Assembly: GCF_001423245.1 (NCBI RefSeq)
Contig: NZ_LMOH01000029.1
Span: forward strand, 1 to 64,000
Direction of reading: 5' to 3'
Origin: Aureimonas sp. Leaf324
GTDB lineage: Bacteria > Pseudomonadota > Alphaproteobacteria > Rhizobiales > Rhizobiaceae
DNA length: 64,000 nucleotides
The notes under the pieces are model-generated. The model did not search any database. It was not told the origin of the DNA and was given only the letters and a program-made list of their open reading frames with translations. Made by a program: the position numbers and the translations under genes. Of this stretch, positions 1-64,000 are shown one piece after another; positions within the stretch are counted from its first letter, which is position 1; every line of letters begins with the position of its first letter.

Positions 1-102
1 GACCTTGCCAGCGACAATCAGGATGATACGATCCCAATCGCCGCGACATGATCTGTCTCATTTAGATCGTCGCCAGCGTCTCACTCAGATTGTCGCGCTA
101 TA
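1..102. mobile_element. Possible IS end (IS21-like terminal repeats)
   Basis: No gene is present. Related short motifs recur here: GATCGTCGC at 66-74, GATTGTCGC at 89-97, and an inverted form at about 11-19. Multiple short terminal repeats are typical of IS21-family ends. The repeat-like DNA stops within a few bases of the codons for the first preserved exonuclease motif, so it is probably the end of an element that inserted into that gene. The family assignment is inference from repeat pattern only. Confidence 0.3.
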
Positions 103-849
103 GTGGAAACGACTGGGCTTGACCCACGCACTCACGAGGTGATTGAGGTTGGGGTCATCCTCGCATTGTATGATGATGCAGGGATCGGCGAAGTCATCGA
201 CGTCTACTCTGCCCTTCGCCAGCCAGACAAACCCATTTCTACCAAGATCACGCAGATCACCGGCATTACGAACGCCATGGTTGCCGGGCATCGTATCGAC
301 GCCGAGGCACTTGCGAGTTTTTTGTCTCGCGCCGATCTGATTGTTGCGCATAATGCCGCATTCGACAGGCCATTCGTCGAGCGTCTTTGTCCTAACCTTG
401 GAGCGAGGGCATGGGCTTGCTCGAGTCAGGAAGTGGACTGGCAGGGGCTCGGCTTCGAGGGGAGCAAGCTTTCTCACCTCGTCGGCCAATGCGGGTGGTT
501 CCACGATGGTCATCGGGCTTCAGTCGACTGCGCGGCACTTCTAAGGGTGTTGGACACCCGGTTGCCCAAGACGGACGAAACGCCTTTCCACTACCTGCTT
601 CGCTCAGCTCGGCAAGCCCGATCGCGCATCTATGCACAAGCCAGCCCGTTCTCGGCGAAGGACCGATTGAAGGCTCGTGGCTACCGCTGGAACGACGGCA
701 ATGACGGCCGACCCCGAAGCTGGTGGATTAACGTACCCGATGCGAAACTCGAGAGCGAGATAAGATTTCTGCAGGACGAGATCTACTGTTACGAAGTCGA
801 ACCACCAGTGGTCCGGTTGACCGCATGGGAGCGCTATAGAATAGAATAG
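103..849 (+). CDS. DEDDh 3'-5' exonuclease (DnaQ/RNase T-like), N-terminally truncated
   Basis: A 248-aa protein of the DnaQ-like exonuclease fold, which removes nucleotides from DNA or RNA 3' ends using two metal ions. Visible motifs are the ETTG part of ExoI at the extreme N-terminus, ExoII IVAHNAAFD near residue 80, and ExoIII HRASVD near residue 136, with a basic C-terminal extension. ExoI normally reads D-x-E-T-T-G. Here the frame begins with GTG at the position just before the Glu, and the upstream in-frame codon gives Ile where Asp belongs. The first catalytic Asp and the preceding beta strand are therefore missing. The break coincides with repeat-rich, IS-like DNA, so the gene was probably cut by an insertion and the product is likely inactive. 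Confidence 0.75.
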   Translation: METTGLDPRTHEVIEVGVILALYDDAGIGEVIDVYSALRQPDKPISTKITQITGITNAMVAGHRIDAEALASFLSRADLIVAHNAAFDRPFVERLCPNLGARAWACSSQEVDWQGLGFEGSKLSHLVGQCGWFHDGHRASVDCAALLRVLDTRLPKTDETPFHYLLRSARQARSRIYAQASPFSAKDRLKARGYRWNDGNDGRPRSWWINVPDAKLESEIRFLQDEIYCYEVEPPVVRLTAWERYRIE

Positions 850-1067
850 CGTCCATTCGGACTGAGTTGGCGAAATGGATCCCGTTTTATCGGATGGGCT
901 GCGCCTGATGGCTGCGGCGCTGAGCCAACCGTGGAGCGCCCGCCCCATCAGAGTTTTGTTGAGCCCTTCCCTTCGATCAATCTCCACGCCCTTCGCATCC
1001 GGATCAGTGCGATGAGTCCGCGGACTACAGGGTTGGTCGACCAAATTGTATAGCCTGCCTGATCGGC
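850..1067. other. Intergenic remnant between exonuclease and IS debris
   Basis: No convincing gene. A minus-strand frame running from about 1062 down to 948 could be the tail of a gene destroyed by the adjacent insertion, but it has no recognisable family. I see nothing else here. Confidence 0.3.
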
Positions 1068-1155
1068 CCCCACTGAGTGGTCCGGTTGGAAAGTTAGTTC
1101 AGGGTTGGTCGTTGCACCAGCGTTAGCTTGGCCGGCGGAGCAGGTCGGGTAAGCG
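1068..1155. repeat. 88-bp inverted copy of the IS3 right end
   Basis: Bases 1068-1155 are the reverse complement of 2276-2363, matching base for base on reading, and include the C-terminal codons of the IS3 transposase and the terminal sequence with CTGAGTGGTCCGGTTGGA. Two opposite copies of the same IS end flank the element. This suggests that two inverted IS copies recombined or lost intervening DNA, or that an abortive transposition left an end fragment. Confidence 0.85.
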
Positions 1156-1262
1156 ACGCCGTGAAGTTGGAAAACGTTCTCGGCAAAGGCGATGCCGGCG
1201 ATGTCGAGGGTCATCTCAGTGCTCCTTTCGTGTTGGCAGATCTGAAGTCTGCGCCCCGAGAG
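1156..1262 (-). pseudogene. IS110-family transposase, 5' remnant
   Basis: Reading the minus strand from 1214, a strong Shine-Dalgarno (AAAGGAG, 7 bases ahead) precedes an ATG and about 20 codons that include AENVFQLHGV. This matches the conserved IS110 transposase start, in which Asp-Leu-Ala-Lys-Asn-Val-Phe-Gln-Leu-His is typical. The frame then runs directly into the inverted IS3 end at 1155. Only the leader and first residues of the IS110 element survive, and the left part (1215-1262) is probably its upstream region. The protein would be non-functional. Confidence 0.65.
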
Positions 1263-1282
1263 GGAGAGCCGTCCATGCCATT

Positions 1283-1432
1283 AAGTGGCGCAAGGAGTTT
1301 GACGGCCTGAGGGTCGACCAGGTGAAGCGGCTGAAGGATCTGGAAACCGAGAACCAGCGGCTTCGCAATGCGGTCGCCGATCTCACCCTGGACAAGCTGA
1401 TCCTCAGCGAGGCCACACGGGGAAACTACTGA
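1283..1432 (+). pseudogene. IS3 transposase OrfA, C-terminal fragment
   Basis: Codes for the last ~50 residues of OrfA, beginning at the WRKEFDGL segment and continuing through a leucine-zipper-like stretch (VKRLKDLETENQRLRN) to a normal TGA at 1430-1432. The N-terminal helix-turn-helix, about 40 residues, is absent because the sequence switches to IS110-type DNA upstream. The family's OrfA binds the IS ends, and this copy cannot. Confidence 0.75.
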
Positions 1433-2337
1433 GCCCTGCGCGCCGGCGGGCTTGTGTCGAACACGTCATGACGGTGGCGAAGCTGTCCGAGCGGCGGGTA
1501 TGCCACGCCCTTGGGCAGCACCGTTCGACACAGCGCCAAGCGCCGCGGGGCCGAGAGGACGAAGAGCAGCTCACGGCCGACCTCATCGAACTGGCCCGTC
1601 AGTATGGCCGATACGGGTACCGGAAGATTGCGGCGCTGCTGCGGGACGCGGGTTGGATCGTCAACGACAAGCGCGTGGAACGAATTTGGCGGCGCGAGGG
1701 TCTGAAGGTTCCTGCCAAGCAGCCCAAGCGCGGACGGCTCTGGCTGAATGATGGCTCCTGTGTTCGGCTGCGGCCCGAGCGGGCGAACTACGTCTAGTCC
1801 TACGACTTCGTCGAAGACCGAACGCATGATGGTCGCAAAATCCGGATGTTCAACGTTATCGACGAGTTCACGCACGAATGCCTCAGCATCCGGGTCGCTC
1901 GCAGGCTCAACTCGACGGATGTCATCGACGTCCTATCGGGCCTCTTCATCCTGCGCGGGGTGCCCGGCCACGTTCGTTCCGACAACGGGCCCGAGTTCAT
2001 CGCGAAAGCCGTGCAGGACTGGATCACGGCCGTTGGGGCGAAGACCGCGTACATCGCACCTGGTAGTCCATGGGAGAACGGCTATGTCGAGAGTTTCAAC
2101 GCTCGCCTCAGCGACGAACTGCTCAACGGCGAGATCTTCTACAGCCTGCGAGAGGCGCAGATCGTCATCGAAAGCTGGCGGCGGCACTACAATACGATCC
2201 GGCCGCATGGATCGATCGGCTACAAACCGCCGGCACCAGAAGCGTTCGTGCCAGCCTTCGCCGCGTGGCCGGCTGCGCTTACCCGACCTGCTCCGCCGGC
2301 CAAGCTAACGCTGGTGCAACGACCAACCCTGAACTAA
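1432..2337 (+). pseudogene. IS3 transposase OrfB (DDE integrase) with internal amber codon
   Basis: The frame carries the HTH_21 region and the rve integrase core: YDFVED (first Asp), SDNGPEF (second Asp) and NGYVESFN (Glu) are all present. A single TAG at 1795-1797 interrupts the otherwise continuous frame just before SYDFVED, where relatives typically have Trp, so a TGG-to-TAG change is likely. The halves 1468-1797 and 1846-2337 are in the same frame. No ATG-initiated product contains both DNA-binding and catalytic parts, so the copy is probably dead unless the amber is suppressed. Confidence 0.85.
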
Positions 2338-2562
2338 CTTTCCAACCGGACCACTCAGTGGGGCGCCTTCGCCGAGTTGCTGCTGGTCGCCGGACGCGGT
2401 GCCGGTGGTGGCTGAGGCCCCCATTTGGGAAGGGACTGGATCGACTGGAGCCGACGTCGCCAACGAGCCCGGTATCTGCTGGGCATGGAGCTGCACGACG
2501 CCGAAACCGATCAGCCAGAGCACGGAGTAGAACGTTAGAATGATCCTCTGCAGGTTGTGCAT
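2305..2562 (-). pseudogene. Small membrane protein, truncated by IS3
   Basis: Starts at ATG 2562, one base after the TGA of the peptidoglycan hydrolase gene, so it was probably translationally coupled to it. The native part (about 66 residues, to 2364) has one hydrophobic segment near residues 6-23 (LTFYSVLWLIGFGVV) followed by a polar Ser/Thr/Gln-rich tail. From 2363 the frame reads IS3 end sequence and stops at 2305. A membrane protein next to a cell-wall hydrolase could be a holin, spanin or immunity partner. That is inference, and no family is recognised. Confidence 0.5.
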
Positions 2563-2563
2563 A

Positions 2564-3841
2564 TCAGCTGACAGTACCGCTGGTGGCCCAGTCTCGCACG
2601 CCGCGCAAGTAGGCTCGGGCAAGGCCCGCCTCGCCGATCCGGGCTGCGGCCATGCAATCGCCCGGGTTCGATCCGAAAAACGGCTCCGTTAGTACGGTCG
2701 GCGCCTGCGAGGCGACGACCGATGAATGGCCTCTATCGCCAGACTGCAGGGGCTTGAGGCCGAAGCCGTGCCTCAGCGTAAGACCGAGAACGGCACCGAC
2801 TTCGGCGACGAGTTCGGTCGCGAGTCTGCGCCCGTTCGCGCTTCCGGACGAAAACAGCATTTCCGTGCCCGTGGACTGCGCGTTCAGTGCGTTGAAATGG
2901 AGTTCGAGGATGCAGGCCGCGCCCCAGGCATCGACCTCGCGATAGACGGTTGCGATCTCTTGGCTGTACTTCCCGATATGCACGCGATTGAACTTTTCTG
3001 CGACGATATTGTAGTGACCGGCTTCCTCTATCATTTTTTCAGCGACGACCGTGTTGTAGGCGAATTCGGATCGACTAATCGGTGAAACCGCGACCGCGCC
3101 GGGCGAAATGCTGTTGTGGCCAACCACAATCGCCAATCTGACGAGGTTCGTAGCACCCGCGGTGCCGGTGGCAGCCGGGCCAGCAATCGACAGGCCTAGC
3201 AACCCCTCAGCCTCGCCGAAGAGGCCGAACACCTTGTCCATGTAGCTTGGGTCTGCCGCATAAGTCGGCGCGAGATGGCGGATGTAGCCCGCCGCGTCGT
3301 TCTTGAAATCCTCCCACTCGTCATAAGGTCCGCTGGCGATGAAGTGCCAGTAGCCCTTGATGAAGGCGTCCTCGGACGTGAAGCGGCAATATACGTCCGT
3401 GCCGTCATCGGCTGCATAGTCTACGGGCGTCGCGAAGCCCTGCATTCTGGCGCGGTATTTCAAGCCGCCGAAATTTAGGTGCTCGCTCGCTAGTCGGCTC
3501 GTTCCGCGGCTGGACTCGAGGATCCACTGCGAGAGGCAGGCGACCTTCTGCGCTTGGGTCAGGTCGGGATCGTCGCGCAGGGCTTGAACGAGGCGGCCCC
3601 AGGGCGTGCTGCTCGTGGTCGTCACGCCCGTCGCGCTCGGCGGCACACCGGCCGACACTCCCGTCGTCACGGCCGGCGGCGGCGAGGTTGCCTGAAGCGC
3701 CTCGTCGGAATAAGTCACGACAAGCTGAAACTTGTCTTCATCCTCCAGGATTTGAGCGACAGCTCCATCGTTCCTGAAGACTGCAGCTAGATCCTGCGCC
3801 TGCTGCTTAGTGAGATCGCGGTAGATTCGCTTAAATGCCAT
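2564..3841 (-). CDS. Two-domain peptidoglycan hydrolase (glucosaminidase + amidase_3)
   Basis: A 425-aa protein with two cell-wall-cleaving domains. Residues ~75-215 resemble the endo-beta-N-acetylglucosaminidase family (SQWILESSRGTS with the candidate catalytic Glu, then LNFGGLKYR). Residues ~235-420 resemble amidase_3, a zinc N-acetylmuramoyl-L-alanine amidase: VVGHN, SEFAYN and LELHFNA supply the His-Glu-His metal ligands, and TVLTEPFF supplies the catalytic Glu. There is no signal peptide or membrane segment, so export would need another route, such as lysis, a holin or a contractile device. It sits beside a small membrane-protein gene and inside an island with TIR-type immune genes. It could be a phage endolysin remnant, or an effector acting on the producer's own wall. 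Domain calls are from motifs only. Confidence 0.75.
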   Translation of the reverse strand: MAFKRIYRDLTKQQAQDLAAVFRNDGAVAQILEDEDKFQLVVTYSDEALQATSPPPAVTTGVSAGVPPSATGVTTTSSTPWGRLVQALRDDPDLTQAQKVACLSQWILESSRGTSRLASEHLNFGGLKYRARMQGFATPVDYAADDGTDVYCRFTSEDAFIKGYWHFIASGPYDEWEDFKNDAAGYIRHLAPTYAADPSYMDKVFGLFGEAEGLLGLSIAGPAATGTAGATNLVRLAIVVGHNSISPGAVAVSPISRSEFAYNTVVAEKMIEEAGHYNIVAEKFNRVHIGKYSQEIATVYREVDAWGAACILELHFNALNAQSTGTEMLFSSGSANGRRLATELVAEVGAVLGLTLRHGFGLKPLQSGDRGHSSVVASQAPTVLTEPFFGSNPGDCMAAARIGEAGLARAYLRGVRDWATSGTVS

Positions 3842-4175
3842 GACCGAGCCTCTCGGAACGACTGGCCACGTTGAGCCAGATCTGAACGATAGGGACGCAC
3901 GTCGATAGCCTGCACCGCAGCGTGGATTGAATATCCAAACTCTAAGTGCGAAGGAAGTGATGCGATGCGAAGTATAGGTGCCGATCGGACCTTAAGTGAC
4001 ATGAAAGCATAAACAGCGCCGATTTGCAACTTATGTTTGGCTTGCCCGCATCAGGTGGCTCAGTCCAATTCTAATGCATAGTGGGCTTTGATCCTGCCCC
4101 GGACTTTGGCCCAGGTGTCATCAGAGTTCTGGGGCTCTTTGACCTGCCCCCGTTCCTGGACCACTTGGCCGGCCG

Positions 4176-5045
4176 TCATCCAGCTGCGACCGGCGGCGGG
4201 CCATGTGTCGCTGACCGGTTCACCAGTGATATCGGCGGCTTGTTGCCGATGGCGCTATGGGGTCGCACCTCGTTGTAGTCTCTACGCCAAGCCTCGCATT
4301 TCCACACTGCGTCGTCGAGGCTCATGAACCAGTGCTGGTTCAGGCACTCTGCCCGGAACTTGCCGTTGAACGACTTGGGTGTTCGCGTTGTCGGTCGGCT
4401 TTCCAGGCCGGGAGAAGTCGAGCACGACACCGCGGGTGTAAGCCCACAGGTCCAGCTCGCGCGAGACGAACTCGCTTCCCTGGTCGACCCGGATCGATGC
4501 GGGATAGCCCACCTCACCGCATACACGTTCGAGCACGTCCACGACATCCGGAGCCCGGAAGCTGAAGCGCCGCACCACCGCCGGCGAGAACCGGCTGAAG
4601 GTATCCACGACGGTCAGGATCCGCAGCTTCGGTACCGTCGCAAGTTGGTCATGGACAAAGTCCATGGCCCATACCTCGTTCGAGCAGGACGCCACGCAGC
4701 GGTCTTCCCGCAGCTTGGCCTTTACCCGGCGCTTGGGTGGTTTGTGCCGCAGTTGCAGACCCATCTCCTTGTAAAGACGATAGATCCGCTTAGCGTTTAC
4801 GTCCCAGCCCTCCCGGCGAAGCAGCAGAGGGATACGTCTGTAGCCGTATCGCACTCGAGTCTCGGCGATCTCCTTCACTCGCTTCTTCGGATCGGTCTGA
4901 TCGGCGCGGCGCCCACGATAGTGGTAGCTCGATCGCTCCGCCCGAAGCACACCGCAGGCTCGCCGAATGCTGACCTGCCACGTGCTCCTGACGTCGTCGA
5001 CGAGTTGCCGGCGCCGGTCAGGCCTTACAGCTTTCGCGAGACGAC
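4176..5045 (-). pseudogene. IS3 OrfB transposase, frameshifted
   Basis: The first part (to about 4375) has the HTH_21 segment (VRYGYRRIPLLLRREGW) and the first two catalytic Asp residues, in WAMDFVHD and RVDQGSEF. The last part is read in a different frame (KSFNGKFRAECLNQHW onward to 4176). At the join, where relatives have Ile-Glu-Ala/Ser-Phe-Asn, the sequence is Asn-Thr-Gln/Lys, so the catalytic Glu is lost as well as the frame. The transposase is inactive. Confidence 0.8.
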
Positions 5046-5290
5046 TTGCCTAGCAGCATAGCCTTGTCGAGGCTCAGGTCAGCGACCAGCGGCTTCAGCT
5101 TGGCATTCTCCTCCACGAACTGGCGCAGTCGCCGCATTTCCGACGGCATCAGTCCCGCATACTTCTTGCGCCAGGCGTAGAACGTCGCCTCGCTGATCCC
5201 GGTCTTGCGGCATACCTCGCCGACGCTCGTGCCGTCCTCGGCCTGCTTCAGCATGAACGCTTGTCTAGAGCCTCGGAAAACTTCGAGCTC
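5018..5290 (-). pseudogene. IS3 OrfA, frameshifted near its start
   Basis: From 5254 the frame encodes the helix-turn-helix (VCRKTGISEATFYAWRKKY) and a leucine-zipper region ending at 5018. Upstream, the expected start MKSSKFSEA is present in another frame beginning near 5290, so one base is gained or lost at about 5265. Both ORFs of this IS copy are therefore broken. Confidence 0.7.
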
Positions 5291-5375
5291 TTCATTCCTC
5301 GCTCCTCTTCCTGGCCCTCTTTAATAACTGGAATTTTCCAGCTCAAAGCGGTCGAGGAAATGGGCAGCAGGTCAC

Positions 5376-8300
5376 CTATGGCTGGGAACTCACGATCTGC
5401 GGACCAGCGACATCGGGCAAGGCAAGGGAAAACTCCGCGATGATTTTCCGGAGCCGCGCGCCCCAGGGCGGGATTCCGACGGCGACCGTCTGGGCCGGGC
5501 GGCCGTCCTCATATTCGTAGGACACGAGAAGATCACGGCCGTCCTTTGAAAAGCCGACGCTCGACAGCCCGGAGTCCGCGACGAGCTTGTCGTCATTGCC
5601 TGCCGGCCTGCGACCGTTCTGGTCATCGTCCGACTCCTCCCTGTCAGTGAAGACGAGTTCGGGTCCGGGGCTCAATGGAGCCATGTCGAACAAGCGCACC
5701 GAAGTGGTCGAGCCGTACCAATCGCTTGACCGAGCGGCGAGCAGGCCGTCGCCGATGGCAGCGAATGCGACATTATGGGCGTAGCCCGGCGTCAGGCGGC
5801 CCTGCTCGGCGCCACTCGCTATGTCGATCAACGCCCACTCGCACTCGGAGCGTGGAACAACCGCGTGATCTTCGCCCAGTGGGAAGAAGATCGGCGATAT
5901 GTCCTCAGCTCTCTGAGGCCCGCCTTCGACCACGCCCTCGCGACGAAGCGTCAGCGAGGCGCCTGTGCGCTCGAAGATGAACCACAGCCAATTCGTCTCA
6001 GTGTTCTCGTCGTTGAAGATGGACTGCATCGCCACGACGCCCTGCCAGCGTCCGTCGGGCGACTGCGATTTTGTAGCGATCAGTCCGTACTCCTCCCTAA
6101 ACGCAGCGGCAAACTCGGGAAAGCGCTGGCGCATGTCGCCGATGCCGATTTTTGAGACAGGTTTCGGTTCCTTCCATTCGTCGTCCGGCTCCTCGGTGAC
6201 TATCCGAAATTCCCCGTCTGCCCACTCAAAATACTGCGTAACCGTTTCTGAAAACGTGAATGCGCTGGCTTCCGAACCCTCGGGAGATCGCACTCGGTGC
6301 CAGTCGTAGGTGTTCCATAGCCGCTGCGGCCGGTCGCTCAGGATGCGGAACGGGTTACCGGTCGAGCACGCGCCGCGCTGGCTCCGCGCCGCGCGCTTGT
6401 CGAGTGCGATGGAAGCGAACTTCGTCGCATCGACCAGAGCGAACTCCAGATCATCCGCCGCCGCCGAAGTGTACCCAGCCTCGTCTCCGCGGAGGACGAG
6501 CAGCCGCCGGCCGGCGGGATCGAAGAAGAGCGGGTAACCCTCGACAGCGAATTCGAACTGGTTCGTAGCGACGTCGGACACGCGCGCCAGGCCGTCGTCA
6601 TAAATTGCGATCTTATTGAACTGGCTATCGACCGTACGGTCGCCTTCGTAGTCGGTGGACCAAATCAGCTTCTTGGTCGTCCGATCGAAAAGCGCCGTTA
6701 ATGGATTGCCGTTGCCGCCTCCCGTGCCCCATCGATAGTTGGAAACCAGCAGGCGATCGCCCTCGTGGCTAAAATCGATGCGATTGAATCCGGCGGAGCC
6801 GGCGATGGCCGTCTTAAAGTCGCGTCCGAACGCCAATCGGCCATTCACGATTTTGATCCTCTCGAACGCGATTGTTCCATCTAACATGCCTGCCGACACG
6901 AAAGACGCGCCGTTTGAAGCAAGCGACCGACCGCTCGTTATACTCTCGGACGAGCGCTCCACGAGCGTTTGAGTCTTTACGTCTAGCGCAACGAGTTTGT
7001 CGTTTTTACTATAAAGGTAGAAACGCGCATCTGACGGGCCTTGAAGAGACTCTAGATCGAACCCGAAGGGCGCAAACCATGCAGTGCTCGTGTCGGGCGA
7101 CATCGCAAGAAGATCGCGTGCTGAAACGCTTCGCGCGGCATCGACGAGCTGCGCCTGATCTGCGCGGCCGTCGGTCAAGCAGGGGATGGCCTCGCGGCAG
7201 AGCGTCAACGTCCTCGACTTCGCCACGCCGGTCTGCGGGTCGATGACGGTCATCAGCATCGGTGGGTTTTTCGGTTCGCTCTCGTATAACTCGGTTTCCT
7301 TGCTCTGCGCCCGAGGCGGCGAACCGAAGACGATGAGCGCCTCGCCGCTTGCGTTGAAAGCGATCGACCTAGCGATGTGATTGAGGGTGAGACGCTTGAG
7401 TTGAGCACCGGTCGAGACGTCCCACAGCGCTACGTCGTAGCTCCGTGCGATCGCAAGCACATGGGCTTGAGGGTCGAAAGCCACGACGATTTCGCGGTCG
7501 GTCGTGTCGTAGTCGCTGCGTGGCAATGCTCGGCTTTTCGCGCTCGCCGAAAAAGGCAAGCGCGGGCCGTCGCGGTTCTCAAGCATAGCAGTCAGCATCT
7601 CCCGGTAGAAGGAGGCCGGCAGGTCGGCGACGTCGTTCCGTTTGGTCAACTTGAGCACCTCGAGCAGTCGGTCGCGGGCGCGGCCAGGCCGGCCCTCGCG
7701 CGTGAGCAGGGCGGCTTCTTGGGCCGAGCCTTTGAGCAGTTCCTCCTCGGCGGTGCGCGTCTGCTTCTCCGCTTCCGACCGTCGCACTTCGGCGACGCCG
7801 CGCGCGTCGCTTGCGGCCACCGCCTGCCAGACCGCGATCCCGAGGAACACAGCGAGCGTCGCGCTGGTGCCGCCCGCGATCCACTTGAGTCGCCTCTCAG
7901 CCTTGATTTCGTCCGATAGGATCTCGTCTTTCGCCCGTCCCTGGATGGCGGCGGAAAGATCCGCGATCAGACCGAGGAAGTTGTCGTCGCGATGAAGCGT
8001 ATCTGCCGCGGCAGAGCGGAACGCCCTGAGGTCGACCCACCTAGGTTCATTGGCGAAGACGCCGCGCAACTCCTCCGGCAAGGGTGAGCCGGGATCGTTG
8101 AACCTGAAGTCGTGGGCGGTGTCGTCCCAGGCGATCTCGCCGTCGGTGACGACAAGGAGTATGGTGTCGGCTCCCTTCGCCTTGAGCCAGTAATCGATCT
8201 CCCGTGCGACCCATTTCGACGCCCGCGCCTCGGCGGATGCGAGCAGGATGAAGTATCTCGATTGGTCGAGCGCCGCTTCGACGGCTCCCCATAGGTGAGG

Positions 8301-8447
8301 GGACGCCGAGAGGCTGGTTTCGTCGAGGAACACCCGTAGCGCATGCCGGCGCAGCAGCGGCTTGCCAAGCGTCGCGAGACCTTTGCGCAGCGCACGAGCA
8401 AAAGTTCGGTCGCGCCGATGACTGTACGAGACAAATGCATCGAACAT
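5376..8447 (-). CDS. TIR domain - TM - beta-propeller (WD40-like) protein
   Basis: A 1023-aa protein. Residues 1-~150 form a TIR domain (FDAFVSYSHRRD at the start and WVAREIDYW with candidate catalytic Glu83). Prokaryotic TIR domains of this type usually cleave NAD+ or make signalling nucleotides. A single transmembrane helix spans about 190-211, followed by a charged coiled-coil-like stretch (~215-260). The remainder contains repeated beta-propeller signatures such as VALWDVSTGAQLKRL. The likely topology is a cytosolic TIR with the propeller across the membrane, or both cytosolic around a hairpin, and this is not resolvable here. The start has GGGAG ahead of the ATG. It lies at the end of a minus-strand run of DUF4062, NDT-like/TPR and SLOG-like genes, but a 1-kb gap separates it, so it probably has its own promoter. 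A role as an immune sensor-effector is inferred. Confidence 0.85.
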   Translation of the reverse strand: MFDAFVSYSHRRDRTFARALRKGLATLGKPLLRRHALRVFLDETSLSASPHLWGAVEAALDQSRYFILLASAEARASKWVAREIDYWLKAKGADTILLVVTDGEIAWDDTAHDFRFNDPGSPLPEELRGVFANEPRWVDLRAFRSAAADTLHRDDNFLGLIADLSAAIQGRAKDEILSDEIKAERRLKWIAGGTSATLAVFLGIAVWQAVAASDARGVAEVRRSEAEKQTRTAEEELLKGSAQEAALLTREGRPGRARDRLLEVLKLTKRNDVADLPASFYREMLTAMLENRDGPRLPFSASAKSRALPRSDYDTTDREIVVAFDPQAHVLAIARSYDVALWDVSTGAQLKRLTLNHIARSIAFNASGEALIVFGSPPRAQSKETELYESEPKNPPMLMTVIDPQTGVAKSRTLTLCREAIPCLTDGRADQAQLVDAARSVSARDLLAMSPDTSTAWFAPFGFDLESLQGPSDARFYLYSKNDKLVALDVKTQTLVERSSESITSGRSLASNGASFVSAGMLDGTIAFERIKIVNGRLAFGRDFKTAIAGSAGFNRIDFSHEGDRLLVSNYRWGTGGGNGNPLTALFDRTTKKLIWSTDYEGDRTVDSQFNKIAIYDDGLARVSDVATNQFEFAVEGYPLFFDPAGRRLLVLRGDEAGYTSAAADDLEFALVDATKFASIALDKRAARSQRGACSTGNPFRILSDRPQRLWNTYDWHRVRSPEGSEASAFTFSETVTQYFEWADGEFRIVTEEPDDEWKEPKPVSKIGIGDMRQRFPEFAAAFREEYGLIATKSQSPDGRWQGVVAMQSIFNDENTETNWLWFIFERTGASLTLRREGVVEGGPQRAEDISPIFFPLGEDHAVVPRSECEWALIDIASGAEQGRLTPGYAHNVAFAAIGDGLLAARSSDWYGSTTSVRLFDMAPLSPGPELVFTDREESDDDQNGRRPAGNDDKLVADSGLSSVGFSKDGRDLLVSYEYEDGRPAQTVAVGIPPWGARLRKIIAEFSLALPDVAGPQIVSSQP

Positions 8448-9489
8448 GCCGACGCTCCCTTTAGCTGTCTGGTGGGTGTCAGATCATCGTTGGGAGGTAT
8501 GATTGCTTATTCGGGCGACGATTTGAAGCCGTAGATCCGATCGACGTTTGCCGCCGCGTAGAGCAGATAATCAGAGCCGTCTGTTTCAACACGCAGTCTT
8601 TGCGAGCCGCGCAGATGACTCGACAATTGGTTGGACGTCTGCCCAGCGATCCTGCTCGACGAGATGCGCTCATGCGGGAGGATAGGGGCGGAGACGTTCG
8701 ATCTCTGTTTCGCGTTGAGCGGATTGACCTTGTCTCTGGAGAAGCGTGTCGCCGTCTTCCAGACGACGCGATACGCGAGGAACGAGGGCTGCTGTTATCA
8801 CCTGTTTGCGTGTGAGTTCACTGGCGAAATCAGCGACATGGCTGGGTCTATCGCAGACTTGGCGCCCCTTGATTGAAGCCATTTGAAGGGACCGGAGGAT
8901 GGATCGTCAGGCCATCCTATGTCTCTGATCGAAGCGTAATGGTACATGTCCACCTTCTGCATCCTAAGTATAAGCCAAATAATACGCTCTATACTCACTG
9001 TAACGATCGCAGAAACACGGTTGTCGTACAGGTCTGAATGGATAATTACGATATTTTTGGGGCGTTTACCGTCTGTATTGAAAGGTAAACGATGAACTGC
9101 ACTCTCATATCATAGAAAAAATAATAAATCTCGATATCGCGCAAGTGGTGTTACTACTTCTCGGCGATAGAAATATTGTTCGTGGCGCTGAGGAAGTGCT
9201 CGTGCGGCCCAAGTCCCCCAGGCTCAAGCCGAGGCGACCATCGACATTGGCCGCCACATCAATAGCTTCGCAATTCTGTCCGACGCCATTCAGCGTTGAG
9301 ATTCCTCGGGTCGCTTCAGTTCGAGAGGCAGACGTCGTAACATCGAAACCGCTCTCCACTTGCCCGGGGTAAGTCCAACATGGGTCCAAGCCGTGCTCGA
9401 AGGTTTGTGGCTGACGCAATGGACCGGTCGATTAGAATAACAAGGCTAGCTCACCTTCGCGAACATAGAAAATAGAGCCGCTGAGCAAA
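8448..9489. other. 1-kb gap with a gene fragment and an AT-rich stretch
   Basis: No intact gene is convincing. On the minus strand, a frame from about 8790 to 8521 encodes ~90 residues ending RVETDGSDYLLYAAANVDRI plus a short tail. It looks coding in composition but has no ATG or GTG start, so it may be the 3' remnant of a lost gene or use an unrecognised start. Bases ~8930-9140 are clearly more AT-rich than the neighbours. Minus-strand 9419-9105 is open for 104 codons but shows no family feature. The promoter of the TIR-propeller gene should lie near its right end (8450-8520). Confidence 0.35.
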
Positions 9490-10530
9490 CTAGCCGCATT
9501 TCTTCGCCAGCTCCTTGAGGGCATAGTCCAGCGCCGAAATTCTGTGCAGATCGTCGGCATTGCGCTGGGCGAGCGTGCGCGCGCGCGTCACTTCGGTCCG
9601 CAAGTTTTGGCAATCCGAGTTGGGCAATCCACGGACCGCCTGCAGCAGCGCTATTGCCGCCTGATAACCAATGAAAGGCTTTTCCAGATCGGGGTTCAAT
9701 CGATCGGCCAGCCACGTAAGCTGATCAACCGCAGGAAACATCTGCAGTATGCCAATGGCCGCGAGGCGATAACCCGCTGAACTGTGTTCCATAAACGTTG
9801 TCAGCAGCGACCGAGCGGCGGGCGCCTCCGCCTTCATCTCTTCGATAATGTCAGTCATTCGGCGGGTCCGGTTGGGGCCAGGCTGCAGATCGTTGCGAAC
9901 CGCATCGTAGGCTTCGCATAGCTCGCGCAGACGCTGCGACATCCTTGCATGTGTTGGAGGAGCAGGTTCTACCTCCCGCTTCGGCAATTCTTCACGCAGA
10001 ATGTTTCGCACAGCCTGAAGCAGCCCAAGCCTAGCGTGCTCACTAAACTCGGCGCGCGTGGGATAGGCACCCGTCAGGCCTATCGCCTCAATGCGTTGCC
10101 TAAACTTCATGACCTTGGTCAGTTGATCGACTTCATCCGGTGACGTCGGCGGACTTGATGGCTCGCCGCTGAAATAGAACATGATTGTCGGTTTGCCGGT
10201 CTTCTCACGACGCGCCAAGGCCTGGTTGAACTCATGCACGGTGCCGCTGTCCGCGCCCCCCTTAGTGGCGGTGCCGCATCGCTTCCACATCATGCCGAAG
10301 TGGATGTCGTAGTCGGGCGGAATCTGTCGATCGATGACCGCTTGCGGCTCGTCGCCCATATCGGGATGGGCGTCGCCCTTGTAGTCGACCAACCTGAGTG
10401 TGACGTTGCGTTCGGGCGCAAGGAACATCACCACGTCGTTGATCTCGGCGACGAGGCTGCGCAGTGCTTTTCGCTCGTCTTGGATGTCGGATGGGGTCGA
10501 GACGAATATGCGAACCAGACGCGGCTCCAT
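9490..10530 (-). CDS. DUF4062-domain protein
   Basis: 346 aa. The N-terminus (RLVRIFVSTPSDIQDERKA, residues 4-22) is the signature of DUF4062, a Rossmann-like domain related in architecture to TIR and SLOG-type domains and found at the N-terminus of many prokaryotic conflict and STAND-type proteins. Conserved features include the ERKA helix and a DIHFGMMWKRCG segment near residue 76. The C-terminal ~170 residues are helical (SAGYRLAAIGILQMF and ALLQAVRGL repeats suggest HEAT- or TPR-like packing) and match no family I can name. There is no ATPase loop and no membrane segment. It follows the SLOG-like, NDT-like/TPR and TIR gene run on the same strand, so it probably belongs to the same nucleotide-signalling cluster. 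The molecular activity is unknown. Confidence 0.75.
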   Translation of the reverse strand: MEPRLVRIFVSTPSDIQDERKALRSLVAEINDVVMFLAPERNVTLRLVDYKGDAHPDMGDEPQAVIDRQIPPDYDIHFGMMWKRCGTATKGGADSGTVHEFNQALARREKTGKPTIMFYFSGEPSSPPTSPDEVDQLTKVMKFRQRIEAIGLTGAYPTRAEFSEHARLGLLQAVRNILREELPKREVEPAPPTHARMSQRLRELCEAYDAVRNDLQPGPNRTRRMTDIIEEMKAEAPAARSLLTTFMEHSSAGYRLAAIGILQMFPAVDQLTWLADRLNPDLEKPFIGYQAAIALLQAVRGLPNSDCQNLRTEVTRARTLAQRNADDLHRISALDYALKELAKKCG

Positions 10531-10656
10531 CGGATCATGCTCCCTGTGCCAAGAGCGTTGCCGCCCGTAGACGGACCGTTGCGGTGAGATGTCGACGCTA
10601 GATTACTTTAAGACCGGCGACAAGATCACGCTCCAAAACTGTTTTCATCCGGAGAC

Positions 10657-10794
10657 TCAAATTCTCGCAGGCAGAAAGAACATGAAGGCGTCAAGTATTC
10701 CGTTCCATGCCGGACGCGACATGCAGACGTTCTCGCCTTCTCGTCCGCGCAGCAACGGCGCGGCCCCCACTTCGGCTGCAGTAAGGATAGACAT
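10657..10794 (-). CDS. Possible 45-aa protein between TIR remnant and DUF4062 gene
   Basis: ATG at 10794 is preceded by GGGAG at optimal spacing (5 bases) and opens a 45-codon frame, starting MSILTAAEVGAAPLLRGREG and ending FMFFLPARI. The C-terminal part is hydrophobic. It is co-oriented with the genes on both sides and fills part of an otherwise empty gap. It could be a genuine small protein or a fragment left by the deletion that destroyed the neighbouring TIR gene. No family is recognised. Confidence 0.35.
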   Translation of the reverse strand: MSILTAAEVGAAPLLRGREGENVCMSRPAWNGILDAFMFFLPARI

Positions 10795-10890
10795 TGCGTC
10801 TCCCATGCGCTCAGCGCATACCGAAGCAATGAGTGTTTCGCCTGAGAGCGTGACTTACTGCGCCACCAAGAAATGGCGTCTGGCACCTGT

Positions 10891-11309
10891 TTACGGCGTG
10901 ACGCTTAGCACCGTGTCATTTTCGACGAAGGCGACAGCGTATTGCTGTTGATCAGTCGTATCAAAGGTAGCGACTTCGATACCGGTTGCGACGTCGGAAA
11001 GGTGCACGATGCCGTAGACGTCGCTCTCGGCACGCCGCATGCAGTCCTGCGACACGACACTGGAAGCGCCGAAACCGGTGTGCCTCGGCGCAGCGCATCC
11101 GCTATCGTCCCGGCGAGATCAGAACTGGCAGCGGTCTCTTCGTCGTCACGAAATACCGGCCGGACAAAGGTGGAGCCAGCGCCGGTGCCCCTGGGCGGCC
11201 GGTAGGTCTCCAGGGCAGTGTGTATCCACCGACCCCATTTCCTATCGTGGTGTCTGTAGCTGATCAACGCTTTATAGCGTTGCTCTCGCGGGTCGGCCGT
11301 GTCGCTCAT
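10891..11309 (-). pseudogene. TIR / beta-propeller gene collapsed by internal deletion
   Basis: The first ~72 codons encode the start of a TIR domain (YKALISYRHHDRKWGRWIH, then RPVFRDDEE and IADALRR). At about 11090 the sequence switches to the 3' end of a propeller-type gene. In a different frame it reads VYGIVHLSDVATGIEVATF, then AVAFVENDTVLSVTP and a TAA at 10891-10893. The TIR core, any membrane segment and nearly all propeller blades are gone, with a frameshift at the join. Without the frame change, the original frame runs on to 10905. The parent gene resembled the intact TIR-propeller gene at 5376-8447. It starts 13 bases after the stop of the NDT-like/TPR gene, in operon position, with GAGG ahead of the ATG. 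Confidence 0.75.
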
Positions 11310-11322
11310 CTTCGACTGACCT

Positions 11323-12639
11323 CTACCGCGACCTCAGTTGCTCCAGCCCGCTGACCTGATCCATGGTCGTCTTGATCATCCACTGGCTAACGCCATCGAG
11401 GGCGGTTGCCTCCTTCAGGGCGGCGTGTCCGGCGGGGTCGTCAAGCCCGAGAAGCGCCTCAGCGTGGGTCGCCCTGGCCCAATAGAGTTGCTCCCTGGCT
11501 GTAGCACTGAGCCTGCCGTCCTTGGCAAGGCGTTTGAGGATCAGGTCGGCTTCCTGACTGGCCGCAGCGACGACACGACGCCGGGTGCGGCCGGCGAACA
11601 CCCGGTCAGCGATTTTCTCGTCGCCCTCATTGATGCTGGCGCGCAGATCGAACAGGAAGGCGAGATTGGCGCCGTTATAGTGATCCTGCCGGATAAGGAA
11701 GCCGCGCTCCGCCGCATAGATCGCCGTATCGAGGTCCGCCCGTTTCCGCTCGTCTTCCTGTCCGGGAAGAAAGAAGCGGCGCTTGTGTACGGCGCTCCAC
11801 AACCCCAGTGTCTCCGGGTCGGTGGTCCGCTCCGGGTCAAGGAGACGCAGCAGGTCAATCGCCTCTGCATAGGCACTCGCGGCAGCTTCTGGATCTCCCG
11901 GCAATTGTTGTTCGCCCAGCTTGTAGGTGACAAATGCAAGTTCCCTCAGCACGCGAGGGCGGACGGGGCGGGCGCCCTTGTCGGGATCCAGCGGGAGCTG
12001 GTTGTAGACATCGAGCAGGATCGCGCGTTCAGCGGCGAAATTGCCGGCGATGCGTGCCGCTTCGACCTTCTGCCAGATCTCGGCATAGGTGTCGCCCCGG
12101 TCGGCGCCGCCATCCTGCACATCCATCGGCCTGGCCGCAGCGCTGAGCTGGACCGGCGGCTGCAGTTTGAGAAACGTGTACACAGGGCTATCAGGACTGT
12201 CGTTGGCTTGGATTGCGGCGATGGCCTTCTTGATTTCACCCTGCATCCGGCCCGCTTCTCCAAAGCCGATATCGCTCCCCAAATGCGTGTATTTCCTTAT
12301 AACGACGTGGTTGATGTCGAACGGGCTTCTGAATTCGCGCTCGGCGATCACAATGGTGGAGCGCGGCCGAAGCGCATGCCGAACACCAAGCTCGAATACT
12401 GCATTAAGATTCGACGTCGAGACGTCGGCTATGACGAGGTCGGCGTTGAAAAGCTGCTCGTACATCGGCTTGTCGATGACACCGGAATGGTAGATTTCGT
12501 CCGCTCTAACACAGCCATACCCGCTGTCCTCGACAGCGGGCTTGATGATGTGATGGTAAGTCGCGTCGAGATTAAGTTTACGCCCGGTTTCGGGGTCGGT
12601 CTTTTCCCCAAAACCCATGATGACGAAGCATTCCGGCAT
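11323..12639 (-). CDS. NDT-like (nucleoside deoxyribosyltransferase fold) / TRAFs-binding TPR protein
   Basis: 438 aa. Residues 1-~105 resemble the nucleoside 2-deoxyribosyltransferase-like fold: CFVIMGFGEK at the start, ADLVIADVSTSNLNAVFELG with the conserved Glu83, then an STIVIAE strand. Residues ~170-430 are helical, TPR-like, and resemble the MAP3K TRAFs-binding/DUF4071 region found in prokaryotic conflict proteins. The start at 12639 is chosen because GGGAGA sits 5 bases upstream. A frame extension to 12657 overlaps the previous stop. The SLOG-like gene ends 10 bases before this start and the TIR remnant starts 13 bases after its stop, so these form an operon. The likely role is sensing or processing a nucleotide ligand. 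That is inferred from domain families, and catalytic activity is not shown. Confidence 0.7.
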   Translation of the reverse strand: MPECFVIMGFGEKTDPETGRKLNLDATYHHIIKPAVEDSGYGCVRADEIYHSGVIDKPMYEQLFNADLVIADVSTSNLNAVFELGVRHALRPRSTIVIAEREFRSPFDINHVVIRKYTHLGSDIGFGEAGRMQGEIKKAIAAIQANDSPDSPVYTFLKLQPPVQLSAAARPMDVQDGGADRGDTYAEIWQKVEAARIAGNFAAERAILLDVYNQLPLDPDKGARPVRPRVLRELAFVTYKLGEQQLPGDPEAAASAYAEAIDLLRLLDPERTTDPETLGLWSAVHKRRFFLPGQEDERKRADLDTAIYAAERGFLIRQDHYNGANLAFLFDLRASINEGDEKIADRVFAGRTRRRVVAAASQEADLILKRLAKDGRLSATAREQLYWARATHAEALLGLDDPAGHAALKEATALDGVSQWMIKTTMDQVSGLEQLRSR

Positions 12640-12649
12640 ATTGGTCTCC

Positions 12650-13213
12650 CTAGTCATTCCGAGGCAAGCTTAACGGATCCGCTGACGTAATTGAGGCGCG
12701 GAGTTTCTCTGCCTCTTGGACCAATTCGGCCGTACCCCCCTCCCTCCCGCGCTGGCCGTCCCACAGCACTAGGAGGTGGATGTCGCCTACCTTGCGTGCC
12801 CGATTCAGTAGTCGCAGGTTGCATGCCGTGTAGGCGGCCGCTGTTGTAATCGGCAGATTCATGATTTCGCGCCGGATCGGTGGCGTAGCATCCCACAATG
12901 CTTGGAAGCGACGTTCCCAGTCGCCACCAGCGCTGGCGACCGACGTCCCAACGAAAATTTCTGGAGGGAAAGGCAACACGATTGTCGCCTCGACCGAGAC
13001 GTGCTGGCAGGCTTCTAGGAAAAGGATATCGCCACCGTTGGCACCGCTGCTGAACGCTTGGATTGCATTAGCCTGATCGGCAATCCGGCCGACCTCATGC
13101 CGTAACCACGCCGCCGCCGCCGCTTCCCGAGCGGCGGGAAAGCGTTGAACCGGCCTCTCAACCGCATCAACCATGTGGCCGCTTCCCACCAAAGCGATCG
13201 GAGTTCTCATCAC
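12650..13213 (-). CDS. SLOG-like nucleotide-sensing protein
   Basis: 187 aa with features of SLOG-type Rossmann proteins. A glycine-rich N-terminal loop (ALVGSGHMVD), a second conserved patch (SGANGGDILFLEAC) and an IVLPFPPE strand-loop are typical of the prokaryotic conflict-system versions thought to bind nucleotides or NAD-derived ligands. A final strand (DIHLLVLWDGQRG) completes the fold. It is the first gene of a leftward operon (SLOG, NDT-like/TPR, TIR remnant, possibly DUF4062). Either GTG at 13213 or ATG at 13210 may start it, and GGGGAGG lies 7 bases before the GTG. It is divergent from the SLATT/TIR genes on the other strand. The role as a ligand sensor is inferred from family and context. 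Confidence 0.65.
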   Translation of the reverse strand: MMRTPIALVGSGHMVDAVERPVQRFPAAREAAAAAWLRHEVGRIADQANAIQAFSSGANGGDILFLEACQHVSVEATIVLPFPPEIFVGTSVASAGGDWERRFQALWDATPPIRREIMNLPITTAAAYTACNLRLLNRARKVGDIHLLVLWDGQRGREGGTAELVQEAEKLRASITSADPLSLPRND

Positions 13214-13414
13214 GAAGTAACCTCCCCACCGGCAGGAGATAACATCGTAGCTTGAGAGTCAAATATTCTGCATCGGTTAGAAACTTCGCTTTAGACGCGG
13301 ACGATTACCTGTTAAAAATCAATTTAATTGTGTTATCAGTAATATAAAAGCAATACCGTGTAGACTAATCGCGACGGGAACCGCTTTGAACTACGTATTC
13401 CGGTACGCCAGCCA
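13214..13414. promoter_or_regulatory. Divergent AT-rich control region between SLOG and SLATT operons
   Basis: About 200 bases separate the leftward and rightward signalling operons. The central part (13250-13370) is markedly AT-rich for this genome (TTAAAAATCAATTTAATTG and similar), as expected for promoters in both directions. No operator could be defined with confidence. Confidence 0.4.
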
Positions 13415-13772
13415 ATGTTCTGTTGCCGTCGGTCCCCACATATGGTTCTTCAAAAACGCGGCGTGCTGTTGGTTTGCGACAAATGGCTTAACCTGCCTGT
13501 CTGGGTTCGTGACCGAGCGGCCCTTATTCAATTCCTATTCCCTGGATTGGACTATGCGGAGATGCGGGATCTGGCCTTGAGTGTTCGGCCCGTGATAGCA
13601 TTGACCGACTGCACCTTTCTCTGATCGTCTTTCGCGGTGGCGGCAGTGGACAGAAGTCACGATATGCTTGCAGCCTGCCGCGACCGTGGGCTCTATAATC
13701 ACGGGTACTTCGACAATGCCAGCGACCTGCTCGCACTTGCGAACGTGGCGCTGGAGCTGCTTGGCGCGCAAT
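13415..13772 (+). pseudogene. Unknown small protein, apparently split by an in-frame TGA
   Basis: One reading frame is open from 13415 to 13624 (about 69 codons, including GVLLVCDKWLNLPVWVRDR), stops at TGA 13622-13624, and continues in the same frame to TAG 13770-13772 (DMLAACRDRGLYNHGYFDNA, then a leucine-rich helix ending ELLGAQ). Both halves look protein-like and neither has a clear ribosome site except possibly GTG 13637 or 13646. It could be one ~118-aa gene broken by a nonsense change, or two small genes. The stop is 11 bases before the SLATT gene start, so it was probably the first gene of that operon. No family is recognised. Confidence 0.4.
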
Positions 13773-13783
13773 AGGAGACTCAG

Positions 13784-14749
13784 ATGGCCGCTAGGGAAAC
13801 CATCGGCGACTACAAGAAGGGCGACAGATTGAACACCGATAGCATCGGTGAGAGCCTGCCGCCCGAGGCGGCGGAGCTTCGGGGGATCCTTAGGAGCTCC
13901 GAGGTCGAAGGAGCCAACAAGACTAGACGCGATTTCAGCCAGAGGGCCGGGAGTTACAAGGATCAGTCGCGCGTTCTTGCCGCCGTAATTGTCGGTGGCT
14001 CCGGCATCGCAGCGCTTGCGAGCGGATTGCTGCTCTATGGCCAGGAGCGCACGGATGCCGCGGTTGCTGGCGGACTGCTGGACTTCGCGACGAAGTACCA
14101 ACTGGGTATCATCGTCGTGCAGATCGTCGCGCTGCTCGCCGCAACGGCCGCGACGACGATCGTCTCGGGACGGGATTACGGCAAACTCTGGACTGAGGCG
14201 CGTCGCAAAGCGGAACTCGGTCGTACCGAAATCATGAACGGCATTTTCGCCAAGGTCCAAGAGCGGCCAGGCACTGGCCCCAATTCTTTGTTGGCGCAGT
14301 TCTTGCAACTCTTTGTCCGCTATCAGCTTGACCTGCAGATCGACTACTACGTGACTGAAGCGAAAGGTGCGGAGAGGAGCAGCACCTTCTGGCTCTACCT
14401 CAGTGCCGCCTTCAGCGGCCTCGCGGCCGTGATTGGGATGATCGGCGGGCTTAGCATTCCCGGCGCGCTTGTCTTGGCTGCATTCTTGGGCGTCGCGACA
14501 CCGATCGTGCTGTCTGCGCTGCAGTCCTGGGTCACGGCGACTCAGCCGGAGGCAAAGGCGGCATCGTACCGCTCGGCCGAAGAGGAGTTGCGTCGGCTGC
14601 GTCGTAGCCTCGATACGGTGCGGGCCGCTGCAGCAGCCGGGGACACCACCAAGGTAAAGCTTTTTGTTGATAGCACACAGGCCATCATGGCGGCCGAGAA
14701 CGGCGAGTTTGTGGGGCTCGGAAAGCTCGAGCTGCAGACCGACGAGTGA
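13784..14749 (+). CDS. SLATT-type membrane protein (putative effector)
   Basis: 321 aa with four predicted transmembrane helices in two hairpins, at about 63-86 and 106-127, and about 202-221 and 225-247. Each pair is flanked by charged helices (for example ELRGILRSSEVEGANKTRRD before the first). This matches SLATT (SMODS- and SLOG-associating 2TM effector) proteins, thought to form membrane pores on activation by nucleotide-signal sensors. It is possibly a duplicated SLATT. A GGAGA box sits 5 bases before the ATG. The TIR gene begins 10 bases after its stop, and a SLOG-like sensor is divergently encoded next door, the type of partner the family name implies. A membrane-disrupting, abortive-infection role is inferred. 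Confidence 0.7.
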   Translation: MAARETIGDYKKGDRLNTDSIGESLPPEAAELRGILRSSEVEGANKTRRDFSQRAGSYKDQSRVLAAVIVGGSGIAALASGLLLYGQERTDAAVAGGLLDFATKYQLGIIVVQIVALLAATAATTIVSGRDYGKLWTEARRKAELGRTEIMNGIFAKVQERPGTGPNSLLAQFLQLFVRYQLDLQIDYYVTEAKGAERSSTFWLYLSAAFSGLAAVIGMIGGLSIPGALVLAAFLGVATPIVLSALQSWVTATQPEAKAASYRSAEEELRRLRRSLDTVRAAAAAGDTTKVKLFVDSTQAIMAAENGEFVGLGKLELQTDE

Positions 14750-14759
14750 GGGGATGACG

Positions 14760-16040
14760 ATGAGTGCAAGGTCGGGCCTGCCTGCTTGGAACGTAGTGCT
14801 GCAGTTCATGACGGGGCCTGGCGTCAGTCCCGCCTCGAGTAGCTGTAAGCGTTTCGCGATCGCCGGATTGCAGCGGCCGATCCGTATCCTGTTCCTGCCC
14901 TGCCACCCGAGCGCCGTCCCGATGGCGCTGGCTGCGCATGATATCCTCGACGCCCAGTTGACCGCCCGGGGAGTGGCTATGCCGTATTTTTGCGGCGTGG
15001 CCCGAACAGGCGACTGTATGGCCTGGAGCGAGCCGGCTTGCGAGCAAGTCCTCGTGCCAGTCATTGGGGCGGACTTGGCGGCCCCAGCCCAACCCCACGG
15101 CGGTGCCAGCAACGCAGCCGACTTCATCGTTGACTGGCTGGCCTGCGGGCCGATGGCCCGCCTGTTGCCGGCGGTCATGCCTGGGGTTTCAACGGGGTCA
15201 GCACTTGCGAAGGTCCCACTGCAAGCCTCACGGGCCAATGCCGTGCCTTGGGGCGGCAGCCCACAACACTTGGCGGCCATCGCCTTCCGTTGGCAGCGGC
15301 GGAGCGCCTTCCTAAGCTACCGTCGCCAGGATGCGGCGCCTGTTGCGGACCAAATTTTTGATGGCCTCGGTCGGGCAGGATACCGCACCTATGTCGATCG
15401 TTTCTGCGGTACGGCCGGCAGCTATTTTCCTGACGAGCTCGCTGAGGAACTCGCCGACAAAGACGTCGTCGTGGTCCTCGAGAGTGCTAATATCCGGAAA
15501 TCGACATGGACGATGTGGGAGGTGGCGTTCGCTCACCGCTACCGCATAGGCGTTGTCGCGATCCAACTGCCCGGCGCGCCGGCGCTGAAGCGGATCACCG
15601 ATCGCAAAAGCATCGCCACCCTAAACAGATCGAACCAGTTGTTCGGTGCCGACCTCGACGACGTCATCGAGTTCATCGCGCTCAACACTGCTTTGGGGAC
15701 ACCGCGCCGGGCCGCCTTCTACGAAGCGATCGTCGCCTCGGCCGCAAGCTCCGGCGGCGGCTCGTCCCAGAGCCTCGGCGACGGCCTGCTGCAGGTCGTC
15801 GACCGCAAAGGCGTGTCCAAGGCCGTGGTGCTAGCGCATGGACGTCCGGGCATCCTGTCGGACGTGCGCCGGCTCGACGTTCCGGCTGCCCAGGCGACCG
15901 GGGTGACACCGCTGCTGGTTGGCCAGCATGAGCACTTGCCCGCTACTGCTGCCGACGACCTCAAGTGGATCGCAGGCCAGCGCGGTATCTCGCTGCGCGG
16001 CCGCTTTGACACATACATGCACGTGAAAAACTTGTGCTGA
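14760..16040 (+). CDS. TIR-domain protein with unknown N- and C-terminal domains
   Basis: 426 aa. Residues ~181-290 are a TIR domain (RSAFLSYRRQDAAPVADQI, YRTYVDR and TMWEVAFAHRY with candidate catalytic Glu254). The N-terminal ~165 residues (RPIRILFLPCHPSAVPMAL onward) form a separate alpha/beta domain I cannot name. The C-terminal ~130 residues include AVVLAHGRPG and may be another small alpha/beta domain. ATG 14760 is preferred over 14754 because AGGGG lies at usable spacing. The gene is downstream of the SLATT gene with a 10-base gap and upstream of the 229-aa gene with a 7-base gap, so all three are one operon. TIR domains of this kind commonly hydrolyse or cyclise NAD+. The actual product is unknown. 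Confidence 0.8.
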   Translation: MSARSGLPAWNVVLQFMTGPGVSPASSSCKRFAIAGLQRPIRILFLPCHPSAVPMALAAHDILDAQLTARGVAMPYFCGVARTGDCMAWSEPACEQVLVPVIGADLAAPAQPHGGASNAADFIVDWLACGPMARLLPAVMPGVSTGSALAKVPLQASRANAVPWGGSPQHLAAIAFRWQRRSAFLSYRRQDAAPVADQIFDGLGRAGYRTYVDRFCGTAGSYFPDELAEELADKDVVVVLESANIRKSTWTMWEVAFAHRYRIGVVAIQLPGAPALKRITDRKSIATLNRSNQLFGADLDDVIEFIALNTALGTPRRAAFYEAIVASAASSGGGSSQSLGDGLLQVVDRKGVSKAVVLAHGRPGILSDVRRLDVPAAQATGVTPLLVGQHEHLPATAADDLKWIAGQRGISLRGRFDTYMHVKNLC

Positions 16041-16047
16041 GGCCGCC

Positions 16048-16737
16048 ATGGATATACTGATTTTTGTCGATCCTGATGCCCACGAGCAACGACTGGCGCT
16101 GGAGATCGCGGCGACAGTCGCCGAGTTCTGCGCCGTTGAGCGGCGGTCTGCATCTGTTCTCGCTGATGAGCCGACGGCGGTGGAAATCGGCATCGGCCTC
16201 CTTGGGCTGATCGATCCGCCGACGGTCGAGGGTGGCGGCCGCGCCGGTTCCACCATCACGCTGCTCCCTCCCATCTATCGATACGACGAGGACTACGTGC
16301 ATGCCGATGGCGAGGTGCCCGACAACTCGTTCAGGACCCTACTCGATGCCGGGGTGTTCGCCCGGCCCGCGGATGGCGACCGGACGTCCAAGGTGGCTGG
16401 CGACCCACTAAGTGACGCCATTGTGGAAGGGCAGCCACTGATTCTGCTAGGACTGGGACTAGCCTCGGAATACTGGAAGACAGTGCAGGCTCGCCTTCTC
16501 GACCGATCCAATACCGAGGTGTTGTTGATCGATGGATTGGCGCCTCTTCTTGACGATCGTATCCTCCAGAAGCGTCTATCTCAACCAAGACTGTCTTTGG
16601 CCGAGCGGCGCACGTTCGAAGACGACCGTTTTCACGAGGCTGAGAGGGAAGCTTATCACGATGGCCAAACGGTCGCCGGAGTTATCGAATTTCTGCGCGA
16701 ACGGTTCGATCGTCCGGCGCGGCGGCGCGGCGGCTGA
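16048..16737 (+). CDS. Unknown 229-aa protein in the SLATT-TIR operon
   Basis: No family recognised. The sequence starts with a beta-strand-like segment (MDILIFVDPDAHEQRLAL) followed by an acidic helix. A central strand-helix pattern (PLILLGLGLASEYW, NTEVLLIDGLAPL) suggests an alpha/beta Rossmann-like fold, and the C-terminus is a charged helix. There is no signal peptide or membrane span. It begins 7 bases after the TIR gene and ends the operon. Given its neighbours it may be a TIR-like or SLOG-like accessory subunit, but that is speculation from context. Confidence 0.6.
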   Translation: MDILIFVDPDAHEQRLALEIAATVAEFCAVERRSASVLADEPTAVEIGIGLLGLIDPPTVEGGGRAGSTITLLPPIYRYDEDYVHADGEVPDNSFRTLLDAGVFARPADGDRTSKVAGDPLSDAIVEGQPLILLGLGLASEYWKTVQARLLDRSNTEVLLIDGLAPLLDDRILQKRLSQPRLSLAERRTFEDDRFHEAEREAYHDGQTVAGVIEFLRERFDRPARRRGG

Positions 16738-17120
16738 CCCGTTGCGCCGTATCCTCGTGCATGCGATTTAAAGGCGCTGGACCTAAAGCGTCATCCATGC
16801 CCCCTGCGAACGGATTCTCATGCCGCCGATGCGTCCCAGTCTCGCGAGGCGCAACTAGGATCGGTCGGTCCGCAGGGAATGCGGATTTTGCAACTCGATC
16901 TCCCAAGCGCGACCCTCATCCTACTACCGCAAGTTCTCAAGGACTGCGACTCGCTGGCGGAGCCCTGACACCGGATGCAGCCCCGAGACTTCGCCTCCGG
17001 CAAAAAGGTACCGAGAGCCAGCGTCATCGGCGATCGCGGCGTTGCCCGCACGATCGACCAGGCTCTGAAGATCGGCTTCCGTTTCCACGAAACCCGGCCC
17101 ACGGAGGTGGGAGTCGAGGG
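16738..17120. other. Intergenic stretch with decayed coding DNA
   Basis: No intact gene. Minus-strand frames stay open through much of it (16924-17120), continuing the composition of the broken TnsA-like gene to the right. It may hold further remnants of that gene or of a downstream partner. No recognisable motif. Confidence 0.3.
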
Positions 17121-17938
17121 CTACATGGAGTGGGTAGATCCGGCTACCGGCAGCGAAACGGGATTGAAGCGCTCGACGCTCCTCTCGGTCGCGACGACCT
17201 CTTCGCTCCGCTTGACCGCGTTCCGGACGATCTGAAGATTGAAGATGCGCTGCTCGAAGAGCTTCTGAATCGGCTTCTGGGTCAGCCGGGTCCGCCGCTG
17301 CACCTCGATCCGGGTCAGCGCGGCCGGCTTCTCCCGCGTCGTCAGCTCCACCACCTCGGCTTGGGGCACCAGGACCGAGTCCAGAACCTCGGCGCCCCGA
17401 GAATTGCAGACCCGCAACAACCTGCCGACCAGGACGAGCTTCAGCACCTCGGGAAACGTACAGATCACGGCTTGCCGGGCATCGGCGAGGGTCGCCATGC
17501 CGGAAGGGATCCTCTCGACCACCTTCCCCCAGAAGAGCTTCCATGGTGCTGTCGACATTCCTCGCGCCGAAGCGGTGCTGGGCGTTGTAGACCCTGCCGG
17601 CATCGGTGATGCTGACGAAGTCGCCGGCCTGCACGATCGCCTCTATGTGGCGCCTGGTAAGGTCCGTCCTATTCATGACCCCGCCCGTCGATGCCGACGT
17701 GGCGGGTGTCGAACCAGTGTGTGCGGTCGATGTTCTCGTTGTCCAGGAAGCGCACCGGCGGCAGCTGCTCCTGCAGCTCGACGACGCGAGGATCGGCGAT
17801 CAGCACGTTGCGCCACTGTTCCTCGAGACCGCTCTCGAATACGAACTCACGTTGACGGAAGGGATCCACGACGAAGTCGACGCGGGATCCGCGCTTCTTC
17901 GCGGACGGACGGCGAGATGCGGTGGAATCATCGATCAT
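17121..17938 (-). pseudogene. TnsA-like endonuclease, broken by frameshifts
   Basis: From ATG 17938 the frame encodes ~89 residues with FVFESGLEEQWRNVL and THWFDTRHVGIDGR, resembling the N-terminal endonuclease core of TnsA-like proteins (the Glu and Asp could be catalytic). It ends at 17669. The continuation lies in a second frame from 17676 (NRTDLTRRHIEAIVQAGDF, then YNAQHRF) and after about 17530 in a third frame, to TGA 17121-17123 (VVERIPSGMATLADARQAV, LTQKPIQKLFEQRIF). Together the three segments total about 270 residues, close to TnsA size. At least two frame breaks, and perhaps a deletion around the expected catalytic Lys, indicate a dead gene. It may be a relic of a Tn7-like or Tn5053-like element. 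The assignment is from motif resemblance only. Confidence 0.5.
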
Positions 17939-18119
17939 GGGCGTGCTCAGTTGGTGGCGGCGATCGGCATTCGGGGGAATGCTCGGCACTCCGGTCCCGA
18001 CGCCACGCTGCCTCCTTCTCCGGAGGCAAACGGCGCAGCCAATCGCTGGAGGGATGCCTGAGGACAGGCACACCCCCCAAACTAGCGTGCAGTTGGGTAT
18101 GGCAGGGAAGCTTTTCGTC

Positions 18120-19391
18120 ATGCGTATCAGCCGTAGGGAACTGTACGAGCGCGTTTGCCAGAGTCCGTTGAGCAAGATCGCACCGGACTTCAGCATTTCC
18201 GGGACAGCGCTGGCTGCCATCTGCCACAAACACCGGATTCCCTACCCGGGATCAGGGTACTGGACGCGCAAGGGCTTGGGACTTGCTGTTGAGCTGCCGC
18301 CACTGCCCGATAGCATCGATGAGACCATCGAAATCATGGCAGCGCCGGCGAAGCCAAGACTGAAACGGCTGGAAGGGGAGGCGGCGGCCTCAACAAGGAA
18401 GCGAGCCTCCAGGCCTCCGCTTCCACCTCGGCACCCCATCCTATTCGGCGTTGAAGAGCACTTCCGCAAAACACGGGCGGCGGAACGGGGCGAGTTCCTT
18501 CGGCCGTATAAGCGTATCCTGCCAGACGTGCGATCATCGGAGGCTTCGCTCTCACGAGCGCTATCCATCGCGAACGACGTCTACGTGGCGCTGAGGGATC
18601 AACAGCTTGACGTTCGAATTGCGCAAGCCGGCGATGACCTGCATGGAATTCATGTCGACGAGCAGGAGGTCGCGCTCAAAGATCGCAGATATGGTCGCTA
18701 TCACTCTGGCGGTATCTGGTCGCCAGATCGCCCGACGGTCTTTACAATTGGTGCCGTGCCGATCGGTCTGGCGCTCATCGAAATGACTGAGCGCGTGACG
18801 ATGCGATATTACGGTGGTGATTATCACCGCGAGGATAGCCACACGATCAGATCTGCAAGACCCTGGCAGCTGGCAAACTCCTGGACGACCGAGCAGGACA
18901 TGCCGTCGGGTCGATTTCGGCTTGTTGCCTACTCGCCGAAACGAAACGTTGATTGGTCATTGCGATGGCAGGAGGCGGATGGGCGAACCCTACAGACGCT
19001 AACTGCCGCGATCGTTGAAGAGCTGAAGGCGTCGGCCGATAGGGTACAGCGCCTCATGGACGCCGAGGAGCGAGCGGCGGCTGAGCGGGCAAGGGAAGCG
19101 AAGGAGCGTTGGGAGCGTTACGAGCGCGAAGAGGATGTTCGAAAGGCTGCACAAGCAATTGTCGACAGTCAAAAGCAACTTAGTGATATTATCGAGCGAT
19201 GGGGAAAGGCGGTGACCGTCGAGCGATTTTTTACAGACATAGCTCAACGGTTAGACAGCGTGGATACAGAGCGTCGAGAGTGTATCGGAGAGCGCGTCGC
19301 ACTTGCCAAGGCCATGTTGGGGAGCACTGATCCGTTAAAATTCATCGAAGACTGGGTCTCTCCTGTTGAGCGGTATCGTTCGAAATTTTAA
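18120..19391 (+). CDS. Helix-turn-helix-type protein of unknown function
   Basis: 423 aa from ATG 18120 (MRISRRELYERVCQSPLSKI). The N-terminus follows a pattern common in alphaproteobacterial proteins: LYE-x-V, then IAPDFSISGTALAAICHKHR and PYPGSGYW. It looks like a helix-turn-helix segment followed by a G-Y-W motif. The middle is alpha/beta, and the C-terminus (~310-365) is a long charged helix (EERAAAERAREAKERWERYE) likely to form a coiled coil. A longer frame reaches back to 17922 but runs over the TnsA-like gene on the other strand. AGGGAAG lies about 12 bases before the chosen ATG. There is no close operon partner. It may be a DNA-binding accessory of the island, and its function is unknown. 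Confidence 0.6.
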   Translation: MRISRRELYERVCQSPLSKIAPDFSISGTALAAICHKHRIPYPGSGYWTRKGLGLAVELPPLPDSIDETIEIMAAPAKPRLKRLEGEAAASTRKRASRPPLPPRHPILFGVEEHFRKTRAAERGEFLRPYKRILPDVRSSEASLSRALSIANDVYVALRDQQLDVRIAQAGDDLHGIHVDEQEVALKDRRYGRYHSGGIWSPDRPTVFTIGAVPIGLALIEMTERVTMRYYGGDYHREDSHTIRSARPWQLANSWTTEQDMPSGRFRLVAYSPKRNVDWSLRWQEADGRTLQTLTAAIVEELKASADRVQRLMDAEERAAAERAREAKERWERYEREEDVRKAAQAIVDSQKQLSDIIERWGKAVTVERFFTDIAQRLDSVDTERRECIGERVALAKAMLGSTDPLKFIEDWVSPVERYRSKF

Positions 19392-19755
19392 ACTCTCGTA
19401 CAGGCGGCCAGATCTGTTTCCCAAACCCGAAGCTCCATCAATCCCCATATTTTCTTGTACCATCCGCTGTCTCTGCGGAGTCACTTGTAGGACGGCTGCA
19501 ATGCAACGTAGCGAATAGGATCTCCAGCCGGTCGAAGCTCGCTCGTGAACCGGAAATCGTGTCATAACTTAACTGCTTCACCCGCGGATGTCTGCGAAGC
19601 GCCCATGCCGGTCATTGTCGCGGCTTAAACTGGATCCCGAAATCGGTCGTTCGTTCATCGCGATCAGCGCACCAGCGATCAAACCGCAGCGCTGATCGGT
19701 ACGACCAGCGCATCGAGATCGGCGACCTGATCATGATCTCGACGGTCATTGTCGC
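19392..19755. other. Intergenic DNA with short repeats
   Basis: No gene. CGGTCATTGTCGC occurs as a direct repeat at 19609-19621 and 19743-19755, and the DNA between contains several GATCAGCGC/GCGCTGATC-type repeats and partial palindromes. This is reminiscent of an IS end with multiple internal repeats, but no transposase is nearby. Confidence 0.3.
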
Positions 19756-19917
19756 TTACCCCGCGATTACCGCCGGATCTTCAAACGGATGGATGAAGGT
19801 GAGGCCACAGGTCCGGAAAAGCGTGCGGCTTCCCAGACATGGCGTATTTTCGATCGCGCCGGCGAGTCGAGCCGCCGAGTCTAAGATGTCCGTGATGGTG
19901 GGAGGCGAGCTGGTCAT
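19756..19917 (-). pseudogene. Threonine dehydratase (ilvA-like) fragment with internal deletion
   Basis: From ATG 19917 the frame encodes ITDILDSAARLAGAIENTP, matching the N-terminus of biosynthetic threonine ammonia-lyases (an I-x-D-I-x-x-A-A-x-R-x-x-G-x-x-x-x-T-P pattern). It then jumps directly to GLTFIHPFEDPAVIAG, which in the intact enzyme lies more than 100 residues further on and is normally followed by Gln-Gly-Thr. A TAA follows at once. The PLP lysine and core are absent. It is a displaced housekeeping-gene scrap, not functional. Confidence 0.55.
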
Positions 19918-20095
19918 GGTTCCCCGGGGGACACGACCTCGGAAGCGGCGCTGGTGAGGTACGCCCCGATGCCGGTAGTTGACGTGCATGGCGATCAAAA
20001 ATCCCCGCCACAGCACAAGACGCGCAGCAGCGCGCCATCGTCAGTATTTTGTGGCCGCCGGCCGTTGCTTGATGGCTCACTTCTCAGCGGACCGG

Positions 20096-20533
20096 TTATT
20101 GCTCCTCCGCGAACCCGGCGCGGATTTCGCCGCTGAGCTTCGCCGCCTTTGCCGCCGCTTTTTCTGGCGTCCGCAGGTCGCACTCCCATGCCACTAGAAC
20201 CTTCCAGCCCGAAGCCTGCAATTCGACGGCGGCAGCGGCATCGCGGGCGACGTTACGATTAAACTTGTCCACCCAGAATGATGTGTTTGTCTTCGGCGTC
20301 GTGGCGACCTTGCAACCTTCGTGCCGGTGCCAGAAGCAACCATGCACAAAGATTGCGGTCCGATATCTTGGCAGGACGATGTCGGGTTTTCCGGGCAGGC
20401 GATTGCCGTGCAGCCTGAACCTGAACCCGAGGCGATGGAGCGCCTTCCGGAGCGTGACCTCAGGTTTCGTGTTGGTCGATCGAATGCGCGACATGCGTTC
20501 CGAGCGCTGGGCAGGGGTCAGGGTGTCCACCAT
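20096..20533 (-). CDS. vsr: Very short patch repair endonuclease Vsr
   Basis: 145 aa from ATG 20533. Vsr nicks 5' of the T in T:G mismatches created when 5-methylcytosine deaminates, starting repair to C:G. Family motifs are intact: RSERMSRIRSTNTKPE (N-terminal), FRLHGNRLPGKPDIVLP with the catalytic Asp, FVHGCFWHRH with the active-site His and zinc-site residues, and NTSFWVDKF. It starts 5 bases after the stop of the large ATPase gene and is the last gene of the methyltransferase operon. Its presence supports the methyltransferase making 5-methylcytosine. Confidence 0.93.
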   Translation of the reverse strand: MVDTLTPAQRSERMSRIRSTNTKPEVTLRKALHRLGFRFRLHGNRLPGKPDIVLPRYRTAIFVHGCFWHRHEGCKVATTPKTNTSFWVDKFNRNVARDAAAAVELQASGWKVLVAWECDLRTPEKAAAKAAKLSGEIRAGFAEEQ

Positions 20534-20538
20534 TACCG

Positions 20539-23500
20539 CTACTCGCCCTGCTTCTCGCGCCGCGCCTCCAGCTCGAAGAAGGGTAGGCCACGGACGACCT
20601 CGCCCGGAACGTCGAACGACTTGTAGAGGCATTGGTGGACCTGAAGCGCCTTGACCCGCTCGGCCATTTCTGCAGCGCCCCCCGTCAGCCCCAGTGCAGA
20701 AAGCTCGGCAGGCGTGACATTGGGTACCTTGTGGACGAACCAGCTAAGCAGGGGCTCGCGATAGTCGGTCGCGTTGACCTTGAAGTGACGGAGATATTGC
20801 GAGGCCAGGATGACCCCGGTCCCAAATTCGCGACCTTGCAGGAGGAGCTTGCGCAGGACGTCGAACTCGTACCGCATGATATTGTCGGCCTCGTCGACCA
20901 ACAGGTAGGAATCAACGGCGCGGAGTTGAAGATCGCTTCCAATGAATGGCCGCTTGGGCGTCCGAAGCATGTTTTCGTAGAACATGTTCAGCATGACGGC
21001 GACGAGCATGTTCTTGCTGCGATCGTCCTGACCCAGCGCATCAAGCGAGATCACGACAACACCGTCGAGGAATGTGTCGAACGACTGGGTCTCGCTCGTT
21101 TTCGAGGCGAACACCTCCATGTCGACGAGGTCGTCGATGATCGCCATGGGCGAATCCGTCTTGCCGTCCAAAAGCTCGGCATAGGCTGAATGAACGTCGT
21201 AGAGCGTCGGCTGCTGGCCAGGGAGACACCCATCGTAGGCGGCGCGCACGGCCCGCTTGAGCTTGTCGCGCTGGACGGGCCCGATGCCAGTGTAGATCTT
21301 GTCGAGTACGTCCGCGAAGAAGCGAAAGCGGTCGAGCCATGGGGCCGCCGCCTCACCGATCGCGCTAGTGTCGAATAGGTTTAGAGGCAGTCGGTAGGGC
21401 TTCACGACGCGTGCGCCAGTCGCCTTGACGAATTCTGGGCTGCTATAGTCGCGCTTGTAGTCGAAGATCAGGAACCGCGGCCGGATGCCCCGGTTTGCCT
21501 CCGATGCATCCGAAATCTGCATGATCAGCGACTTGAGAAGTTGCGTCTTCCCGGTGCCGAGATCGCCCACGACGCCCATGTTGAGCTGGTTCAGGCGGGT
21601 GTCGGATATATTCAGCGTCACCTCGCCGGGACGGAAGCTATCCACGGTCGTGCCTATCGACAGGACGATGCCCGTCGACGCCTCGTCTTCCGCCACAGGT
21701 AATGCCGGCGCGGGCGCTACAGGCAATTCCGGCACCACCGAGACGTCCCTGGTAGCCCGATTTCCCATCTCTGCTGGCGGTACGTCGGTGGTGTCGGTCA
21801 CGTCGGGATCGAGGTGCGGTTGCACGACACCGGTCGTGAACGCGCGAGCGGTCGGGAACAGGTCCCACTGCCCAACCCTTGCTCTGACGCTGTCATAGAA
21901 AGCCAACGGGTCACCGGCGACAACCTGTCCTGCTTCAGCGCTTCCTATCGTAATGGTTTCGTCGAACCCATCGTCGTCGCGATCGCGCACGCCACTTCGT
22001 GGGCTGTCGTCCACGATGATGAGGCGCCCGCGCTGGTCGACCGACACGCAAGGCAGTGGATCGAGGATCGCTGCCGCAATCCGCTCGTGGAGCAATGACC
22101 ACTGCGCCTCGCGTCCGACGACGTCGGGATGCTGGCTGTAGACCCGCATGCCAAAGCCGATGATCGAGAGAAGCAGGTGCTGAAATCCCAGCGCCCACGC
22201 GACCGGCTGGCCCTCGTGGGGGAGCATATTGGCGAGCAGGCGCGAGAAAGTCCGGGCCTGTTCAAGGGCATCGTTCACCTCGGAAGGCGGGAATACCGAA
22301 CCCGGGCGGCACTTCACCTCGACTGGCGTAAGGTGGATCCGGACGCCATCAGCTCCGAGCTTCACACCGACCACCAAGAGGTCGGGACGCGAAAGCGACG
22401 CGTCTTTTCGGTCCTTGCTGAGGGATTTTGCTAGGTCGGAGAAATACCCTCGGAATGGGTCGACGGGAACGATGATGCAGACGGTGACGTCCTCGCCCGT
22501 GCCGTCGATGACGGGGACAAGGCTCTCGCCGATGTTTGAAAGGCGAAACCGATCTTGGAGCAACCGAACGGCGACGAACAGGCCAAGATCACCGGTCGCC
22601 CCAGCATTGTCGCCTGCGAGGCCCCTGATCGTCGGGATGCCGCGACGCGCGATCTCAAGCAACACGTCCTGAACTTGGTTGGGCTCGATCGCGGCGCATC
22701 CTGGTAGGCGACCGAGCGCCTTCGACAGCGCCTCGCGATCTGCCTGCTTGACTCGCGACAGGAGGTAGTAGCCGTTGGTGTCGCCCGCCCGGTGGGAATA
22801 GGACGGCATGTCGTAGTCCCACAGATATGCATCCTCGAGCCAGCCGCCCATGAAGCACGCGGGATCAATTGCCGAGGAGGAGACGGCAACGAAGTCTGTC
22901 CGGCGCGTCTCGAGCATGTCGCGCATGGCGTTGACGTTGGGTGCGAACCGCATGCCCGTACGGCGATCACCGAGGCTCTCCATAGTGCAAAGGCAGGCGG
23001 AAACCTTGTCGGCTAGGACATCACCCGAGGCTGATCCTGCGAGCGACTGGCGCGTCTCGCTCAGGAAGGCACCGGGCAGCTGGCGCCGGACACGATGGCG
23101 CAGCAAGCCGCCATGGCCAAGTGGTGATCGCCCAGAAACTGGCGCCGCGCTCGGTTCCGACATGTCGAGTTGTGCAATGATCCCAAGATCGGGTCGCGCA
23201 GTGACCGGCTGGCCCTCGAACCAACGCACGCTATTGCGCGTGTCTTCGGACAGGTTGGCGATCGTGGCATCGTCGGGCCGGGAATCCCCATCCCGGTGGT
23301 CGTAGATCTCGACGAAGCGCGGCCCTGCCGCCTGTCGCGGCGCACGACTGTCGCCATCGCGATATCGATCCGAGCACCAGCTGATGAGGCCCTCGTTGCA
23401 GGTATCTGTGGTGCCCCCCGCGCTGGCCACGACGACCCCGATCACCGGCTTTGCCGCGAGCAGGCCCGACACGTCCTCCAACGCGCGACCAACCTGCGCG

Positions 23501-26007
23501 GCGCTAAACCCGACCGAGATGCCGCCAACCGAAATGCCGAACCCCTCGCCAAATGGGGCAATCCGCGACCGGCTGGGAAGGCGACCGAGCCGTTCGCCAT
23601 TCCATAGGACGGACCAATAATCCGTGCCGTTCTCGACGGCGAGGAAATCGACCTTTTCGATGCCGCCGGGCGATCGGAGCGACAACGTTAACAGGTCGGG
23701 GACGCAATCGGGATCAAGGACGCTGACCGCGGGGCAAGGGTTCCCGCTGGACTCGGCTTCTAGGAGGACACTCTGCGCTACCGCATGCCAAGCGAGGCGT
23801 TGCGGGTGGAGCGGGGAGAGCATGATGGCGTCGGGAATCCGGGAGATCGTCCTGCGATCGTCCTCCAGGGAGGTGACGACACCGACGTCCACCCAGCAAG
23901 CCACGTCGGGTTCGGCTGCCAACCAGGCTTGATAGGCGTCGAGATATTGCTCGACGAGCACGCGAAATTCCTCGTCGGTCGCGAGCCACTTCCCGAGTTC
24001 GGCAGATTCAACCAGACCAGTTTGGTCGCCGGTGCCGCGGATGCGCGCGGCCAATTTCTGCCTGCTTTCCACGAAGCCTGCTGGCGGTTGGAATTCCGCG
24101 GCGTCCGGTCGCGGATCTTGGAGGAACCGCCCCGTGGAGAAGACCGGTCCGGCGCCCGTGCCCCACACGGGCTGGACCCAGGCTTCCACGTAGTCGTCGG
24201 CAAGCACGATCGGCAAATAGGACCTGCCAGCAGAATTTTCGGACAGCATCCAATCTTGCAAGCTCGAGGAGCGCGCGCTTCGGTTAAGCTGTACGACGGG
24301 CTTAGCTTCCGAAGGCTCGATCGCACGTCGATTTGCCCGGATCAGCCTCTCGAACTCGCTCCGGCAACCTTGCTCGACGACATCCTCTACCGCGAGGAAG
24401 ATGCGGCACGTTTCATGCGACGTGGAGCCGTCGGCAGCGGGGCGGCTGAAGCCAATGTCGATCTGGTAGTTCGTCTCGGCCTCGACCTCGACCTGATGGA
24501 AGCCCTCGCGCACCGGCCGGACAATGAGTTGCTGGATCGCGTCGATGCGATCTTGCGCATCGTCCGCAGTGCCCATGGCGGCAGCGTCCAGCACGACGCC
24601 CGGGGACGTGAAGACCAGCAACTCATATCGACCGCCGCCGGGCACGACGAGGCTAGTCTCTAGCTCCGGGGCACCCTTCGCGCGACGCGTAGGCTTGCGT
24701 GGCGGCGTGAGCTTCCGGGCAAGCCGGCAGGCGACGAAGATGCCGGGCTGCCACGTCGCCAGCGATACGACCTTGATAGCGCCCGGCTTGAAGCCGTCGG
24801 CAGACGCCGCATAGCGGATCGGCGCCTTGTGCCCCGGCGGTGCCTCGTCTAGGAAGACGGCCTCCTCCTCGCCGACACGAACCTCGCCAAGCTTGTTTCC
24901 CTTGCCCCGTTCGATCGACACAACCGTGCCCGAAGCGTCCGGACCGACTGTCTCGAACGTGAGGGCGACATTCCCCTCCACGAGGATTGGCATCCCCTTG
25001 GCGAGAGGAATAAGGGCGTTCGAGCACCCCATGCGGATGTCGCCCTGCGCTGCGGCATCCTCGGTCAACAATTCCGACCACTTCTCGGTCGTGAGCGCGC
25101 GCCACCAGTCGGGCGCAACAGGTATGTCCAACCCGTTTCCAGGCGCATAATATGCGGCGGTCGCCCGCTCAAAGGCCGTCGGGAGATCGCAAGCGTCGCG
25201 CAGGTGGGCAAGGAACGCGTCCAGATGGCCGCTATCGCAGTCGCTGGCATTTTCCTGTGCGCGACGGATGCCGGGCCCGAAGCCATCGGACATAGCGTCG
25301 GCAATCTTCTCCAGGACCGCCACTTGCTCGCGGGATGACACCGTTCCATCCCGCATCGGCGGCATGCCGCAGGCAAGGCTTACCTGCTGGCCGGGCGTGA
25401 TCCCTGCCAAGCCTGGCACCGCGGAAAAGAGGCGCGACAGGACCTTCCAGGCGGCCGCGCGCTGCGTCCGCTCTGGATCCATTTCGTCCGCTGCCGCGGC
25501 GGCTTTTCCTACCAACGCGCGTGCATCATCGCGCTGCTGCTGGTCCTGTATGCCCGCGAGGCCGATGCCGGCCCGAACCAAGTCCTGGATAAACTCGTCC
25601 GACCACCAATCTTCGAAGGGTACGCTCCCACCATTGTTGGCCGCCGCAACGCCGAACTCGTCCGTCGTCGACGTCACCGAGCGCATGCTGTGTTGGCCAG
25701 GGGGCACCAAAGCGAGGAACGTGGGCTGCGAAGGCGAATTTCGCAGGTTGAGCAGGTGCGTGTCGTCGCAGCGCCCGGACATCCCAACCGGCGGGTTTTC
25801 CTCGCCGATCGCCAAGCTCGGCAGCTGAAGCAAGATTGGTACTTGGGGCCCCGCGTCGGTGGGCACGGTCAGCAAGTCGAAAACTGTGGCGAGGATTTCC
25901 CGTTGCGGGCCGTGGAAGATCAACCGCACCTCGCCCTGGTCGCCGCCAGGCGATTGGGCGAGCTTGTCGCGGATGAGGTCCGCGATGGTGGAGGCCAGAC
26001 GGTTCAT
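20539..26007 (-). CDS. Large DndH/DptH-like HerA/FtsK-type ATPase with PD-(D/E)XK-like motif
   Basis: 1822 aa. The C-terminal ~370 residues form a HerA/FtsK-type ATPase: Walker A GDLGTGKT at 1481-1488 followed by QLLKSLI, then FLIFDYKRDY, Walker B YLLVDEADN around 1702-1708, and GTGVILASQYLRHF. This arrangement, especially Walker A-QLLKSL followed by FDYKRDY, resembles DptH, the large subunit of the DndFGH phosphorothioate-dependent restriction complex. About 270 residues upstream of Walker A, RPDLLVVG (Asp1209) and PVEVKC (Glu1230, Lys1232) form a PD-(D/E)XK nuclease pattern. The N-terminal ~1100 residues match no domain I can name. The start overlaps the stop of the 503-aa gene by 4 bases. 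Proposed role: ATP-driven DNA translocase/nuclease of a restriction complex. Assignment to DptH is by motif and gene order. Confidence 0.75.
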   Translation of the reverse strand: MNRLASTIADLIRDKLAQSPGGDQGEVRLIFHGPQREILATVFDLLTVPTDAGPQVPILLQLPSLAIGEENPPVGMSGRCDDTHLLNLRNSPSQPTFLALVPPGQHSMRSVTSTTDEFGVAAANNGGSVPFEDWWSDEFIQDLVRAGIGLAGIQDQQQRDDARALVGKAAAAADEMDPERTQRAAAWKVLSRLFSAVPGLAGITPGQQVSLACGMPPMRDGTVSSREQVAVLEKIADAMSDGFGPGIRRAQENASDCDSGHLDAFLAHLRDACDLPTAFERATAAYYAPGNGLDIPVAPDWWRALTTEKWSELLTEDAAAQGDIRMGCSNALIPLAKGMPILVEGNVALTFETVGPDASGTVVSIERGKGNKLGEVRVGEEEAVFLDEAPPGHKAPIRYAASADGFKPGAIKVVSLATWQPGIFVACRLARKLTPPRKPTRRAKGAPELETSLVVPGGGRYELLVFTSPGVVLDAAAMGTADDAQDRIDAIQQLIVRPVREGFHQVEVEAETNYQIDIGFSRPAADGSTSHETCRIFLAVEDVVEQGCRSEFERLIRANRRAIEPSEAKPVVQLNRSARSSSLQDWMLSENSAGRSYLPIVLADDYVEAWVQPVWGTGAGPVFSTGRFLQDPRPDAAEFQPPAGFVESRQKLAARIRGTGDQTGLVESAELGKWLATDEEFRVLVEQYLDAYQAWLAAEPDVACWVDVGVVTSLEDDRRTISRIPDAIMLSPLHPQRLAWHAVAQSVLLEAESSGNPCPAVSVLDPDCVPDLLTLSLRSPGGIEKVDFLAVENGTDYWSVLWNGERLGRLPSRSRIAPFGEGFGISVGGISVGFSAAQVGRALEDVSGLLAAKPVIGVVVASAGGTTDTCNEGLISWCSDRYRDGDSRAPRQAAGPRFVEIYDHRDGDSRPDDATIANLSEDTRNSVRWFEGQPVTARPDLGIIAQLDMSEPSAAPVSGRSPLGHGGLLRHRVRRQLPGAFLSETRQSLAGSASGDVLADKVSACLCTMESLGDRRTGMRFAPNVNAMRDMLETRRTDFVAVSSSAIDPACFMGGWLEDAYLWDYDMPSYSHRAGDTNGYYLLSRVKQADREALSKALGRLPGCAAIEPNQVQDVLLEIARRGIPTIRGLAGDNAGATGDLGLFVAVRLLQDRFRLSNIGESLVPVIDGTGEDVTVCIIVPVDPFRGYFSDLAKSLSKDRKDASLSRPDLLVVGVKLGADGVRIHLTPVEVKCRPGSVFPPSEVNDALEQARTFSRLLANMLPHEGQPVAWALGFQHLLLSIIGFGMRVYSQHPDVVGREAQWSLLHERIAAAILDPLPCVSVDQRGRLIIVDDSPRSGVRDRDDDGFDETITIGSAEAGQVVAGDPLAFYDSVRARVGQWDLFPTARAFTTGVVQPHLDPDVTDTTDVPPAEMGNRATRDVSVVPELPVAPAPALPVAEDEASTGIVLSIGTTVDSFRPGEVTLNISDTRLNQLNMGVVGDLGTGKTQLLKSLIMQISDASEANRGIRPRFLIFDYKRDYSSPEFVKATGARVVKPYRLPLNLFDTSAIGEAAAPWLDRFRFFADVLDKIYTGIGPVQRDKLKRAVRAAYDGCLPGQQPTLYDVHSAYAELLDGKTDSPMAIIDDLVDMEVFASKTSETQSFDTFLDGVVVISLDALGQDDRSKNMLVAVMLNMFYENMLRTPKRPFIGSDLQLRAVDSYLLVDEADNIMRYEFDVLRKLLLQGREFGTGVILASQYLRHFKVNATDYREPLLSWFVHKVPNVTPAELSALGLTGGAAEMAERVKALQVHQCLYKSFDVPGEVVRGLPFFELEARREKQGE

Positions 26008-27515
26008 GCAGGTTCTTCCTGGCGTTGTGGAAACGGTGGCACCAACAGCATCCCACTTTCCGCATCCGGGCTATCGAGCACCAAGCCAAGCATTCGCAAC
26101 TGGTGGCCTAGGTCGTTCGTAGCGATTTCGCGGTAATCGACGATCGCCCCATAACCGGCGAGGTGTTGCGAAAGTCGCCGCACTGATCGTGGGCCTGTCG
26201 TGCCGGCCAACGAGCAATGCACGAGCGCAAGCACGCTGACCGGTCCCAGCCCAACAACCCATGGACTCGAGTTGCTCGTTCCCCGCTTTCGTAGGGAAAA
26301 GCCCTGATCATAGCCGCGCAGGACCGGGTTCGCGGCTTGCCGCTGGCCGAGCACGTGGCGGGCGAACTCCATGATGTTCGAACCAATGCCCTTCTTGCAC
26401 AGCAGCGTTCGCGTTTCGCGCTCGGACACGTCGGCAAGCACGTCGCGAAGGCCAGTCGCCTCCACCTTCGCGGCATTCGCGCGGAGGAGATTGCACACGT
26501 CGGCTAGTCCCCTCGCAGACGAAAGCGATGCTACCTGGATGCCCGCCGCTTCAAGCCCCCAAAGCGTCGTATTGAGGCCGAGCCGAGCCTGCAAGAAGGC
26601 AGATGCCCGGTCCTTGATACCAGGCAGAGCCCGATCACCATATGATAGGAACTGGAAAGCCTTGGGATACATCAACGCGCGTGCCGCGTCCGCGTCCGCC
26701 GGCCCATTCCCATCGAGCGCCGCCTTGATGCACTCCCATGATTTGGCATGGACGTCGCACAACCACGTAACGTGTGCGACGGCCGCGAGCCGGACTATCG
26801 CCTCGAGGAGGCTCGTCCACTGGCGCCGCGTCATTGAATCCTTGGCGTCGATGATCGAGCCAAGGTCCCGGACGAAGCGCCGTGCAGGATAGTCGAGGCT
26901 TTCTCGGTCTGTCGGATCGAGCAGCGCCTGTTCGGCCGAATCGACAGCCGCCCAAGTCGGCTGGGGGCACCAAGCCTCGATTTCGGCCTGCAGGAAACGC
27001 GCGAAGATGTCGTCGTCGTCCGTGATTGATAGCGCCCCGAACAACGACTGCCAGATTGCGGCGGCAGATGCCTTATCTGGCGATCCCAGCCACACCATCC
27101 GCCGGATCAAGGCGCCCGCTGGCCAGGAATTACTGCTCAGTCGCGCCGATCCGGAAAAGACCGCGGCCTGCGGCACTAGCGGGGTAACCTGGACGAACCG
27201 CTTCGACGATTGGTTGGGGAGCTTCGGGCTTTCCAGCACCGAATGGAGCAATGTGTGGAAGGTGTCGGCATCCACCGCGGCGGTATCCGGCTTGCGCGCA
27301 CGGTCACGATACCATTGGACTTCCTTGTCGAGATCCCTCCCACGCTGGGGCACCGTGCGCTCCGTCGCGCCTTCCAGGCCGGCATGGCGATACAGGGACG
27401 ACAGGATAACCTCGGAACTCGCATATTCCGGCGCCGGCGACATGGCGAGCGCCGAGTCTTGGTAGGCACCATGCGAGGTACGCCACGGCTCTTCTCGAAA
27501 CCTTGCAAGCGTCAT
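26004..27515 (-). CDS. Unknown 503-aa protein in DndG/DptG position
   Basis: 503 aa, mostly helical, with no nucleotide-binding loop, no membrane segment and no metal-binding cluster. Both ends overlap neighbours by 4 bases (ATGA type), so it is translationally coupled between the AAA-type ATPase and the very large ATPase. That is the position and approximate size of DptG in dndFGH operons. Direct sequence similarity to DptG cannot be judged by eye. The C-terminus contains small beta-rich stretches (SPWVVGLGPVSVLALVHCSL). The likely role is a structural bridge of the restriction complex, inferred from context. Confidence 0.6.
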   Translation of the reverse strand: MTLARFREEPWRTSHGAYQDSALAMSPAPEYASSEVILSSLYRHAGLEGATERTVPQRGRDLDKEVQWYRDRARKPDTAAVDADTFHTLLHSVLESPKLPNQSSKRFVQVTPLVPQAAVFSGSARLSSNSWPAGALIRRMVWLGSPDKASAAAIWQSLFGALSITDDDDIFARFLQAEIEAWCPQPTWAAVDSAEQALLDPTDRESLDYPARRFVRDLGSIIDAKDSMTRRQWTSLLEAIVRLAAVAHVTWLCDVHAKSWECIKAALDGNGPADADAARALMYPKAFQFLSYGDRALPGIKDRASAFLQARLGLNTTLWGLEAAGIQVASLSSARGLADVCNLLRANAAKVEATGLRDVLADVSERETRTLLCKKGIGSNIMEFARHVLGQRQAANPVLRGYDQGFSLRKRGTSNSSPWVVGLGPVSVLALVHCSLAGTTGPRSVRRLSQHLAGYGAIVDYREIATNDLGHQLRMLGLVLDSPDAESGMLLVPPFPQRQEEPA

Positions 27516-29623
27516 CGGCCACCATCCTTGCGGATGGCGAAGCCTGATCGCCGTTGGACCACCGAAATGCCGCTAGATCCAATCCGGATACGCGCACGAT
27601 CCAACACAAGCTTGTCTCGGACAATCGGACCCGAAAGCCGCGCGCGCGTCGTATCAAGCATGGCGAGGACGGCGCGGGGAAGCGAGGCCACCGACATGCC
27701 CTTCTCGAGTTCCTTCACCGCCTTGAACAGATCGTAGGTCAGCGCGATTGGCTGCCCCGATCGGCCATCGCCGACCTTTAGGAAGCAAATGGGGGAAGCC
27801 GGTCTTCCAGCCTGCTCGGCATCGAGCGGCTGGACAGACCGGGACGGCACGACCAGTGTCGCCCGCCGGATCATGGGTGGCAGGGGCTGCCCGAAAGTCG
27901 TGGTCAGGGAAATCTCGAAATCTTGGTTTCGGTTCAAGAGCTGCTCGACCTCCTGTGCTACGTCGAACAGGTCATCCCCTGCGGTGTCCTCGATCACTCT
28001 CTGGAAATTCCTGAGGATCGGCGCGTCGAGCACGGCAGCGGTCCTCGTACCAAGCGCGCGACGAACGAGCCGGCAGGCAAAGTCGCGCACGAAGCGCTGG
28101 ACATTGGTGGCGGAAGCGGGCCGCCGACGTCGGACGCCACCAGCCGAAAGCTCCGCATCGAGCTTGGCCAGACGCTCGAGCAAGTCGACCTCGAGCCTCG
28201 ACAGCACGTGCAGCTTCCGAATGTAGTCGAGGCCTTCCAGAACCGACCGGCTGAACCTGACATCGAGCTCGCGGAGCGCAAATCGCGTATTCTTCGTGGC
28301 CTGCACTTCCGTATCCGGGTCGGTGAGGGCGGGGTCGAGCAGCTCGGCAACGCCTTCTAGCGCGCTTCCGATCATGGCAGGCAGGTAGGCAGTACGGCGA
28401 GACGTGAGGAACCACTGCAGCCCCATCGCCGTGTTGTCGTCGTCGAGCTTCAGTTCCTTGATGTCCCGCAGGAGTGCTGGGCCAGCATCTCGCTCCCAGC
28501 GGTGGAAAAGCGCATGCTGATATTGGGACGCTACCAGCTGGAAGATCGCGGTCGATTGATCCTTCGCTGGCTTTCCGCCGCGGCGGGCGATCTCGTCGAG
28601 TCCGGCCATCCTCCCGGCCCATTGGCAGGGCGCGAGGCTCGCTTCACGCGGCGACACGCGATGCCCGGCAAGCAAATAGGACGCCAACGAGAAAAGATCA
28701 CGGAAGCTCCAGCGCTTCCCGCTCGCCACTTCGAACCATCGCAGTATTTGGAGAAGCGACGTCTCTTCGCGTTCGCGCGCCAGACGTTCGCGACTTCCGC
28801 AGAATGGGCAGGACGCACCACCTGCGCACGAGCCCAGTGCTGGCCACTTCTTGTCGTCGAGCGCCGTGCGCAACAGGCTCCGCGCGGGCTCCTCGCCACC
28901 TGCGACAGGCGTCAGCAACAAGGATTCAGCATCCATTGGCCATACGGCCACTTCGGCAAAGCCAGCAAGGGGCCAGCAGGAGGGCGCGTCCGGGGCGAGG
29001 CTGACGGCGCGCGTAACGGCTTCCAACAAGCGGCGCGATGCGTCCCGATCATTGTCGATCGCCTCGATCAGGGCATCGTCGAGCACGCCGCGGTTCACGC
29101 AGCACAAATATGCCTCAGTCGGGCCCGCCGCTTGCATCTCATCGAGTTCATCGAGCAGCAGTTGCGCAGCTTGCTTGCCGGTCGTGCCCACCACTGCCGA
29201 GGCGTCCTGCACGATCGACAACCCGAGCGTGCGTGAACCGGGGCCAAGGTGCGCAGTATCCACCCTGACAAGCCGCGGGACGGGCGTGCCCTCCGGCGGG
29301 AAGAAGGATTTCTTGAGTTCGTCGGCGATCTTTCCGCCGGCGGCGAGTGCCGAGTCGAGCCACCCCACGGTCGATTCGATCGCCTCGGTCTTCCCATTCC
29401 CAGGACCGCCGACGAGCAACAAAATGCGGGGGACGCTGCCAGGCCCGGCAGCGATCGATCCAGCCCAGGCTTCGAGCCTGTGCAGCAGGTTCGTCTCGAA
29501 AACCATCTGGCCCGGCCGACCGCTTCCAGCATCGAATAGGCGGCGCACGCCGCCCGACCGGTTTCCTGACCAATTCAAGAGTTGCGCCGGAAAAGGCGCC
29601 TCGATCGCTTCCCCCATCATCAT
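27512..29623 (-). CDS. P-loop ATPase in DndF/DptF position
   Basis: 703 aa. Walker A is GGPGNGKT at residues 72-79, preceded by the strand RILLLV. A LLLDELDEM segment near residue 165 is Walker-B-like, and AYLCCVNRGVL resembles an AAA-type sensor-1 strand. A CPFCG knuckle lies near residue 275. The C-terminal half is helical. Order and architecture match DptF, the ATPase of dnd restriction modules. Three consecutive ATGs at 29623-29615 could start translation. The gene begins 6 bases after the methyltransferase stop and overlaps the next gene by 4 bases. Proposed role: ATP-dependent regulator or loader of the restriction complex, by analogy. Confidence 0.7.
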   Translation of the reverse strand: MMMGEAIEAPFPAQLLNWSGNRSGGVRRLFDAGSGRPGQMVFETNLLHRLEAWAGSIAAGPGSVPRILLLVGGPGNGKTEAIESTVGWLDSALAAGGKIADELKKSFFPPEGTPVPRLVRVDTAHLGPGSRTLGLSIVQDASAVVGTTGKQAAQLLLDELDEMQAAGPTEAYLCCVNRGVLDDALIEAIDNDRDASRRLLEAVTRAVSLAPDAPSCWPLAGFAEVAVWPMDAESLLLTPVAGGEEPARSLLRTALDDKKWPALGSCAGGASCPFCGSRERLAREREETSLLQILRWFEVASGKRWSFRDLFSLASYLLAGHRVSPREASLAPCQWAGRMAGLDEIARRGGKPAKDQSTAIFQLVASQYQHALFHRWERDAGPALLRDIKELKLDDDNTAMGLQWFLTSRRTAYLPAMIGSALEGVAELLDPALTDPDTEVQATKNTRFALRELDVRFSRSVLEGLDYIRKLHVLSRLEVDLLERLAKLDAELSAGGVRRRRPASATNVQRFVRDFACRLVRRALGTRTAAVLDAPILRNFQRVIEDTAGDDLFDVAQEVEQLLNRNQDFEISLTTTFGQPLPPMIRRATLVVPSRSVQPLDAEQAGRPASPICFLKVGDGRSGQPIALTYDLFKAVKELEKGMSVASLPRAVLAMLDTTRARLSGPIVRDKLVLDRARIRIGSSGISVVQRRSGFAIRKDGGR

Positions 29624-29629
29624 ACCCTC

Positions 29630-30958
29630 TTAGGCCGTCGCCGCGACTGCGCGGTTAGCAGCTCGATCGCCAAACACGGATTTCGTGATCGCGACTTCCT
29701 GGAGCAGGTTTCGGACAGCCACGCCGATTGCCCGGGCGAGATACGGCGGCACCGCATTTCCGACCTGCGTGTAGCGCGGGCATTCCTTCGTTCGACGGTC
29801 GCCGCCAGTCGTGAACTTGCCCTTGAACTCGAACCAGTCCGGGAAGGATTGTAGCCGAGCAGTCTCGCGGACCGTGAGTATGCGCGGCTCGCAATAGTGA
29901 AGGATGTCGTCAGGCAGCGTCGTCACCGTAGGTGCCGGCTCGCCGCTCGCCATCGGATAGATCCGGTGCTTCTTCAAGCCGTAGGTTTTGCGGCTTTCAT
30001 CATCCATCCTCACGCCCTTGCGACACTCGACGATAATGCGGGCAAACCGTTCCCGCACGTCGTCCCGGTGCCGGGCAAGCCGCATGCTATCCATCTTACC
30101 GTCGCAGCCGGCCTGCATGAGCCGCTGGTACGTCGTCGTCGGCTTGGAATATCTAACCTCGCGAAATCCTCGGCCGGATTCCGGGTCAGTGCAATCGACC
30201 ATCGTTCGACCGACGGTCTCCAAGTCCGACAAGGCGCTCGACGCGCTGACCGCCTCGGGAAGTCCCAGCTCCTTCAGTTGCGCGAGGCGTGCCTCCTCTA
30301 GCAACTCGAACATTCTTGCGATGCCGCCCTCTAGCCACTCGCACAGGTCCTTGCGGATGCCGACGGCAATGAGGCGCGAACGGCGTTGGGGCACGCCAAA
30401 CCGCGATGAATCGACCAGCATCGCTTCCATCTTGTACCCAGCGGCGTCGAGGCTATCGACGAGCTTGTCATAGAAGGACTTCGGTTTCGCAAGAGGCTCG
30501 CCCGCGACGGGCAGCTCGACGACGTTCCTGCGCGCATGGGCGACTTTCATCCCGGGCACGTTCTCCAGGATCAGCGCTTGCGGCTGCAGCGCGTCGACAA
30601 CCTCGACGTACTTTTCGAACAAGAGGTTGCGCGGATCTTCCTCGACGCGGCGACCGGCAAAGCTGAAACCCTGGCACGGAGGCCCCCCCGCGAGGACGTC
30701 GATCTTCTCGCGGAGCCCGACCAAGTCGGCCTTGTGGCGGGCGAGCAATTGCTCGATGTCCCAGGCCTGTTTCTCGAGCCAATTCGGCCAGTCAAAGGCA
30801 TGTCCCGCCGCAGGCTTTTCGATGAAGTTGGCAGAGAAGGTTTCGAACGCCATGGGATCGCGCTCGATGGCGAATTTTCCCTTCAGTCCAGCCTGGGACA
30901 GCCCTAGCGACAAGCCCCCGCACCCTGCGAATAAATCGGCAAAACTATATGACTTCAT
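29630..30958 (-). CDS. DNA (cytosine-5-)-methyltransferase
   Basis: 442 aa from ATG 30958 (a TTG 9 bases upstream is also in frame). All core m5C methyltransferase motifs are visible in order: motif I DLFAGCGGLSLG (SAM binding), motif IV GGPPCQGFS with the catalytic Cys, motif VI LENVPG, motif VIII QRRSR, and motif X GNAVPP near the C-terminus. It transfers a methyl group from SAM to C5 of cytosine in a specific sequence. The target-recognition region between motifs VIII and IX gives no hint of the site. It is the first gene of a five-gene leftward operon ending in vsr. It probably marks self DNA for the DndFGH-like proteins downstream. Confidence 0.93.
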   Translation of the reverse strand: MKSYSFADLFAGCGGLSLGLSQAGLKGKFAIERDPMAFETFSANFIEKPAAGHAFDWPNWLEKQAWDIEQLLARHKADLVGLREKIDVLAGGPPCQGFSFAGRRVEEDPRNLLFEKYVEVVDALQPQALILENVPGMKVAHARRNVVELPVAGEPLAKPKSFYDKLVDSLDAAGYKMEAMLVDSSRFGVPQRRSRLIAVGIRKDLCEWLEGGIARMFELLEEARLAQLKELGLPEAVSASSALSDLETVGRTMVDCTDPESGRGFREVRYSKPTTTYQRLMQAGCDGKMDSMRLARHRDDVRERFARIIVECRKGVRMDDESRKTYGLKKHRIYPMASGEPAPTVTTLPDDILHYCEPRILTVRETARLQSFPDWFEFKGKFTTGGDRRTKECPRYTQVGNAVPPYLARAIGVAVRNLLQEVAITKSVFGDRAANRAVAATA

Positions 30959-31623
30959 TGGCCACAAAATACCTCGTTGGCTTGCAGGCTATCCGGCGAG
31001 GCTAGCTTCAAGTCTCGTCTCTCGTGTCCTGGGAGATCGACACCCAGGCCGGGCCCAACCGGCGATGTCGTCTCGACGTGCTACGTCCCGCACTGAGCAT
31101 AGCAACGTCGCGGCGATCCTACCAATGTGAACCGCCACTCGCCTGAAGCTCCCTGGAGTGCTGGAACGCCAACGATTCGGGGCGACTCCGGCGAGCTAGA
31201 TTCCCGATCTTGCCTGGTAGCTGCGGCGGCGGAGCTGGGAACGCCTTCGATTTGCCAATCAGGAATGGCCTGATTCGAGGGACGAGGTATGGTGACGCAT
31301 AAAAGCTTCTCCTCGACCAGATTCCTGCGCCCCGATGCCCAGCGTCATTGGCGAACTCGATGATGTCGCTCGCCCGATGGCGCAGGTTCTGGCCGATCTC
31401 GGAGCGACGGGGGATGCCAGCGCGGTGGCACAATGCGTGCGCTCTACCACTCTATGCAACCAGTACGATAAGGTCAGAAGTGACTGCCGGGCGATGCTCA
31501 TCCCCATAGCCACACCGAGCGTATTTGACGCAGCTCGGGTCGCGATCAGACGTACGCGGATGCAGAACTCGTAGCGGAAAATGCAGAACTTTGGCGTTCG
31601 GCACACTCGTGCTGGGAAGGGGA
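30959..31623. other. Island edge: 0.66 kb without a clear gene beside the tRNA
   Basis: This is the segment between the methyltransferase operon and the 3' end of tRNA-Leu, where an integrase would be expected. None is visible. A plus-strand frame at 31335-31574 (79 codons, starting MPSVIGELDDVARPMAQVLA) has coding-like composition but no ribosome site or family. Minus-strand 31433-31119 is also open. Either may be a relic. The promoter of the operon should lie near 30960-31100. ATGCAGAACT occurs twice close together at about 31560-31590. Confidence 0.35.
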
Positions 31624-31710
31624 TGGTGCGGGCGGTCGGACTCGAACCGACATATCCGTGAGGACGGCGGATTTTGAGTCCGCTGCGTCTACCAATTCCG
31701 CCACGCCCGC
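31624..31710 (-). tRNA. tRNA-Leu (anticodon CAA)
   Basis: The minus strand reads 5' GCGGGCGTGGCGGAATTGG..., folds with a 7-bp acceptor stem (GCGGGCG/CGCCCGC), a seven-base anticodon loop CTCAAAA giving anticodon CAA, a long variable arm (GTCCTCACGGATAT region) as in class II tRNAs, and a TTCGAGTC T-loop. Discriminator A and an encoded CCA end at 31624. The 3' end faces the accessory island, the usual geometry for integration by a tyrosine recombinase. Confidence 0.95.
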
Positions 31711-31828
31711 AGCGGGCGCCGCCTTGGCCGCGCCGCGATCCTCTTGCCAGAAAAGCGTGAATGCGTCCATAGCGCCCCGGCAGGCGGGCGGCGTGACGCG
31801 GCGGCATCGGAGCGGAGTTTCCAAAGGC

Positions 31829-32359
31829 ATGGCGGGGCAGGTCACATTCCAGGGTCGCACGGGGTTCCGGCAGACCCTTTCGGCAGCGTTGCTCGCGGGC
31901 GGCATGGCGGCGACGGTCGGGGGGGCGCTCCTGTTCCAGCACGTCGGCGGATACATGCCCTGCGCGCTCTGCCTCGAACAGCGCACGCCCTACTACATCG
32001 GCATTCCCGTCGCGCTGGCGGCGCTCGTGGCGGCAAAGCTCCGTGCACCGGCCGTCGTGACGCGCGGCCTCCTTTTCGCGGTCGGGCTTCTGATGCTCTG
32101 GGCGGCCGCGCTCGGCGTCTACCATGCCGGCGTCGAGTGGGGGTTCTGGGCAGGGCCGGCAGACTGCGCCGCGGCGGGCGCGGTGGATCTTTCCGTCGAT
32201 CTCCTGTCGTCGATCGATGCGGTGCGCCCGCCCTCCTGCTCGGAGGCGGCGCTGCGCCTCCTCGGCGTGTCGCTCGCGGGCTGGAACGCGCTGATCGCCA
32301 CCGTGCTCGCGGCGCTGGCCCTGCGCAGCGCGCTGGCGCGGGGCGATCGCTTCGCCTGA
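31829..32359 (+). CDS. dsbB: DsbB-family disulfide bond formation protein
   Basis: 176 aa from ATG 31829. It is an inner-membrane quinone reductase that reoxidises DsbA-type thiol oxidases. Four hydrophobic segments are visible (about 14-36, 46-65, 72-92 and 150-170). The first periplasmic cysteine pair is in MPCALCLEQR, the CxxC plus Gln-Arg typical of the family, and a second pair is spread across the long loop (DCAAAG and PPSCSE). The frame extends further upstream, but into the tRNA gene. A bidirectional terminator follows immediately. Confidence 0.88.
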   Translation: MAGQVTFQGRTGFRQTLSAALLAGGMAATVGGALLFQHVGGYMPCALCLEQRTPYYIGIPVALAALVAAKLRAPAVVTRGLLFAVGLLMLWAAALGVYHAGVEWGFWAGPADCAAAGAVDLSVDLLSSIDAVRPPSCSEAALRLLGVSLAGWNALIATVLAALALRSALARGDRFA

Positions 32360-32364
32360 ACGAG

Positions 32365-32399
32365 AAAAGCCCGCCGACTTGCGTGTCGCGCGGGCTTTT
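32365..32399. terminator. Bidirectional Rho-independent terminator
   Basis: AAAAGCCCGC pairs with GCGGGCTTTT around a ~15-base loop. T-runs occur on both strands, so it can end transcription of dsbB (plus) and of the HNH gene (minus). It overlaps the stop codon of the latter. Confidence 0.85.
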
Positions 32400-32958
32400 A
32401 TTCGGCTTCCAGTTCGGTGTCCCAGTAGAGATAGTCGAGCCAGCTTTCGTGTAGGAAGTTCGGCGGAAACTGCCGGCCGTTGTTGTGGAGGTCGTGCACC
32501 GTCGGCTGGTAGGGCGTCTGGTGCGGGTGCATCCCGGCGTCGCGCGGCATCAGGCCGCCCTTCTTCAGGTTGCAGGGCGAGCAGGCGGCGACGACGTTTT
32601 CCCATGTGGTGAGGCCGCCGCGCGAACGCGGTATCACGTGGTCGAAGGTCAACTCGTGCGGCGAGCCGCAGTACTGGCACTGGAAGCGGTCGCGCAGGAA
32701 CACGTTGAAGCGCGTGAAGGCCGGGTGCCGGGCCGGCTTCACGTAGGACTTCAGGCACACGACCGAAGGCAGCCGCATCGAGAAGGTCGGGCTGTGAACG
32801 GCCCGGTCGTATTCGGCCAGGATCGTCACGCGGTCGAGGAACACGGCCTTGATCGCGTCCTGCCACGACCACAGGGACAGCGGATAGTAGCTCAGCGGGC
32901 GATAGTCGGCGTTGAGGACAAGCGCCGGAGACAAGGAAGACGGCACTGCGATCGTCAA
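32398..32958 (-). CDS. HNH endonuclease family protein
   Basis: 186 aa. The HNH fold is seen as CQYCGSPHELTFDHVIPRSRGG followed by NVVAACSPCN, split here by the reading of two CxxC zinc knuckles around the DH catalytic pair. The N-terminus (SPALVLNADYRPLSYYPLS) is typical of a conserved alphaproteobacterial chromosomal HNH protein. It is probably not a restriction enzyme, since it is a stable core gene with no methyltransferase partner. Its DNA target and role are unknown. An inverted repeat lies just upstream. Confidence 0.88.
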   Translation of the reverse strand: MTIAVPSSLSPALVLNADYRPLSYYPLSLWSWQDAIKAVFLDRVTILAEYDRAVHSPTFSMRLPSVVCLKSYVKPARHPAFTRFNVFLRDRFQCQYCGSPHELTFDHVIPRSRGGLTTWENVVAACSPCNLKKGGLMPRDAGMHPHQTPYQPTVHDLHNNGRQFPPNFLHESWLDYLYWDTELEAE

Positions 32959-32984
32959 GGAGCTTCTCCTTCACGCAAGGCAGA

Positions 32985-33019
32985 GGTTTCGCAAGAACGG
33001 GAGCCGGTTTTGCGAAACC
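32985..33019. repeat. Inverted repeat upstream of HNH gene
   Basis: GGTTTCGCAA at 32985-32994 pairs perfectly with TTGCGAAACC at 33010-33019, leaving a 15-base loop. It lies 27 bases before the HNH start codon on that gene's leader strand. It could be a regulator binding site or an mRNA hairpin in the 5' leader. There is no U-tract, so a terminator is less likely. Confidence 0.6.
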
Positions 33020-33137
33020 GTATGCTCATGCACGTTTCATATGCGTCACCTTTATCGTGGCCTATCGTGTCGCCTTTGTGAAGCCTTTGGCGCCGCTTGC
33101 AAAACGCCATGCACAGACAGGTCGGGCCCCTGCGGCG

Positions 33138-33794
33138 TCACGCCTCGCCCGGCGGCGCCGCAACGGGCGCGGCATCGCGCCGGAGGAGTGCGGCGTAATA
33201 GGCCCAGAACAGCCGCGCGGCGACCGAACGGTGGGGCGACCAGGCGGCGGCCGCCTGCGCCACCGCGCGCTCGTGCGGCCGCTCCCCGAGCCCGAGGCCC
33301 CGGCCGACAGCGATTCGCAGCGCGAGGTCGCCCGCGGGGAAGATATCGGGATGGCCGACCCCGAAGAGGAGATGGCACTCCGCCGTCCAGCGCCCGATGC
33401 CCGGCAGCGCGACGAGCGCCGCGACCGCCTCGTCCGCCGGCATGAGCGCCACCCGGTCGAGCGCGAGGTCGCCGCGCAGAATCGCCACCGCGACCGCCCG
33501 CAGCGTGCGCATCTTGGCGGCCGACAGCCCCGCCTCGCGCAGCGTCTCGTCGGATGCGTTGGCGAGGGCGTCCGCATCCGACAAGTCGACCAGCCGCGCG
33601 AGGCGGCCGAGGATCGCGGTCGCGCTGGCGCGCGAGACCTGCTGGGCGACCACGGTCGCGACGAGGCCGTCGAGACCGGGCGAACCGGGACGAAGGGGAA
33701 CGGTGCTGGCCTTGGCGGCGATCGGCCGAAGGCGCGCGTCGAGCACGAGAAGGGCTGCGAGGTCGCGCTCCACATCTCCTTGTGTCCTGATCAT
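33138..33794 (-). CDS. alkA: DNA-3-methyladenine glycosylase II (AlkA-like)
   Basis: 218 aa from ATG 33794. It excises alkylated purines such as 3-methyladenine, starting base-excision repair. The helix-hairpin-helix (LPGIGRWTAECHLL) and the downstream catalytic Asp (IFPAGDLALR) of the HhH-GPD superfamily are present. No iron-sulfur cysteines follow, which favours AlkA over Nth/MutY. The N-terminal TATA-box-like domain of E. coli AlkA is absent, giving the short form common in Rhizobiales. It is divergent from gluQ with a 44-base gap. Confidence 0.88.
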   Translation of the reverse strand: MIRTQGDVERDLAALLVLDARLRPIAAKASTVPLRPGSPGLDGLVATVVAQQVSRASATAILGRLARLVDLSDADALANASDETLREAGLSAAKMRTLRAVAVAILRGDLALDRVALMPADEAVAALVALPGIGRWTAECHLLFGVGHPDIFPAGDLALRIAVGRGLGLGERPHERAVAQAAAAWSPHRSVAARLFWAYYAALLRRDAAPVAAPPGEA

Positions 33795-33838
33795 CGCCCG
33801 CTCCTTTTCGCCGCCCGGACCGCGTGAGATAGGGGAGC

Positions 33839-34774
33839 ATGGTCGCCGCTCCGCCCGTCTTTCGATTCGCGCCGAGCCCGAACGGGCTCCTGCATCTCGG
33901 ACACGCCGCATCGGCGCTCCTGAATGCCGATCTCGCCGCTGCGAGCGGAGGGCGCCTTCTCCTGCGTCTCGAGGACATCGACCCCGTCCGCTGCACGCCG
34001 GAGCTGGAGGCGATGCTTGTGGAGGACGTCGCCTGGCTCGGCATCCCCTTTGAGACGCCGGTGCGCCGGCAGAGCGAGCACTTCGACGACTACCGCGAGG
34101 CGCTCGACGCGCTCATTGCGGAAGGTCTCGCCTATCCTGCCTTCATGACGCGGGGCGAGATCCGCCGCCATGCCGCCGCCTTCGAGGCGCGCGAAGGGCG
34201 CCCGTGGCCGCTCGATCCAGATGGTGCGCCGCTTTACCCCGCCCTCGACCGATCGCTCGGCGGCCAGGAGCGTGAGCGAAGAATCGCGTCCGGCGCGCCC
34301 TTCGCCTGGCGTCTCGACATGTCGGCCGCGCTGCGGCGGCTCGGGCGACCGCTCGCCTTCCTGGAAACCGGCGGCGGCGAGGCCGTCGAGGTCGCGGCCG
34401 AGCCGGCGCTCTGGGGCGACGTGGTGCTGGCGCGCCGCGAGACGCCGACGAGCTACCATCTGTCGGTGGTGGTGGACGATGCCCTCCAGGGCATCACCCA
34501 TGTCGTGCGCGGGCGCGACCTTCTGGCCTCGACCTCGGTACACCGGGTGCTTCAGGCGCTTCTCGACCTGCCCGCGCCGGTCTACCACCATCACGACCTC
34601 GTCCTCGGGCCGGACGGGCGCAAGCTGTCGAAGAGCCGGGGCGACGTGGCGCTCAGGGCGCTGCGCGAGGCCGGGCTTTTGCCCGCCGACATCCGCCGCA
34701 TGGCGGGGCTCACCGAACGAGCGCCAGCCATCCCGTCAGCGTCAGCGCCGACAGAAGCGTCGACAGGACGATGA
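33839..34774 (+). CDS. gluQ: Glutamyl-Q tRNA(Asp) synthetase
   Basis: 311 aa, a catalytic-domain-only paralogue of GluRS that attaches glutamate to queuosine at position 34 of tRNA-Asp. The class I signatures are FAPSPNGLLHLGHA (HIGH-type) and RKLSKS (KMSKS-type). The C-terminal anticodon-binding domain of true GluRS is missing, as expected. The zinc-binding cysteines of E. coli GluQ are replaced (AYPAFMTRGE at that site). The 3' end overlaps the convergent transporter gene by 65 bases. Confidence 0.9.
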   Translation: MVAAPPVFRFAPSPNGLLHLGHAASALLNADLAAASGGRLLLRLEDIDPVRCTPELEAMLVEDVAWLGIPFETPVRRQSEHFDDYREALDALIAEGLAYPAFMTRGEIRRHAAAFEAREGRPWPLDPDGAPLYPALDRSLGGQERERRIASGAPFAWRLDMSAALRRLGRPLAFLETGGGEAVEVAAEPALWGDVVLARRETPTSYHLSVVVDDALQGITHVVRGRDLLASTSVHRVLQALLDLPAPVYHHHDLVLGPDGRKLSKSRGDVALRALREAGLLPADIRRMAGLTERAPAIPSASAPTEASTGR

Positions 34775-35663
34775 CGCTGGCGGCCAGCCGCTCGCCGGTG
34801 CGGAAGAAGGTCGCAAAGAGATAGGCGTTGACGCCGACGGGGCAGGCGGCGGCCGCCACTGCGACGGCCAGCCACAGCGGCGGGAGGATCGCGACGCCGA
34901 CGGCATAGACGATCCCCGGCTGGACGAGGAGCGCCAGCGCGGTGAGGGCGAGCGGGGCCGAGCGGTCGGAGCCGACGGGAAAGCGCACCATCGACATGCC
35001 GAGCGCAAAGAGCGCCGTCGGCCCGGCGGTTCCCGCCACCAGCCGCACCACCTCGCCGTGCGGGCCGTCGAGCGGCAGGCCGGTCCAGCGCCAGAGCGCG
35101 CCGAGAGCTAGCCCCACCACCAGCGCGTTGCGCGACAGGTTGCGCGCGACCTGCCCGACGACGCGGCGCGGCGAGAACGAGGCCGCCTCGCCCCGGTCGC
35201 GCGCGTCGCCGAGCGCGGCCCGTTCCAGAAGCAGCGTGGAGACCAGCATCATCGTCGGCAAGTGGATCGCGAGCAGCAGGGCGAGGACGTCGAGCCCTTC
35301 GCGCCCGAACGCGCGCTCGGTCATCGGCACGCCTACGAAGATGAGGTTGGAGAAGCTCGCCGAGACGCCGGCGATCACCGCGCCCCGACGGTCGGTGCCG
35401 GCAAAGCGGCCTCCGATCCACATGCCGGCGGCATAGACCGGCGCAACGCCCGCGAAATACGCGATCCAGAGAAGGAGCGGGTTCGCCCCGCCGAAGTCGG
35501 CCGTGGCGACCGTTCGGAACATCAGGGCGGGCACGGCGACCTTGAACACGAAGCCCGACAGCGCGTCGCCGGTCGATCCCGGCAGGTAGCCGGACTTCGC
35601 CGACAGGGTGCCGAGCGCGATCAGGATGAAGATCGGGGCGACGACGGAGAGGACGAGCGTCAT
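34710..35663 (-). CDS. AEC-family (auxin efflux carrier) transporter
   Basis: 317 aa with about ten hydrophobic segments, beginning LVLSVVAPIFILIALGTL. The AEC family exports or imports organic acids and related solutes by a bile-acid-transporter-like fold. Characteristic features include two half-repeats and conserved SASFSNLIFVGVP and ACPVGVNAYLF segments in the pseudo-symmetric crossover helices. The start is ATG 35663, and longer in-frame extensions overlap the divergent transporter gene. The substrate cannot be told from sequence. Confidence 0.87.
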   Translation of the reverse strand: MTLVLSVVAPIFILIALGTLSAKSGYLPGSTGDALSGFVFKVAVPALMFRTVATADFGGANPLLLWIAYFAGVAPVYAAGMWIGGRFAGTDRRGAVIAGVSASFSNLIFVGVPMTERAFGREGLDVLALLLAIHLPTMMLVSTLLLERAALGDARDRGEAASFSPRRVVGQVARNLSRNALVVGLALGALWRWTGLPLDGPHGEVVRLVAGTAGPTALFALGMSMVRFPVGSDRSAPLALTALALLVQPGIVYAVGVAILPPLWLAVAVAAAACPVGVNAYLFATFFRTGERLAASVIVLSTLLSALTLTGWLALVR

Positions 35664-35834
35664 GGCATCTCGGCTGCGGCGGATCGTGCCTCCCGTTACC
35701 GCGCAAGACCGGGCTAGGCGAGGCGCAATCGAACGCGTCATGGGGTTGACGCATGCCGCCCGGCTGGTATCGCGGGCTTGTCGCCAGAGCGATCGCGAGA
35801 TCGTGCGGCGCTCCATGATAAGGATCCTCGGGCC

Positions 35835-36731
35835 TTGCGCCGGCTTCTTCCCTTCTTTCCGGCCATCTTCGTGTTTCTGTGGTCGACCGGCTTCGTCGGC
35901 GCGCGCTACGCCATGCCGCATGCCGAGCCCTTCACGTTCCTGTCGATGCGATACGCGCTGGCACTCGTGATCCTCGTGCCGATGGCCGCCTTCGCGCTGC
36001 GCGGGGCCAAGGGCGTGACGGTGCCGCGGCTCGCCCATGCCGCCTTTGCCGGCAGCCTGATCCACGGGCTCTATCTCGGCGGCGTGTTCTTTGCCGTGCG
36101 CCACGGGCTGCCGGCCGGCGTGACCGCGCTGGTGGCGGGGCTGCAGCCGCTCCTGACCGCGCTTCTCGCCGCCTCGCTTGTCGGCGAGCGGGTCACCGCG
36201 CGGCACTGGATGGGACTGGCCGTCGGGCTCCTCGGCGTCGGGCTCGTGGTCGCGCCCAAGCTTGGGGGCGCCGGCGGCTTCACGATCGGGCAGCTGATGC
36301 CCGCGCTCGGCGCCGTCGCCGGCATCTCGCTCGGGACCGTGTGGCAGAAGCGGTTCGTCGGCAGCCTCGACCTGCGCGTCGGCACGGCGGTGCAGTATGT
36401 CGGGGCGCTGCTGCCGACCTTCATGGCCGCCTACGCCTTCGAGACCATGCAGGTCGACTGGGCCGCCGAAATGGTGCTCGCGCTCGTCTGGCTGACGCTG
36501 GCGCTCTCGATCGGGGCGATCTTCCTGCTTCTCTACCTGATCCGCGAAGGGGCGGTCTCGCGCGTGGCCTCGCTGATGTATCTCGTGCCCGCCGTCACCG
36601 CGCTGCAGACCTTCGTTCTCTTCGGCGAGCAACTCACGGCGGTGCAGCTTCTCGGCATGGCACTGGCGGCGGGCGGCGTCGCGGCGGCCACCGGCGCGCT
36701 GAACATTGGGAAGCGCGGCCGCGAGGCATGA
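35835..36731 (+). CDS. DMT-family (EamA) transporter
   Basis: About 298 aa with ten predicted membrane helices in two EamA repeats, starting RRLLPFFPAIFVFLWSTGFVG, where FLWSTGFVGA is the usual first-helix signature. It is probably an exporter of amino acids, metabolites or drugs, with substrate unknown. No ATG is available near the conserved start. TTG 35835, with AAGGA about 11 bases upstream, fits the family length best, and another TTG at 35778 would add 19 residues. Confidence 0.85.
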   Translation: MRRLLPFFPAIFVFLWSTGFVGARYAMPHAEPFTFLSMRYALALVILVPMAAFALRGAKGVTVPRLAHAAFAGSLIHGLYLGGVFFAVRHGLPAGVTALVAGLQPLLTALLAASLVGERVTARHWMGLAVGLLGVGLVVAPKLGGAGGFTIGQLMPALGAVAGISLGTVWQKRFVGSLDLRVGTAVQYVGALLPTFMAAYAFETMQVDWAAEMVLALVWLTLALSIGAIFLLLYLIREGAVSRVASLMYLVPAVTALQTFVLFGEQLTAVQLLGMALAAGGVAAATGALNIGKRGREA

Positions 36732-36804
36732 CGTCGCGGTGCTCGCGCACGCGCGCGTGAACGCCTATATCGTGCCCAGCGGCCAGCAGCCGGAAAGAAG
36801 CCAG

Positions 36805-36993
36805 ATGTCGACGATCTTCACCATCCTCGCCGTGATCTTCATGATCGCGGTCGCCGTGGTCCTCGTGATGGGCCTTGCCAACATGATGCGCGGCGGTCCG
36901 GGCAACACCTCGCAGAAGCTGATGCGCGCGCGCGTCATGCTGCAGGCGATCGCGGTCGCCGTGATCGTGGGCGCCCTCTACTTCGCACGCTGA
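36805..36993 (+). CDS. HIG1-domain twin-transmembrane protein
   Basis: 62 aa from ATG 36805 with two membrane helices (about 3-23 and 42-60) joined by a short loop containing MMRGGPGNTSQKLMRARVML, the RARV-type motif of HIG_1_N proteins. Mitochondrial relatives associate with respiratory complexes III/IV, and alphaproteobacterial copies are thought to assist cytochrome oxidase. It precedes the cobalamin adenosyltransferase gene by about 60 bases. Confidence 0.85.
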   Translation: MSTIFTILAVIFMIAVAVVLVMGLANMMRGGPGNTSQKLMRARVMLQAIAVAVIVGALYFAR

Positions 36994-37054
36994 GCCGTTC
37001 ACGTGCGCCGGCCGCGTCCTAGATGCGGCGCGACACGGCGACGGGGACACACGC

Positions 37055-37627
37055 ATGGTTCGGCTCACCAAGATCTACACGCGCACCGGCGACAAGGGCA
37101 CGACGGCGCTTGGCAGCGGCGAGCGGCGTCTCAAGAGCGATCTCCGCATCGAGGCCTACGGCACAGTGGACGAGGCGAACTCGCTGATCGGCGTCGCGCG
37201 CCTCGACGCCTCGCCCGACCTCGACGCCAGTCTGTCGCGCATCCAGAACGACCTCTTCGATCTCGGCGCCGACCTCGCGACGCCCGAGACCGACGAGCCG
37301 CTGCCGTTCGAGCGGCTGGCGATCGTGGCCGCGCAGGTCGACTGGCTGGAGCGCGAGATCGACCGGCTGAATGCCGATCTTCAGCCTCTGAACTCCTTCG
37401 TCCTTCCCGCCGGCACCGCGACATCGAGCCGGTTGCATGTCGCGCGCACCGTCGCGCGCCGGGCCGAGCGGCACATGGTCGAGCTTTCGCGCCGCGAGGG
37501 CGAGCGCGTCTCGGATGCCGCGCTGAAATACGTCAATCGCCTGTCGGACTACCTCTTCGTCGCAGCGCGCCATGCCAATTACGGCGGGCGCGGCGACGTC
37601 CTCTGGGTGCCAGGCGCCAACCGCTGA
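37055..37627 (+). CDS. Cob(I)yrinic acid a,c-diamide / cob(I)alamin adenosyltransferase, PduO type
   Basis: 190 aa. It transfers adenosyl from ATP to cob(I)alamin to make coenzyme B12. The PduO-type signature is clear: KIYTRTGDKGTTALGSGER at the N-terminus (ATP loop), YGTVDEANSLIG, and RRAERHMVELSRREG plus YVNRLSDYLFVAAR near the C-terminus, where the Arg and Asn contact ATP. Length is normal. Its position beside fatty-acid oxidation and Etf genes is common in Rhizobiales. Confidence 0.92.
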   Translation: MVRLTKIYTRTGDKGTTALGSGERRLKSDLRIEAYGTVDEANSLIGVARLDASPDLDASLSRIQNDLFDLGADLATPETDEPLPFERLAIVAAQVDWLEREIDRLNADLQPLNSFVLPAGTATSSRLHVARTVARRAERHMVELSRREGERVSDAALKYVNRLSDYLFVAARHANYGGRGDVLWVPGANR

Positions 37628-37630
37628 ACG

Positions 37631-37650
37631 CTTTGACCTTTACGTCAAAG
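37631..37650. promoter_or_regulatory. Palindromic operator-like site upstream of etfBA
   Basis: CTTTGAC and GTCAAAG form perfect 7-base arms around CTTTAC. The spacing and TTTACGTCAA core resemble sites for MerR-type LiuR regulators of branched-chain amino acid and fatty-acid catabolism. It lies 143 bases before etfB, in a leader that has no gene. Confidence 0.5.
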
Positions 37651-37793
37651 GAATATAGCTTCCAGCGCGATCCATCGAGCCGAGCGGCCATCCGCTCGCT
37701 TGAACCCGCTTCGCCGTCTCCTTAAGACAGTCGGAGCTTGAGAGGCCGGCCCGAAGCGCGACTCGAAACGGGCCAAGACAGGGAAAGCCCCGC

Positions 37794-38540
37794 ATGAAGA
37801 TCCTCGTCTGCGTGAAGCGTGTCGTCGACTACAACGTGAAGGTCCGCGTGAAGGCGGACGGGACGGGCGTCGAGCTCGCCAACGTGAAGATGTCGATGAA
37901 CCCGTTCGACGAGATCGCGGTCGAGGAAGCGCTGCGGCTGAAGGAGAAGGGCGCGGCCACCGAGATCGTCGTCGTGTCGGCCGGCCCGACGCAGGCGCAG
38001 GAGACGATCCGGACGGCGCTCGCGATGGGCGCCGACCGCGGCATCCTCGTCAAGGCGGACGGGCGCCTCGAGCCGCTCACCGTGGCCAAGCTCCTGAAGG
38101 GTGTCGTCGAGGCCGAGAAGCCCGATCTCGTGATCCTCGGCAAGCAGGCGATCGACGACGACTGCAATCAGACCGGACAGATGCTCGCCGGCCTCCTCGG
38201 CTGGGCGCAAGGCACGTTCGCCTCGAAGGTCGAGGTGGCGGACGGCACCTTGAACGTCACGCGCGAGGTGGACGGCGGTCTCCAGACGGTCGGCCTCACC
38301 TTGCCCGCGATCGTCACCACCGACCTTCGCCTCAACGAGCCGCGCTATGCCTCGCTCCCCAACATCATGAAGGCGAAGAAGAAGCCGCTGGAGGAGAAGG
38401 ACGCGTCGGAGTTCGGCGTCGACCTCGCGCCCCGCCTCGAGGTCGTGAAGGTCGCCGAGCCGAAGGGCCGGCAGGCGGGCGTCAAGGTCGGCTCGGTGGA
38501 CGAGCTGGTCTCGGCCCTCAAGGGCGCCGGGCTGGTCTGA
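37794..38540 (+). CDS. etfB: Electron transfer flavoprotein subunit beta
   Basis: 248 aa. The beta subunit of the ETF heterodimer, which carries electrons from acyl-CoA and other dehydrogenases to ETF-ubiquinone oxidoreductase. Family features are [19 protein letters not shown] at the N-terminus, ADRGILV, and the AMP-binding [20 protein letters not shown] segment near residue 120. The end [11 protein letters not shown] is standard. The alpha-subunit gene follows after 49 bases, then 3-hydroxybutyryl-CoA dehydrogenase. Confidence 0.95.
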
Positions 38541-38589
38541 GCCGCCCGCGACCGACGCCCCGTTCCCTCTTTTTCGCGAGATCCGTTCC

Positions 38590-39519
38590 ATGACCACGCT
38601 TCTGATCGCCGAGCACGACAACAAGACCCTTTCGGGCGAGACCGCCAAGGCCCTGACGGCCGCCGCTCAACTCGGCGGCGACGTCCATGTCCTCGTCGCC
38701 GGCGAGGGCTCCGCCCCTGTCGCCGAGGCCGCCGCCAAGCTCCAGGGCGTCGCCAAGGTGCTGCATGCCGACGCCCCCGGTCTCGGCCATCACCTTGCCG
38801 AGCCGCTGGCCGCGCTCGTCGTGCAGCTTGCCTCGAGCTACGATGCGATCGTCGCGCCTGCGACCGCCTCCCTCAAGAACGCACTGCCGCGCGCGGCCGC
38901 GCTCCTCGACGTGATGCAGGTGTCGGATGTGATCGCCGTGCACGGCGCGGACACGTTCGAGCGTCCGGTCTATGCCGGCAACGCGGTGGAAACCGTTCGC
39001 TCCACCGACAAGATCAAGGTGCTGACCGTGCGCACCGCGGCCTTTGCGGCGGCGGGCGAGGGTGGCTCGGCCTCGATCGAGAGCGTCGGGGCTGCGAGCG
39101 ACCCTGCCGTGTCGAAGTTCGTCTCCGAGGCCGTCGTCCATTCCGAGCGTCCGGAGCTTTCGGGCGCCAAGGTCATCGTGTCCGGCGGTCGGGCGCTGGG
39201 CTCGAAGGAGAAGTTCGAGGAGGTCATGCTGCCGCTCGCCGACAAGCTCGGCGCAGCCGTCGGCGCGAGCCGGGCGGCGGTCGACGCCGGCTACGCCCCG
39301 AACGACTGGCAGGTCGGCCAGACCGGCAAGGTCGTGGCGCCGGACCTCTATGTCGCCTGCGGCATCTCGGGGGCGATCCAGCATCTCGCCGGCATGAAGG
39401 ACTCGAAGGTCATCGTCGCCATCAACAAGGACGAGGACGCCCCGATCTTCCAGGTCGCCGACTACGGCCTCGTCGGCGACATCTTCCAGATCGTGCCCGA
39501 ACTGACCGCCAAGGTCTGA
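38590..39519 (+). CDS. etfA: Electron transfer flavoprotein subunit alpha
   Basis: 309 aa. Partner of EtfB, holding most of the FAD site. The C-terminal FAD signature is present ([20 protein letters not shown], then [17 protein letters not shown]), and the N-terminal half has the ETF domain with [15 protein letters not shown]. Length and start are normal. Co-transcription with etfB and the downstream dehydrogenase gene is likely. Confidence 0.95.
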
Positions 39520-39557
39520 CGGGGCAAGGTCTGACAGGGACGGACACGGAGGGCGCG

Positions 39558-40436
39558 ATGACGAGCATTCGGACGGTGGGCGTCATCGGCGCCGGGCAGA
39601 TGGGCGCGGGGATCGCGCAGGTCAGCGCGCAGGCGGGCTACGACGTCGTGCTCTACGACGTCAGCCTCGATCTCGCGACGAAAGGGATCGAGAAGATCGC
39701 CGCCGGTCTCGATCGGCTCGTTGCCGCCGGCAAGCTGGACGCCGGGGCACGCGAGGCGGCGCTGAAGCGCCTGAAGCCCGCCGACGGGGTCAACGATCTC
39801 GCCCCCTGCGATCTCGTGATCGAGGCGGCGACCGAAAAGGAAGAGATCAAGCGGCGCATCTTCGCGCAGGTCTGCCCGGTGCTTCGCCCCGAGGCGATCC
39901 TCGCGTCCAATACGTCCTCGATCTCGATTACGCGCCTGGCGTCCGGCACCGACCGGGCGGAGCGCTTTCTCGGCATCCATTTCATGAACCCCGTTCCGGT
40001 CATGAAGCTCGTCGAGCTCGTACGCGGCATCGCCACCGACGACGCCGTGTTCGAGGCGTCCAAGGGCTTCGTCGCCAGCCTCGACAAGACCATGACGATC
40101 TCGGAGGACTTTCCGGGCTTCATCGTCAACCGCGTGTTGATCCCGATGATCAACGAGGCGATCTACACCCTGCACGAGGGCGTCGGCTCGGTGGAATCGA
40201 TCGACGCCTCGATGCGGCTCGGCGCCAACCATCCGATGGGCCCGTTCCAGCTGGCCGACTTCATCGGTCTCGATACCTGCCTGTCGATCATGCAGGTGCT
40301 GCACGACGGCCTCGCCGATTCGAAGTACCGGCCGTGCCCGCTCCTGGTGAAATACGTCGAGGCCGGATGGCTCGGCCGCAAGGTCAAGCGTGGCTTCTAC
40401 GACTATCGCGGCGAGACGCCCGTCCCGACGCGCTGA
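39558..40436 (+). CDS. 3-hydroxybutyryl-CoA dehydrogenase
   Basis: 292 aa, NAD(P)-dependent oxidation of 3-hydroxyacyl-CoA (or the reverse reaction) in short-chain fatty-acid and polyhydroxybutyrate metabolism. The Rossmann loop [15 protein letters not shown] starts the protein. [11 protein letters not shown] and [17 protein letters not shown] (with the catalytic His) are classic, and Glu and Asn of the active site follow. The C-terminal domain has [13 protein letters not shown]. It lies 38 bases downstream of etfA, matching a role feeding electrons to ETF-linked beta-oxidation. Confidence 0.93.
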
Positions 40437-40451
40437 AAAGGCTCCGACGTT

Positions 40452-40670
40452 TTGAGCGACACGACCCGCGATTACAACGGCGCGCCTCTGTCGGACGGCG
40501 ACAGCGTGACCCTGATCAAGGACCTCAAGGTGAAGGGCACCAGTGTCACGCTGAAGCGCGGCACGCTGATGAAAAATATCCGCCTCACCGGAGACCCGGA
40601 TCTCGTCGAGTGCCGGGCCGAGAAGGTGAAGGACCTCGTGCTGCGCACCGAGTTCCTGAAGAAAGCCTGA
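40452..40670 (+). CDS. PhnA/YjdM C-terminal-domain protein
   Basis: 72 aa, TTG start at 40452 with AAAAGG upstream. The sequence DSVTLIKDLKVKGTSVTLKR, then GTLMKNIRLTGDPDLVEC is the SH3-like PhnA domain. The N-terminal zinc ribbon of full-length YjdM is absent. Despite the family's alkylphosphonate-utilisation name, the biochemical role is unclear. It follows the dehydrogenase gene by 15 bases and converges on the TlpA-like gene 3 bases later. Confidence 0.85.
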   Translation: MSDTTRDYNGAPLSDGDSVTLIKDLKVKGTSVTLKRGTLMKNIRLTGDPDLVECRAEKVKDLVLRTEFLKKA

Positions 40671-40673
40671 TCG

Positions 40674-41348
40674 TCAGACGCCGCCGCCCTTCAGGGCGTC
40701 GATGAGGCGCAGGCCGTCGGGGCTCGCCCATTCCGCCGGCCCGTTCATCGCGGCCCGCGCGCAGCCCCCCGCGTCGACCAGGAGCGTCACCGGCAGGCCG
40801 AGCGCCACGCCCTGGCGCTTCAGGTCGTTGAAGACCCCCATCGTCTCGTCGCGGTAGTAGGGCAGGGACTTGAGGCCGGTCTCGGCATAGAAGCCGCGCG
40901 GCTTGGCGTCGTCACCCATGTCGACGTTGATCGGCACCACCGCGAAGCTCTCGTCGCCCGCCTCGCGCTCGAGTTGGTCGAGCGCCGGCATCTCGGCCCG
41001 GCACGGCGCGCACCACGTCGCCCACAGATTGACGAGGAGCGACTGGCCTTTCAGGGCGGCAAGGCTCGTGTCGCGGCCATCGCCATCCTTGAAGGCAAGG
41101 CCCGAGACGTCGAACGGCGACTCCAGCGGGCGCATCGCCGCGACCTCGCCGCGCGCCGCCCCGTCGAGCGCCGCCGAAAGGGCCGCCGCCGCCGGGCAGG
41201 CCGCCACCGCTTCGTTGCCAGAGCGCGTTTCCATCACGTATACGCCGAGGGCCCCGGCGAGCAGTCCGCCGGCGAGCGCAATGCTCAAGATCCGCTTCGT
41301 GCCCCAAGGCCGGGGGGCGGGGGACGGGGTCTGCTTCGGGTCGGACAT
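40674..41348 (-). CDS. tlpA: TlpA-family thiol:disulfide reductase
   Basis: 224 aa from ATG 41348. An N-terminal membrane anchor ([19 protein letters not shown]) places the thioredoxin domain in the periplasm. The active site is [14 protein letters not shown] cis-Pro loop (GLPVTLLVD) and an extra cysteine pair at ACPAAAALS and GGCARAAM resemble Bradyrhizobium TlpA, which reduces copper and cytochrome oxidase assembly proteins. It is divergent from argH with only 19 bases between start codons, so the promoters must overlap or lie within the opposite gene. Confidence 0.88.
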
Positions 41349-41367
41349 CGGCAGGAAAGGCCTTTTC

Positions 41368-42768
41368 GTGGACAAGACGACGAGCAACGAGATGTGGGGC
41401 GGACGCTTCGCCTCCGGTCCCAGCGCGATCATGGAAGCGATCAACGCCTCGATCGACTTCGACAAGCGCCTTTACCGGGAAGACATCGCCGGGTCGATCG
41501 CCCATGCCGAAATGCTCGGGAACCAAGGCATCATCTCGGCCGAAGACGCGGCGGAAATCAGGCGCGGTCTGGAGATGATCCGTACCGAGATCGACGAGGG
41601 GCGCTTCGCCTTCTCGAAGGCGCGCGAGGACATCCACATGAACGTGGAGGCGCGGCTCGCCGAACTCATCGGCCCGGCCGCCGGTCGCCTCCACACCGCG
41701 CGCTCGCGCAACGATCAGGTGGCCGTCGACTTCCGCCTGTTCGTGAAGGGCGCGGCGAAGGACCTCGACCGGGCGTTGCGCGGCTTGCAGGAAGCGCTTC
41801 TCGCGCGTGCGGAGGAGCATGCGGCGAGCGTGATGCCGGGCTTCACCCATCTTCAGGCCGCCCAGCCCGTCACCTTCGGCCACCATTGCCTTGCTTATGT
41901 CGAGATGGCCGGCCGCGACCGCGGCCGCGTGCAGGACGCGATGCGGCGCATGGACGAATCGCCGCTCGGCGCCGCCGCGCTGGCCGGCACCGGCTTTCCG
42001 ATCGACCGCCATCTCACGGCAGAGGCGCTCGGCTTCCGCGAGCCGACGCGCAACTCGCTGGATTCCGTCTCCGACCGCGACTACGCGCTGGAATTCCTGT
42101 CGGCCTCGGCGATCTGCGCGACCCACCTGTCGCGCTTGGCGGAAGAGATCGTCATCTGGTCGACGCCGCAATTCGACTTCGTGCGCCTGTCGGACGCCTT
42201 CTCGACCGGCTCGTCCATCATGCCGCAGAAGAAGAACCCGGACGCGGCCGAACTCGTGCGCGCCAAGACGGGCCGGATCGTCGGCTCGCTGGTAGCGCTC
42301 CTGACCATCATGAAGGGGCTGCCGCTCAGCTATTCCAAGGACATGCAGGAGGACAAGGAGCAGGTCTTCGACGCCGTCGACAGCCTGGCCCTCGCGCTCG
42401 CGGCGATGACCGGCATGGTGAGCGATCTCCAGGTGAACGCGGCCAAGATGCGCGCGGCCGCGGGCGCCGGCTTCTCCACCGCGACGGATCTCGCCGACTG
42501 GCTGGTGCGCGAACTCGGACTGCCGTTCCGCGAGGCCCACCACGTGACCGGCCGCGTCGTGGCGCTCGCCGAGGAGCGGCGCGTCGCGCTGGAGGATCTG
42601 CCGCTCGCCGACCTCCGGTCGATCGAGGCGCGGATCGGCGAGGAGATCTATTCGGTCCTCTCGGTGGATGCCTCGGTCGCCAGCCGGACGAGCTTCGGCG
42701 GCACGGCGCCGGACGGCGTACGCGCACAGGCCAAGGCCTGGCGCGAGCGGCTCGCCGCCGAAGGCTAG
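41368..42768 (+). CDS. argH: Argininosuccinate lyase
   Basis: 466 aa, GTG start at 41368 with GGAAAGG ahead. It cleaves argininosuccinate to arginine and fumarate, the last step of arginine synthesis. The fumarase/aspartase superfamily signature [12 protein letters not shown] is present, as are the N-terminal [21 protein letters not shown] and the catalytic [16 protein letters not shown]. Length is typical. lptM and lysA follow in the same direction, the conserved rhizobial order. Confidence 0.95.
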
Positions 42769-42846
42769 AGATTGGCGCGCCGACGCGCTAAGCACGGGGA
42801 AGCCGGGCCGCGCGCCCGGAGCATGGGCGACGGGGTTCCGGACAGC

Positions 42847-43104
42847 ATGACCAAGCCAGCTTACGCGATCTGTCTCGGCCTTTGCGCCGCCTTGGCGCTT
42901 GCCGGTTGCGGGCGCAAGACCTTCCCGGTGGCAACGCGTGCCGACGGGCAGGTGTCGCGCGCCGTGGTGCCGGACGCGGCGGGCACCGCGCGCCTGCCCA
43001 AGGTCGCCCCGCTCGCCAGCGACCGGTCGGTGCTGCCGACCGAAGTCACCACCAATCCCGATGCCGACAAGAAGCGTTTCGTCCTCGACGGCCTTCTGAA
43101 CTAG
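42847..43104 (+). CDS. lptM: LptM-like small lipoprotein
   Basis: 85 aa from ATG 42847. A signal peptide ending ALALAGC places lipidated Cys at about residue 21, followed by GRKTFP, close to the LptM (YifL) pattern LxGCGxKGPL. LptM assists LptD maturation in the lipopolysaccharide export translocon at the outer membrane. The location between argH and lysA is the usual one. Confidence 0.82.
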   Translation: MTKPAYAICLGLCAALALAGCGRKTFPVATRADGQVSRAVVPDAAGTARLPKVAPLASDRSVLPTEVTTNPDADKKRFVLDGLLN

Positions 43105-43122
43105 ACCGCCCAAGGCGACGCC

Positions 43123-44388
43123 ATGAACCATTTCGAATACCGGGACGGCATCCTCTATGCCGAGGGCGTCGACCTCAGGGCGATCGCGGCCGACGTCGGC
43201 ACGCCGTTCTACTGCTATTCCACCGCGACGCTGACGCGGCACTACCGCGTTTTCGCCGACGCCTTCGCCGACATCGACGCCACCGTCTGCTACGCGATGA
43301 AGGCGAACTCCAACCAGGCGGTGCTGAAGACGCTGGCGGCGCTGGGTGCCGGCGCCGACGTCGTGTCGGGCGGCGAACTCGCGCGCGCGCTTGCCGCCGG
43401 CATTCCGGCGGAGACGATCATGTTCTCCGGCGTCGGCAAGACGGCGGCCGAGATCGACGCCGGCCTCGACGCCGGCATCTTCTGCTTCAACGTCGAGTCC
43501 GAGCCCGAGCTCCACGCGATCTCGGCGCGCGCTTTCGCCACGGGGCGCACCGCCCATGTCTCGTTCCGCATCAACCCGGACGTCGACGCCCGCACGCATG
43601 CGAAGATCTCGACCGGCAAGAAGTCCGACAAGTTCGGCATCGCCTTCGAGCGCGCCGAGGCGATCTACGACCTCGCGGCGACGCTCCCCGGCATCGCGGT
43701 TTCCGGCATCGACATGCATATCGGCTCGCAGATCGTCGAGCTCGAGCCCTTCGACCTTGCCTTCGCCAAGCTCGCCGAACTCGTGCGCCGCCTGCGCGGG
43801 CGGGGCCACGACATCACCCATATCGATCTCGGCGGCGGGCTCGGCGTGCCCTACCGCCAGTCCAACGAGCTGCCGCCTGGGCCCCCGGCCTATGCCGAGA
43901 TCGTCAAACGGCATGTGCGCGATCTCGGCGCCAAGGTGATCTTCGAGCCGGGCCGGCTGATCGCCGCCAATGCCGGTATTCTCGTCACCTCGGTGATCTA
44001 CCGCAAGGAGGAGCCGGGTCGCACCTTCCTGATCGTCGACGCCGCCATGAACGACCTGATCCGCCCGACGCTCTACGAGGCCTGGCACGAGATCCGGCCG
44101 GTGGTGGAGCCGACGGGCGATGCCGATTTCGTGACCGCGGATGTCGTCGGCCCGGTCTGCGAGAGCGGCGACTTCCTCGCCAAGGACCGCTCGCTGCCGG
44201 CCGCGAACGCCGGCGATCTTCTCGCCGTCGCCTCGGCCGGCGCCTATGGGGCCGTGCAGTCCGGCACCTACAACACGCGGGCGCTGGTGCCCGAGGTGCT
44301 GGTGAAGGACGACGCCTATGCCGTGGTGCGCCCGCGCATGGAGGTCGAGGCCCTGATCGCGCTCGACCGCCTGCCGCCCTGGCTCTGA
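43123..44388 (+). CDS. lysA: Diaminopimelate decarboxylase
   Basis: 421 aa, PLP-dependent decarboxylation of meso-diaminopimelate to L-lysine. The PLP lysine is in CYAMKANSNQAVL. SGGELARALAAG, HIGSQI, the glycine loop IDLGGGLGVPY and EPGRLIAANAG are all in place. The C-terminal catalytic Cys segment is GPVCESGDFLAKDR. It starts 18 bases after lptM and is likely co-transcribed with argH. Confidence 0.96.
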   Translation: MNHFEYRDGILYAEGVDLRAIAADVGTPFYCYSTATLTRHYRVFADAFADIDATVCYAMKANSNQAVLKTLAALGAGADVVSGGELARALAAGIPAETIMFSGVGKTAAEIDAGLDAGIFCFNVESEPELHAISARAFATGRTAHVSFRINPDVDARTHAKISTGKKSDKFGIAFERAEAIYDLAATLPGIAVSGIDMHIGSQIVELEPFDLAFAKLAELVRRLRGRGHDITHIDLGGGLGVPYRQSNELPPGPPAYAEIVKRHVRDLGAKVIFEPGRLIAANAGILVTSVIYRKEEPGRTFLIVDAAMNDLIRPTLYEAWHEIRPVVEPTGDADFVTADVVGPVCESGDFLAKDRSLPAANAGDLLAVASAGAYGAVQSGTYNTRALVPEVLVKDDAYAVVRPRMEVEALIALDRLPPWL

Positions 44389-44570
44389 CTGCCGGCTGCC
44401 GGCGCGGCATCACGCCCGCGTCGGCGCCTCGCCTTCGCCTCAAAAGCTGTTAGTCTGTTGAATGACTTGAGGGACGCCCCGCGCCATCGTGCACCGGCGG
44501 CGCCCTCGGCATTGAGGCGCGGAGCCCGGAGCCGGCGGCGGCACGGCCCGCCCGTTTCGAAAGCGGCTTC

Positions 44571-47177
44571 ATGGGTCCTGAAACCTCCGGCTTCGACATG
44601 GCGCGCACCGCCTCCGTGCGCGGTGCGGCCTTTGCCGCGCTTCTGGTCGAGCGGATCTGGCCGGTCGTGGTGCGTCTCGTGGCGCTCATCGGCATCTTCC
44701 TCGTCCTCGCATGGTTCGGCATTCTTGCCGCCGTGCCGGATTGGCCGCGCGTCGCGCTTCTCGTCGTCCTCGCTCTCGGCGGTCTCGCCATCCTCTGGGG
44801 CGCGCGGCACGTGCGCCTGCCCACCAAGGTTGAAGTCGCACGCCGCGTCGAAGCCGACAGCGCGCTCCAGCATCAGCCGCTCCAGGCGCAGGAGGACCGG
44901 GTGCCGGCGGGCGACGATTTCGCCGCCGCGCTCTGGCGCGAACACCAGCGCCGCATGGCCGAGCGGCTTCGGGGGCTGCGCGCCTCGGGTCCGCGCACGC
45001 GCACCTATGCGATCGACCCCTACGGCCTGCGCGCCGTCCTGGCGCTCCTCGTCGTCACCGGTTTCGCCTTCTCCTTCGGACCGCGCGGCGGGCGCATCGC
45101 CAATGCCGTGGCGCCGTTCGAGACCGCGCTTGTCGCGGGCGTGCGGGTCGATGCCTGGGCGACGCCGCCGGGCTACACCGGCCGCGCGCCGATCCTTCTC
45201 AGCGCCGACGCCGCCCCGACCGGCCCGATCGCGGTGCCGCAAGGCACCGTCCTGTCGCTGCGCGTCTCCGACCGGCGCGGCACCGACGTCACGTTCCGGC
45301 CGGAGGGCGGCGAAGGGGCGCCGATCGCGCCCGTCGTGCCCGAAGGACAGGCGCCGGCCGACGCCGCGGCGCTCGAGGACGCCGACGCGCCCGTGGCCGG
45401 CGAGTACGAGCTTCCCCTCCAGGCCAGCGGCACCGCGCGCATTGCGACGACGTTCCGCGAACTCGGCGCCTGGACCTTTTCGGTCACCCCGGACCATGCG
45501 CCGACCGTCGCCTTCCGCGGTGAGCCGAAGCCGGGGCGCAACGGCTCGCTCGATCTCGCCTTCGCGGTGAGCGACGACTACGGCGTCGCGTCGGGCGAGG
45601 CGAAGCTCGCCACGCGCGAGCCCGTGGCGCCGGGCGCCCGGCCGCTGATCGCGCCGCCCGAGCCGGCCCTCTCCCTGCCGCGCCGGCGCGCGGGCGAGGC
45701 GGAAGGGCGCACCAGCCTCGCGCTCGCCGACAGCCCCTATGCCGGCACGCGCGCGGCGCTGACGCTGACCGTGCGCGACGATGCCGGACAGGTCGGCGAG
45801 ACGCCGCCGCTGGAGGTGACGCTGCCCGAGCGCCGCTTCACCGACCCGATGGCGCGTGCCGTCGTCGAGCAGCGTCGAATCCTCGCGCTCGACGCCAACG
45901 CCGTGCCGCGCGTCGTCTCGATGCTCGACGCGATCACGCTGCGCGGCGACGAGTTCATTCCGAACCCCTCGCACTATCTGGCGCTGCGCGCGGTGCGCGA
46001 GCGCATCGCCCACGCGCCGGACGACGAGACGCTGGTCTCGGCGGTCGATTTCCTCTGGCAGATCGCCGTCGGCATCGAGGACGGCGATCTCGGCGCTTCC
46101 GAGCGGCGTCTCCGCGACCTGCAGGAGCAGCTCAGCCAGGCGCTCGAGAACGGCGCAAGCGACGAGGAGATTGCCAAGCTCATGCAGGAGCTGCGTCAGG
46201 CCATGCAGGAATACATGCAGGCCATGGCCGAGGCGATGCGCAACATGCCGCCGCAGAGCCTGTCGCAGATGGGCGAAGCGCAGGAGATCCGCCCGCAGGA
46301 CCTCGACCGGATGCTCGACAAGATCGAGGACCTCGCCCGTTCCGGGTCGAAGGACGCCGCGCAGCAGCTCCTGTCGGAGCTGCGCGAGATGATGGACAGC
46401 CTCCAGGCCATGCGCCCGAACCAGGGCCAGCAGCAGGCCGGCCAGCAGAGCCCGATGCAGCAGCAGATGAACCAGCTCGGCGAGATGCTGCAGCGCCAGC
46501 AGAAGCTGATGGACGAGACGTTCGAACTCGGCCGCCAGCAGATGCGCCGCCAGATGGAGAACGAGCGCGGCAGCGATCCGGGCGAGCAGGGCCAGCAGCC
46601 TCAGCAGGGCCAGCAAGGGCAGCAGGCGCCGATGACGGCGGAAGAGCTGCGCGCCATGCAGGAACGCCTGCAGGCCGAGCAGGGTCAGCTTCAGAAGGAC
46701 CTCCAGGCCCTGCAGGAGGCGATGCGCCGCGAAGGCTTGCAGCCGAGCGACGATCTCGGCCAGGCCGGCGAATCGATGGGACGCGCCGAGGGCGCGATCG
46801 GGCAGGGCGACGACGGCGAGGCCGTCGGCCAGCAGGGCGAGGCGATGAACGCGCTCCGCCGCGGGGCGCAGGATGCGATGAACCAGATGCAGGCGATGCA
46901 GGGGCAGGGCGAGGGTCAGCAGCCGGGGCAGGGCATGCAGCCGGGTGGCCCCGGCCAGTTCGGGCAGGCGCCCGGCCAGCAGCGCTCGGGCCGCGATCCG
47001 CTCGGTCGCGAGCGCCAGACGCAGGGACCGGACTTCGGGCAGGACGTCGGCGTGCCCGACGAGATCGATATCCAGCGTGCGCGCCGCATCCTCGACCAGA
47101 TCCGCGATCGCCTCGGCCGTCAGCTGTCGCCCGAGCAGGAGCGGCAATACCTGGAGCGTCTGCTCCAGACCCCCTAA
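44571..47177 (+). CDS. DUF4175 / TIGR02302-family membrane protein
   Basis: 868 aa. Two N-terminal hydrophobic segments (about 33-75) and a third near 155-175 anchor it, and the central region is beta-rich and probably periplasmic. Residues from about 510 onward form very long helices with heavy Gln/Met content (for example QAMQEYMQAMAEAMRNMP) and low-complexity GQQ repeats. This layout matches the alphaproteobacterial TIGR02302/DUF4175 family, whose function is unknown but which looks like a coiled-coil envelope protein. The start could also be ATG 44598. Confidence 0.87.
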   Translation: MGPETSGFDMARTASVRGAAFAALLVERIWPVVVRLVALIGIFLVLAWFGILAAVPDWPRVALLVVLALGGLAILWGARHVRLPTKVEVARRVEADSALQHQPLQAQEDRVPAGDDFAAALWREHQRRMAERLRGLRASGPRTRTYAIDPYGLRAVLALLVVTGFAFSFGPRGGRIANAVAPFETALVAGVRVDAWATPPGYTGRAPILLSADAAPTGPIAVPQGTVLSLRVSDRRGTDVTFRPEGGEGAPIAPVVPEGQAPADAAALEDADAPVAGEYELPLQASGTARIATTFRELGAWTFSVTPDHAPTVAFRGEPKPGRNGSLDLAFAVSDDYGVASGEAKLATREPVAPGARPLIAPPEPALSLPRRRAGEAEGRTSLALADSPYAGTRAALTLTVRDDAGQVGETPPLEVTLPERRFTDPMARAVVEQRRILALDANAVPRVVSMLDAITLRGDEFIPNPSHYLALRAVRERIAHAPDDETLVSAVDFLWQIAVGIEDGDLGASERRLRDLQEQLSQALENGASDEEIAKLMQELRQAMQEYMQAMAEAMRNMPPQSLSQMGEAQEIRPQDLDRMLDKIEDLARSGSKDAAQQLLSELREMMDSLQAMRPNQGQQQAGQQSPMQQQMNQLGEMLQRQQKLMDETFELGRQQMRRQMENERGSDPGEQGQQPQQGQQGQQAPMTAEELRAMQERLQAEQGQLQKDLQALQEAMRREGLQPSDDLGQAGESMGRAEGAIGQGDDGEAVGQQGEAMNALRRGAQDAMNQMQAMQGQGEGQQPGQGMQPGGPGQFGQAPGQQRSGRDPLGRERQTQGPDFGQDVGVPDEIDIQRARRILDQIRDRLGRQLSPEQERQYLERLLQTP

Positions 47178-47253
47178 CGGGCGGAGGACGGGTTGGCGGA
47201 GGGCCGAGGCGGGCGTAAAAGCGGGCATTGACGCGCCCGAAGGATCACCCGCC

Positions 47254-48042
47254 ATGGCCGACTGGAACCCGGGTCTTTACGCCCGCTTCGAGGACGAACG
47301 CACTCGGCCGGCGCGCGATCTTCTCGCCCGGTGCCGGATCGGCGGGGACAGGCGCGGTGCGGGCCTGCGGATCGCCGACCTCGGCTGCGGCCCCGGAAAC
47401 TCTACCGCACTCCTCGTCGAGCGCTTTCCGGAGGCCGAGATCATCGGCTACGACATGTCGGAGGCGATGCTGGAGGCGGCGCGCCGACGCCTGCCGGGCG
47501 TGCGCTTCGAGCGGGCCGACATCGGCGCCTTCGCGCCGGGCGCCTCCTTCGATCTCCTGTTCTCCAATGCCGCCCTGCAATGGGTGACGGGCCACGCGCG
47601 GCTCTTACCGGCGCTGTTCTCGCATGTGCGCTCCGGCGGCCTCCTCGCCGCGCAGATCCCCGACAATCTCGGCGACTCCTCGCAGGTGGCCATGCGCGAC
47701 ATCGCGGCGGACGTGCCGTTCTCGGCGGTTCTCGGCGCGATGGACGAGGCGCGCGAGACCATCGCCCCGCGCGAGGCCTACTACGACTGGCTGGCGTCGG
47801 AGGCGTCGGAGGTCGACGTCTGGACGACGGTCTACAACCACCCGATGGAATCGCCGCAGGCGATCACCGACTGGTTCACGTCGACGGGGCTGAAGCCGTT
47901 TCTCGACCCGCTGGACGCGGCAATGAGGGCGGCGTTCTCGCGGCGCTACACGCAGGAAATGGACCGGCGTTACCCGCCGCGCGCCGACGGGCGGCGGCTC
48001 CTTGCCTTTCCGCGCCTCTTCGTCGTGGCGCGGAAGGCGTGA
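47254..48042 (+). CDS. tam: Trans-aconitate 2-methyltransferase
   Basis: 262 aa. It methylates trans-aconitate, an inhibitor of the citric-acid cycle, using SAM. The N-terminus MADWNPGLYARFEDERTRPA is typical (W-N-P-x-x-Y), motif I is IADLGCGPGNST, and FDLLFSNAALQWV follows. Family length is normal. It converges on the response-regulator gene with a 4-base gap. Confidence 0.9.
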   Translation: MADWNPGLYARFEDERTRPARDLLARCRIGGDRRGAGLRIADLGCGPGNSTALLVERFPEAEIIGYDMSEAMLEAARRRLPGVRFERADIGAFAPGASFDLLFSNAALQWVTGHARLLPALFSHVRSGGLLAAQIPDNLGDSSQVAMRDIAADVPFSAVLGAMDEARETIAPREAYYDWLASEASEVDVWTTVYNHPMESPQAITDWFTSTGLKPFLDPLDAAMRAAFSRRYTQEMDRRYPPRADGRRLLAFPRLFVVARKA

Positions 48043-48046
48043 CGCG

Positions 48047-48457
48047 TCAGGCATAGCGGCGGAGCGGTTCGGCCGTCTGAGTGGTGGCGGCCGAGCCGCG
48101 CAGCGCCTGCGCCACCCGCTGGCGGATCTCGGCGATCGTGAAGGGCTTCTCGACGACACCGAGGATGAAGGCCGACAGATCGTCGGCCGCTTCCTTCTGC
48201 TCGGCATAGCCGGTCATCAGGAGGATCGGCAGATCGGGAAAGGTCGCATGCGCCGCGTGGGCGAGCTCGATGCCGGTCATGCCCGGCATGCGGATGTCGG
48301 ACAGGAGGAGATCGAACGCGCCGTTCTCCTCGGCCAGAATGTCCACCGCCATCTCGCCGTCCTCGGCGACCAGCACCTCGTGGCCTTCGAGGCGCAGGGC
48401 ACGCGCCACCAGAAGCCGGATGCCGGTGTCGTCCTCGGCGATCAAGATTCGGGCCAT
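48047..48457 (-). CDS. cpdR: CpdR-type single-domain response regulator
   Basis: 136 aa from ATG 48457, a stand-alone receiver domain. The acidic pocket is in ILIAEDDTG and the phosphorylated Asp in LLLSDIRMPGMTG. The Thr/Ser (LLMTGYAEQ) and Lys (GVVEKPF) switch residues are present. The EKPFTIAEIRQRV ending matches CpdR, which in its unphosphorylated form directs ClpXP to degrade CtrA and other cell-cycle proteins. There is no output domain. Alternative: another single-domain receiver, but resemblance to CpdR is good. Confidence 0.82.
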   Translation of the reverse strand: MARILIAEDDTGIRLLVARALRLEGHEVLVAEDGEMAVDILAEENGAFDLLLSDIRMPGMTGIELAHAAHATFPDLPILLMTGYAEQKEAADDLSAFILGVVEKPFTIAEIRQRVAQALRGSAATTQTAEPLRRYA

Positions 48458-48598
48458 GGTGTCCTCTTCCTCGCATGCGCCGGAAAGCACCGGCCGGACA
48501 GGGCAAGACCCGGTCCGTGGCACGGAGTATGCGGGGCGATCCTTGTCCGAACCCTTACCGAACAGGGCTAACCGTTGGTGAAGGCGCTCCGCGCGCCC

Positions 48599-49744
48599 TC
48601 AGCCCTTGAACTCGACCGTCGTCTTGGCCGGCTGGACGAGCTTGGCGAGCGCTTCCGCATCCCAGTTGGTCAGGCGGACGCAGCCGTGGCTGCCGGTCTT
48701 GCCGATCTGCGAGGGCTCGGGTGCGCCGTGGATGCCGTAGGTCGGCTTCGACAGGTCGATCCACATCGCGCCGACGGGACCGTTCGGGCCGGCCGGGATG
48801 GTGAGCTTCTTCTTGTTCTTGCCCTGCTGGAAGTTCTTGTCCGGATCGTACTCGTAGGTCGGGTTCGGCGCGCTGCCGTTGACCTTCATCGTGCCGCTCG
48901 GTGAGGGCGTGTCGTCGGAGCCGATCGTGGCGGGGGCGGACATCAGGACGCGGTTGTCGGCGTCGAAGGCGAAGAGTTCGCCCTTCGACTTGTCGACGAT
49001 GATGTGATCGACCTTGCCTTCCGGCGGCGGGCCGGGGTCGGCGACGAGGAGCTTCGTATCGGTGGACTTGAAGTCGGCGCCGGGGTTGAGGGCGAGAAGC
49101 AGCTTCTCGTCCATATGGAACCGCTCGGCGAGCATTTCCGCGGGGCCGCGGTAGCAGAGGCAGTCGAGCTTGGCCATCGCGCCGTAGTCCGACGGAATCT
49201 CGGAGATGTAGCGCTGGTCGATGTCCTCGCGTGTCAGCTGGTAGGTCTTCACCGCTGCGCCGCCGTCCACTGAGAGCGCCTTCCAGAGCGCTTCGTCCAC
49301 CACGCCGTCGACGCTCATGTCGTGCGCCTCCTCGTAGGCGCGGATCGCCTTTTCGGTGTTGCCGCCCGAGCGGCCGTCGATGACGCCCGGCGACGCATGG
49401 GCGCGGTCGAGAAGCACCTGGACGCGGATCATGAACGGGTCCGGCGCGTCCTCGGGCTCGGCTTGCGCCTCCGTCGGCGGCTCGGCGGTCGGGGTTGCCG
49501 TCTCGGAGCCCGTCGGCGGGGCGGGTTCGTCGCCGTCCTCGACCGGGGCGTCGTCGTCGCCGTCGGCCGGCTGGTCGGCCGGGTTTTCGGCCGCGGCGTC
49601 GGCGGCCTGCTGCCGTGCCGTCCAGTCCTCGAAGCTCGCCCCGTTGATCGCGCTTTCCGAGAGGTCGGGCATCGGGGGCGCTGCGAGCGCGCTCTTGCCC
49701 ATCGCCAGGACCAGGGCGAGGGTGATCCATGACGGCTTGGGCAT
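48599..49744 (-). CDS. Periplasmic L,D-transpeptidase (YkuD) with peptidoglycan-binding domain
   Basis: 381 aa from ATG 49744. A signal peptide (ITLALVLAMGKSALAAPP) is followed by an acidic, Pro/Asp/Glu-rich linker (about 45-105), a PG_binding_1 domain (about 110-150: ASPGVIDGRSGGNTEKAIRA) and a C-terminal YkuD domain with the catalytic motif SHGCVRLTNWDA. It forms 3-3 peptidoglycan cross-links or anchors proteins to the wall. The HGCVR Cys is the nucleophile. It is an independent unit between cpdR and hpt. Confidence 0.92.
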   Translation of the reverse strand: MPKPSWITLALVLAMGKSALAAPPMPDLSESAINGASFEDWTARQQAADAAAENPADQPADGDDDAPVEDGDEPAPPTGSETATPTAEPPTEAQAEPEDAPDPFMIRVQVLLDRAHASPGVIDGRSGGNTEKAIRAYEEAHDMSVDGVVDEALWKALSVDGGAAVKTYQLTREDIDQRYISEIPSDYGAMAKLDCLCYRGPAEMLAERFHMDEKLLLALNPGADFKSTDTKLLVADPGPPPEGKVDHIIVDKSKGELFAFDADNRVLMSAPATIGSDDTPSPSGTMKVNGSAPNPTYEYDPDKNFQQGKNKKKLTIPAGPNGPVGAMWIDLSKPTYGIHGAPEPSQIGKTGSHGCVRLTNWDAEALAKLVQPAKTTVEFKG

Positions 49745-49844
49745 TGGCGTCGTCTCCTGATCCGATTGGAGGCGACAACGCGTCAGCGACGCTGCGGCTC
49801 CACGCGCGAAAGCGCGCAGAGCCTTAAATGTCCCCGGTTCGTGT

Positions 49845-50381
49845 TCAGTCCACGACCCGGCCGACAAAGGGAAGTTCGCGGAAGGCGTGGCCGACGTCCA
49901 TGCCGTATCCGACCACGAAGACGTCGGGGCAGTCGAAGCCGACATGCTCCGCCTCGATCGCGGCCGCGCGCTTCATCTTCTTGTCGAGGAGAACGGCGAT
50001 CTCGCAAGCCGTGGCGCCGCGCTTCAGCATCAGGTCGCGCGCAAAAAGGAGCGTGCGGCCCGATTCCAGGATGTCGTCGACGATCAGCACCTTGCGGCCC
50101 TCGATCGCGCCCTCGACGTCGCGCACGATCCTGACATCGCCCCCGACGGTGCCCGCGCCGTAGGAGGAGAGCGAAATGAACTCCATCTCGGGCGCGACGC
50201 CGTGTCGATGCAGCGCGCGGATGAGGTCGGCGGCAAAGACGAACGAGCCCTTCAGCACCGCGACGACCAGAAGATTCTCCGGCTCCTTGGCTGCGATCTC
50301 GGCCGCCATCCGGTCGATCTCGCGCGCGATCGCCTCCTCGCCGAAGAGGACCTCGAGTTCGCGCCCGCGAACCCGGATCAT
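49845..50381 (-). CDS. hpt: Hypoxanthine phosphoribosyltransferase
   Basis: 178 aa. It salvages hypoxanthine (and guanine) to IMP/GMP using PRPP. The type I PRTase PRPP-binding loop VLIVDDILESGRTL lies near residues 97-110. The SLSSYGAGT loop and C-terminal VGYGMDVGHAFRELPFVG are diagnostic for Hpt. The gene upstream overlaps its start by 4 bases. Confidence 0.94.
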   Translation of the reverse strand: MIRVRGRELEVLFGEEAIAREIDRMAAEIAAKEPENLLVVAVLKGSFVFAADLIRALHRHGVAPEMEFISLSSYGAGTVGGDVRIVRDVEGAIEGRKVLIVDDILESGRTLLFARDLMLKRGATACEIAVLLDKKMKRAAAIEAEHVGFDCPDVFVVGYGMDVGHAFRELPFVGRVVD

Positions 50382-50710
50382 CGGACCACCTGCGGGGCGG
50401 CGGCGACGCGCACGCCCGTCTCAGCTGTCCCGTGGCGCACGGGTTCGCCCGGCAGGAGCGCGAAGACGGCGAGCGCCGCCAGCGCGACGCCGGCCGGCAG
50501 CGCGAAACGGGTCAGGCCCGGCGTTGCGGGCGCGAACCGGGCTGCCGCCTCCAGCGCCGCGCCCCAGCGGGGCATCGACGGCGATGCGAAGGACGAGCGG
50601 CCGCCCGTTGCGCCGCCCGATACGACGTGGCCCTCGATCACGAGGCCGCGGGCGTTGCGCCAGTCGTCCTGATGCCGGTTGCGGCGGGTTTCGCGGTGGA
50701 TCGGCTCCAT
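50378..50710 (-). CDS. Small predicted membrane protein of unknown function
   Basis: 110 aa with a single hydrophobic segment near residues 70-88 (FALPAGVALAALAVFALLP), a basic N-terminus and a short C-terminal tail. The stop overlaps the hpt start (ATGA), so it is coupled to hpt. No family recognised. Codon use and GC match the core genome. Confidence 0.6.
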   Translation of the reverse strand: MEPIHRETRRNRHQDDWRNARGLVIEGHVVSGGATGGRSSFASPSMPRWGAALEAAARFAPATPGLTRFALPAGVALAALAVFALLPGEPVRHGTAETGVRVAAAPQVVR

Positions 50711-50893
50711 GCCGCCCTCCTTCCGAATGGGGATCGCGCGCGAGATCGGCGCGACAGGTCAGGATTCGGTAAGCTCCTATGGTTAACGGAAGCTTGTGGG
50801 ATCGAGAACGCGGCCCGAATGCGGCCGGAATGATGGATCAGGGACGGGGTTCGGCGCCGCGCGGCGCCGATGAGACAGGGAGGCCGGGGCGGC

Positions 50894-51553
50894 TTGATAC
50901 GGTTCGAGAACGTGGGCCTGCGTTACGACATGGGACCGGAAGTCCTGCGCGACCTGACCTTCGAGATCCGGTCGAAGTCCTTCCAGTTCCTGACCGGCCC
51001 GTCGGGCGCCGGCAAGACCAGCCTCCTGCGCATGCTGTTCCTGGCGCTCAAACCGACGCGCGGCATGATCACCGTGCTCGGCAAGGACGCCTCGACCCTC
51101 AAGCGCACCGACCTGCCGGCGATCCGCCGCCGCATCGGCGTCGTGTTCCAGGATTTCCGCCTGCTCGACCATCTCACGACCTACGAGAACGTCGCGCTTC
51201 CCCTTCGCGTGCGCGGGCGCGAGGAAGCGAGCTACCGGCGCGACGTCGAGGACCTCATCAAGTGGGTGGGGCTCGGCGAGCGCATGGACGCTTCGCCCGT
51301 CGTGCTGTCGGGCGGCGAGAAGCAGCGCGCGGCGATCGCGCGCGCCCTCATCGACCGGCCCGACATTCTCCTCGCCGACGAGCCGACCGGCAATGTCGAC
51401 CCGCCGCTCGCCCGCCGCCTTCTGCGTCTGTTCATGGAGCTCAACCGCACCGGCACCGCGGTCGTCATCGCCACCCACGACCTCGGCCTGATGGATCAGG
51501 TCGAGGCGCGCCGCCTGATCCTCGCCGAGGGGAGGCTGCAGATCTATGACTGA
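50894..51553 (+). CDS. ftsE: Cell division ATP-binding protein FtsE
   Basis: 219 aa from TTG 50894. It is the ATPase of the FtsEX complex that controls peptidoglycan hydrolases during division. Walker A is GPSGAGKTS, the signature motif LSGGEKQRAAIARALI and Walker B ILLADEPTGNVD are present, with the GNVD variant typical of FtsE. TTG is chosen because GGGAGG lies 10 bases upstream and the family starts I-x-F-E-N-V. An ATG at 50870 would add 8 residues but lacks a ribosome site. The gene overlaps ftsX by 8 bases. Confidence 0.93.
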   Translation: MIRFENVGLRYDMGPEVLRDLTFEIRSKSFQFLTGPSGAGKTSLLRMLFLALKPTRGMITVLGKDASTLKRTDLPAIRRRIGVVFQDFRLLDHLTTYENVALPLRVRGREEASYRRDVEDLIKWVGLGERMDASPVVLSGGEKQRAAIARALIDRPDILLADEPTGNVDPPLARRLLRLFMELNRTGTAVVIATHDLGLMDQVEARRLILAEGRLQIYD

Positions 51554-52511
51554 TCCGCGCGCCCTTCTCGCGTGGTGGCGCGCGCGCGCCGAGGCGCGGC
51601 CGACCCCGATCGTGCCGCCCGGCAACGTCGCGGGCCGCGCGCTCCTCACCGTGATCGCCATCATGACCTTCCTCGCCAGCCTGACGCTCGGCGCCGTCAC
51701 GCTCGTCGCCGACACGGCGGCCGATTGGCAGAGCGAGATCGCGCGCGAGGTGACGGTGCAGATCCGGCCGGACGAAGGTCTCGACATGGCCGCGGCGCTG
51801 GCAAAAGTCCGTGAGACGGTGCTGGCCGTTCCCGGCGTCGTGTCGGCGAGCGCGCTCGACGACGCGGCGACCGGCCGGCTTCTGGAGCCCTGGCTCGGCG
51901 AGGGCCTCGACCTCGACGAACTGCCGGTGCCGCGCCTCGTGATCGTCGGCATCGACGAGCGCTCGCCGCCCGACTTCCAGCGCCTGCGCGAAGCGGTGCG
52001 CGCGGTGGTCCCCCAGGCGAGCCTCGACGACCACCGCGCCTGGGTCTCACGCCTCGTCTCCATGGCCCATGCGACGGTGCTGATCGGGATCGCGATCCTC
52101 GGCCTCGTGATGATCGCGACCGTTCTCACCGTCGTCTTCGCGACGCGCGGCGCGATGACGGGCAACCGCCATATCATCGAGGTCCTGCATTTCGTCGGCG
52201 CGCGCAGTGGCTTCATCGCGGGCGAGTTCCAGCGCCACTTCCTGAAACTCGGCCTGATCGGCGCGGTGACCGGGGGCGCCTGCGCCTTCCTCGTGTTCCT
52301 GGCGATCGGCCAGTGGACGCGCGCCAACCAGGCGACGCCGGAGGCCGACCAGATCAGCGCGCTGTTCGGCTCGTTCGCCATCTCCTGGTGGGGCTATGGC
52401 GGCACTGCGGCGCTGGTGGTCTTGATCGGCGTCTTGACCGCACTCACCTCCCGCATCACGGTCACCAGCCAATTGGCCGCGATCGACATGCTGTCGCCGG
52501 TGGACGGATGA
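51546..52511 (+). CDS. ftsX: Cell division protein FtsX
   Basis: 321 aa with four membrane helices: one near residue 40, a large extracytoplasmic loop (about 60-165) and three more (about 180-300), the FtsX layout. The first helix segment is LLTVIAIMTFLASLTLGAV, and NRHIIEVLHFVGARSGFIA is the cytoplasmic coupling region contacting FtsE. It is translated from within the end of ftsE. A YdcF-family and a PlsC gene follow. Confidence 0.92.
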   Translation: MTDPRALLAWWRARAEARPTPIVPPGNVAGRALLTVIAIMTFLASLTLGAVTLVADTAADWQSEIAREVTVQIRPDEGLDMAAALAKVRETVLAVPGVVSASALDDAATGRLLEPWLGEGLDLDELPVPRLVIVGIDERSPPDFQRLREAVRAVVPQASLDDHRAWVSRLVSMAHATVLIGIAILGLVMIATVLTVVFATRGAMTGNRHIIEVLHFVGARSGFIAGEFQRHFLKLGLIGAVTGGACAFLVFLAIGQWTRANQATPEADQISALFGSFAISWWGYGGTAALVVLIGVLTALTSRITVTSQLAAIDMLSPVDG

Positions 52512-52551
52512 GAATGAATACGAGCGACCGCTCTGAACGCGAGGCGGTGCG

Positions 52552-53226
52552 GTGAGGGCACTGGAGGAACGGCGCAGCCGCTGGCCGCGCCGCATCGCAT
52601 GGCTCGTGCTGTTCGCGGTCCTGGCGAGCGGCGCCTATCTCGTCGGCGGCTTCGCGCGGTTCGCGAGCGACGTCGCGGCCCTCTCCGCGCCGCCGACCGC
52701 CGCCCATGCCGATGGAATCGTGGTGCTGACGGGCGGCGAGCAGCGCCTGCGCAAGGCGATCGGGCTCCTGCGCGAGGGCGAGGGGAGGCGGCTCCTGATC
52801 AGCGGCGTGAACCGTGACACGAGCGCCGGCGCCATCGCGCGCGCCACCGGCACCGAGATGGCGCTGATCGACTGCTGCGTCGATCTCGACTACGAGGCGA
52901 TGGACACGATCGGCAATGCGGAGGCGACGGCCCGCTGGGCCAAGGAGCACGGCTTCGCGCGGCTGCTGCTCGTCACCAGCGACTACCATATTCCCCGCTC
53001 GCTCCTCGAAATGAGCGGCGTGTCGGACCCGCCGGCGATCGTGCCCTATCCCGTGTCGCCGGAGAAGCTCTGGCGGCGGGATGGCTGGCCGACGCGGCTC
53101 GGCCTGCGCCTTCTCGTCACCGAATACGCCAAGGTGCTGGTGGTGAAGGCGCGGCTGGCGACGGGCGTCGATCTCTCGACCTTGGGCGGCAGCACGCATC
53201 ATCGCGTGGCCGAGCGGTCGGACTAG
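52552..53226 (+). CDS. YdcF family (DUF218) protein
   Basis: 224 aa, GTG start. An N-terminal membrane helix (IAWLVLFAVLASGAYLVGG) is followed by a DUF218 domain: DGIVVLTGGEQRLRKAIGLL, RLLISGVN, then NAEATARWAKEHGFARLLLV and SDYHIPRS. DUF218 proteins (SanA, ElyC, YdcF) act in envelope polysaccharide or vancomycin-related phenotypes, with exact chemistry unclear. The position after ftsEX and before plsC is conserved in Rhizobiales. Confidence 0.88.
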   Translation: MRALEERRSRWPRRIAWLVLFAVLASGAYLVGGFARFASDVAALSAPPTAAHADGIVVLTGGEQRLRKAIGLLREGEGRRLLISGVNRDTSAGAIARATGTEMALIDCCVDLDYEAMDTIGNAEATARWAKEHGFARLLLVTSDYHIPRSLLEMSGVSDPPAIVPYPVSPEKLWRRDGWPTRLGLRLLVTEYAKVLVVKARLATGVDLSTLGGSTHHRVAERSD

Positions 53227-53315
53227 GCGCGGCCCCCGGCTTCCCTCGCGCCACCGCACCCCTTAAGAGAGGGCGCCCGCCGATGGGTCGCCGCACTTGC
53301 CGAGCCGTTCGCCCG

Positions 53316-54140
53316 ATGATCACCCTGCGCTCCGTCCTGTTCCAGGTCCTGTTCTACACGCACCTGATCGGACAACTCCTCATCAACCTGCCGGTGTTCT
53401 TCCTGCGCTCGGAAGAAGCCCGCTGGCGGACGGTGAAAGGCTGGGCCCGCAACAGCCTGTGGCTGCTGCGCCATGTGGCGGGAACGCATTCCGTGGTCGA
53501 GAAGGCGGACCTCGTGCCGCACGGCCCGTGCATCGTCGCCGCCAAGCACCAGTCCTTCTGGGACGTGATCGCGCTGCTTCTGGCGGTCGAGCGGCCGACC
53601 TTCATCCTCAAGAAGGAGCTGATGGGCATTCCGGTCTTCGGCTGGTATGCGCAAAATCTCGGGATGATCCCGGTGGACCGCTCCCGCCGCGCGGCCGTCC
53701 TGCCCTCGCTCTTGGCCGGCGCGCGCAAGGCGGTGGCGGAGGGGCGGCAGATCGTGATCTATCCGGAGGGGACCCGCTCGGCGCCCGGCACCGCGCCGAA
53801 CTATCGCCCCGGCATCCACTACCTCTACGCAGAGCTCGGGCTCCCCGTCGTGCCGGTCGCGCTGAATTCCGGCCTGTTCTGGCCGCGGCAGGCGGTGCGC
53901 CGCGAGCCGGGGACGATCCGGGCCGAGTTCCTGGAACCGATCCCGCCGGGGCTGGAGCGCGAGCCGTTCATCGGGGAGTTGCGCGACCGGATCGAGGCCC
54001 GCTCGCTCGACCTCGTCAAGCGCGCCTATGCCGAGCGGCCGGACCTGCCGAAGAGCGATCTGGTGACGCGGCTCCTCGCCGATCCCGATCCCCATCCGGT
54101 GGTCGAGGAGCGCGCGCCGGCCGGCACGCAGGGGCTCTAG
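53316..54140 (+). CDS. plsC: 1-acyl-sn-glycerol-3-phosphate acyltransferase
   Basis: 274 aa from ATG 53316 (an in-frame ATG at 53283 adds 11 residues). It makes phosphatidic acid from lysophosphatidic acid at the inner membrane. The acyltransferase motif I is KHQSFWD (HX4D). VDRSRR and YPEGTRSAPG are motifs II and III, and VPVALNSG is motif IV. An N-terminal hydrophobic helix is present. It converges on the chaC-like gene with a 4-base overlap. Confidence 0.92.
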   Translation: MITLRSVLFQVLFYTHLIGQLLINLPVFFLRSEEARWRTVKGWARNSLWLLRHVAGTHSVVEKADLVPHGPCIVAAKHQSFWDVIALLLAVERPTFILKKELMGIPVFGWYAQNLGMIPVDRSRRAAVLPSLLAGARKAVAEGRQIVIYPEGTRSAPGTAPNYRPGIHYLYAELGLPVVPVALNSGLFWPRQAVRREPGTIRAEFLEPIPPGLEREPFIGELRDRIEARSLDLVKRAYAERPDLPKSDLVTRLLADPDPHPVVEERAPAGTQGL

Positions 54141-54649
54141 AGCCGCGCGGCGACGCCTTCGAGCCAGCGATCGCTGAGGCCGAGCGCGCGGATCTCGGCG
54201 AGCGCGGACAACACATAGTCGCGGTTGGCGCCGGACTGGCCGTGCGAGCGGCCGACGAGCGCTGCCGCCGTTTCCACCGACAGCCGGCCCGCATATTGCG
54301 AGTGGCCGCGGTCCACGACATAGGCGAGCGCGCGCACCGGCCGTCCGTCGAGAAGGCGCACCGGCAGGGTCGTCTCGAGATAGACGCTGGTCACGAGTTC
54401 GCGCTCGCGAAGATACGCGATCGTCGCCTCGGCGCGGCTCGCCGCGACACGGAACGCCATGCCGACGCAGGAGCCGCCGCGGTCGAGGCCGAACACCAGC
54501 CCCGGCCGCTCGGGCGTGCCGCGATGGACGTGGGAGTAGATGCAGAGCGAGCGGTGGAAGCCCGCGAGGCGCGCCTTGGCGCGCTCCTCGTACTCGAAGC
54601 CCGGCCGCCAGATCAGCGAGCCGTATCCGAACACCCACAAATCGTCCAT
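54137..54649 (-). CDS. ChaC-like gamma-glutamylcyclotransferase
   Basis: 170 aa from ATG 54649 (ATG 54661 adds four). It converts glutathione to 5-oxoproline and Cys-Gly. The family signature WVFGYGSLIWRPGFEY begins the protein, and the catalytic Glu lies in REREL. YVVDRGHSQYAG follows. Length is normal. It is oriented away from the DUF2125 gene with a short divergent gap. Confidence 0.9.
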   Translation of the reverse strand: MDDLWVFGYGSLIWRPGFEYEERAKARLAGFHRSLCIYSHVHRGTPERPGLVFGLDRGGSCVGMAFRVAASRAEATIAYLRERELVTSVYLETTLPVRLLDGRPVRALAYVVDRGHSQYAGRLSVETAAALVGRSHGQSGANRDYVLSALAEIRALGLSDRWLEGVAARL

Positions 54650-54718
54650 CGCTCTTGCCATTCCCGTTCCCGGCGCTTCATGAAGGCGCCGGTTCGGCCG
54701 TGCAGAAAGGATGCCGGG

Positions 54719-55753
54719 ATGGCAAGGTCAAGGGCGGATGGGGAAACGGGCCGTCGCTCCGGCGCGGGCAGGGTCTTCGCGGGCGTCGCGATCCTCGTCG
54801 TCGTGCTGGCGGCCGCCCTCACCGGTGCCTGGTACTGGCTGGCGGGCGAACTCGACCGCCACGTCGCCTCGGCGCTCGATGCCGCGGCGGGCGGCGGCAC
54901 CACGATCACCTGCGACAACCGCGGCGTCTTCGGCTACCCCTTCCGCATCGGCCTCTCCTGCGACAGCGTCGGCGTCGACGCGCCGGAGAACGGCATCCGC
55001 CTGTCGGCCGGCTCGCTGCGCACCGCGGCGCAGGTCTACCAGCCCTCGCACATCGTCGCCGAACTCGCCGGCCCCTTGCGCGCCACGGTTCCAGACCTTC
55101 CGACGATGGAGATGAACTGGTCGCTCGCGCAGGGCTCGACGAGCCTCTGGAGCGAGGGGATGGAGCGGGTCTCGATCGCGGTCGACCAGCCCGTCCTGTC
55201 TGCCGTCGGCGAGGCGGGGGCGCTGACGCCGCTCGCCCGCTCGGCGCGGCTCGAGACACATGCCCGCCAGAACGGGGCGGGGCTCGACTTCGCCCTGTCG
55301 GATACGGGCGTCGTCGCCACCATCCCGCCGATCGGCGACATTCCCGCCTTCGATCTCGCGGCCGACCTCACCGTCGACGGGGCGGCGGACTGGCTGCGAG
55401 ACGGGGTGCCGGGCGGCCGGATCGGCCCGGCGCTGCGTGGGCAAGCCGGCCTCATCCGCACGCTTCGCCTCACCTCGTCGGTCGGGGCGACGGTCGACGT
55501 CTCCGGCCCGTTCCGCGTGTCGCAGACCGGCGAGATTTCGGGCGACTTCCGCCTGGGGCTGCAGAACCCGCAGGCGATCGCGCAGCTCGTCTCGGTGCTC
55601 GTGCCCGGCACGGCCGGCATCGCGTCCACGATCGCGGGCGGCATCGGTCTCGTCGGGCGTCAGGAGAACGGCCAGACGGTGCTCGACGTTGCGGTGCGCG
55701 ACGGCGAGGCGCGCCTCGGGTTCATTCCCCTCGGCCGCCTGCCGCGCATCTGA
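54719..55753 (+). CDS. DUF2125-domain envelope protein
   Basis: 344 aa. One N-terminal membrane helix (VFAGVAILVVVLAAALTGAWY) anchors a large, beta-rich periplasmic domain. CDNRGVFGYPFRIGLSCD is typical of DUF2125. The family is conserved in alphaproteobacteria and its function is unknown. The start ATG 54719 is used because AAAGG lies 8 bases upstream. It converges with tyrC, with a 9-base gap. Confidence 0.87.
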   Translation: MARSRADGETGRRSGAGRVFAGVAILVVVLAAALTGAWYWLAGELDRHVASALDAAAGGGTTITCDNRGVFGYPFRIGLSCDSVGVDAPENGIRLSAGSLRTAAQVYQPSHIVAELAGPLRATVPDLPTMEMNWSLAQGSTSLWSEGMERVSIAVDQPVLSAVGEAGALTPLARSARLETHARQNGAGLDFALSDTGVVATIPPIGDIPAFDLAADLTVDGAADWLRDGVPGGRIGPALRGQAGLIRTLRLTSSVGATVDVSGPFRVSQTGEISGDFRLGLQNPQAIAQLVSVLVPGTAGIASTIAGGIGLVGRQENGQTVLDVAVRDGEARLGFIPLGRLPRI

Positions 55754-55762
55754 TCGAAGTCC

Positions 55763-56719
55763 TTATTCGCCGGGCGCGCCGGCCTCGTTCCACGGGTCCT
55801 TGCGCGGCTTGAGGCGCCCGAAGTTCGCTTCTTCCGTATCCTGGCCGGCCTGCACGATGGATCGGCGGATGGCGCGCGTGCGGGTGAAGAGGTCGAACAG
55901 CGCATCGCCGTCGCCCCAGCGGATCGCGCGCTGGAGCGAAGCGAGGTCTTCCGAGAAGCGGGCGAGCATCTCCAGCACCGCCTCGCGGTTGGTGAGGAAG
56001 ATGTCGCGCCACATCGTCGGGTCGGACGCCGCGATGCGGGTGAAGTCGCGAAAGCCCGACGCCGAGAACTTGATGACCTCGGACTGCGTGACGGTCTCGA
56101 GGTCGGCGGCCGTGCCGACGATGTTGTAGGCGATGAGGTGCGGCACGTGGGAGACGATCGCGAGCACGAGGTCGTGGTGCTCGGGCGTCATCGTCTCGAC
56201 CATGGCGCCGGTCGCCAGCCACAGGGCGCGCAATCGCTCCGTCGCCCCCTCGTCGGTCTCGGGCAGGGGGGTGAGGATCGTCCAGCGATTCTCGAAAAGC
56301 TCGAGGAAGCCGGCGTCCGGGCCGGACTGCTCGGTGCCCGCGATCGGATGGCCTGGTACGAAATGGACGTGGGCCGGCAGATGCGGCTGCATCTGGTCCA
56401 CCACCGCCTTCTTCACCGAGCCGACATCCGAGACGATCGCGCCCGGCTTGAGGGCCGGAGCGATCGCCGCCGCCGCCGCGCCGCACGAGCCGACCGGCAG
56501 GCAAAGGATCACGAGGTCGGCATCCCGCACGGCGTCCGCCGGATCGAGATGGTAGCTCGTGCCGAGCCTGAGATCCTCGGCGCGGCGCAGCGTCGCCTCG
56601 CGGCGCGTGGCGATCGAGACGTGGCGCGCAAGGCCCCGGTCGCGGATGTTGATCGCGATCGACGAGCCGATGAGGCCGATGCCGATCAGCGCGATCTTGT
56701 CGAAGAGCGGTTCGGTCAT
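55763..56719 (-). CDS. tyrC: Prephenate/arogenate (cyclohexadienyl) dehydrogenase
   Basis: 318 aa. It oxidatively decarboxylates prephenate or arogenate in tyrosine synthesis. The NAD loop is [11 protein letters not shown], the catalytic His is in [15 protein letters not shown], and [12 protein letters not shown] is the second conserved His region. The C-terminal helical dimerisation part follows. The start overlaps the hisC stop by 4 bases, giving the common hisC-tyrC pair in which HisC also serves aromatic transamination. Confidence 0.93.
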
Positions 56720-57819
56720 TGCGCGAGGAAGTCCTTCAGCGCCGCGACGACGCCCTCGTTGGCTTCGCTCGAGCCGACGGTGAGGCGCAACGCGTTGGGG
56801 AAGCCATAGCCTGCCACGCGCCGCAGGATGAAGCCGCGCTCGGTCAGGAAGGCGTCGGCATCGGCCGCGGTGCGGCCGGCCTCGTCGGGGAAGTGGACCA
56901 GCACGAAGTTGCCGACCGAGGGCGTGACCCGGAGGCCGAGCTCCGGCAGCTCGCGCGCCAAGCGCTCGAGCCACGCGTCGTTGTGCGCGACGGTCTTCTC
57001 GACATGGTCGCGATCGCGGATCGCGGCGGCGCCCGCGGCGATCGCCATGGCGTTGAGGTTGAACGGCCCGCGGATGCGGTCGAGCGCGTCGACGATGGCT
57101 TCGGGGGCGAGCATCCAGCCGATGCGCAGCGCCGCGAGGCCGTGGATCTTCGAGAAGGTGCGCGTCATCACGACATTGTCGAACGCGGCGACGAGCTTTT
57201 CGCCCGCCTCGTAGTCCTCGCGCCGGACGTATTCGGCATAGGCCGCGTCGAGAACGAGGAGGACGTGACCCGGCAGCGCGGCATGCAGCCGGCGGATCTC
57301 CGTCTCCGGCAGATAGGTGCCGGTCGGGTTGTTCGGGTTGGCGAGGAACACGATCTTCGTGCGTGTCGTGACGCAGGCGAGGATCGCGTCGACCTCGGCG
57401 CGCTCGTCCCACTCGCGCGCGACCACCGGCGTCGCCCCGGCGGCGCGAATGTAGATGTCGTAGACGAGGAACCCGTGCTCGGTGTGGATCGCCTCGTCGC
57501 CCGGCGACAGGAACGCCTGCGCGAGAAGCCCGAGAAGCTCGTCCGATCCGTTGCCGCACAGGATGCGCGAGGGGGCCAGCCCATGCACCTCGGCGATCGC
57601 CGCCTTCAAGGCGCCGGCCTGCCCGTCGGGATAGAGTTCGAGATGGGCCGCCACGTCGCGCAGCGCCGCCTGCACGTCGGGCGAGGCGCCGAACGGCGTT
57701 TCGTTGGACGAAAGCTTGTGCAGCTTGACGCCCGTCGGAGCCTTGCTCTTGCCCGGCACATAGGCCTCGATGTCGAGGACGCCGGGCTTGGGCTGGGGGC
57801 GCGCGGGAAGGCTGGTCAT
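56716..57819 (-). CDS. hisC: Histidinol-phosphate aminotransferase
   Basis: 367 aa from ATG 57819. PLP-dependent transamination of imidazole-acetol phosphate in histidine synthesis, often also acting on aromatic keto acids. The PLP lysine is in [29 protein letters not shown] and [10 protein letters not shown] are in order, and [11 protein letters not shown] is near the start. It overlaps tyrC by 4 bases. Upstream is the 344-base gap to metX. Confidence 0.94.
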
Positions 57820-58163
57820 GGCGGGTCCTGACGGTCGGCCTGTGGGAGACATGCGCCCGCGCATACTCCCGACGGCCCGCCCTGTCGAGACGGGAGGGTG
57901 CCGCAGACCTGGGAGAGGGGGTGTCGGGTCGGCAAGGTTCAGCCCGGCCGTCGCACCCGATGACCTCGCTCATCCAACCTTTTCGGGCGGACGGGATCTG
58001 ACCGCCGGAGTGCGTCGACGCCCTGGCCGATAGGCCCGCGATCGGTCGCGTCCGGATCCTTCCGGCCGTTCCGGAACCGTTCGCACGATCCCGATCCATG
58101 GTCCGGGGCGCCCTCGGCGCAACAATCCGTTGCGCTGCGGGACGGTCGGCGATAGCACGAGCC
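57820..58163. other. Divergent intergenic region hisC <> metX
   Basis: It carries the promoters of the hisC-tyrC and metX-metW pairs. No gene. I looked for the SAM-II riboswitch often found before alphaproteobacterial metX and could not see its conserved core sequences. GC-rich inverted segments (for example CCCGACGGCCCG/CGACGGGAG near 57880) may form weak hairpins. Confidence 0.5.
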
Positions 58164-59345
58164 ATGTCGATCATCGCCGATCCCGCCAACGAGGAAACCC
58201 TGAGCGCGCGCGAGGCACGCCAGCCGTCCTCGAAGGTCGCCTTCTTCGGCGAGGACGAGCCGCTGCGCCTCGACGCCGGCCGCACCCTTTCGCCCTTCCA
58301 CATCGCCTACGAGACCTATGGCGAGCTCAACGCCGACAAATCCAACGCGATCTACGTCTGCCACGCGCTGACGGGCGACCAGTACGCGGCGAGCCCCAAC
58401 CCGGTGACGGGCAAGCCCGGCTGGTGGACGAGCCTGATCGGGCCGGGAAAGCCGATCGACACCGACCGCTTCTTCGTCGTCTGCTCCAACGTCATCGGCT
58501 CCTGCATGGGCTCGACGGGGCCGGCCTCGGTCGACCTGTCGACGGGGCTTCCTTACGCGCTCGACCTGCCGGTGCTGACGATCGGCGACATGGTTCGGGC
58601 GCAGGCCATGCTGATGGATCGCCTCGGCATCGACCAGCTCTTTGCCGTGATCGGCGGCTCGATGGGCGGCATGCAGGTGCTGCAGTGGACGGTGGCCTAT
58701 CCGGCCCGCGTCTTCGCGGCGCTGCCGATCGCCACGGGCGCGCGCCACTCCTCGCAGAACATCGCCTTCCATGAGGTCGGGCGGCAGGCGGTCATGGCCG
58801 ACCCCGACTGGCGCGGCGGGCACTATCTCCAGGCCGGCACGCGGCCGCACAAGGGGCTGGCCGTCGCGCGCATGGCCGCGCACGTCACCTACCTGTCGGA
58901 GGCCGCGCTCCACCGCAAGTTCGGCCGCAACCTGCAGGACCGCGAGAAGCTCGGCTTCGGCTTCGAGGCCGACTTCCAGATCGAAAGTTATCTCCGCCAC
59001 CAGGGCATGACCTTCGTCGACCGCTTCGACGCCAACGCCTATCTCTACCTGACGCGTGCCATGGACTATTTCGACATCGCGGCCGAGCACGGCGGGCGGC
59101 TTGCCGACGCCTTCAGAAACGCGAAGACGCGCTTCTGCCTCGTGTCCTTTTCGTCGGACTGGCTGTTCCCGACCAGCGAGAGCCGGGCGGTCGTCCATGC
59201 GCTGAACGCCAACGCCGCCTCGGTCTCCTTCGTCGAGATCGAGACAGACAAGGGCCACGACGCGTTCCTGCTCGACGAGCCGGAGTTCACCGGCGCCGTG
59301 CAGGGCTTCGTGTCGGCGGCCGCCAAGGCGAGGGGATTGCGATGA
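58164..59345 (+). CDS. metX: Homoserine O-acetyltransferase (or succinyltransferase) MetX
   Basis: 393 aa, an alpha/beta hydrolase that acylates homoserine at the start of methionine synthesis. The nucleophile elbow is [14 protein letters not shown] (Ser), with the Asp in SFSSDWLFP and His in DKGHDAFL completing the triad. ALTGDQYAA and [12 protein letters not shown] are conserved. The acyl donor cannot be told with certainty from sequence. metW overlaps its stop by 4 bases, the usual pairing. Confidence 0.94.
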
Positions 59346-60001
59346 GTGCGGTGGAGAGCCGGCCCGTGCCGACGACGCCGGGCGTCGCGTTCGAGGACGC
59401 CGGCGCGCGCGTCGACCTGCGCACGATCGCCGAACTCGTCGAGCCGGGAAGCCGGGTTCTGGATATCGGCTGCGGCGACGGCTCGCTGATGGAACTGTTG
59501 CAGGCGCGGCGCGGGGTCGACGCGCGCGGCATCGAGCTGTCGCAGCCGGGCGTCAACGCCTGCGTGCGACGCGGCCTGTCGGTGATCCAGGGCGACGCCG
59601 ACCGCGACCTCGTCCACTATCCCGATGCCGCCTTCGACTATGCGATCCTGTCGCAGACGATCCAGGCGACCGACAACCCCAAGCTCGTGCTCGCCGAACT
59701 CCTGCGGATCGGCCGGCGCGCCGTGGTGTCGTTCCCGAACTTCGGCCACTGGTCGGTGCGCTCGTCGCTCTTCTTCAAGGGGCGGATGCCGGTGACGAAG
59801 AGCCTGTCCTATTCCTGGTACGACACGCCCAACATCCACTTCTGCACCATCCGCGACTTCATCGAACTGACGCGCGAGGTCGGCGCCGAGGTGGAAAGCG
59901 CGATCGCGCTGGATTCGACCGGCAAACGTCTGGGGCTGAGCATGCCCTGGTGGTTCTGGAACCTTTTCGGACAGCAGGCGGTGTTCGTCCTGAAACGCTG
60001 A
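59342..60001 (+). CDS. metW: Methionine biosynthesis protein MetW
   Basis: 219 aa with a SAM-methyltransferase-like fold: [16 protein letters not shown] (motif I), [20 protein letters not shown] and [20 protein letters not shown] are MetW signatures. MetW is required with MetX for full acyltransferase activity in many bacteria. The start lies within the last codons of metX. Confidence 0.94.
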
Positions 60002-60158
60002 CCCCGTGTCATTTTTGCGTGTGGAACTGGATGGTTTCGAATGCGTGTCTGTCGGGCGCCGTTCCGCCCCGTCGGAAGACTGGAGACCGAAAGTTCGAAA
60101 GTGCGACGGTATCCGGTTCCGAAAATTGTCGTCTCTGCCAGGCGGATATCCCGACGTC

Positions 60159-60863
60159 ATGAGTTTTGATGAGATCTCGGCATTTTTGATTCACATGTTT
60201 CGCATCGTCGTGGGTCTTGCGACCGTTCCAGCGCTATTCTTTCTGACCGGCGTCGCCGTGTTCGCGCTGGCGACCGGCGGCGGGACGGAACAGGATCTTC
60301 AAGAGGCGATGCAGGTCAGCGGCATCTCGTTCGCCCTCATCGGTGCCATTCTGTTTGGCTGGGTCGTATTCGGTCTGCGCGGTGCGAAGCGCGTCGTTTC
60401 GGCCGTGCCGTGCGTCGGACTGTTTCTATTCGGCCTTCTCGGCGTCATCAGTAGCGACCACACCTATTTCGACCGCGCCAACCCCGACTACGCCCGGATT
60501 GCAGAACAACTCGGACAGGCCGTCCAAAGGGCCCGTCAGGGCGCAACGGATGCCGATGGCCTCGACCTCTCGACAATCCACGGAGGAAACTGGCGAACCG
60601 CTTGTCTCTTCGGGGGATACACCTATCCAAGCCGGACGATGCAGAGATTGGGCGCGAGGATCGATCCGCAGGATATGAATCGGCTCGCTCGACTTCGAGA
60701 TCGCCTCGGCAGCCTCTCGGAAGTCGAGGAGTTCGACGCGATGGTCGCCTACGTCACTCCCGACGGTGGGGCCCGCTTCATCCACATTGAGGGTGCCTTC
60801 GGGTCCATGGGTCAGCACTTCGAGCGCTGTATCGAGAAGCCGTTGACCACGATCGCTTTGTAG
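60159..60863 (+). CDS. Unknown membrane protein
   Basis: 234 aa from ATG 60159 (a longer frame starts at 60006). Three hydrophobic segments in the first ~100 residues (FRIVVGLATVPALFFLTGVA, then SFALIGAILFGWVVFGL and VGLFLFGLLGVIS) precede a soluble C-terminal domain without recognisable motifs. Base composition is less GC-rich than its core neighbours, suggesting a recently acquired or fast-evolving gene. No operon partner. Confidence 0.6.
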   Translation: MSFDEISAFLIHMFRIVVGLATVPALFFLTGVAVFALATGGGTEQDLQEAMQVSGISFALIGAILFGWVVFGLRGAKRVVSAVPCVGLFLFGLLGVISSDHTYFDRANPDYARIAEQLGQAVQRARQGATDADGLDLSTIHGGNWRTACLFGGYTYPSRTMQRLGARIDPQDMNRLARLRDRLGSLSEVEEFDAMVAYVTPDGGARFIHIEGAFGSMGQHFERCIEKPLTTIAL

Positions 60864-60921
60864 GAACGCCCGATCGGTCTCGATCCGGCGCTCTTCGAAA
60901 GTCGGTGGTCCTGAACCCAGT

Positions 60922-61905
<984 letters not shown>

Positions 61906-61939
61906 GGATGCACTCCTGATCGATGGCCGAGGCCCGGAG

Positions 61940-62713
61940 CTAGGGTGCCTCGGGCGGCTTTTCGAGGTGCAGCGCCGGACGACCCTGCGGCACGAGGACC
62001 GGGCGCATTGCGCGGATGCGGCTGCGCTCGCGGCTGGTGACGGGAATGCCGCGATAGACGAGCTTCACCGCCTCGATGACGATCGCGCCCGCGAAGATCG
62101 GCCAGAAGCGGCGCCCGGCGCGATCCCAGGGGCCGGCGAGGTTGAGGAGGCGTTCGCGGCGGAATGGCGGAAAGAACAGCGCCTCCGAGAAGCCGGCGGG
62201 CGTGAACTGCGTGTCGCGCAGGAGGCGGGTCGCCTGCGCGCGCGACCAGGGGCGGCCGGAGCCGAAGGGCGTGTGCTCGAAGCGCGACCACATTCCGCCG
62301 CGGCTCGGCAGCACCATGACGAGGCGCCCGCCGGGCGCGAGGACCCGCCAGGCCTCGCCCAGCATCTCCGCCGGGTCCTCGGCGAACTCCAGCGCGTGCA
62401 CCATGAGGATGCGGTCGACGGCCGCGTCGCCGAGCGGCAGTTCGGCGGGGTGGACGAGGGCGGCGAGCGACGGACGGTCGAGGGGCCAGTTCACCGCGCC
62501 TTGCGCGGCCGGCATGAAGGCGAGCGTGCGCTCCGACTCGCCGGTCAGCCGGTCGAGATAGGGGGTGACGTAGCCGAGCCCGACGAGGCGCTCGTCGCGG
62601 ATCGGCTTCCACACGGTGCCGAGCGCCATGGCGAGCGAGCGCACGCAGGCATCGCCGAGCCGCGAGGCGTAGAAATCGCGCAGGTCCACGATGTCGGCGT
62701 TCACGGTCGTCAT
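61940..62713 (-). CDS. Class I SAM-dependent methyltransferase
   Basis: 257 aa. The Methyltransf_11 core is recognised by [20 protein letters not shown] and [18 protein letters not shown], although the glycine motif I is atypical. A hydrophobic C-terminal segment ([19 protein letters not shown]) is typical of the rhizobial homologues encoded beside gloB. The substrate is unknown. It is divergent from gloB with a 65-base gap. Confidence 0.83.
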
Positions 62714-62778
62714 CCGCTCTCCCGGTGCAGGGCTCGCGCCCTACCTAGCGCGGGCAAGGCCAAGGCGCGAGGTTTGCG

Positions 62779-63549
62779 ATGTCAGCGTATCCGATTCGGC
62801 AGTTTCCCTGCCGCGAGACCAATTTCGGTCTTCTCCTGCACGATCCGCAGGCGGGAAACACGATCGCGATCGACGCGCCGGAGGAGGGGCCGATCCTCGA
62901 AGCCCTGGAGCGCGAGGGCTGGCGCCTGACCCATATCCTGACCACCCATCACCACGGCGACCATGTCGCGGCGAACGCGGCGCTGAAGGCGCGGTTCGGG
63001 GCCGAGGTCATCGGCCCCGAGGCCGAGCGGGACCGCATTCCCGGCATCGACCGAGGTGTGCGCGGCGGCGACCGGTTCGAGATCGGGTCGCTCGGCGTCG
63101 AGGTGATCGACACGCCCGGCCACACCGCGGGGCACGTCGCCTACTTCGTCCCGCGCGCCAACGCGCTGTTTGCCGCCGATGCCCTCTTCTCGCTCGGCTG
63201 CGGCCGGCTGTTCGAGGGCGATGCGGCGACGATGTGGACAAGTCTCCAGCGCCTGCGCGCGCTGCCGGACGAGACGCTGCTCTATTGCGGGCACGAATAC
63301 ACCGCGACCAACGCGCGCTTTGCGGTCGACGTCGATCCCGGCAACCTTCTCCTGCAGGAGCGGGTGAAGGAGGTCGAGGCGCTGCGCGTGCGGGGCGAGG
63401 CGACGCTGCCCGTCGCGCTGGGGCGCGAGAAGCGCACCAACCCGTTCCTCAGGGCGGACGACCCGGAGCTTCAGGCCGCCTTCGGCATGGCGGGCGAGGA
63501 CCCCGTCGCCGTGTTCGCGGCGCTTCGCCAGAAGAGGAACGGATATTGA
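62779..63549 (+). CDS. gloB: Hydroxyacylglutathione hydrolase (glyoxalase II)
   Basis: 256 aa. It hydrolyses S-D-lactoylglutathione to lactate and glutathione in methylglyoxal detoxification. The metallo-beta-lactamase metal motif is TTHHHGDHVAAN. Further ligands are in DTPGHTAGH, FAADALFSLGCGR and YCGHEYTATNARF, and the C-terminal HAGH domain ends the protein (KRTNPFLRADDP). The next gene overlaps its stop. Confidence 0.94.
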   Translation: MSAYPIRQFPCRETNFGLLLHDPQAGNTIAIDAPEEGPILEALEREGWRLTHILTTHHHGDHVAANAALKARFGAEVIGPEAERDRIPGIDRGVRGGDRFEIGSLGVEVIDTPGHTAGHVAYFVPRANALFAADALFSLGCGRLFEGDAATMWTSLQRLRALPDETLLYCGHEYTATNARFAVDVDPGNLLLQERVKEVEALRVRGEATLPVALGREKRTNPFLRADDPELQAAFGMAGEDPVAVFAALRQKRNGY

Positions 63550-63992
63550 GGGCGCGCGACGTCATTGCGGCGCTGAAGCTCGAACCCCATCCCGAGGGCG
63601 GCTGGTATCGCGAGACGTTCCGCGACACCGCCACGGACGAGACGGGGCGCGCGCGCTCGACCGCGATCTATTTCCTCTTGGATCTCGGCGAGACGTCGGA
63701 GTGGCACCGCGTGACGGATGCGGCCGAGACCTGGGCTTGGCATGCTGGCGCGCCGCTCGTCATCACCGTGTCGCCCAACGGGCACGACGCCTCGGCCCAG
63801 CGGCTGGGGCCCGGCATCCTCACCGGCGAGGCGCCCCAGTTCACCGTCCCGGCGGGCTGGTGGCAGACGGCGACGAGCCTCGGGGAATGGACGCTCGTCA
63901 CCTGCACCGTCGCGCCGGGTTTCCGGTTCGAGAGCTTCGAGATGGCGCCGCCCGACTGGCGGCCGACGCCGCGCTCGCCGCGCTCGCGATAG
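63546..63992 (+). CDS. Cupin-fold DUF985 protein
   Basis: 148 aa, TTG start overlapping the gloB stop by 4 bases. HPEGGWYRETFRD and STAIYFLLDLGETSEWHRV are the DUF985 signatures of a cupin fold related to sugar epimerases. Later, VPAGWWQTA and TCTVAPGFRFESFEM complete it. The activity is unknown. Coupling to gloB is common in rhizobia. Confidence 0.85.
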   Translation: MRARDVIAALKLEPHPEGGWYRETFRDTATDETGRARSTAIYFLLDLGETSEWHRVTDAAETWAWHAGAPLVITVSPNGHDASAQRLGPGILTGEAPQFTVPAGWWQTATSLGEWTLVTCTVAPGFRFESFEMAPPDWRPTPRSPRSR

Positions 63993-64000
63993 CGCGGCGG

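Follow-up and report, generated by a model that had tools for sequence, protein, structure and literature searches.

Must a restriction complex of the DndFGH type read phosphorothioate, or can 5-methylcytosine (m5C) serve as its mark of self? The question is raised by a locus of Aureimonas sp. Leaf324, contained in the 64,000-nucleotide stretch of contig NZ_LMOH01000029.1 that we analyzed (hereafter, the window). There, three genes (F, G and H) lie between those of a DNA cytosine-C5 methyltransferase (M) and Vsr, and an earlier note on this DNA had inferred a DndFGH (DptFGH) machine “re-wired to read cytosine methylation.” How such complexes discriminate self from foreign DNA is called an open question in the part of PMC10853773 available to us. 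If the reading were true, the DndFGH restriction machine would not be bound to phosphorothioate, and base methylation with a DndFGH-like complex would form a genetically simple pair for asking how self and foreign DNA are told apart. In the openly licensed PMC literature, we found no description of a C5 methyltransferase combined with a DndFGH-like trio and Vsr, while the taxon list of PMC10853773 may include some of the loci described here.

Layout of the operon

One leftward operon on the minus strand, at 20096-30958, comprises the genes of M, F, G, H and Vsr (Table 1). All five genes are located where the earlier note had placed them and are as tightly spaced as it had claimed, with gaps of 6 bases between M and F and 5 bases between H and Vsr, and overlaps of 4 bases at both the F-G and G-H junctions. 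For Vsr, the start is most likely 20533 rather than the longest-ORF start at 20632. The adjoining tRNA-Leu(CAA) sits where G+C steps from about 0.63 to 0.70, likely an island edge; a search with a 20-base piece of the tRNA, allowing up to 3 mismatches, found no second copy within the window.

The identities proposed for the two outer enzymes are borne out by profile searches. For M, the hits are Pfam DNA_methylase (E 1e-54) and NCBIfam dcm (E 1e-44), and its sequence contains PPCQ, ENV and QRRSR motifs, and Vsr, run as the longest ORF reaching 20632, matches TIGR00632 (E 6e-43) and Pfam Vsr (3e-32). The PADLOC profiles DruM and DrmMII are also among the methyltransferase profiles that match M. 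A PDB search with M returned m5C methyltransferases of a general kind and gave no clue to its target site.

Table 1. Positions of the operon genes, of two domains or motifs of H, and of the neighboring tRNA within the window
Feature	Position	Strand	Details
M: DNA cytosine-C5 methyltransferase	29630-30958	(-)	442 aa, ATG start
F: P-loop protein, remote DptF homologue (profile-profile comparison)	27512-29623	(-)	703 aa
G: protein in DptG position	26004-27515	(-)	503 aa
H: multidomain protein, C-terminal HerA/FtsK ATPase, DptH homologue by sequence	20539-26007	(-)	1822 aa
HerA/FtsK-type ATPase domain of H, residues 1472-1812	20572-21594	(-)	7es4_A alignment range; Walker A GDLGTGKT, Walker B LLVDEA
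PD-(D/E)XK nuclease motif of H, P1208-D1209 ... E1230-V-K1232	22312-22386	(-)	Conserved residues in alignment
Vsr: T:G mismatch endonuclease	20096-20533	(-)	TIGR00632, Pfam Vsr
tRNA-Leu(CAA) adjoining operon	31624-31710	(-)	At G+C step

Relation of F, G and H to the Dpt proteins

By sequence comparison, H is a DptH homologue with the HerA domain of DptH, which it resembles in size, in having a HerA/FtsK ATPase at the end and in carrying a nuclease motif before the ATPase. It matches the PADLOC DndH profiles (best E 2.4e-67, residues 1475-1813), the solved DptH C-terminus 7es4 (E 1e-43) and, by hhalign, DptH (probability 100%, 6e-44, 350 columns), and it carries the GDLGTGKTQLLKSL and FDYKRDY motifs quoted earlier. 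Profile-library similarity to DndH is limited to the final 340 to 375 residues of H. Upstream, hhalign finds H profile columns 688-1283 weakly colinear with DptH columns 595-1159 (E 9e-4, probability 24%). In the N-terminal region, where DndH has SNF2-like and beta-sandwich domains, it pairs columns 18-67 with DptH 12-58 at 5% only.

The putative nuclease residues P1208, D1209, E1230 and K1232 are invariant across a 51-sequence alignment, and the spaced PD-(D/E)XK pattern is present in 64/66 H proteins; it misses L064 and L065, although the former is included in the alignment. A regular expression for this pattern was uninformative in six DptH proteins. DndH carries an inactive methyltransferase-fold domain ahead of its REase. 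When a structural model of H residues 600-1440 was searched with Foldseek, the best four matches were Dim1/KsgA-type methyltransferases, but all of them were weak, with a best E of 0.017, prob 0.75-0.87 and nothing in the list under E 0.001; carbamoyltransferases were mixed in lower down, and [SDN]PP[FYW] occurs in 2/66 H proteins only.

F is a remote DptF homologue by profile-profile comparison only. The hhalign alignment (probability 86%, E 5e-6, 217 columns) keeps in register the Walker A and an N-x-G motif at the Walker-B position, and it also pairs the lid region and an Asp, a possible strand-2 acidic residue, with DptF; the ND motif of strand 2 is not seen in it. Walker A and NRG are present in 71/71 F proteins, and Asn at Walker B is described as a DndF trait in the available part of PMC10853773. 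The cassette thus resembles DndFGH in its F-G-H order with overlaps and in a P-loop F with Asn at the Walker-B place. It differs in that F shows no match to the DptF model TIGR03238 up to E 0.1, whereas the DptF proteins of two canonical loci pass (L008, 1.7e-157; L088, 9.6e-148), and in that G does not match TIGR03236, a model passed by DptG of L008. Neither F nor G has a PADLOC family at E 0.01 or an NCBIfam or Pfam family over cut-off; F has no relative in a PDB sequence search (best E 0.16), and phage records gave one short match to F, covering 5% of the query.

G shows no detectable similarity to DptG, a triple winged-helix protein (hhalign 0.3%). Its AF2 model (pLDDT 91) is mostly helical with, in our own reading of the secondary structure, a winged-helix-like C-terminal pattern of three helices and a hairpin, and G is probably a DNA-binding subunit. 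Foldseek with this model against the PDB gave nothing at E <= 0.001 (best E 0.27), a PDB sequence search found no relative (best E 0.79), and a scan for G across the taxonomic order to which the window belongs picked up the window alone (1/297 genomes). The earlier equation of the trio with DndFGH is supported for F, through hhalign, and for H, through the HerA domain; G shows neither detectable sequence similarity to DptG nor a Foldseek match for its model.

Recurrence of the cassette and exchange of its parts

Scanning with an F profile, we identified 67 related loci, and relatives of the cassette recur in dozens of bacterial species. Because the M-F-G-H order and tight spacing are seen again in related loci, the M-F-G-H-Vsr grouping is not a chance cluster. 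Of the 57 loci whose flanks are complete, 56 have a C5 methyltransferase within 3 kb on either strand; the script counted 55, and L039, where the start of F was over-extended, makes the 56th. M immediately precedes F in the same orientation in 60/70 loci (script count 59, again with L039 added because of its start-choice artefact), and the median spacing, taken from longest-ORF starts, is 9 bases. The survey that the earlier note had called for makes the methyltransferase and Vsr recurrent partners of the trio, unlike in canonical dptFGH loci, where both are found in 0/7. For the methyltransferase, the difference gives a Fisher P of 1.3e-8 with kinship ignored, and such values overstate the evidence because the loci are related. 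These seven controls are a small set that comes from plasmid records, since genome scans with TIGR03238 gave almost nothing, and two of them have their dpt genes in pieces (L085, L087), which adds to the overstatement. With the same model, all matches in the genome of the window fell below cut-off (best E 0.07). The class of Pseudomonas aeruginosa PA7 (G352), covered by 369 genomes, gave 2 partial matches, and the count among relatives was 0/61; in the scan of relatives the control genomes were equally silent, so this last count is no proof of absence.

DndC, the one phosphorothioate gene covered by our search, exceeded its cut-off in 0/50 genomes (the window's genome and 49 carriers, of 67 loci) and in 2/2 positive controls, with one sub-threshold match (130 bits vs a cut-off of 290). 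This agrees with the earlier claim that dnd modification genes are absent. Along with the lack of a DndC over cut-off, it is the attached C5 methyltransferase, often joined by Vsr or a glycosylase, that sets the cassette apart from DndFGH.

Within the cassette, distances among F, G and H correlate at r 0.98-0.99, and those of M with F, G and H at 0.66-0.67. The FGH of L012 shares about 91% identity with that of the window, but its nearby m5C methyltransferase, downstream of FGH on the opposite strand, is 32% identical to M (a second one in that genome, 27%). L044 and L045 likewise carry a different methyltransferase. If FGH read one fixed motif, the swapped enzymes in these three loci would need equal specificity, nor would a strictly one-to-one rewiring lead one to expect quite different methyltransferases with near-identical FGH. 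In L060, the sole locus of the 57 without M within 3 kb, the rest of the genome contains three matches to C5 methyltransferases. L070, counted here as having M, carries it in two overlapping pieces beside an intact FGH, which a protective role of M would not allow unless it reflects a sequencing error.

The Vsr slot is variable. Among complete-flank loci, Vsr is present in 41/57, a Mig-like DNA glycosylase in 5/57, both in 0/57 and neither in 11/57. The glycosylase, found beside H in five distant loci, is a new observation. The five enzymes are 37-56% identical to one another; the four that retain the N-terminus have Ala at the place of MutY Val45, as in Mig.MthI, which handles deaminated 5-methylcytosine, and at the position of Gln182 Trp replaces Gln in 5/5 (residue comparison from the available part of PMC2714593). 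This Trp occurs neither in MutY nor in Mig.MthI as described there. T:G specificity is therefore a prediction only, given the atypical Trp and the report in the same source that Ala and Leu changes in E. coli MutY gave no T/G activity. The Tyr of the HhH motif was dropped as a Mig marker in favor of Ala and Trp, B. stearothermophilus MutY having this Tyr too.

Vsr and the glycosylase are two unrelated enzymes in one slot, both probably acting on T:G mismatches. That two such enzymes fill it suggests that m5C resides on the host chromosome and that its deamination is a managed cost, which strengthens the earlier proposal that Vsr limits mutation at the methylated site. It is very improbable that Vsr is instead the effector nuclease of the operon: although Vsr-type nuclease domains are the predicted active parts of ARMADA systems (available part of PMC12458937), Vsr is absent in 16/57 complete loci, five of which have the unrelated glycosylase, and H contains a conserved nuclease motif of its own.

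Proposed mechanism, alternatives and known systems

We consider it probable that the operon is a restriction-modification-like defence system with m5C instead of phosphorothioate as the self mark. M would convert cytosines at its target sites in the host's own chromosome to 5-methylcytosine, while F, G and H would assemble into an ATP-driven complex related to DndFGH, with F as a nucleotide-binding, kinase-like subunit and H supplying both the translocase (HerA/FtsK) and the nuclease (PD-(D/E)XK). This complex would attack incoming unmarked DNA and leave marked DNA alone. Vsr, or in some distant relatives the Mig-like glycosylase, would repair T:G mismatches arising from deaminated marked cytosines and thereby pay the mutational cost of a permanent mark. 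We infer complex assembly, protection by the mark, cleavage as the effector step and anti-phage activity. The exchange of Vsr for an unrelated glycosylase would make a naturally occurring case for defence systems being shaped by mutational cost. More tentatively, and with considerable doubt, FGH may take m5C as a self mark fairly regardless of the methyltransferase that makes it, so that methyltransferases are exchangeable and a dedicated T:G repair module, Vsr or Mig-like glycosylase, is added.

The constancy of FGH under swapping of M would also fit a different arrangement, which we regard as unlikely: FGH as a standalone sensor-effector set off by phage nucleotides or proteins, a role proposed for DndFGH in the available part of PMC10853773, with M and Vsr as a separate solitary-methyltransferase module whose mark is no discriminator and regulates genes or blunts self-damage. 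The P-loop kinase traits kept in F fit it as well. However, M adjoins F at close range, and a dispensable passenger would be expected to be lost more often than the single case in 57.

That the mark is instead the target, with FGH attacking m5C-bearing DNA and M tagging invaders or replicating foreign DNA, is highly unlikely, as an ordinary C5 methyltransferase should mark the chromosome too and the attached Vsr or glycosylase is best explained by a chromosome that is marked and kept; on its side are an AspBHI-N-type protein directly after H in L076 and the finding of no Pfam m5C reader domain in F, G or H. The AspBHI-N family comprises cutters of modified DNA.

Under the preferred reading, in which m5C marks self, the cassette can be set beside several known systems. 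DISARM with DrmMII and Druantia type II with DruM have an m5C methyltransferase beside large ATP-dependent proteins. M alone matches DrmMII and DruM; among PADLOC profiles at E 0.01, F, G, H and Vsr match none of the Drm families, which include DISARM's DrmA, DrmB and DrmC, and none of the Dru families, which include DruE, DruF and DruG of Druantia type II, and no Pfam SF2-helicase family is listed for F, G or H. Druantia type II, suggested by the gene sizes (M, two proteins and a ~1800-aa protein), was rejected, H being HerA/DndH-like with no Dru match. As for MADS, defined by the mad1-mad8 set, H matches mad8 at 3e-11 via its ATPase, and no other mad profile appears in the lists of matching families for the operon's proteins (for M, the best 25 of 63). 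The five distant cassettes resemble M.MthTI/Mig.MthI in the Mig-like glycosylase beside a C5 methyltransferase. M.MthTI pairs with Mig.MthI in a simple R-M system without an FGH complex. In the CxC ABC-ATPase/DndE systems, as in the cassette, an m5C methylase replaces the phosphorothioate genes beside Dnd-related proteins, but these systems, as far as the available part of PMC10853773 describes them, are built on DndD/CxC and DndE plus an HKD nuclease-helicase rather than on F, G and H.

The cassette has probably been overlooked in other genomes too, because F and G match none of the PADLOC or NCBIfam models used here and H is recognized only as DndH; the three plasmid records with annotation in which the cassette occurs list F and G as hypothetical.

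Composition of the cassette and conservation of its genes

The earlier note had described five tightly spaced leftward genes, and we find all of them in the window: a cytosine-C5 methyltransferase (M), the DndFGH-like trio F, G and H, and the T:G mismatch endonuclease Vsr, with spacings of +6, -4, -4 and +5 bases from M through to Vsr. The identities of M and Vsr are unambiguous by NCBIfam and Pfam profiles. Because a tRNA-Leu gene lies ~0.67 kb from the operon end, where G+C increases from ~0.63 to ~0.70, the operon is probably in a genomic island. To its left are two TIR-domain proteins (ThsB-like) and a TPR-S protein (5379-8447 (-), 14664-16037 (+) and 11326-12657 (-)), kinds met in defence islands, and this region looks like a defence island.

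Coordinates of the cassette genes and of the Mig-like HhH-GPD glycosylases of related loci
Feature	Sequence	Coordinates	Strand
M	window	29630-30958	-
F	window	27512-29623	-
G	window	26004-27515	-
H	window	20539-26007	-
Vsr	window	20096-20533	-
Glycosylase	L062	19048-19782	
Glycosylase	L063	19129-19851	
Glycosylase	L067	19082-19855	
Glycosylase	L068	19072-19734	-
Glycosylase	L069	16326-16685	

An F profile built from five sequences was searched in genome and viral contigs and found 67 and 2 loci, respectively, whose record titles cover at least five phyla (Pseudomonadota, Bacteroidota, Planctomycetota, Verrucomicrobiota, Gemmatimonadota). Profiles of F, G, H, M and Vsr were then run against the ORFs of these loci, of the plasmid loci and of the window; with L001, L002, L003 (window copy), L008-L010 and L077 (51 residues matched) left out, 73 loci remained, 57 with complete flanks. 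M lies upstream of F on the same strand in 60 of the 70 upstream-complete loci (59 by script) and within 3 kb, on either side or strand, in 56/57 complete loci (55 by script), each count including L039, added by hand because its F start is over-extended. Vsr was found in 41 of the 57. In contrast, scanning the whole fetched loci of the seven canonical dptFGH controls yielded M, Vsr and glycosylase in 0/7 each. Fisher tests that disregard relatedness give P 1.3e-8 for M; for the repair slot beside H, P is 5e-5.

Across 65 loci, the distances between pairs of F, G and H proteins correlate at r 0.98-0.99, whereas those of M correlate with them at r 0.66-0.67, and L012, L044, L045 and others carry an exchanged M; judged from these distances and swaps, FGH is one inherited unit and M its near-constant but replaceable partner. 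The methyltransferase QxRxR motif is present in 69/69 and motif IV in 67/69, missing in L058 and the one L070 piece used. In L050, F is preceded by a tandem pair of unlike C5 methyltransferases (6676-9987), of which the first resembles (62% identity) the single C5 methyltransferase of L044. L060 lacks a nearby M, and its genome contains three C5 methyltransferase matches at other sites; the neighbours of this cassette include an HNH nuclease (19117-20346) and a reverse transcriptase (6623-8620). Other distant cassettes adjoin an AspBHI-N-type protein (L076, 11891-13054) and a TIR protein (L072, 13573-15045).

Relation of the trio to DptFGH

Neither F nor G matched a PADLOC family at E 0.01, or an NCBIfam or Pfam family above its cut-off, while the control DptF proteins of Aliivibrio (1.7e-157) and Priestia (9.6e-148) both pass TIGR03238; by curated models, therefore, the trio is not DptFGH. 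Seven PADLOC DndH profiles do match H, the best covering residues 1475-1813; PMC10853773 cautions that counts of DndH have been inflated by matches to the ATPase alone.

Profile-profile comparison by hhalign with seven dptFGH loci from plasmid records (dptG is in two pieces in L085, and L087 has no whole dptH) recovers the proposed match for F and H but not for G. F aligns with DptF at 86% probability (E 5e-6, 217 columns), against 0.7% with the likewise P-loop-bearing DptH, and the DptF alignment keeps in register Walker A, the N-x-G motif and an Asp possibly corresponding to the acidic residue of strand 2. PMC10853773 lists a Walker-B Asn and a strand-2 ND motif as traits of DndF; the full ND motif was not seen in F in this alignment. 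H aligns with DptH at 100% (E 6e-44) over 350 C-terminal columns, a further stretch matching weakly and in colinear order (profile columns 688-1283 against 595-1159, E 9e-4, probability 24%), and its best PDB match is 7es4, the solved DptH C-terminus. On profile evidence, F and H are homologous to DptF and DptH. G gave no hhalign signal with DptG (0.3%), and its confidently predicted structure (pLDDT 91, from 56 sequences: the window plus 55/59 candidate rows) matched no PDB fold.

The H nuclease residues P-D...E-x-K are invariant across all 51 aligned sequences (the window plus 50/51 candidate rows). A model of H 600-1440 (pLDDT 85) gave only weak fold matches, the best four being Dim1/KsgA-type methyltransferases, which would fit the inactive methyltransferase domain that PMC10853773 describes in DndH.

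The reported absence of dnd modification genes was borne out for DndC, the one such gene searched genome-wide: none passed the cut-off in 50 genomes (the window's own and those of 49/67 loci), and 2/2 canonical control records matched. One sub-threshold DndC-like protein (130 bits against a family cut-off of 290) occurs in L080, the genome of L035.

Vsr or glycosylase in the repair slot

In L062, L063 and L067, H is followed by a gene for an HhH-GPD DNA glycosylase, and profile search added one in L068, on the other strand, and one in L069, a 119-aa fragment; the same kind of search found no Vsr in any of the five loci. The five, from hosts in three phyla, share 37-56% identity. Two were compared with sequences in the PDB: the best match of the L067 protein is Mig.MthI (1kea; 115 bits versus 100 for the best MutY), and that of L062 is slightly closer to MutY (112 versus 108 bits). 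Their lengths (119-257 aa) leave no room for a MutY C-terminal domain. The MutY Val45 place is Ala, as in Mig.MthI, in the four having an N-terminus; at the position of Gln182 all five carry Trp, which differs from both MutY and Mig.MthI (residue roles from PMC2714593). As Mig-like changes conferred no T/G activity on E. coli MutY in that study, T:G specificity is only predicted here. Vsr and the glycosylases are unrelated enzymes, probably for the same lesion, and their sharing one slot suggests that the problem being solved is m5C deamination in the host chromosome. On a quick F tree with long branches, the fewest Vsr/glycosylase changes are, provisionally, two.

Proposed mechanism and place among known systems

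The gene set, its conservation, the homology of F and H, the conserved nuclease motif and the repair-slot exchange are shown; from family biochemistry, M would mark the chromosome, the HerA domain of H would translocate DNA and H would cut it, with marked DNA spared. Least comfortable for a strict protection model are L012 (10004-20877), where FGH is about 91% identical to the window's but no M precedes it, the m5C methyltransferase found downstream being a distant one (32% identity) on the opposite strand, with no Vsr found, and L070, where M is split in two pieces (8548-9982) and FGH is whole.

Searches of openly licensed PMC papers, judged by the listings, brought up no description of the M, F-G-H and Vsr set. 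PMC10853773 calls DndFGH standalone, without an inbuilt modification module, and places cytosine methylases with DndD/CxC-DndE systems; PMC12839542 treats BREX and HerA capture systems, and the word Vsr is absent from its text.

In L059 (Arenimonas, 9992-19065) M and Vsr are intact but F, G and H are each fragmented; the broken genes here and in L070 may reflect decay or sequencing error. In L007 (Pseudoalteromonas, 11478-18230) a gene of its own, 164 aa long, encodes the N-terminus of H, and M comes after H.
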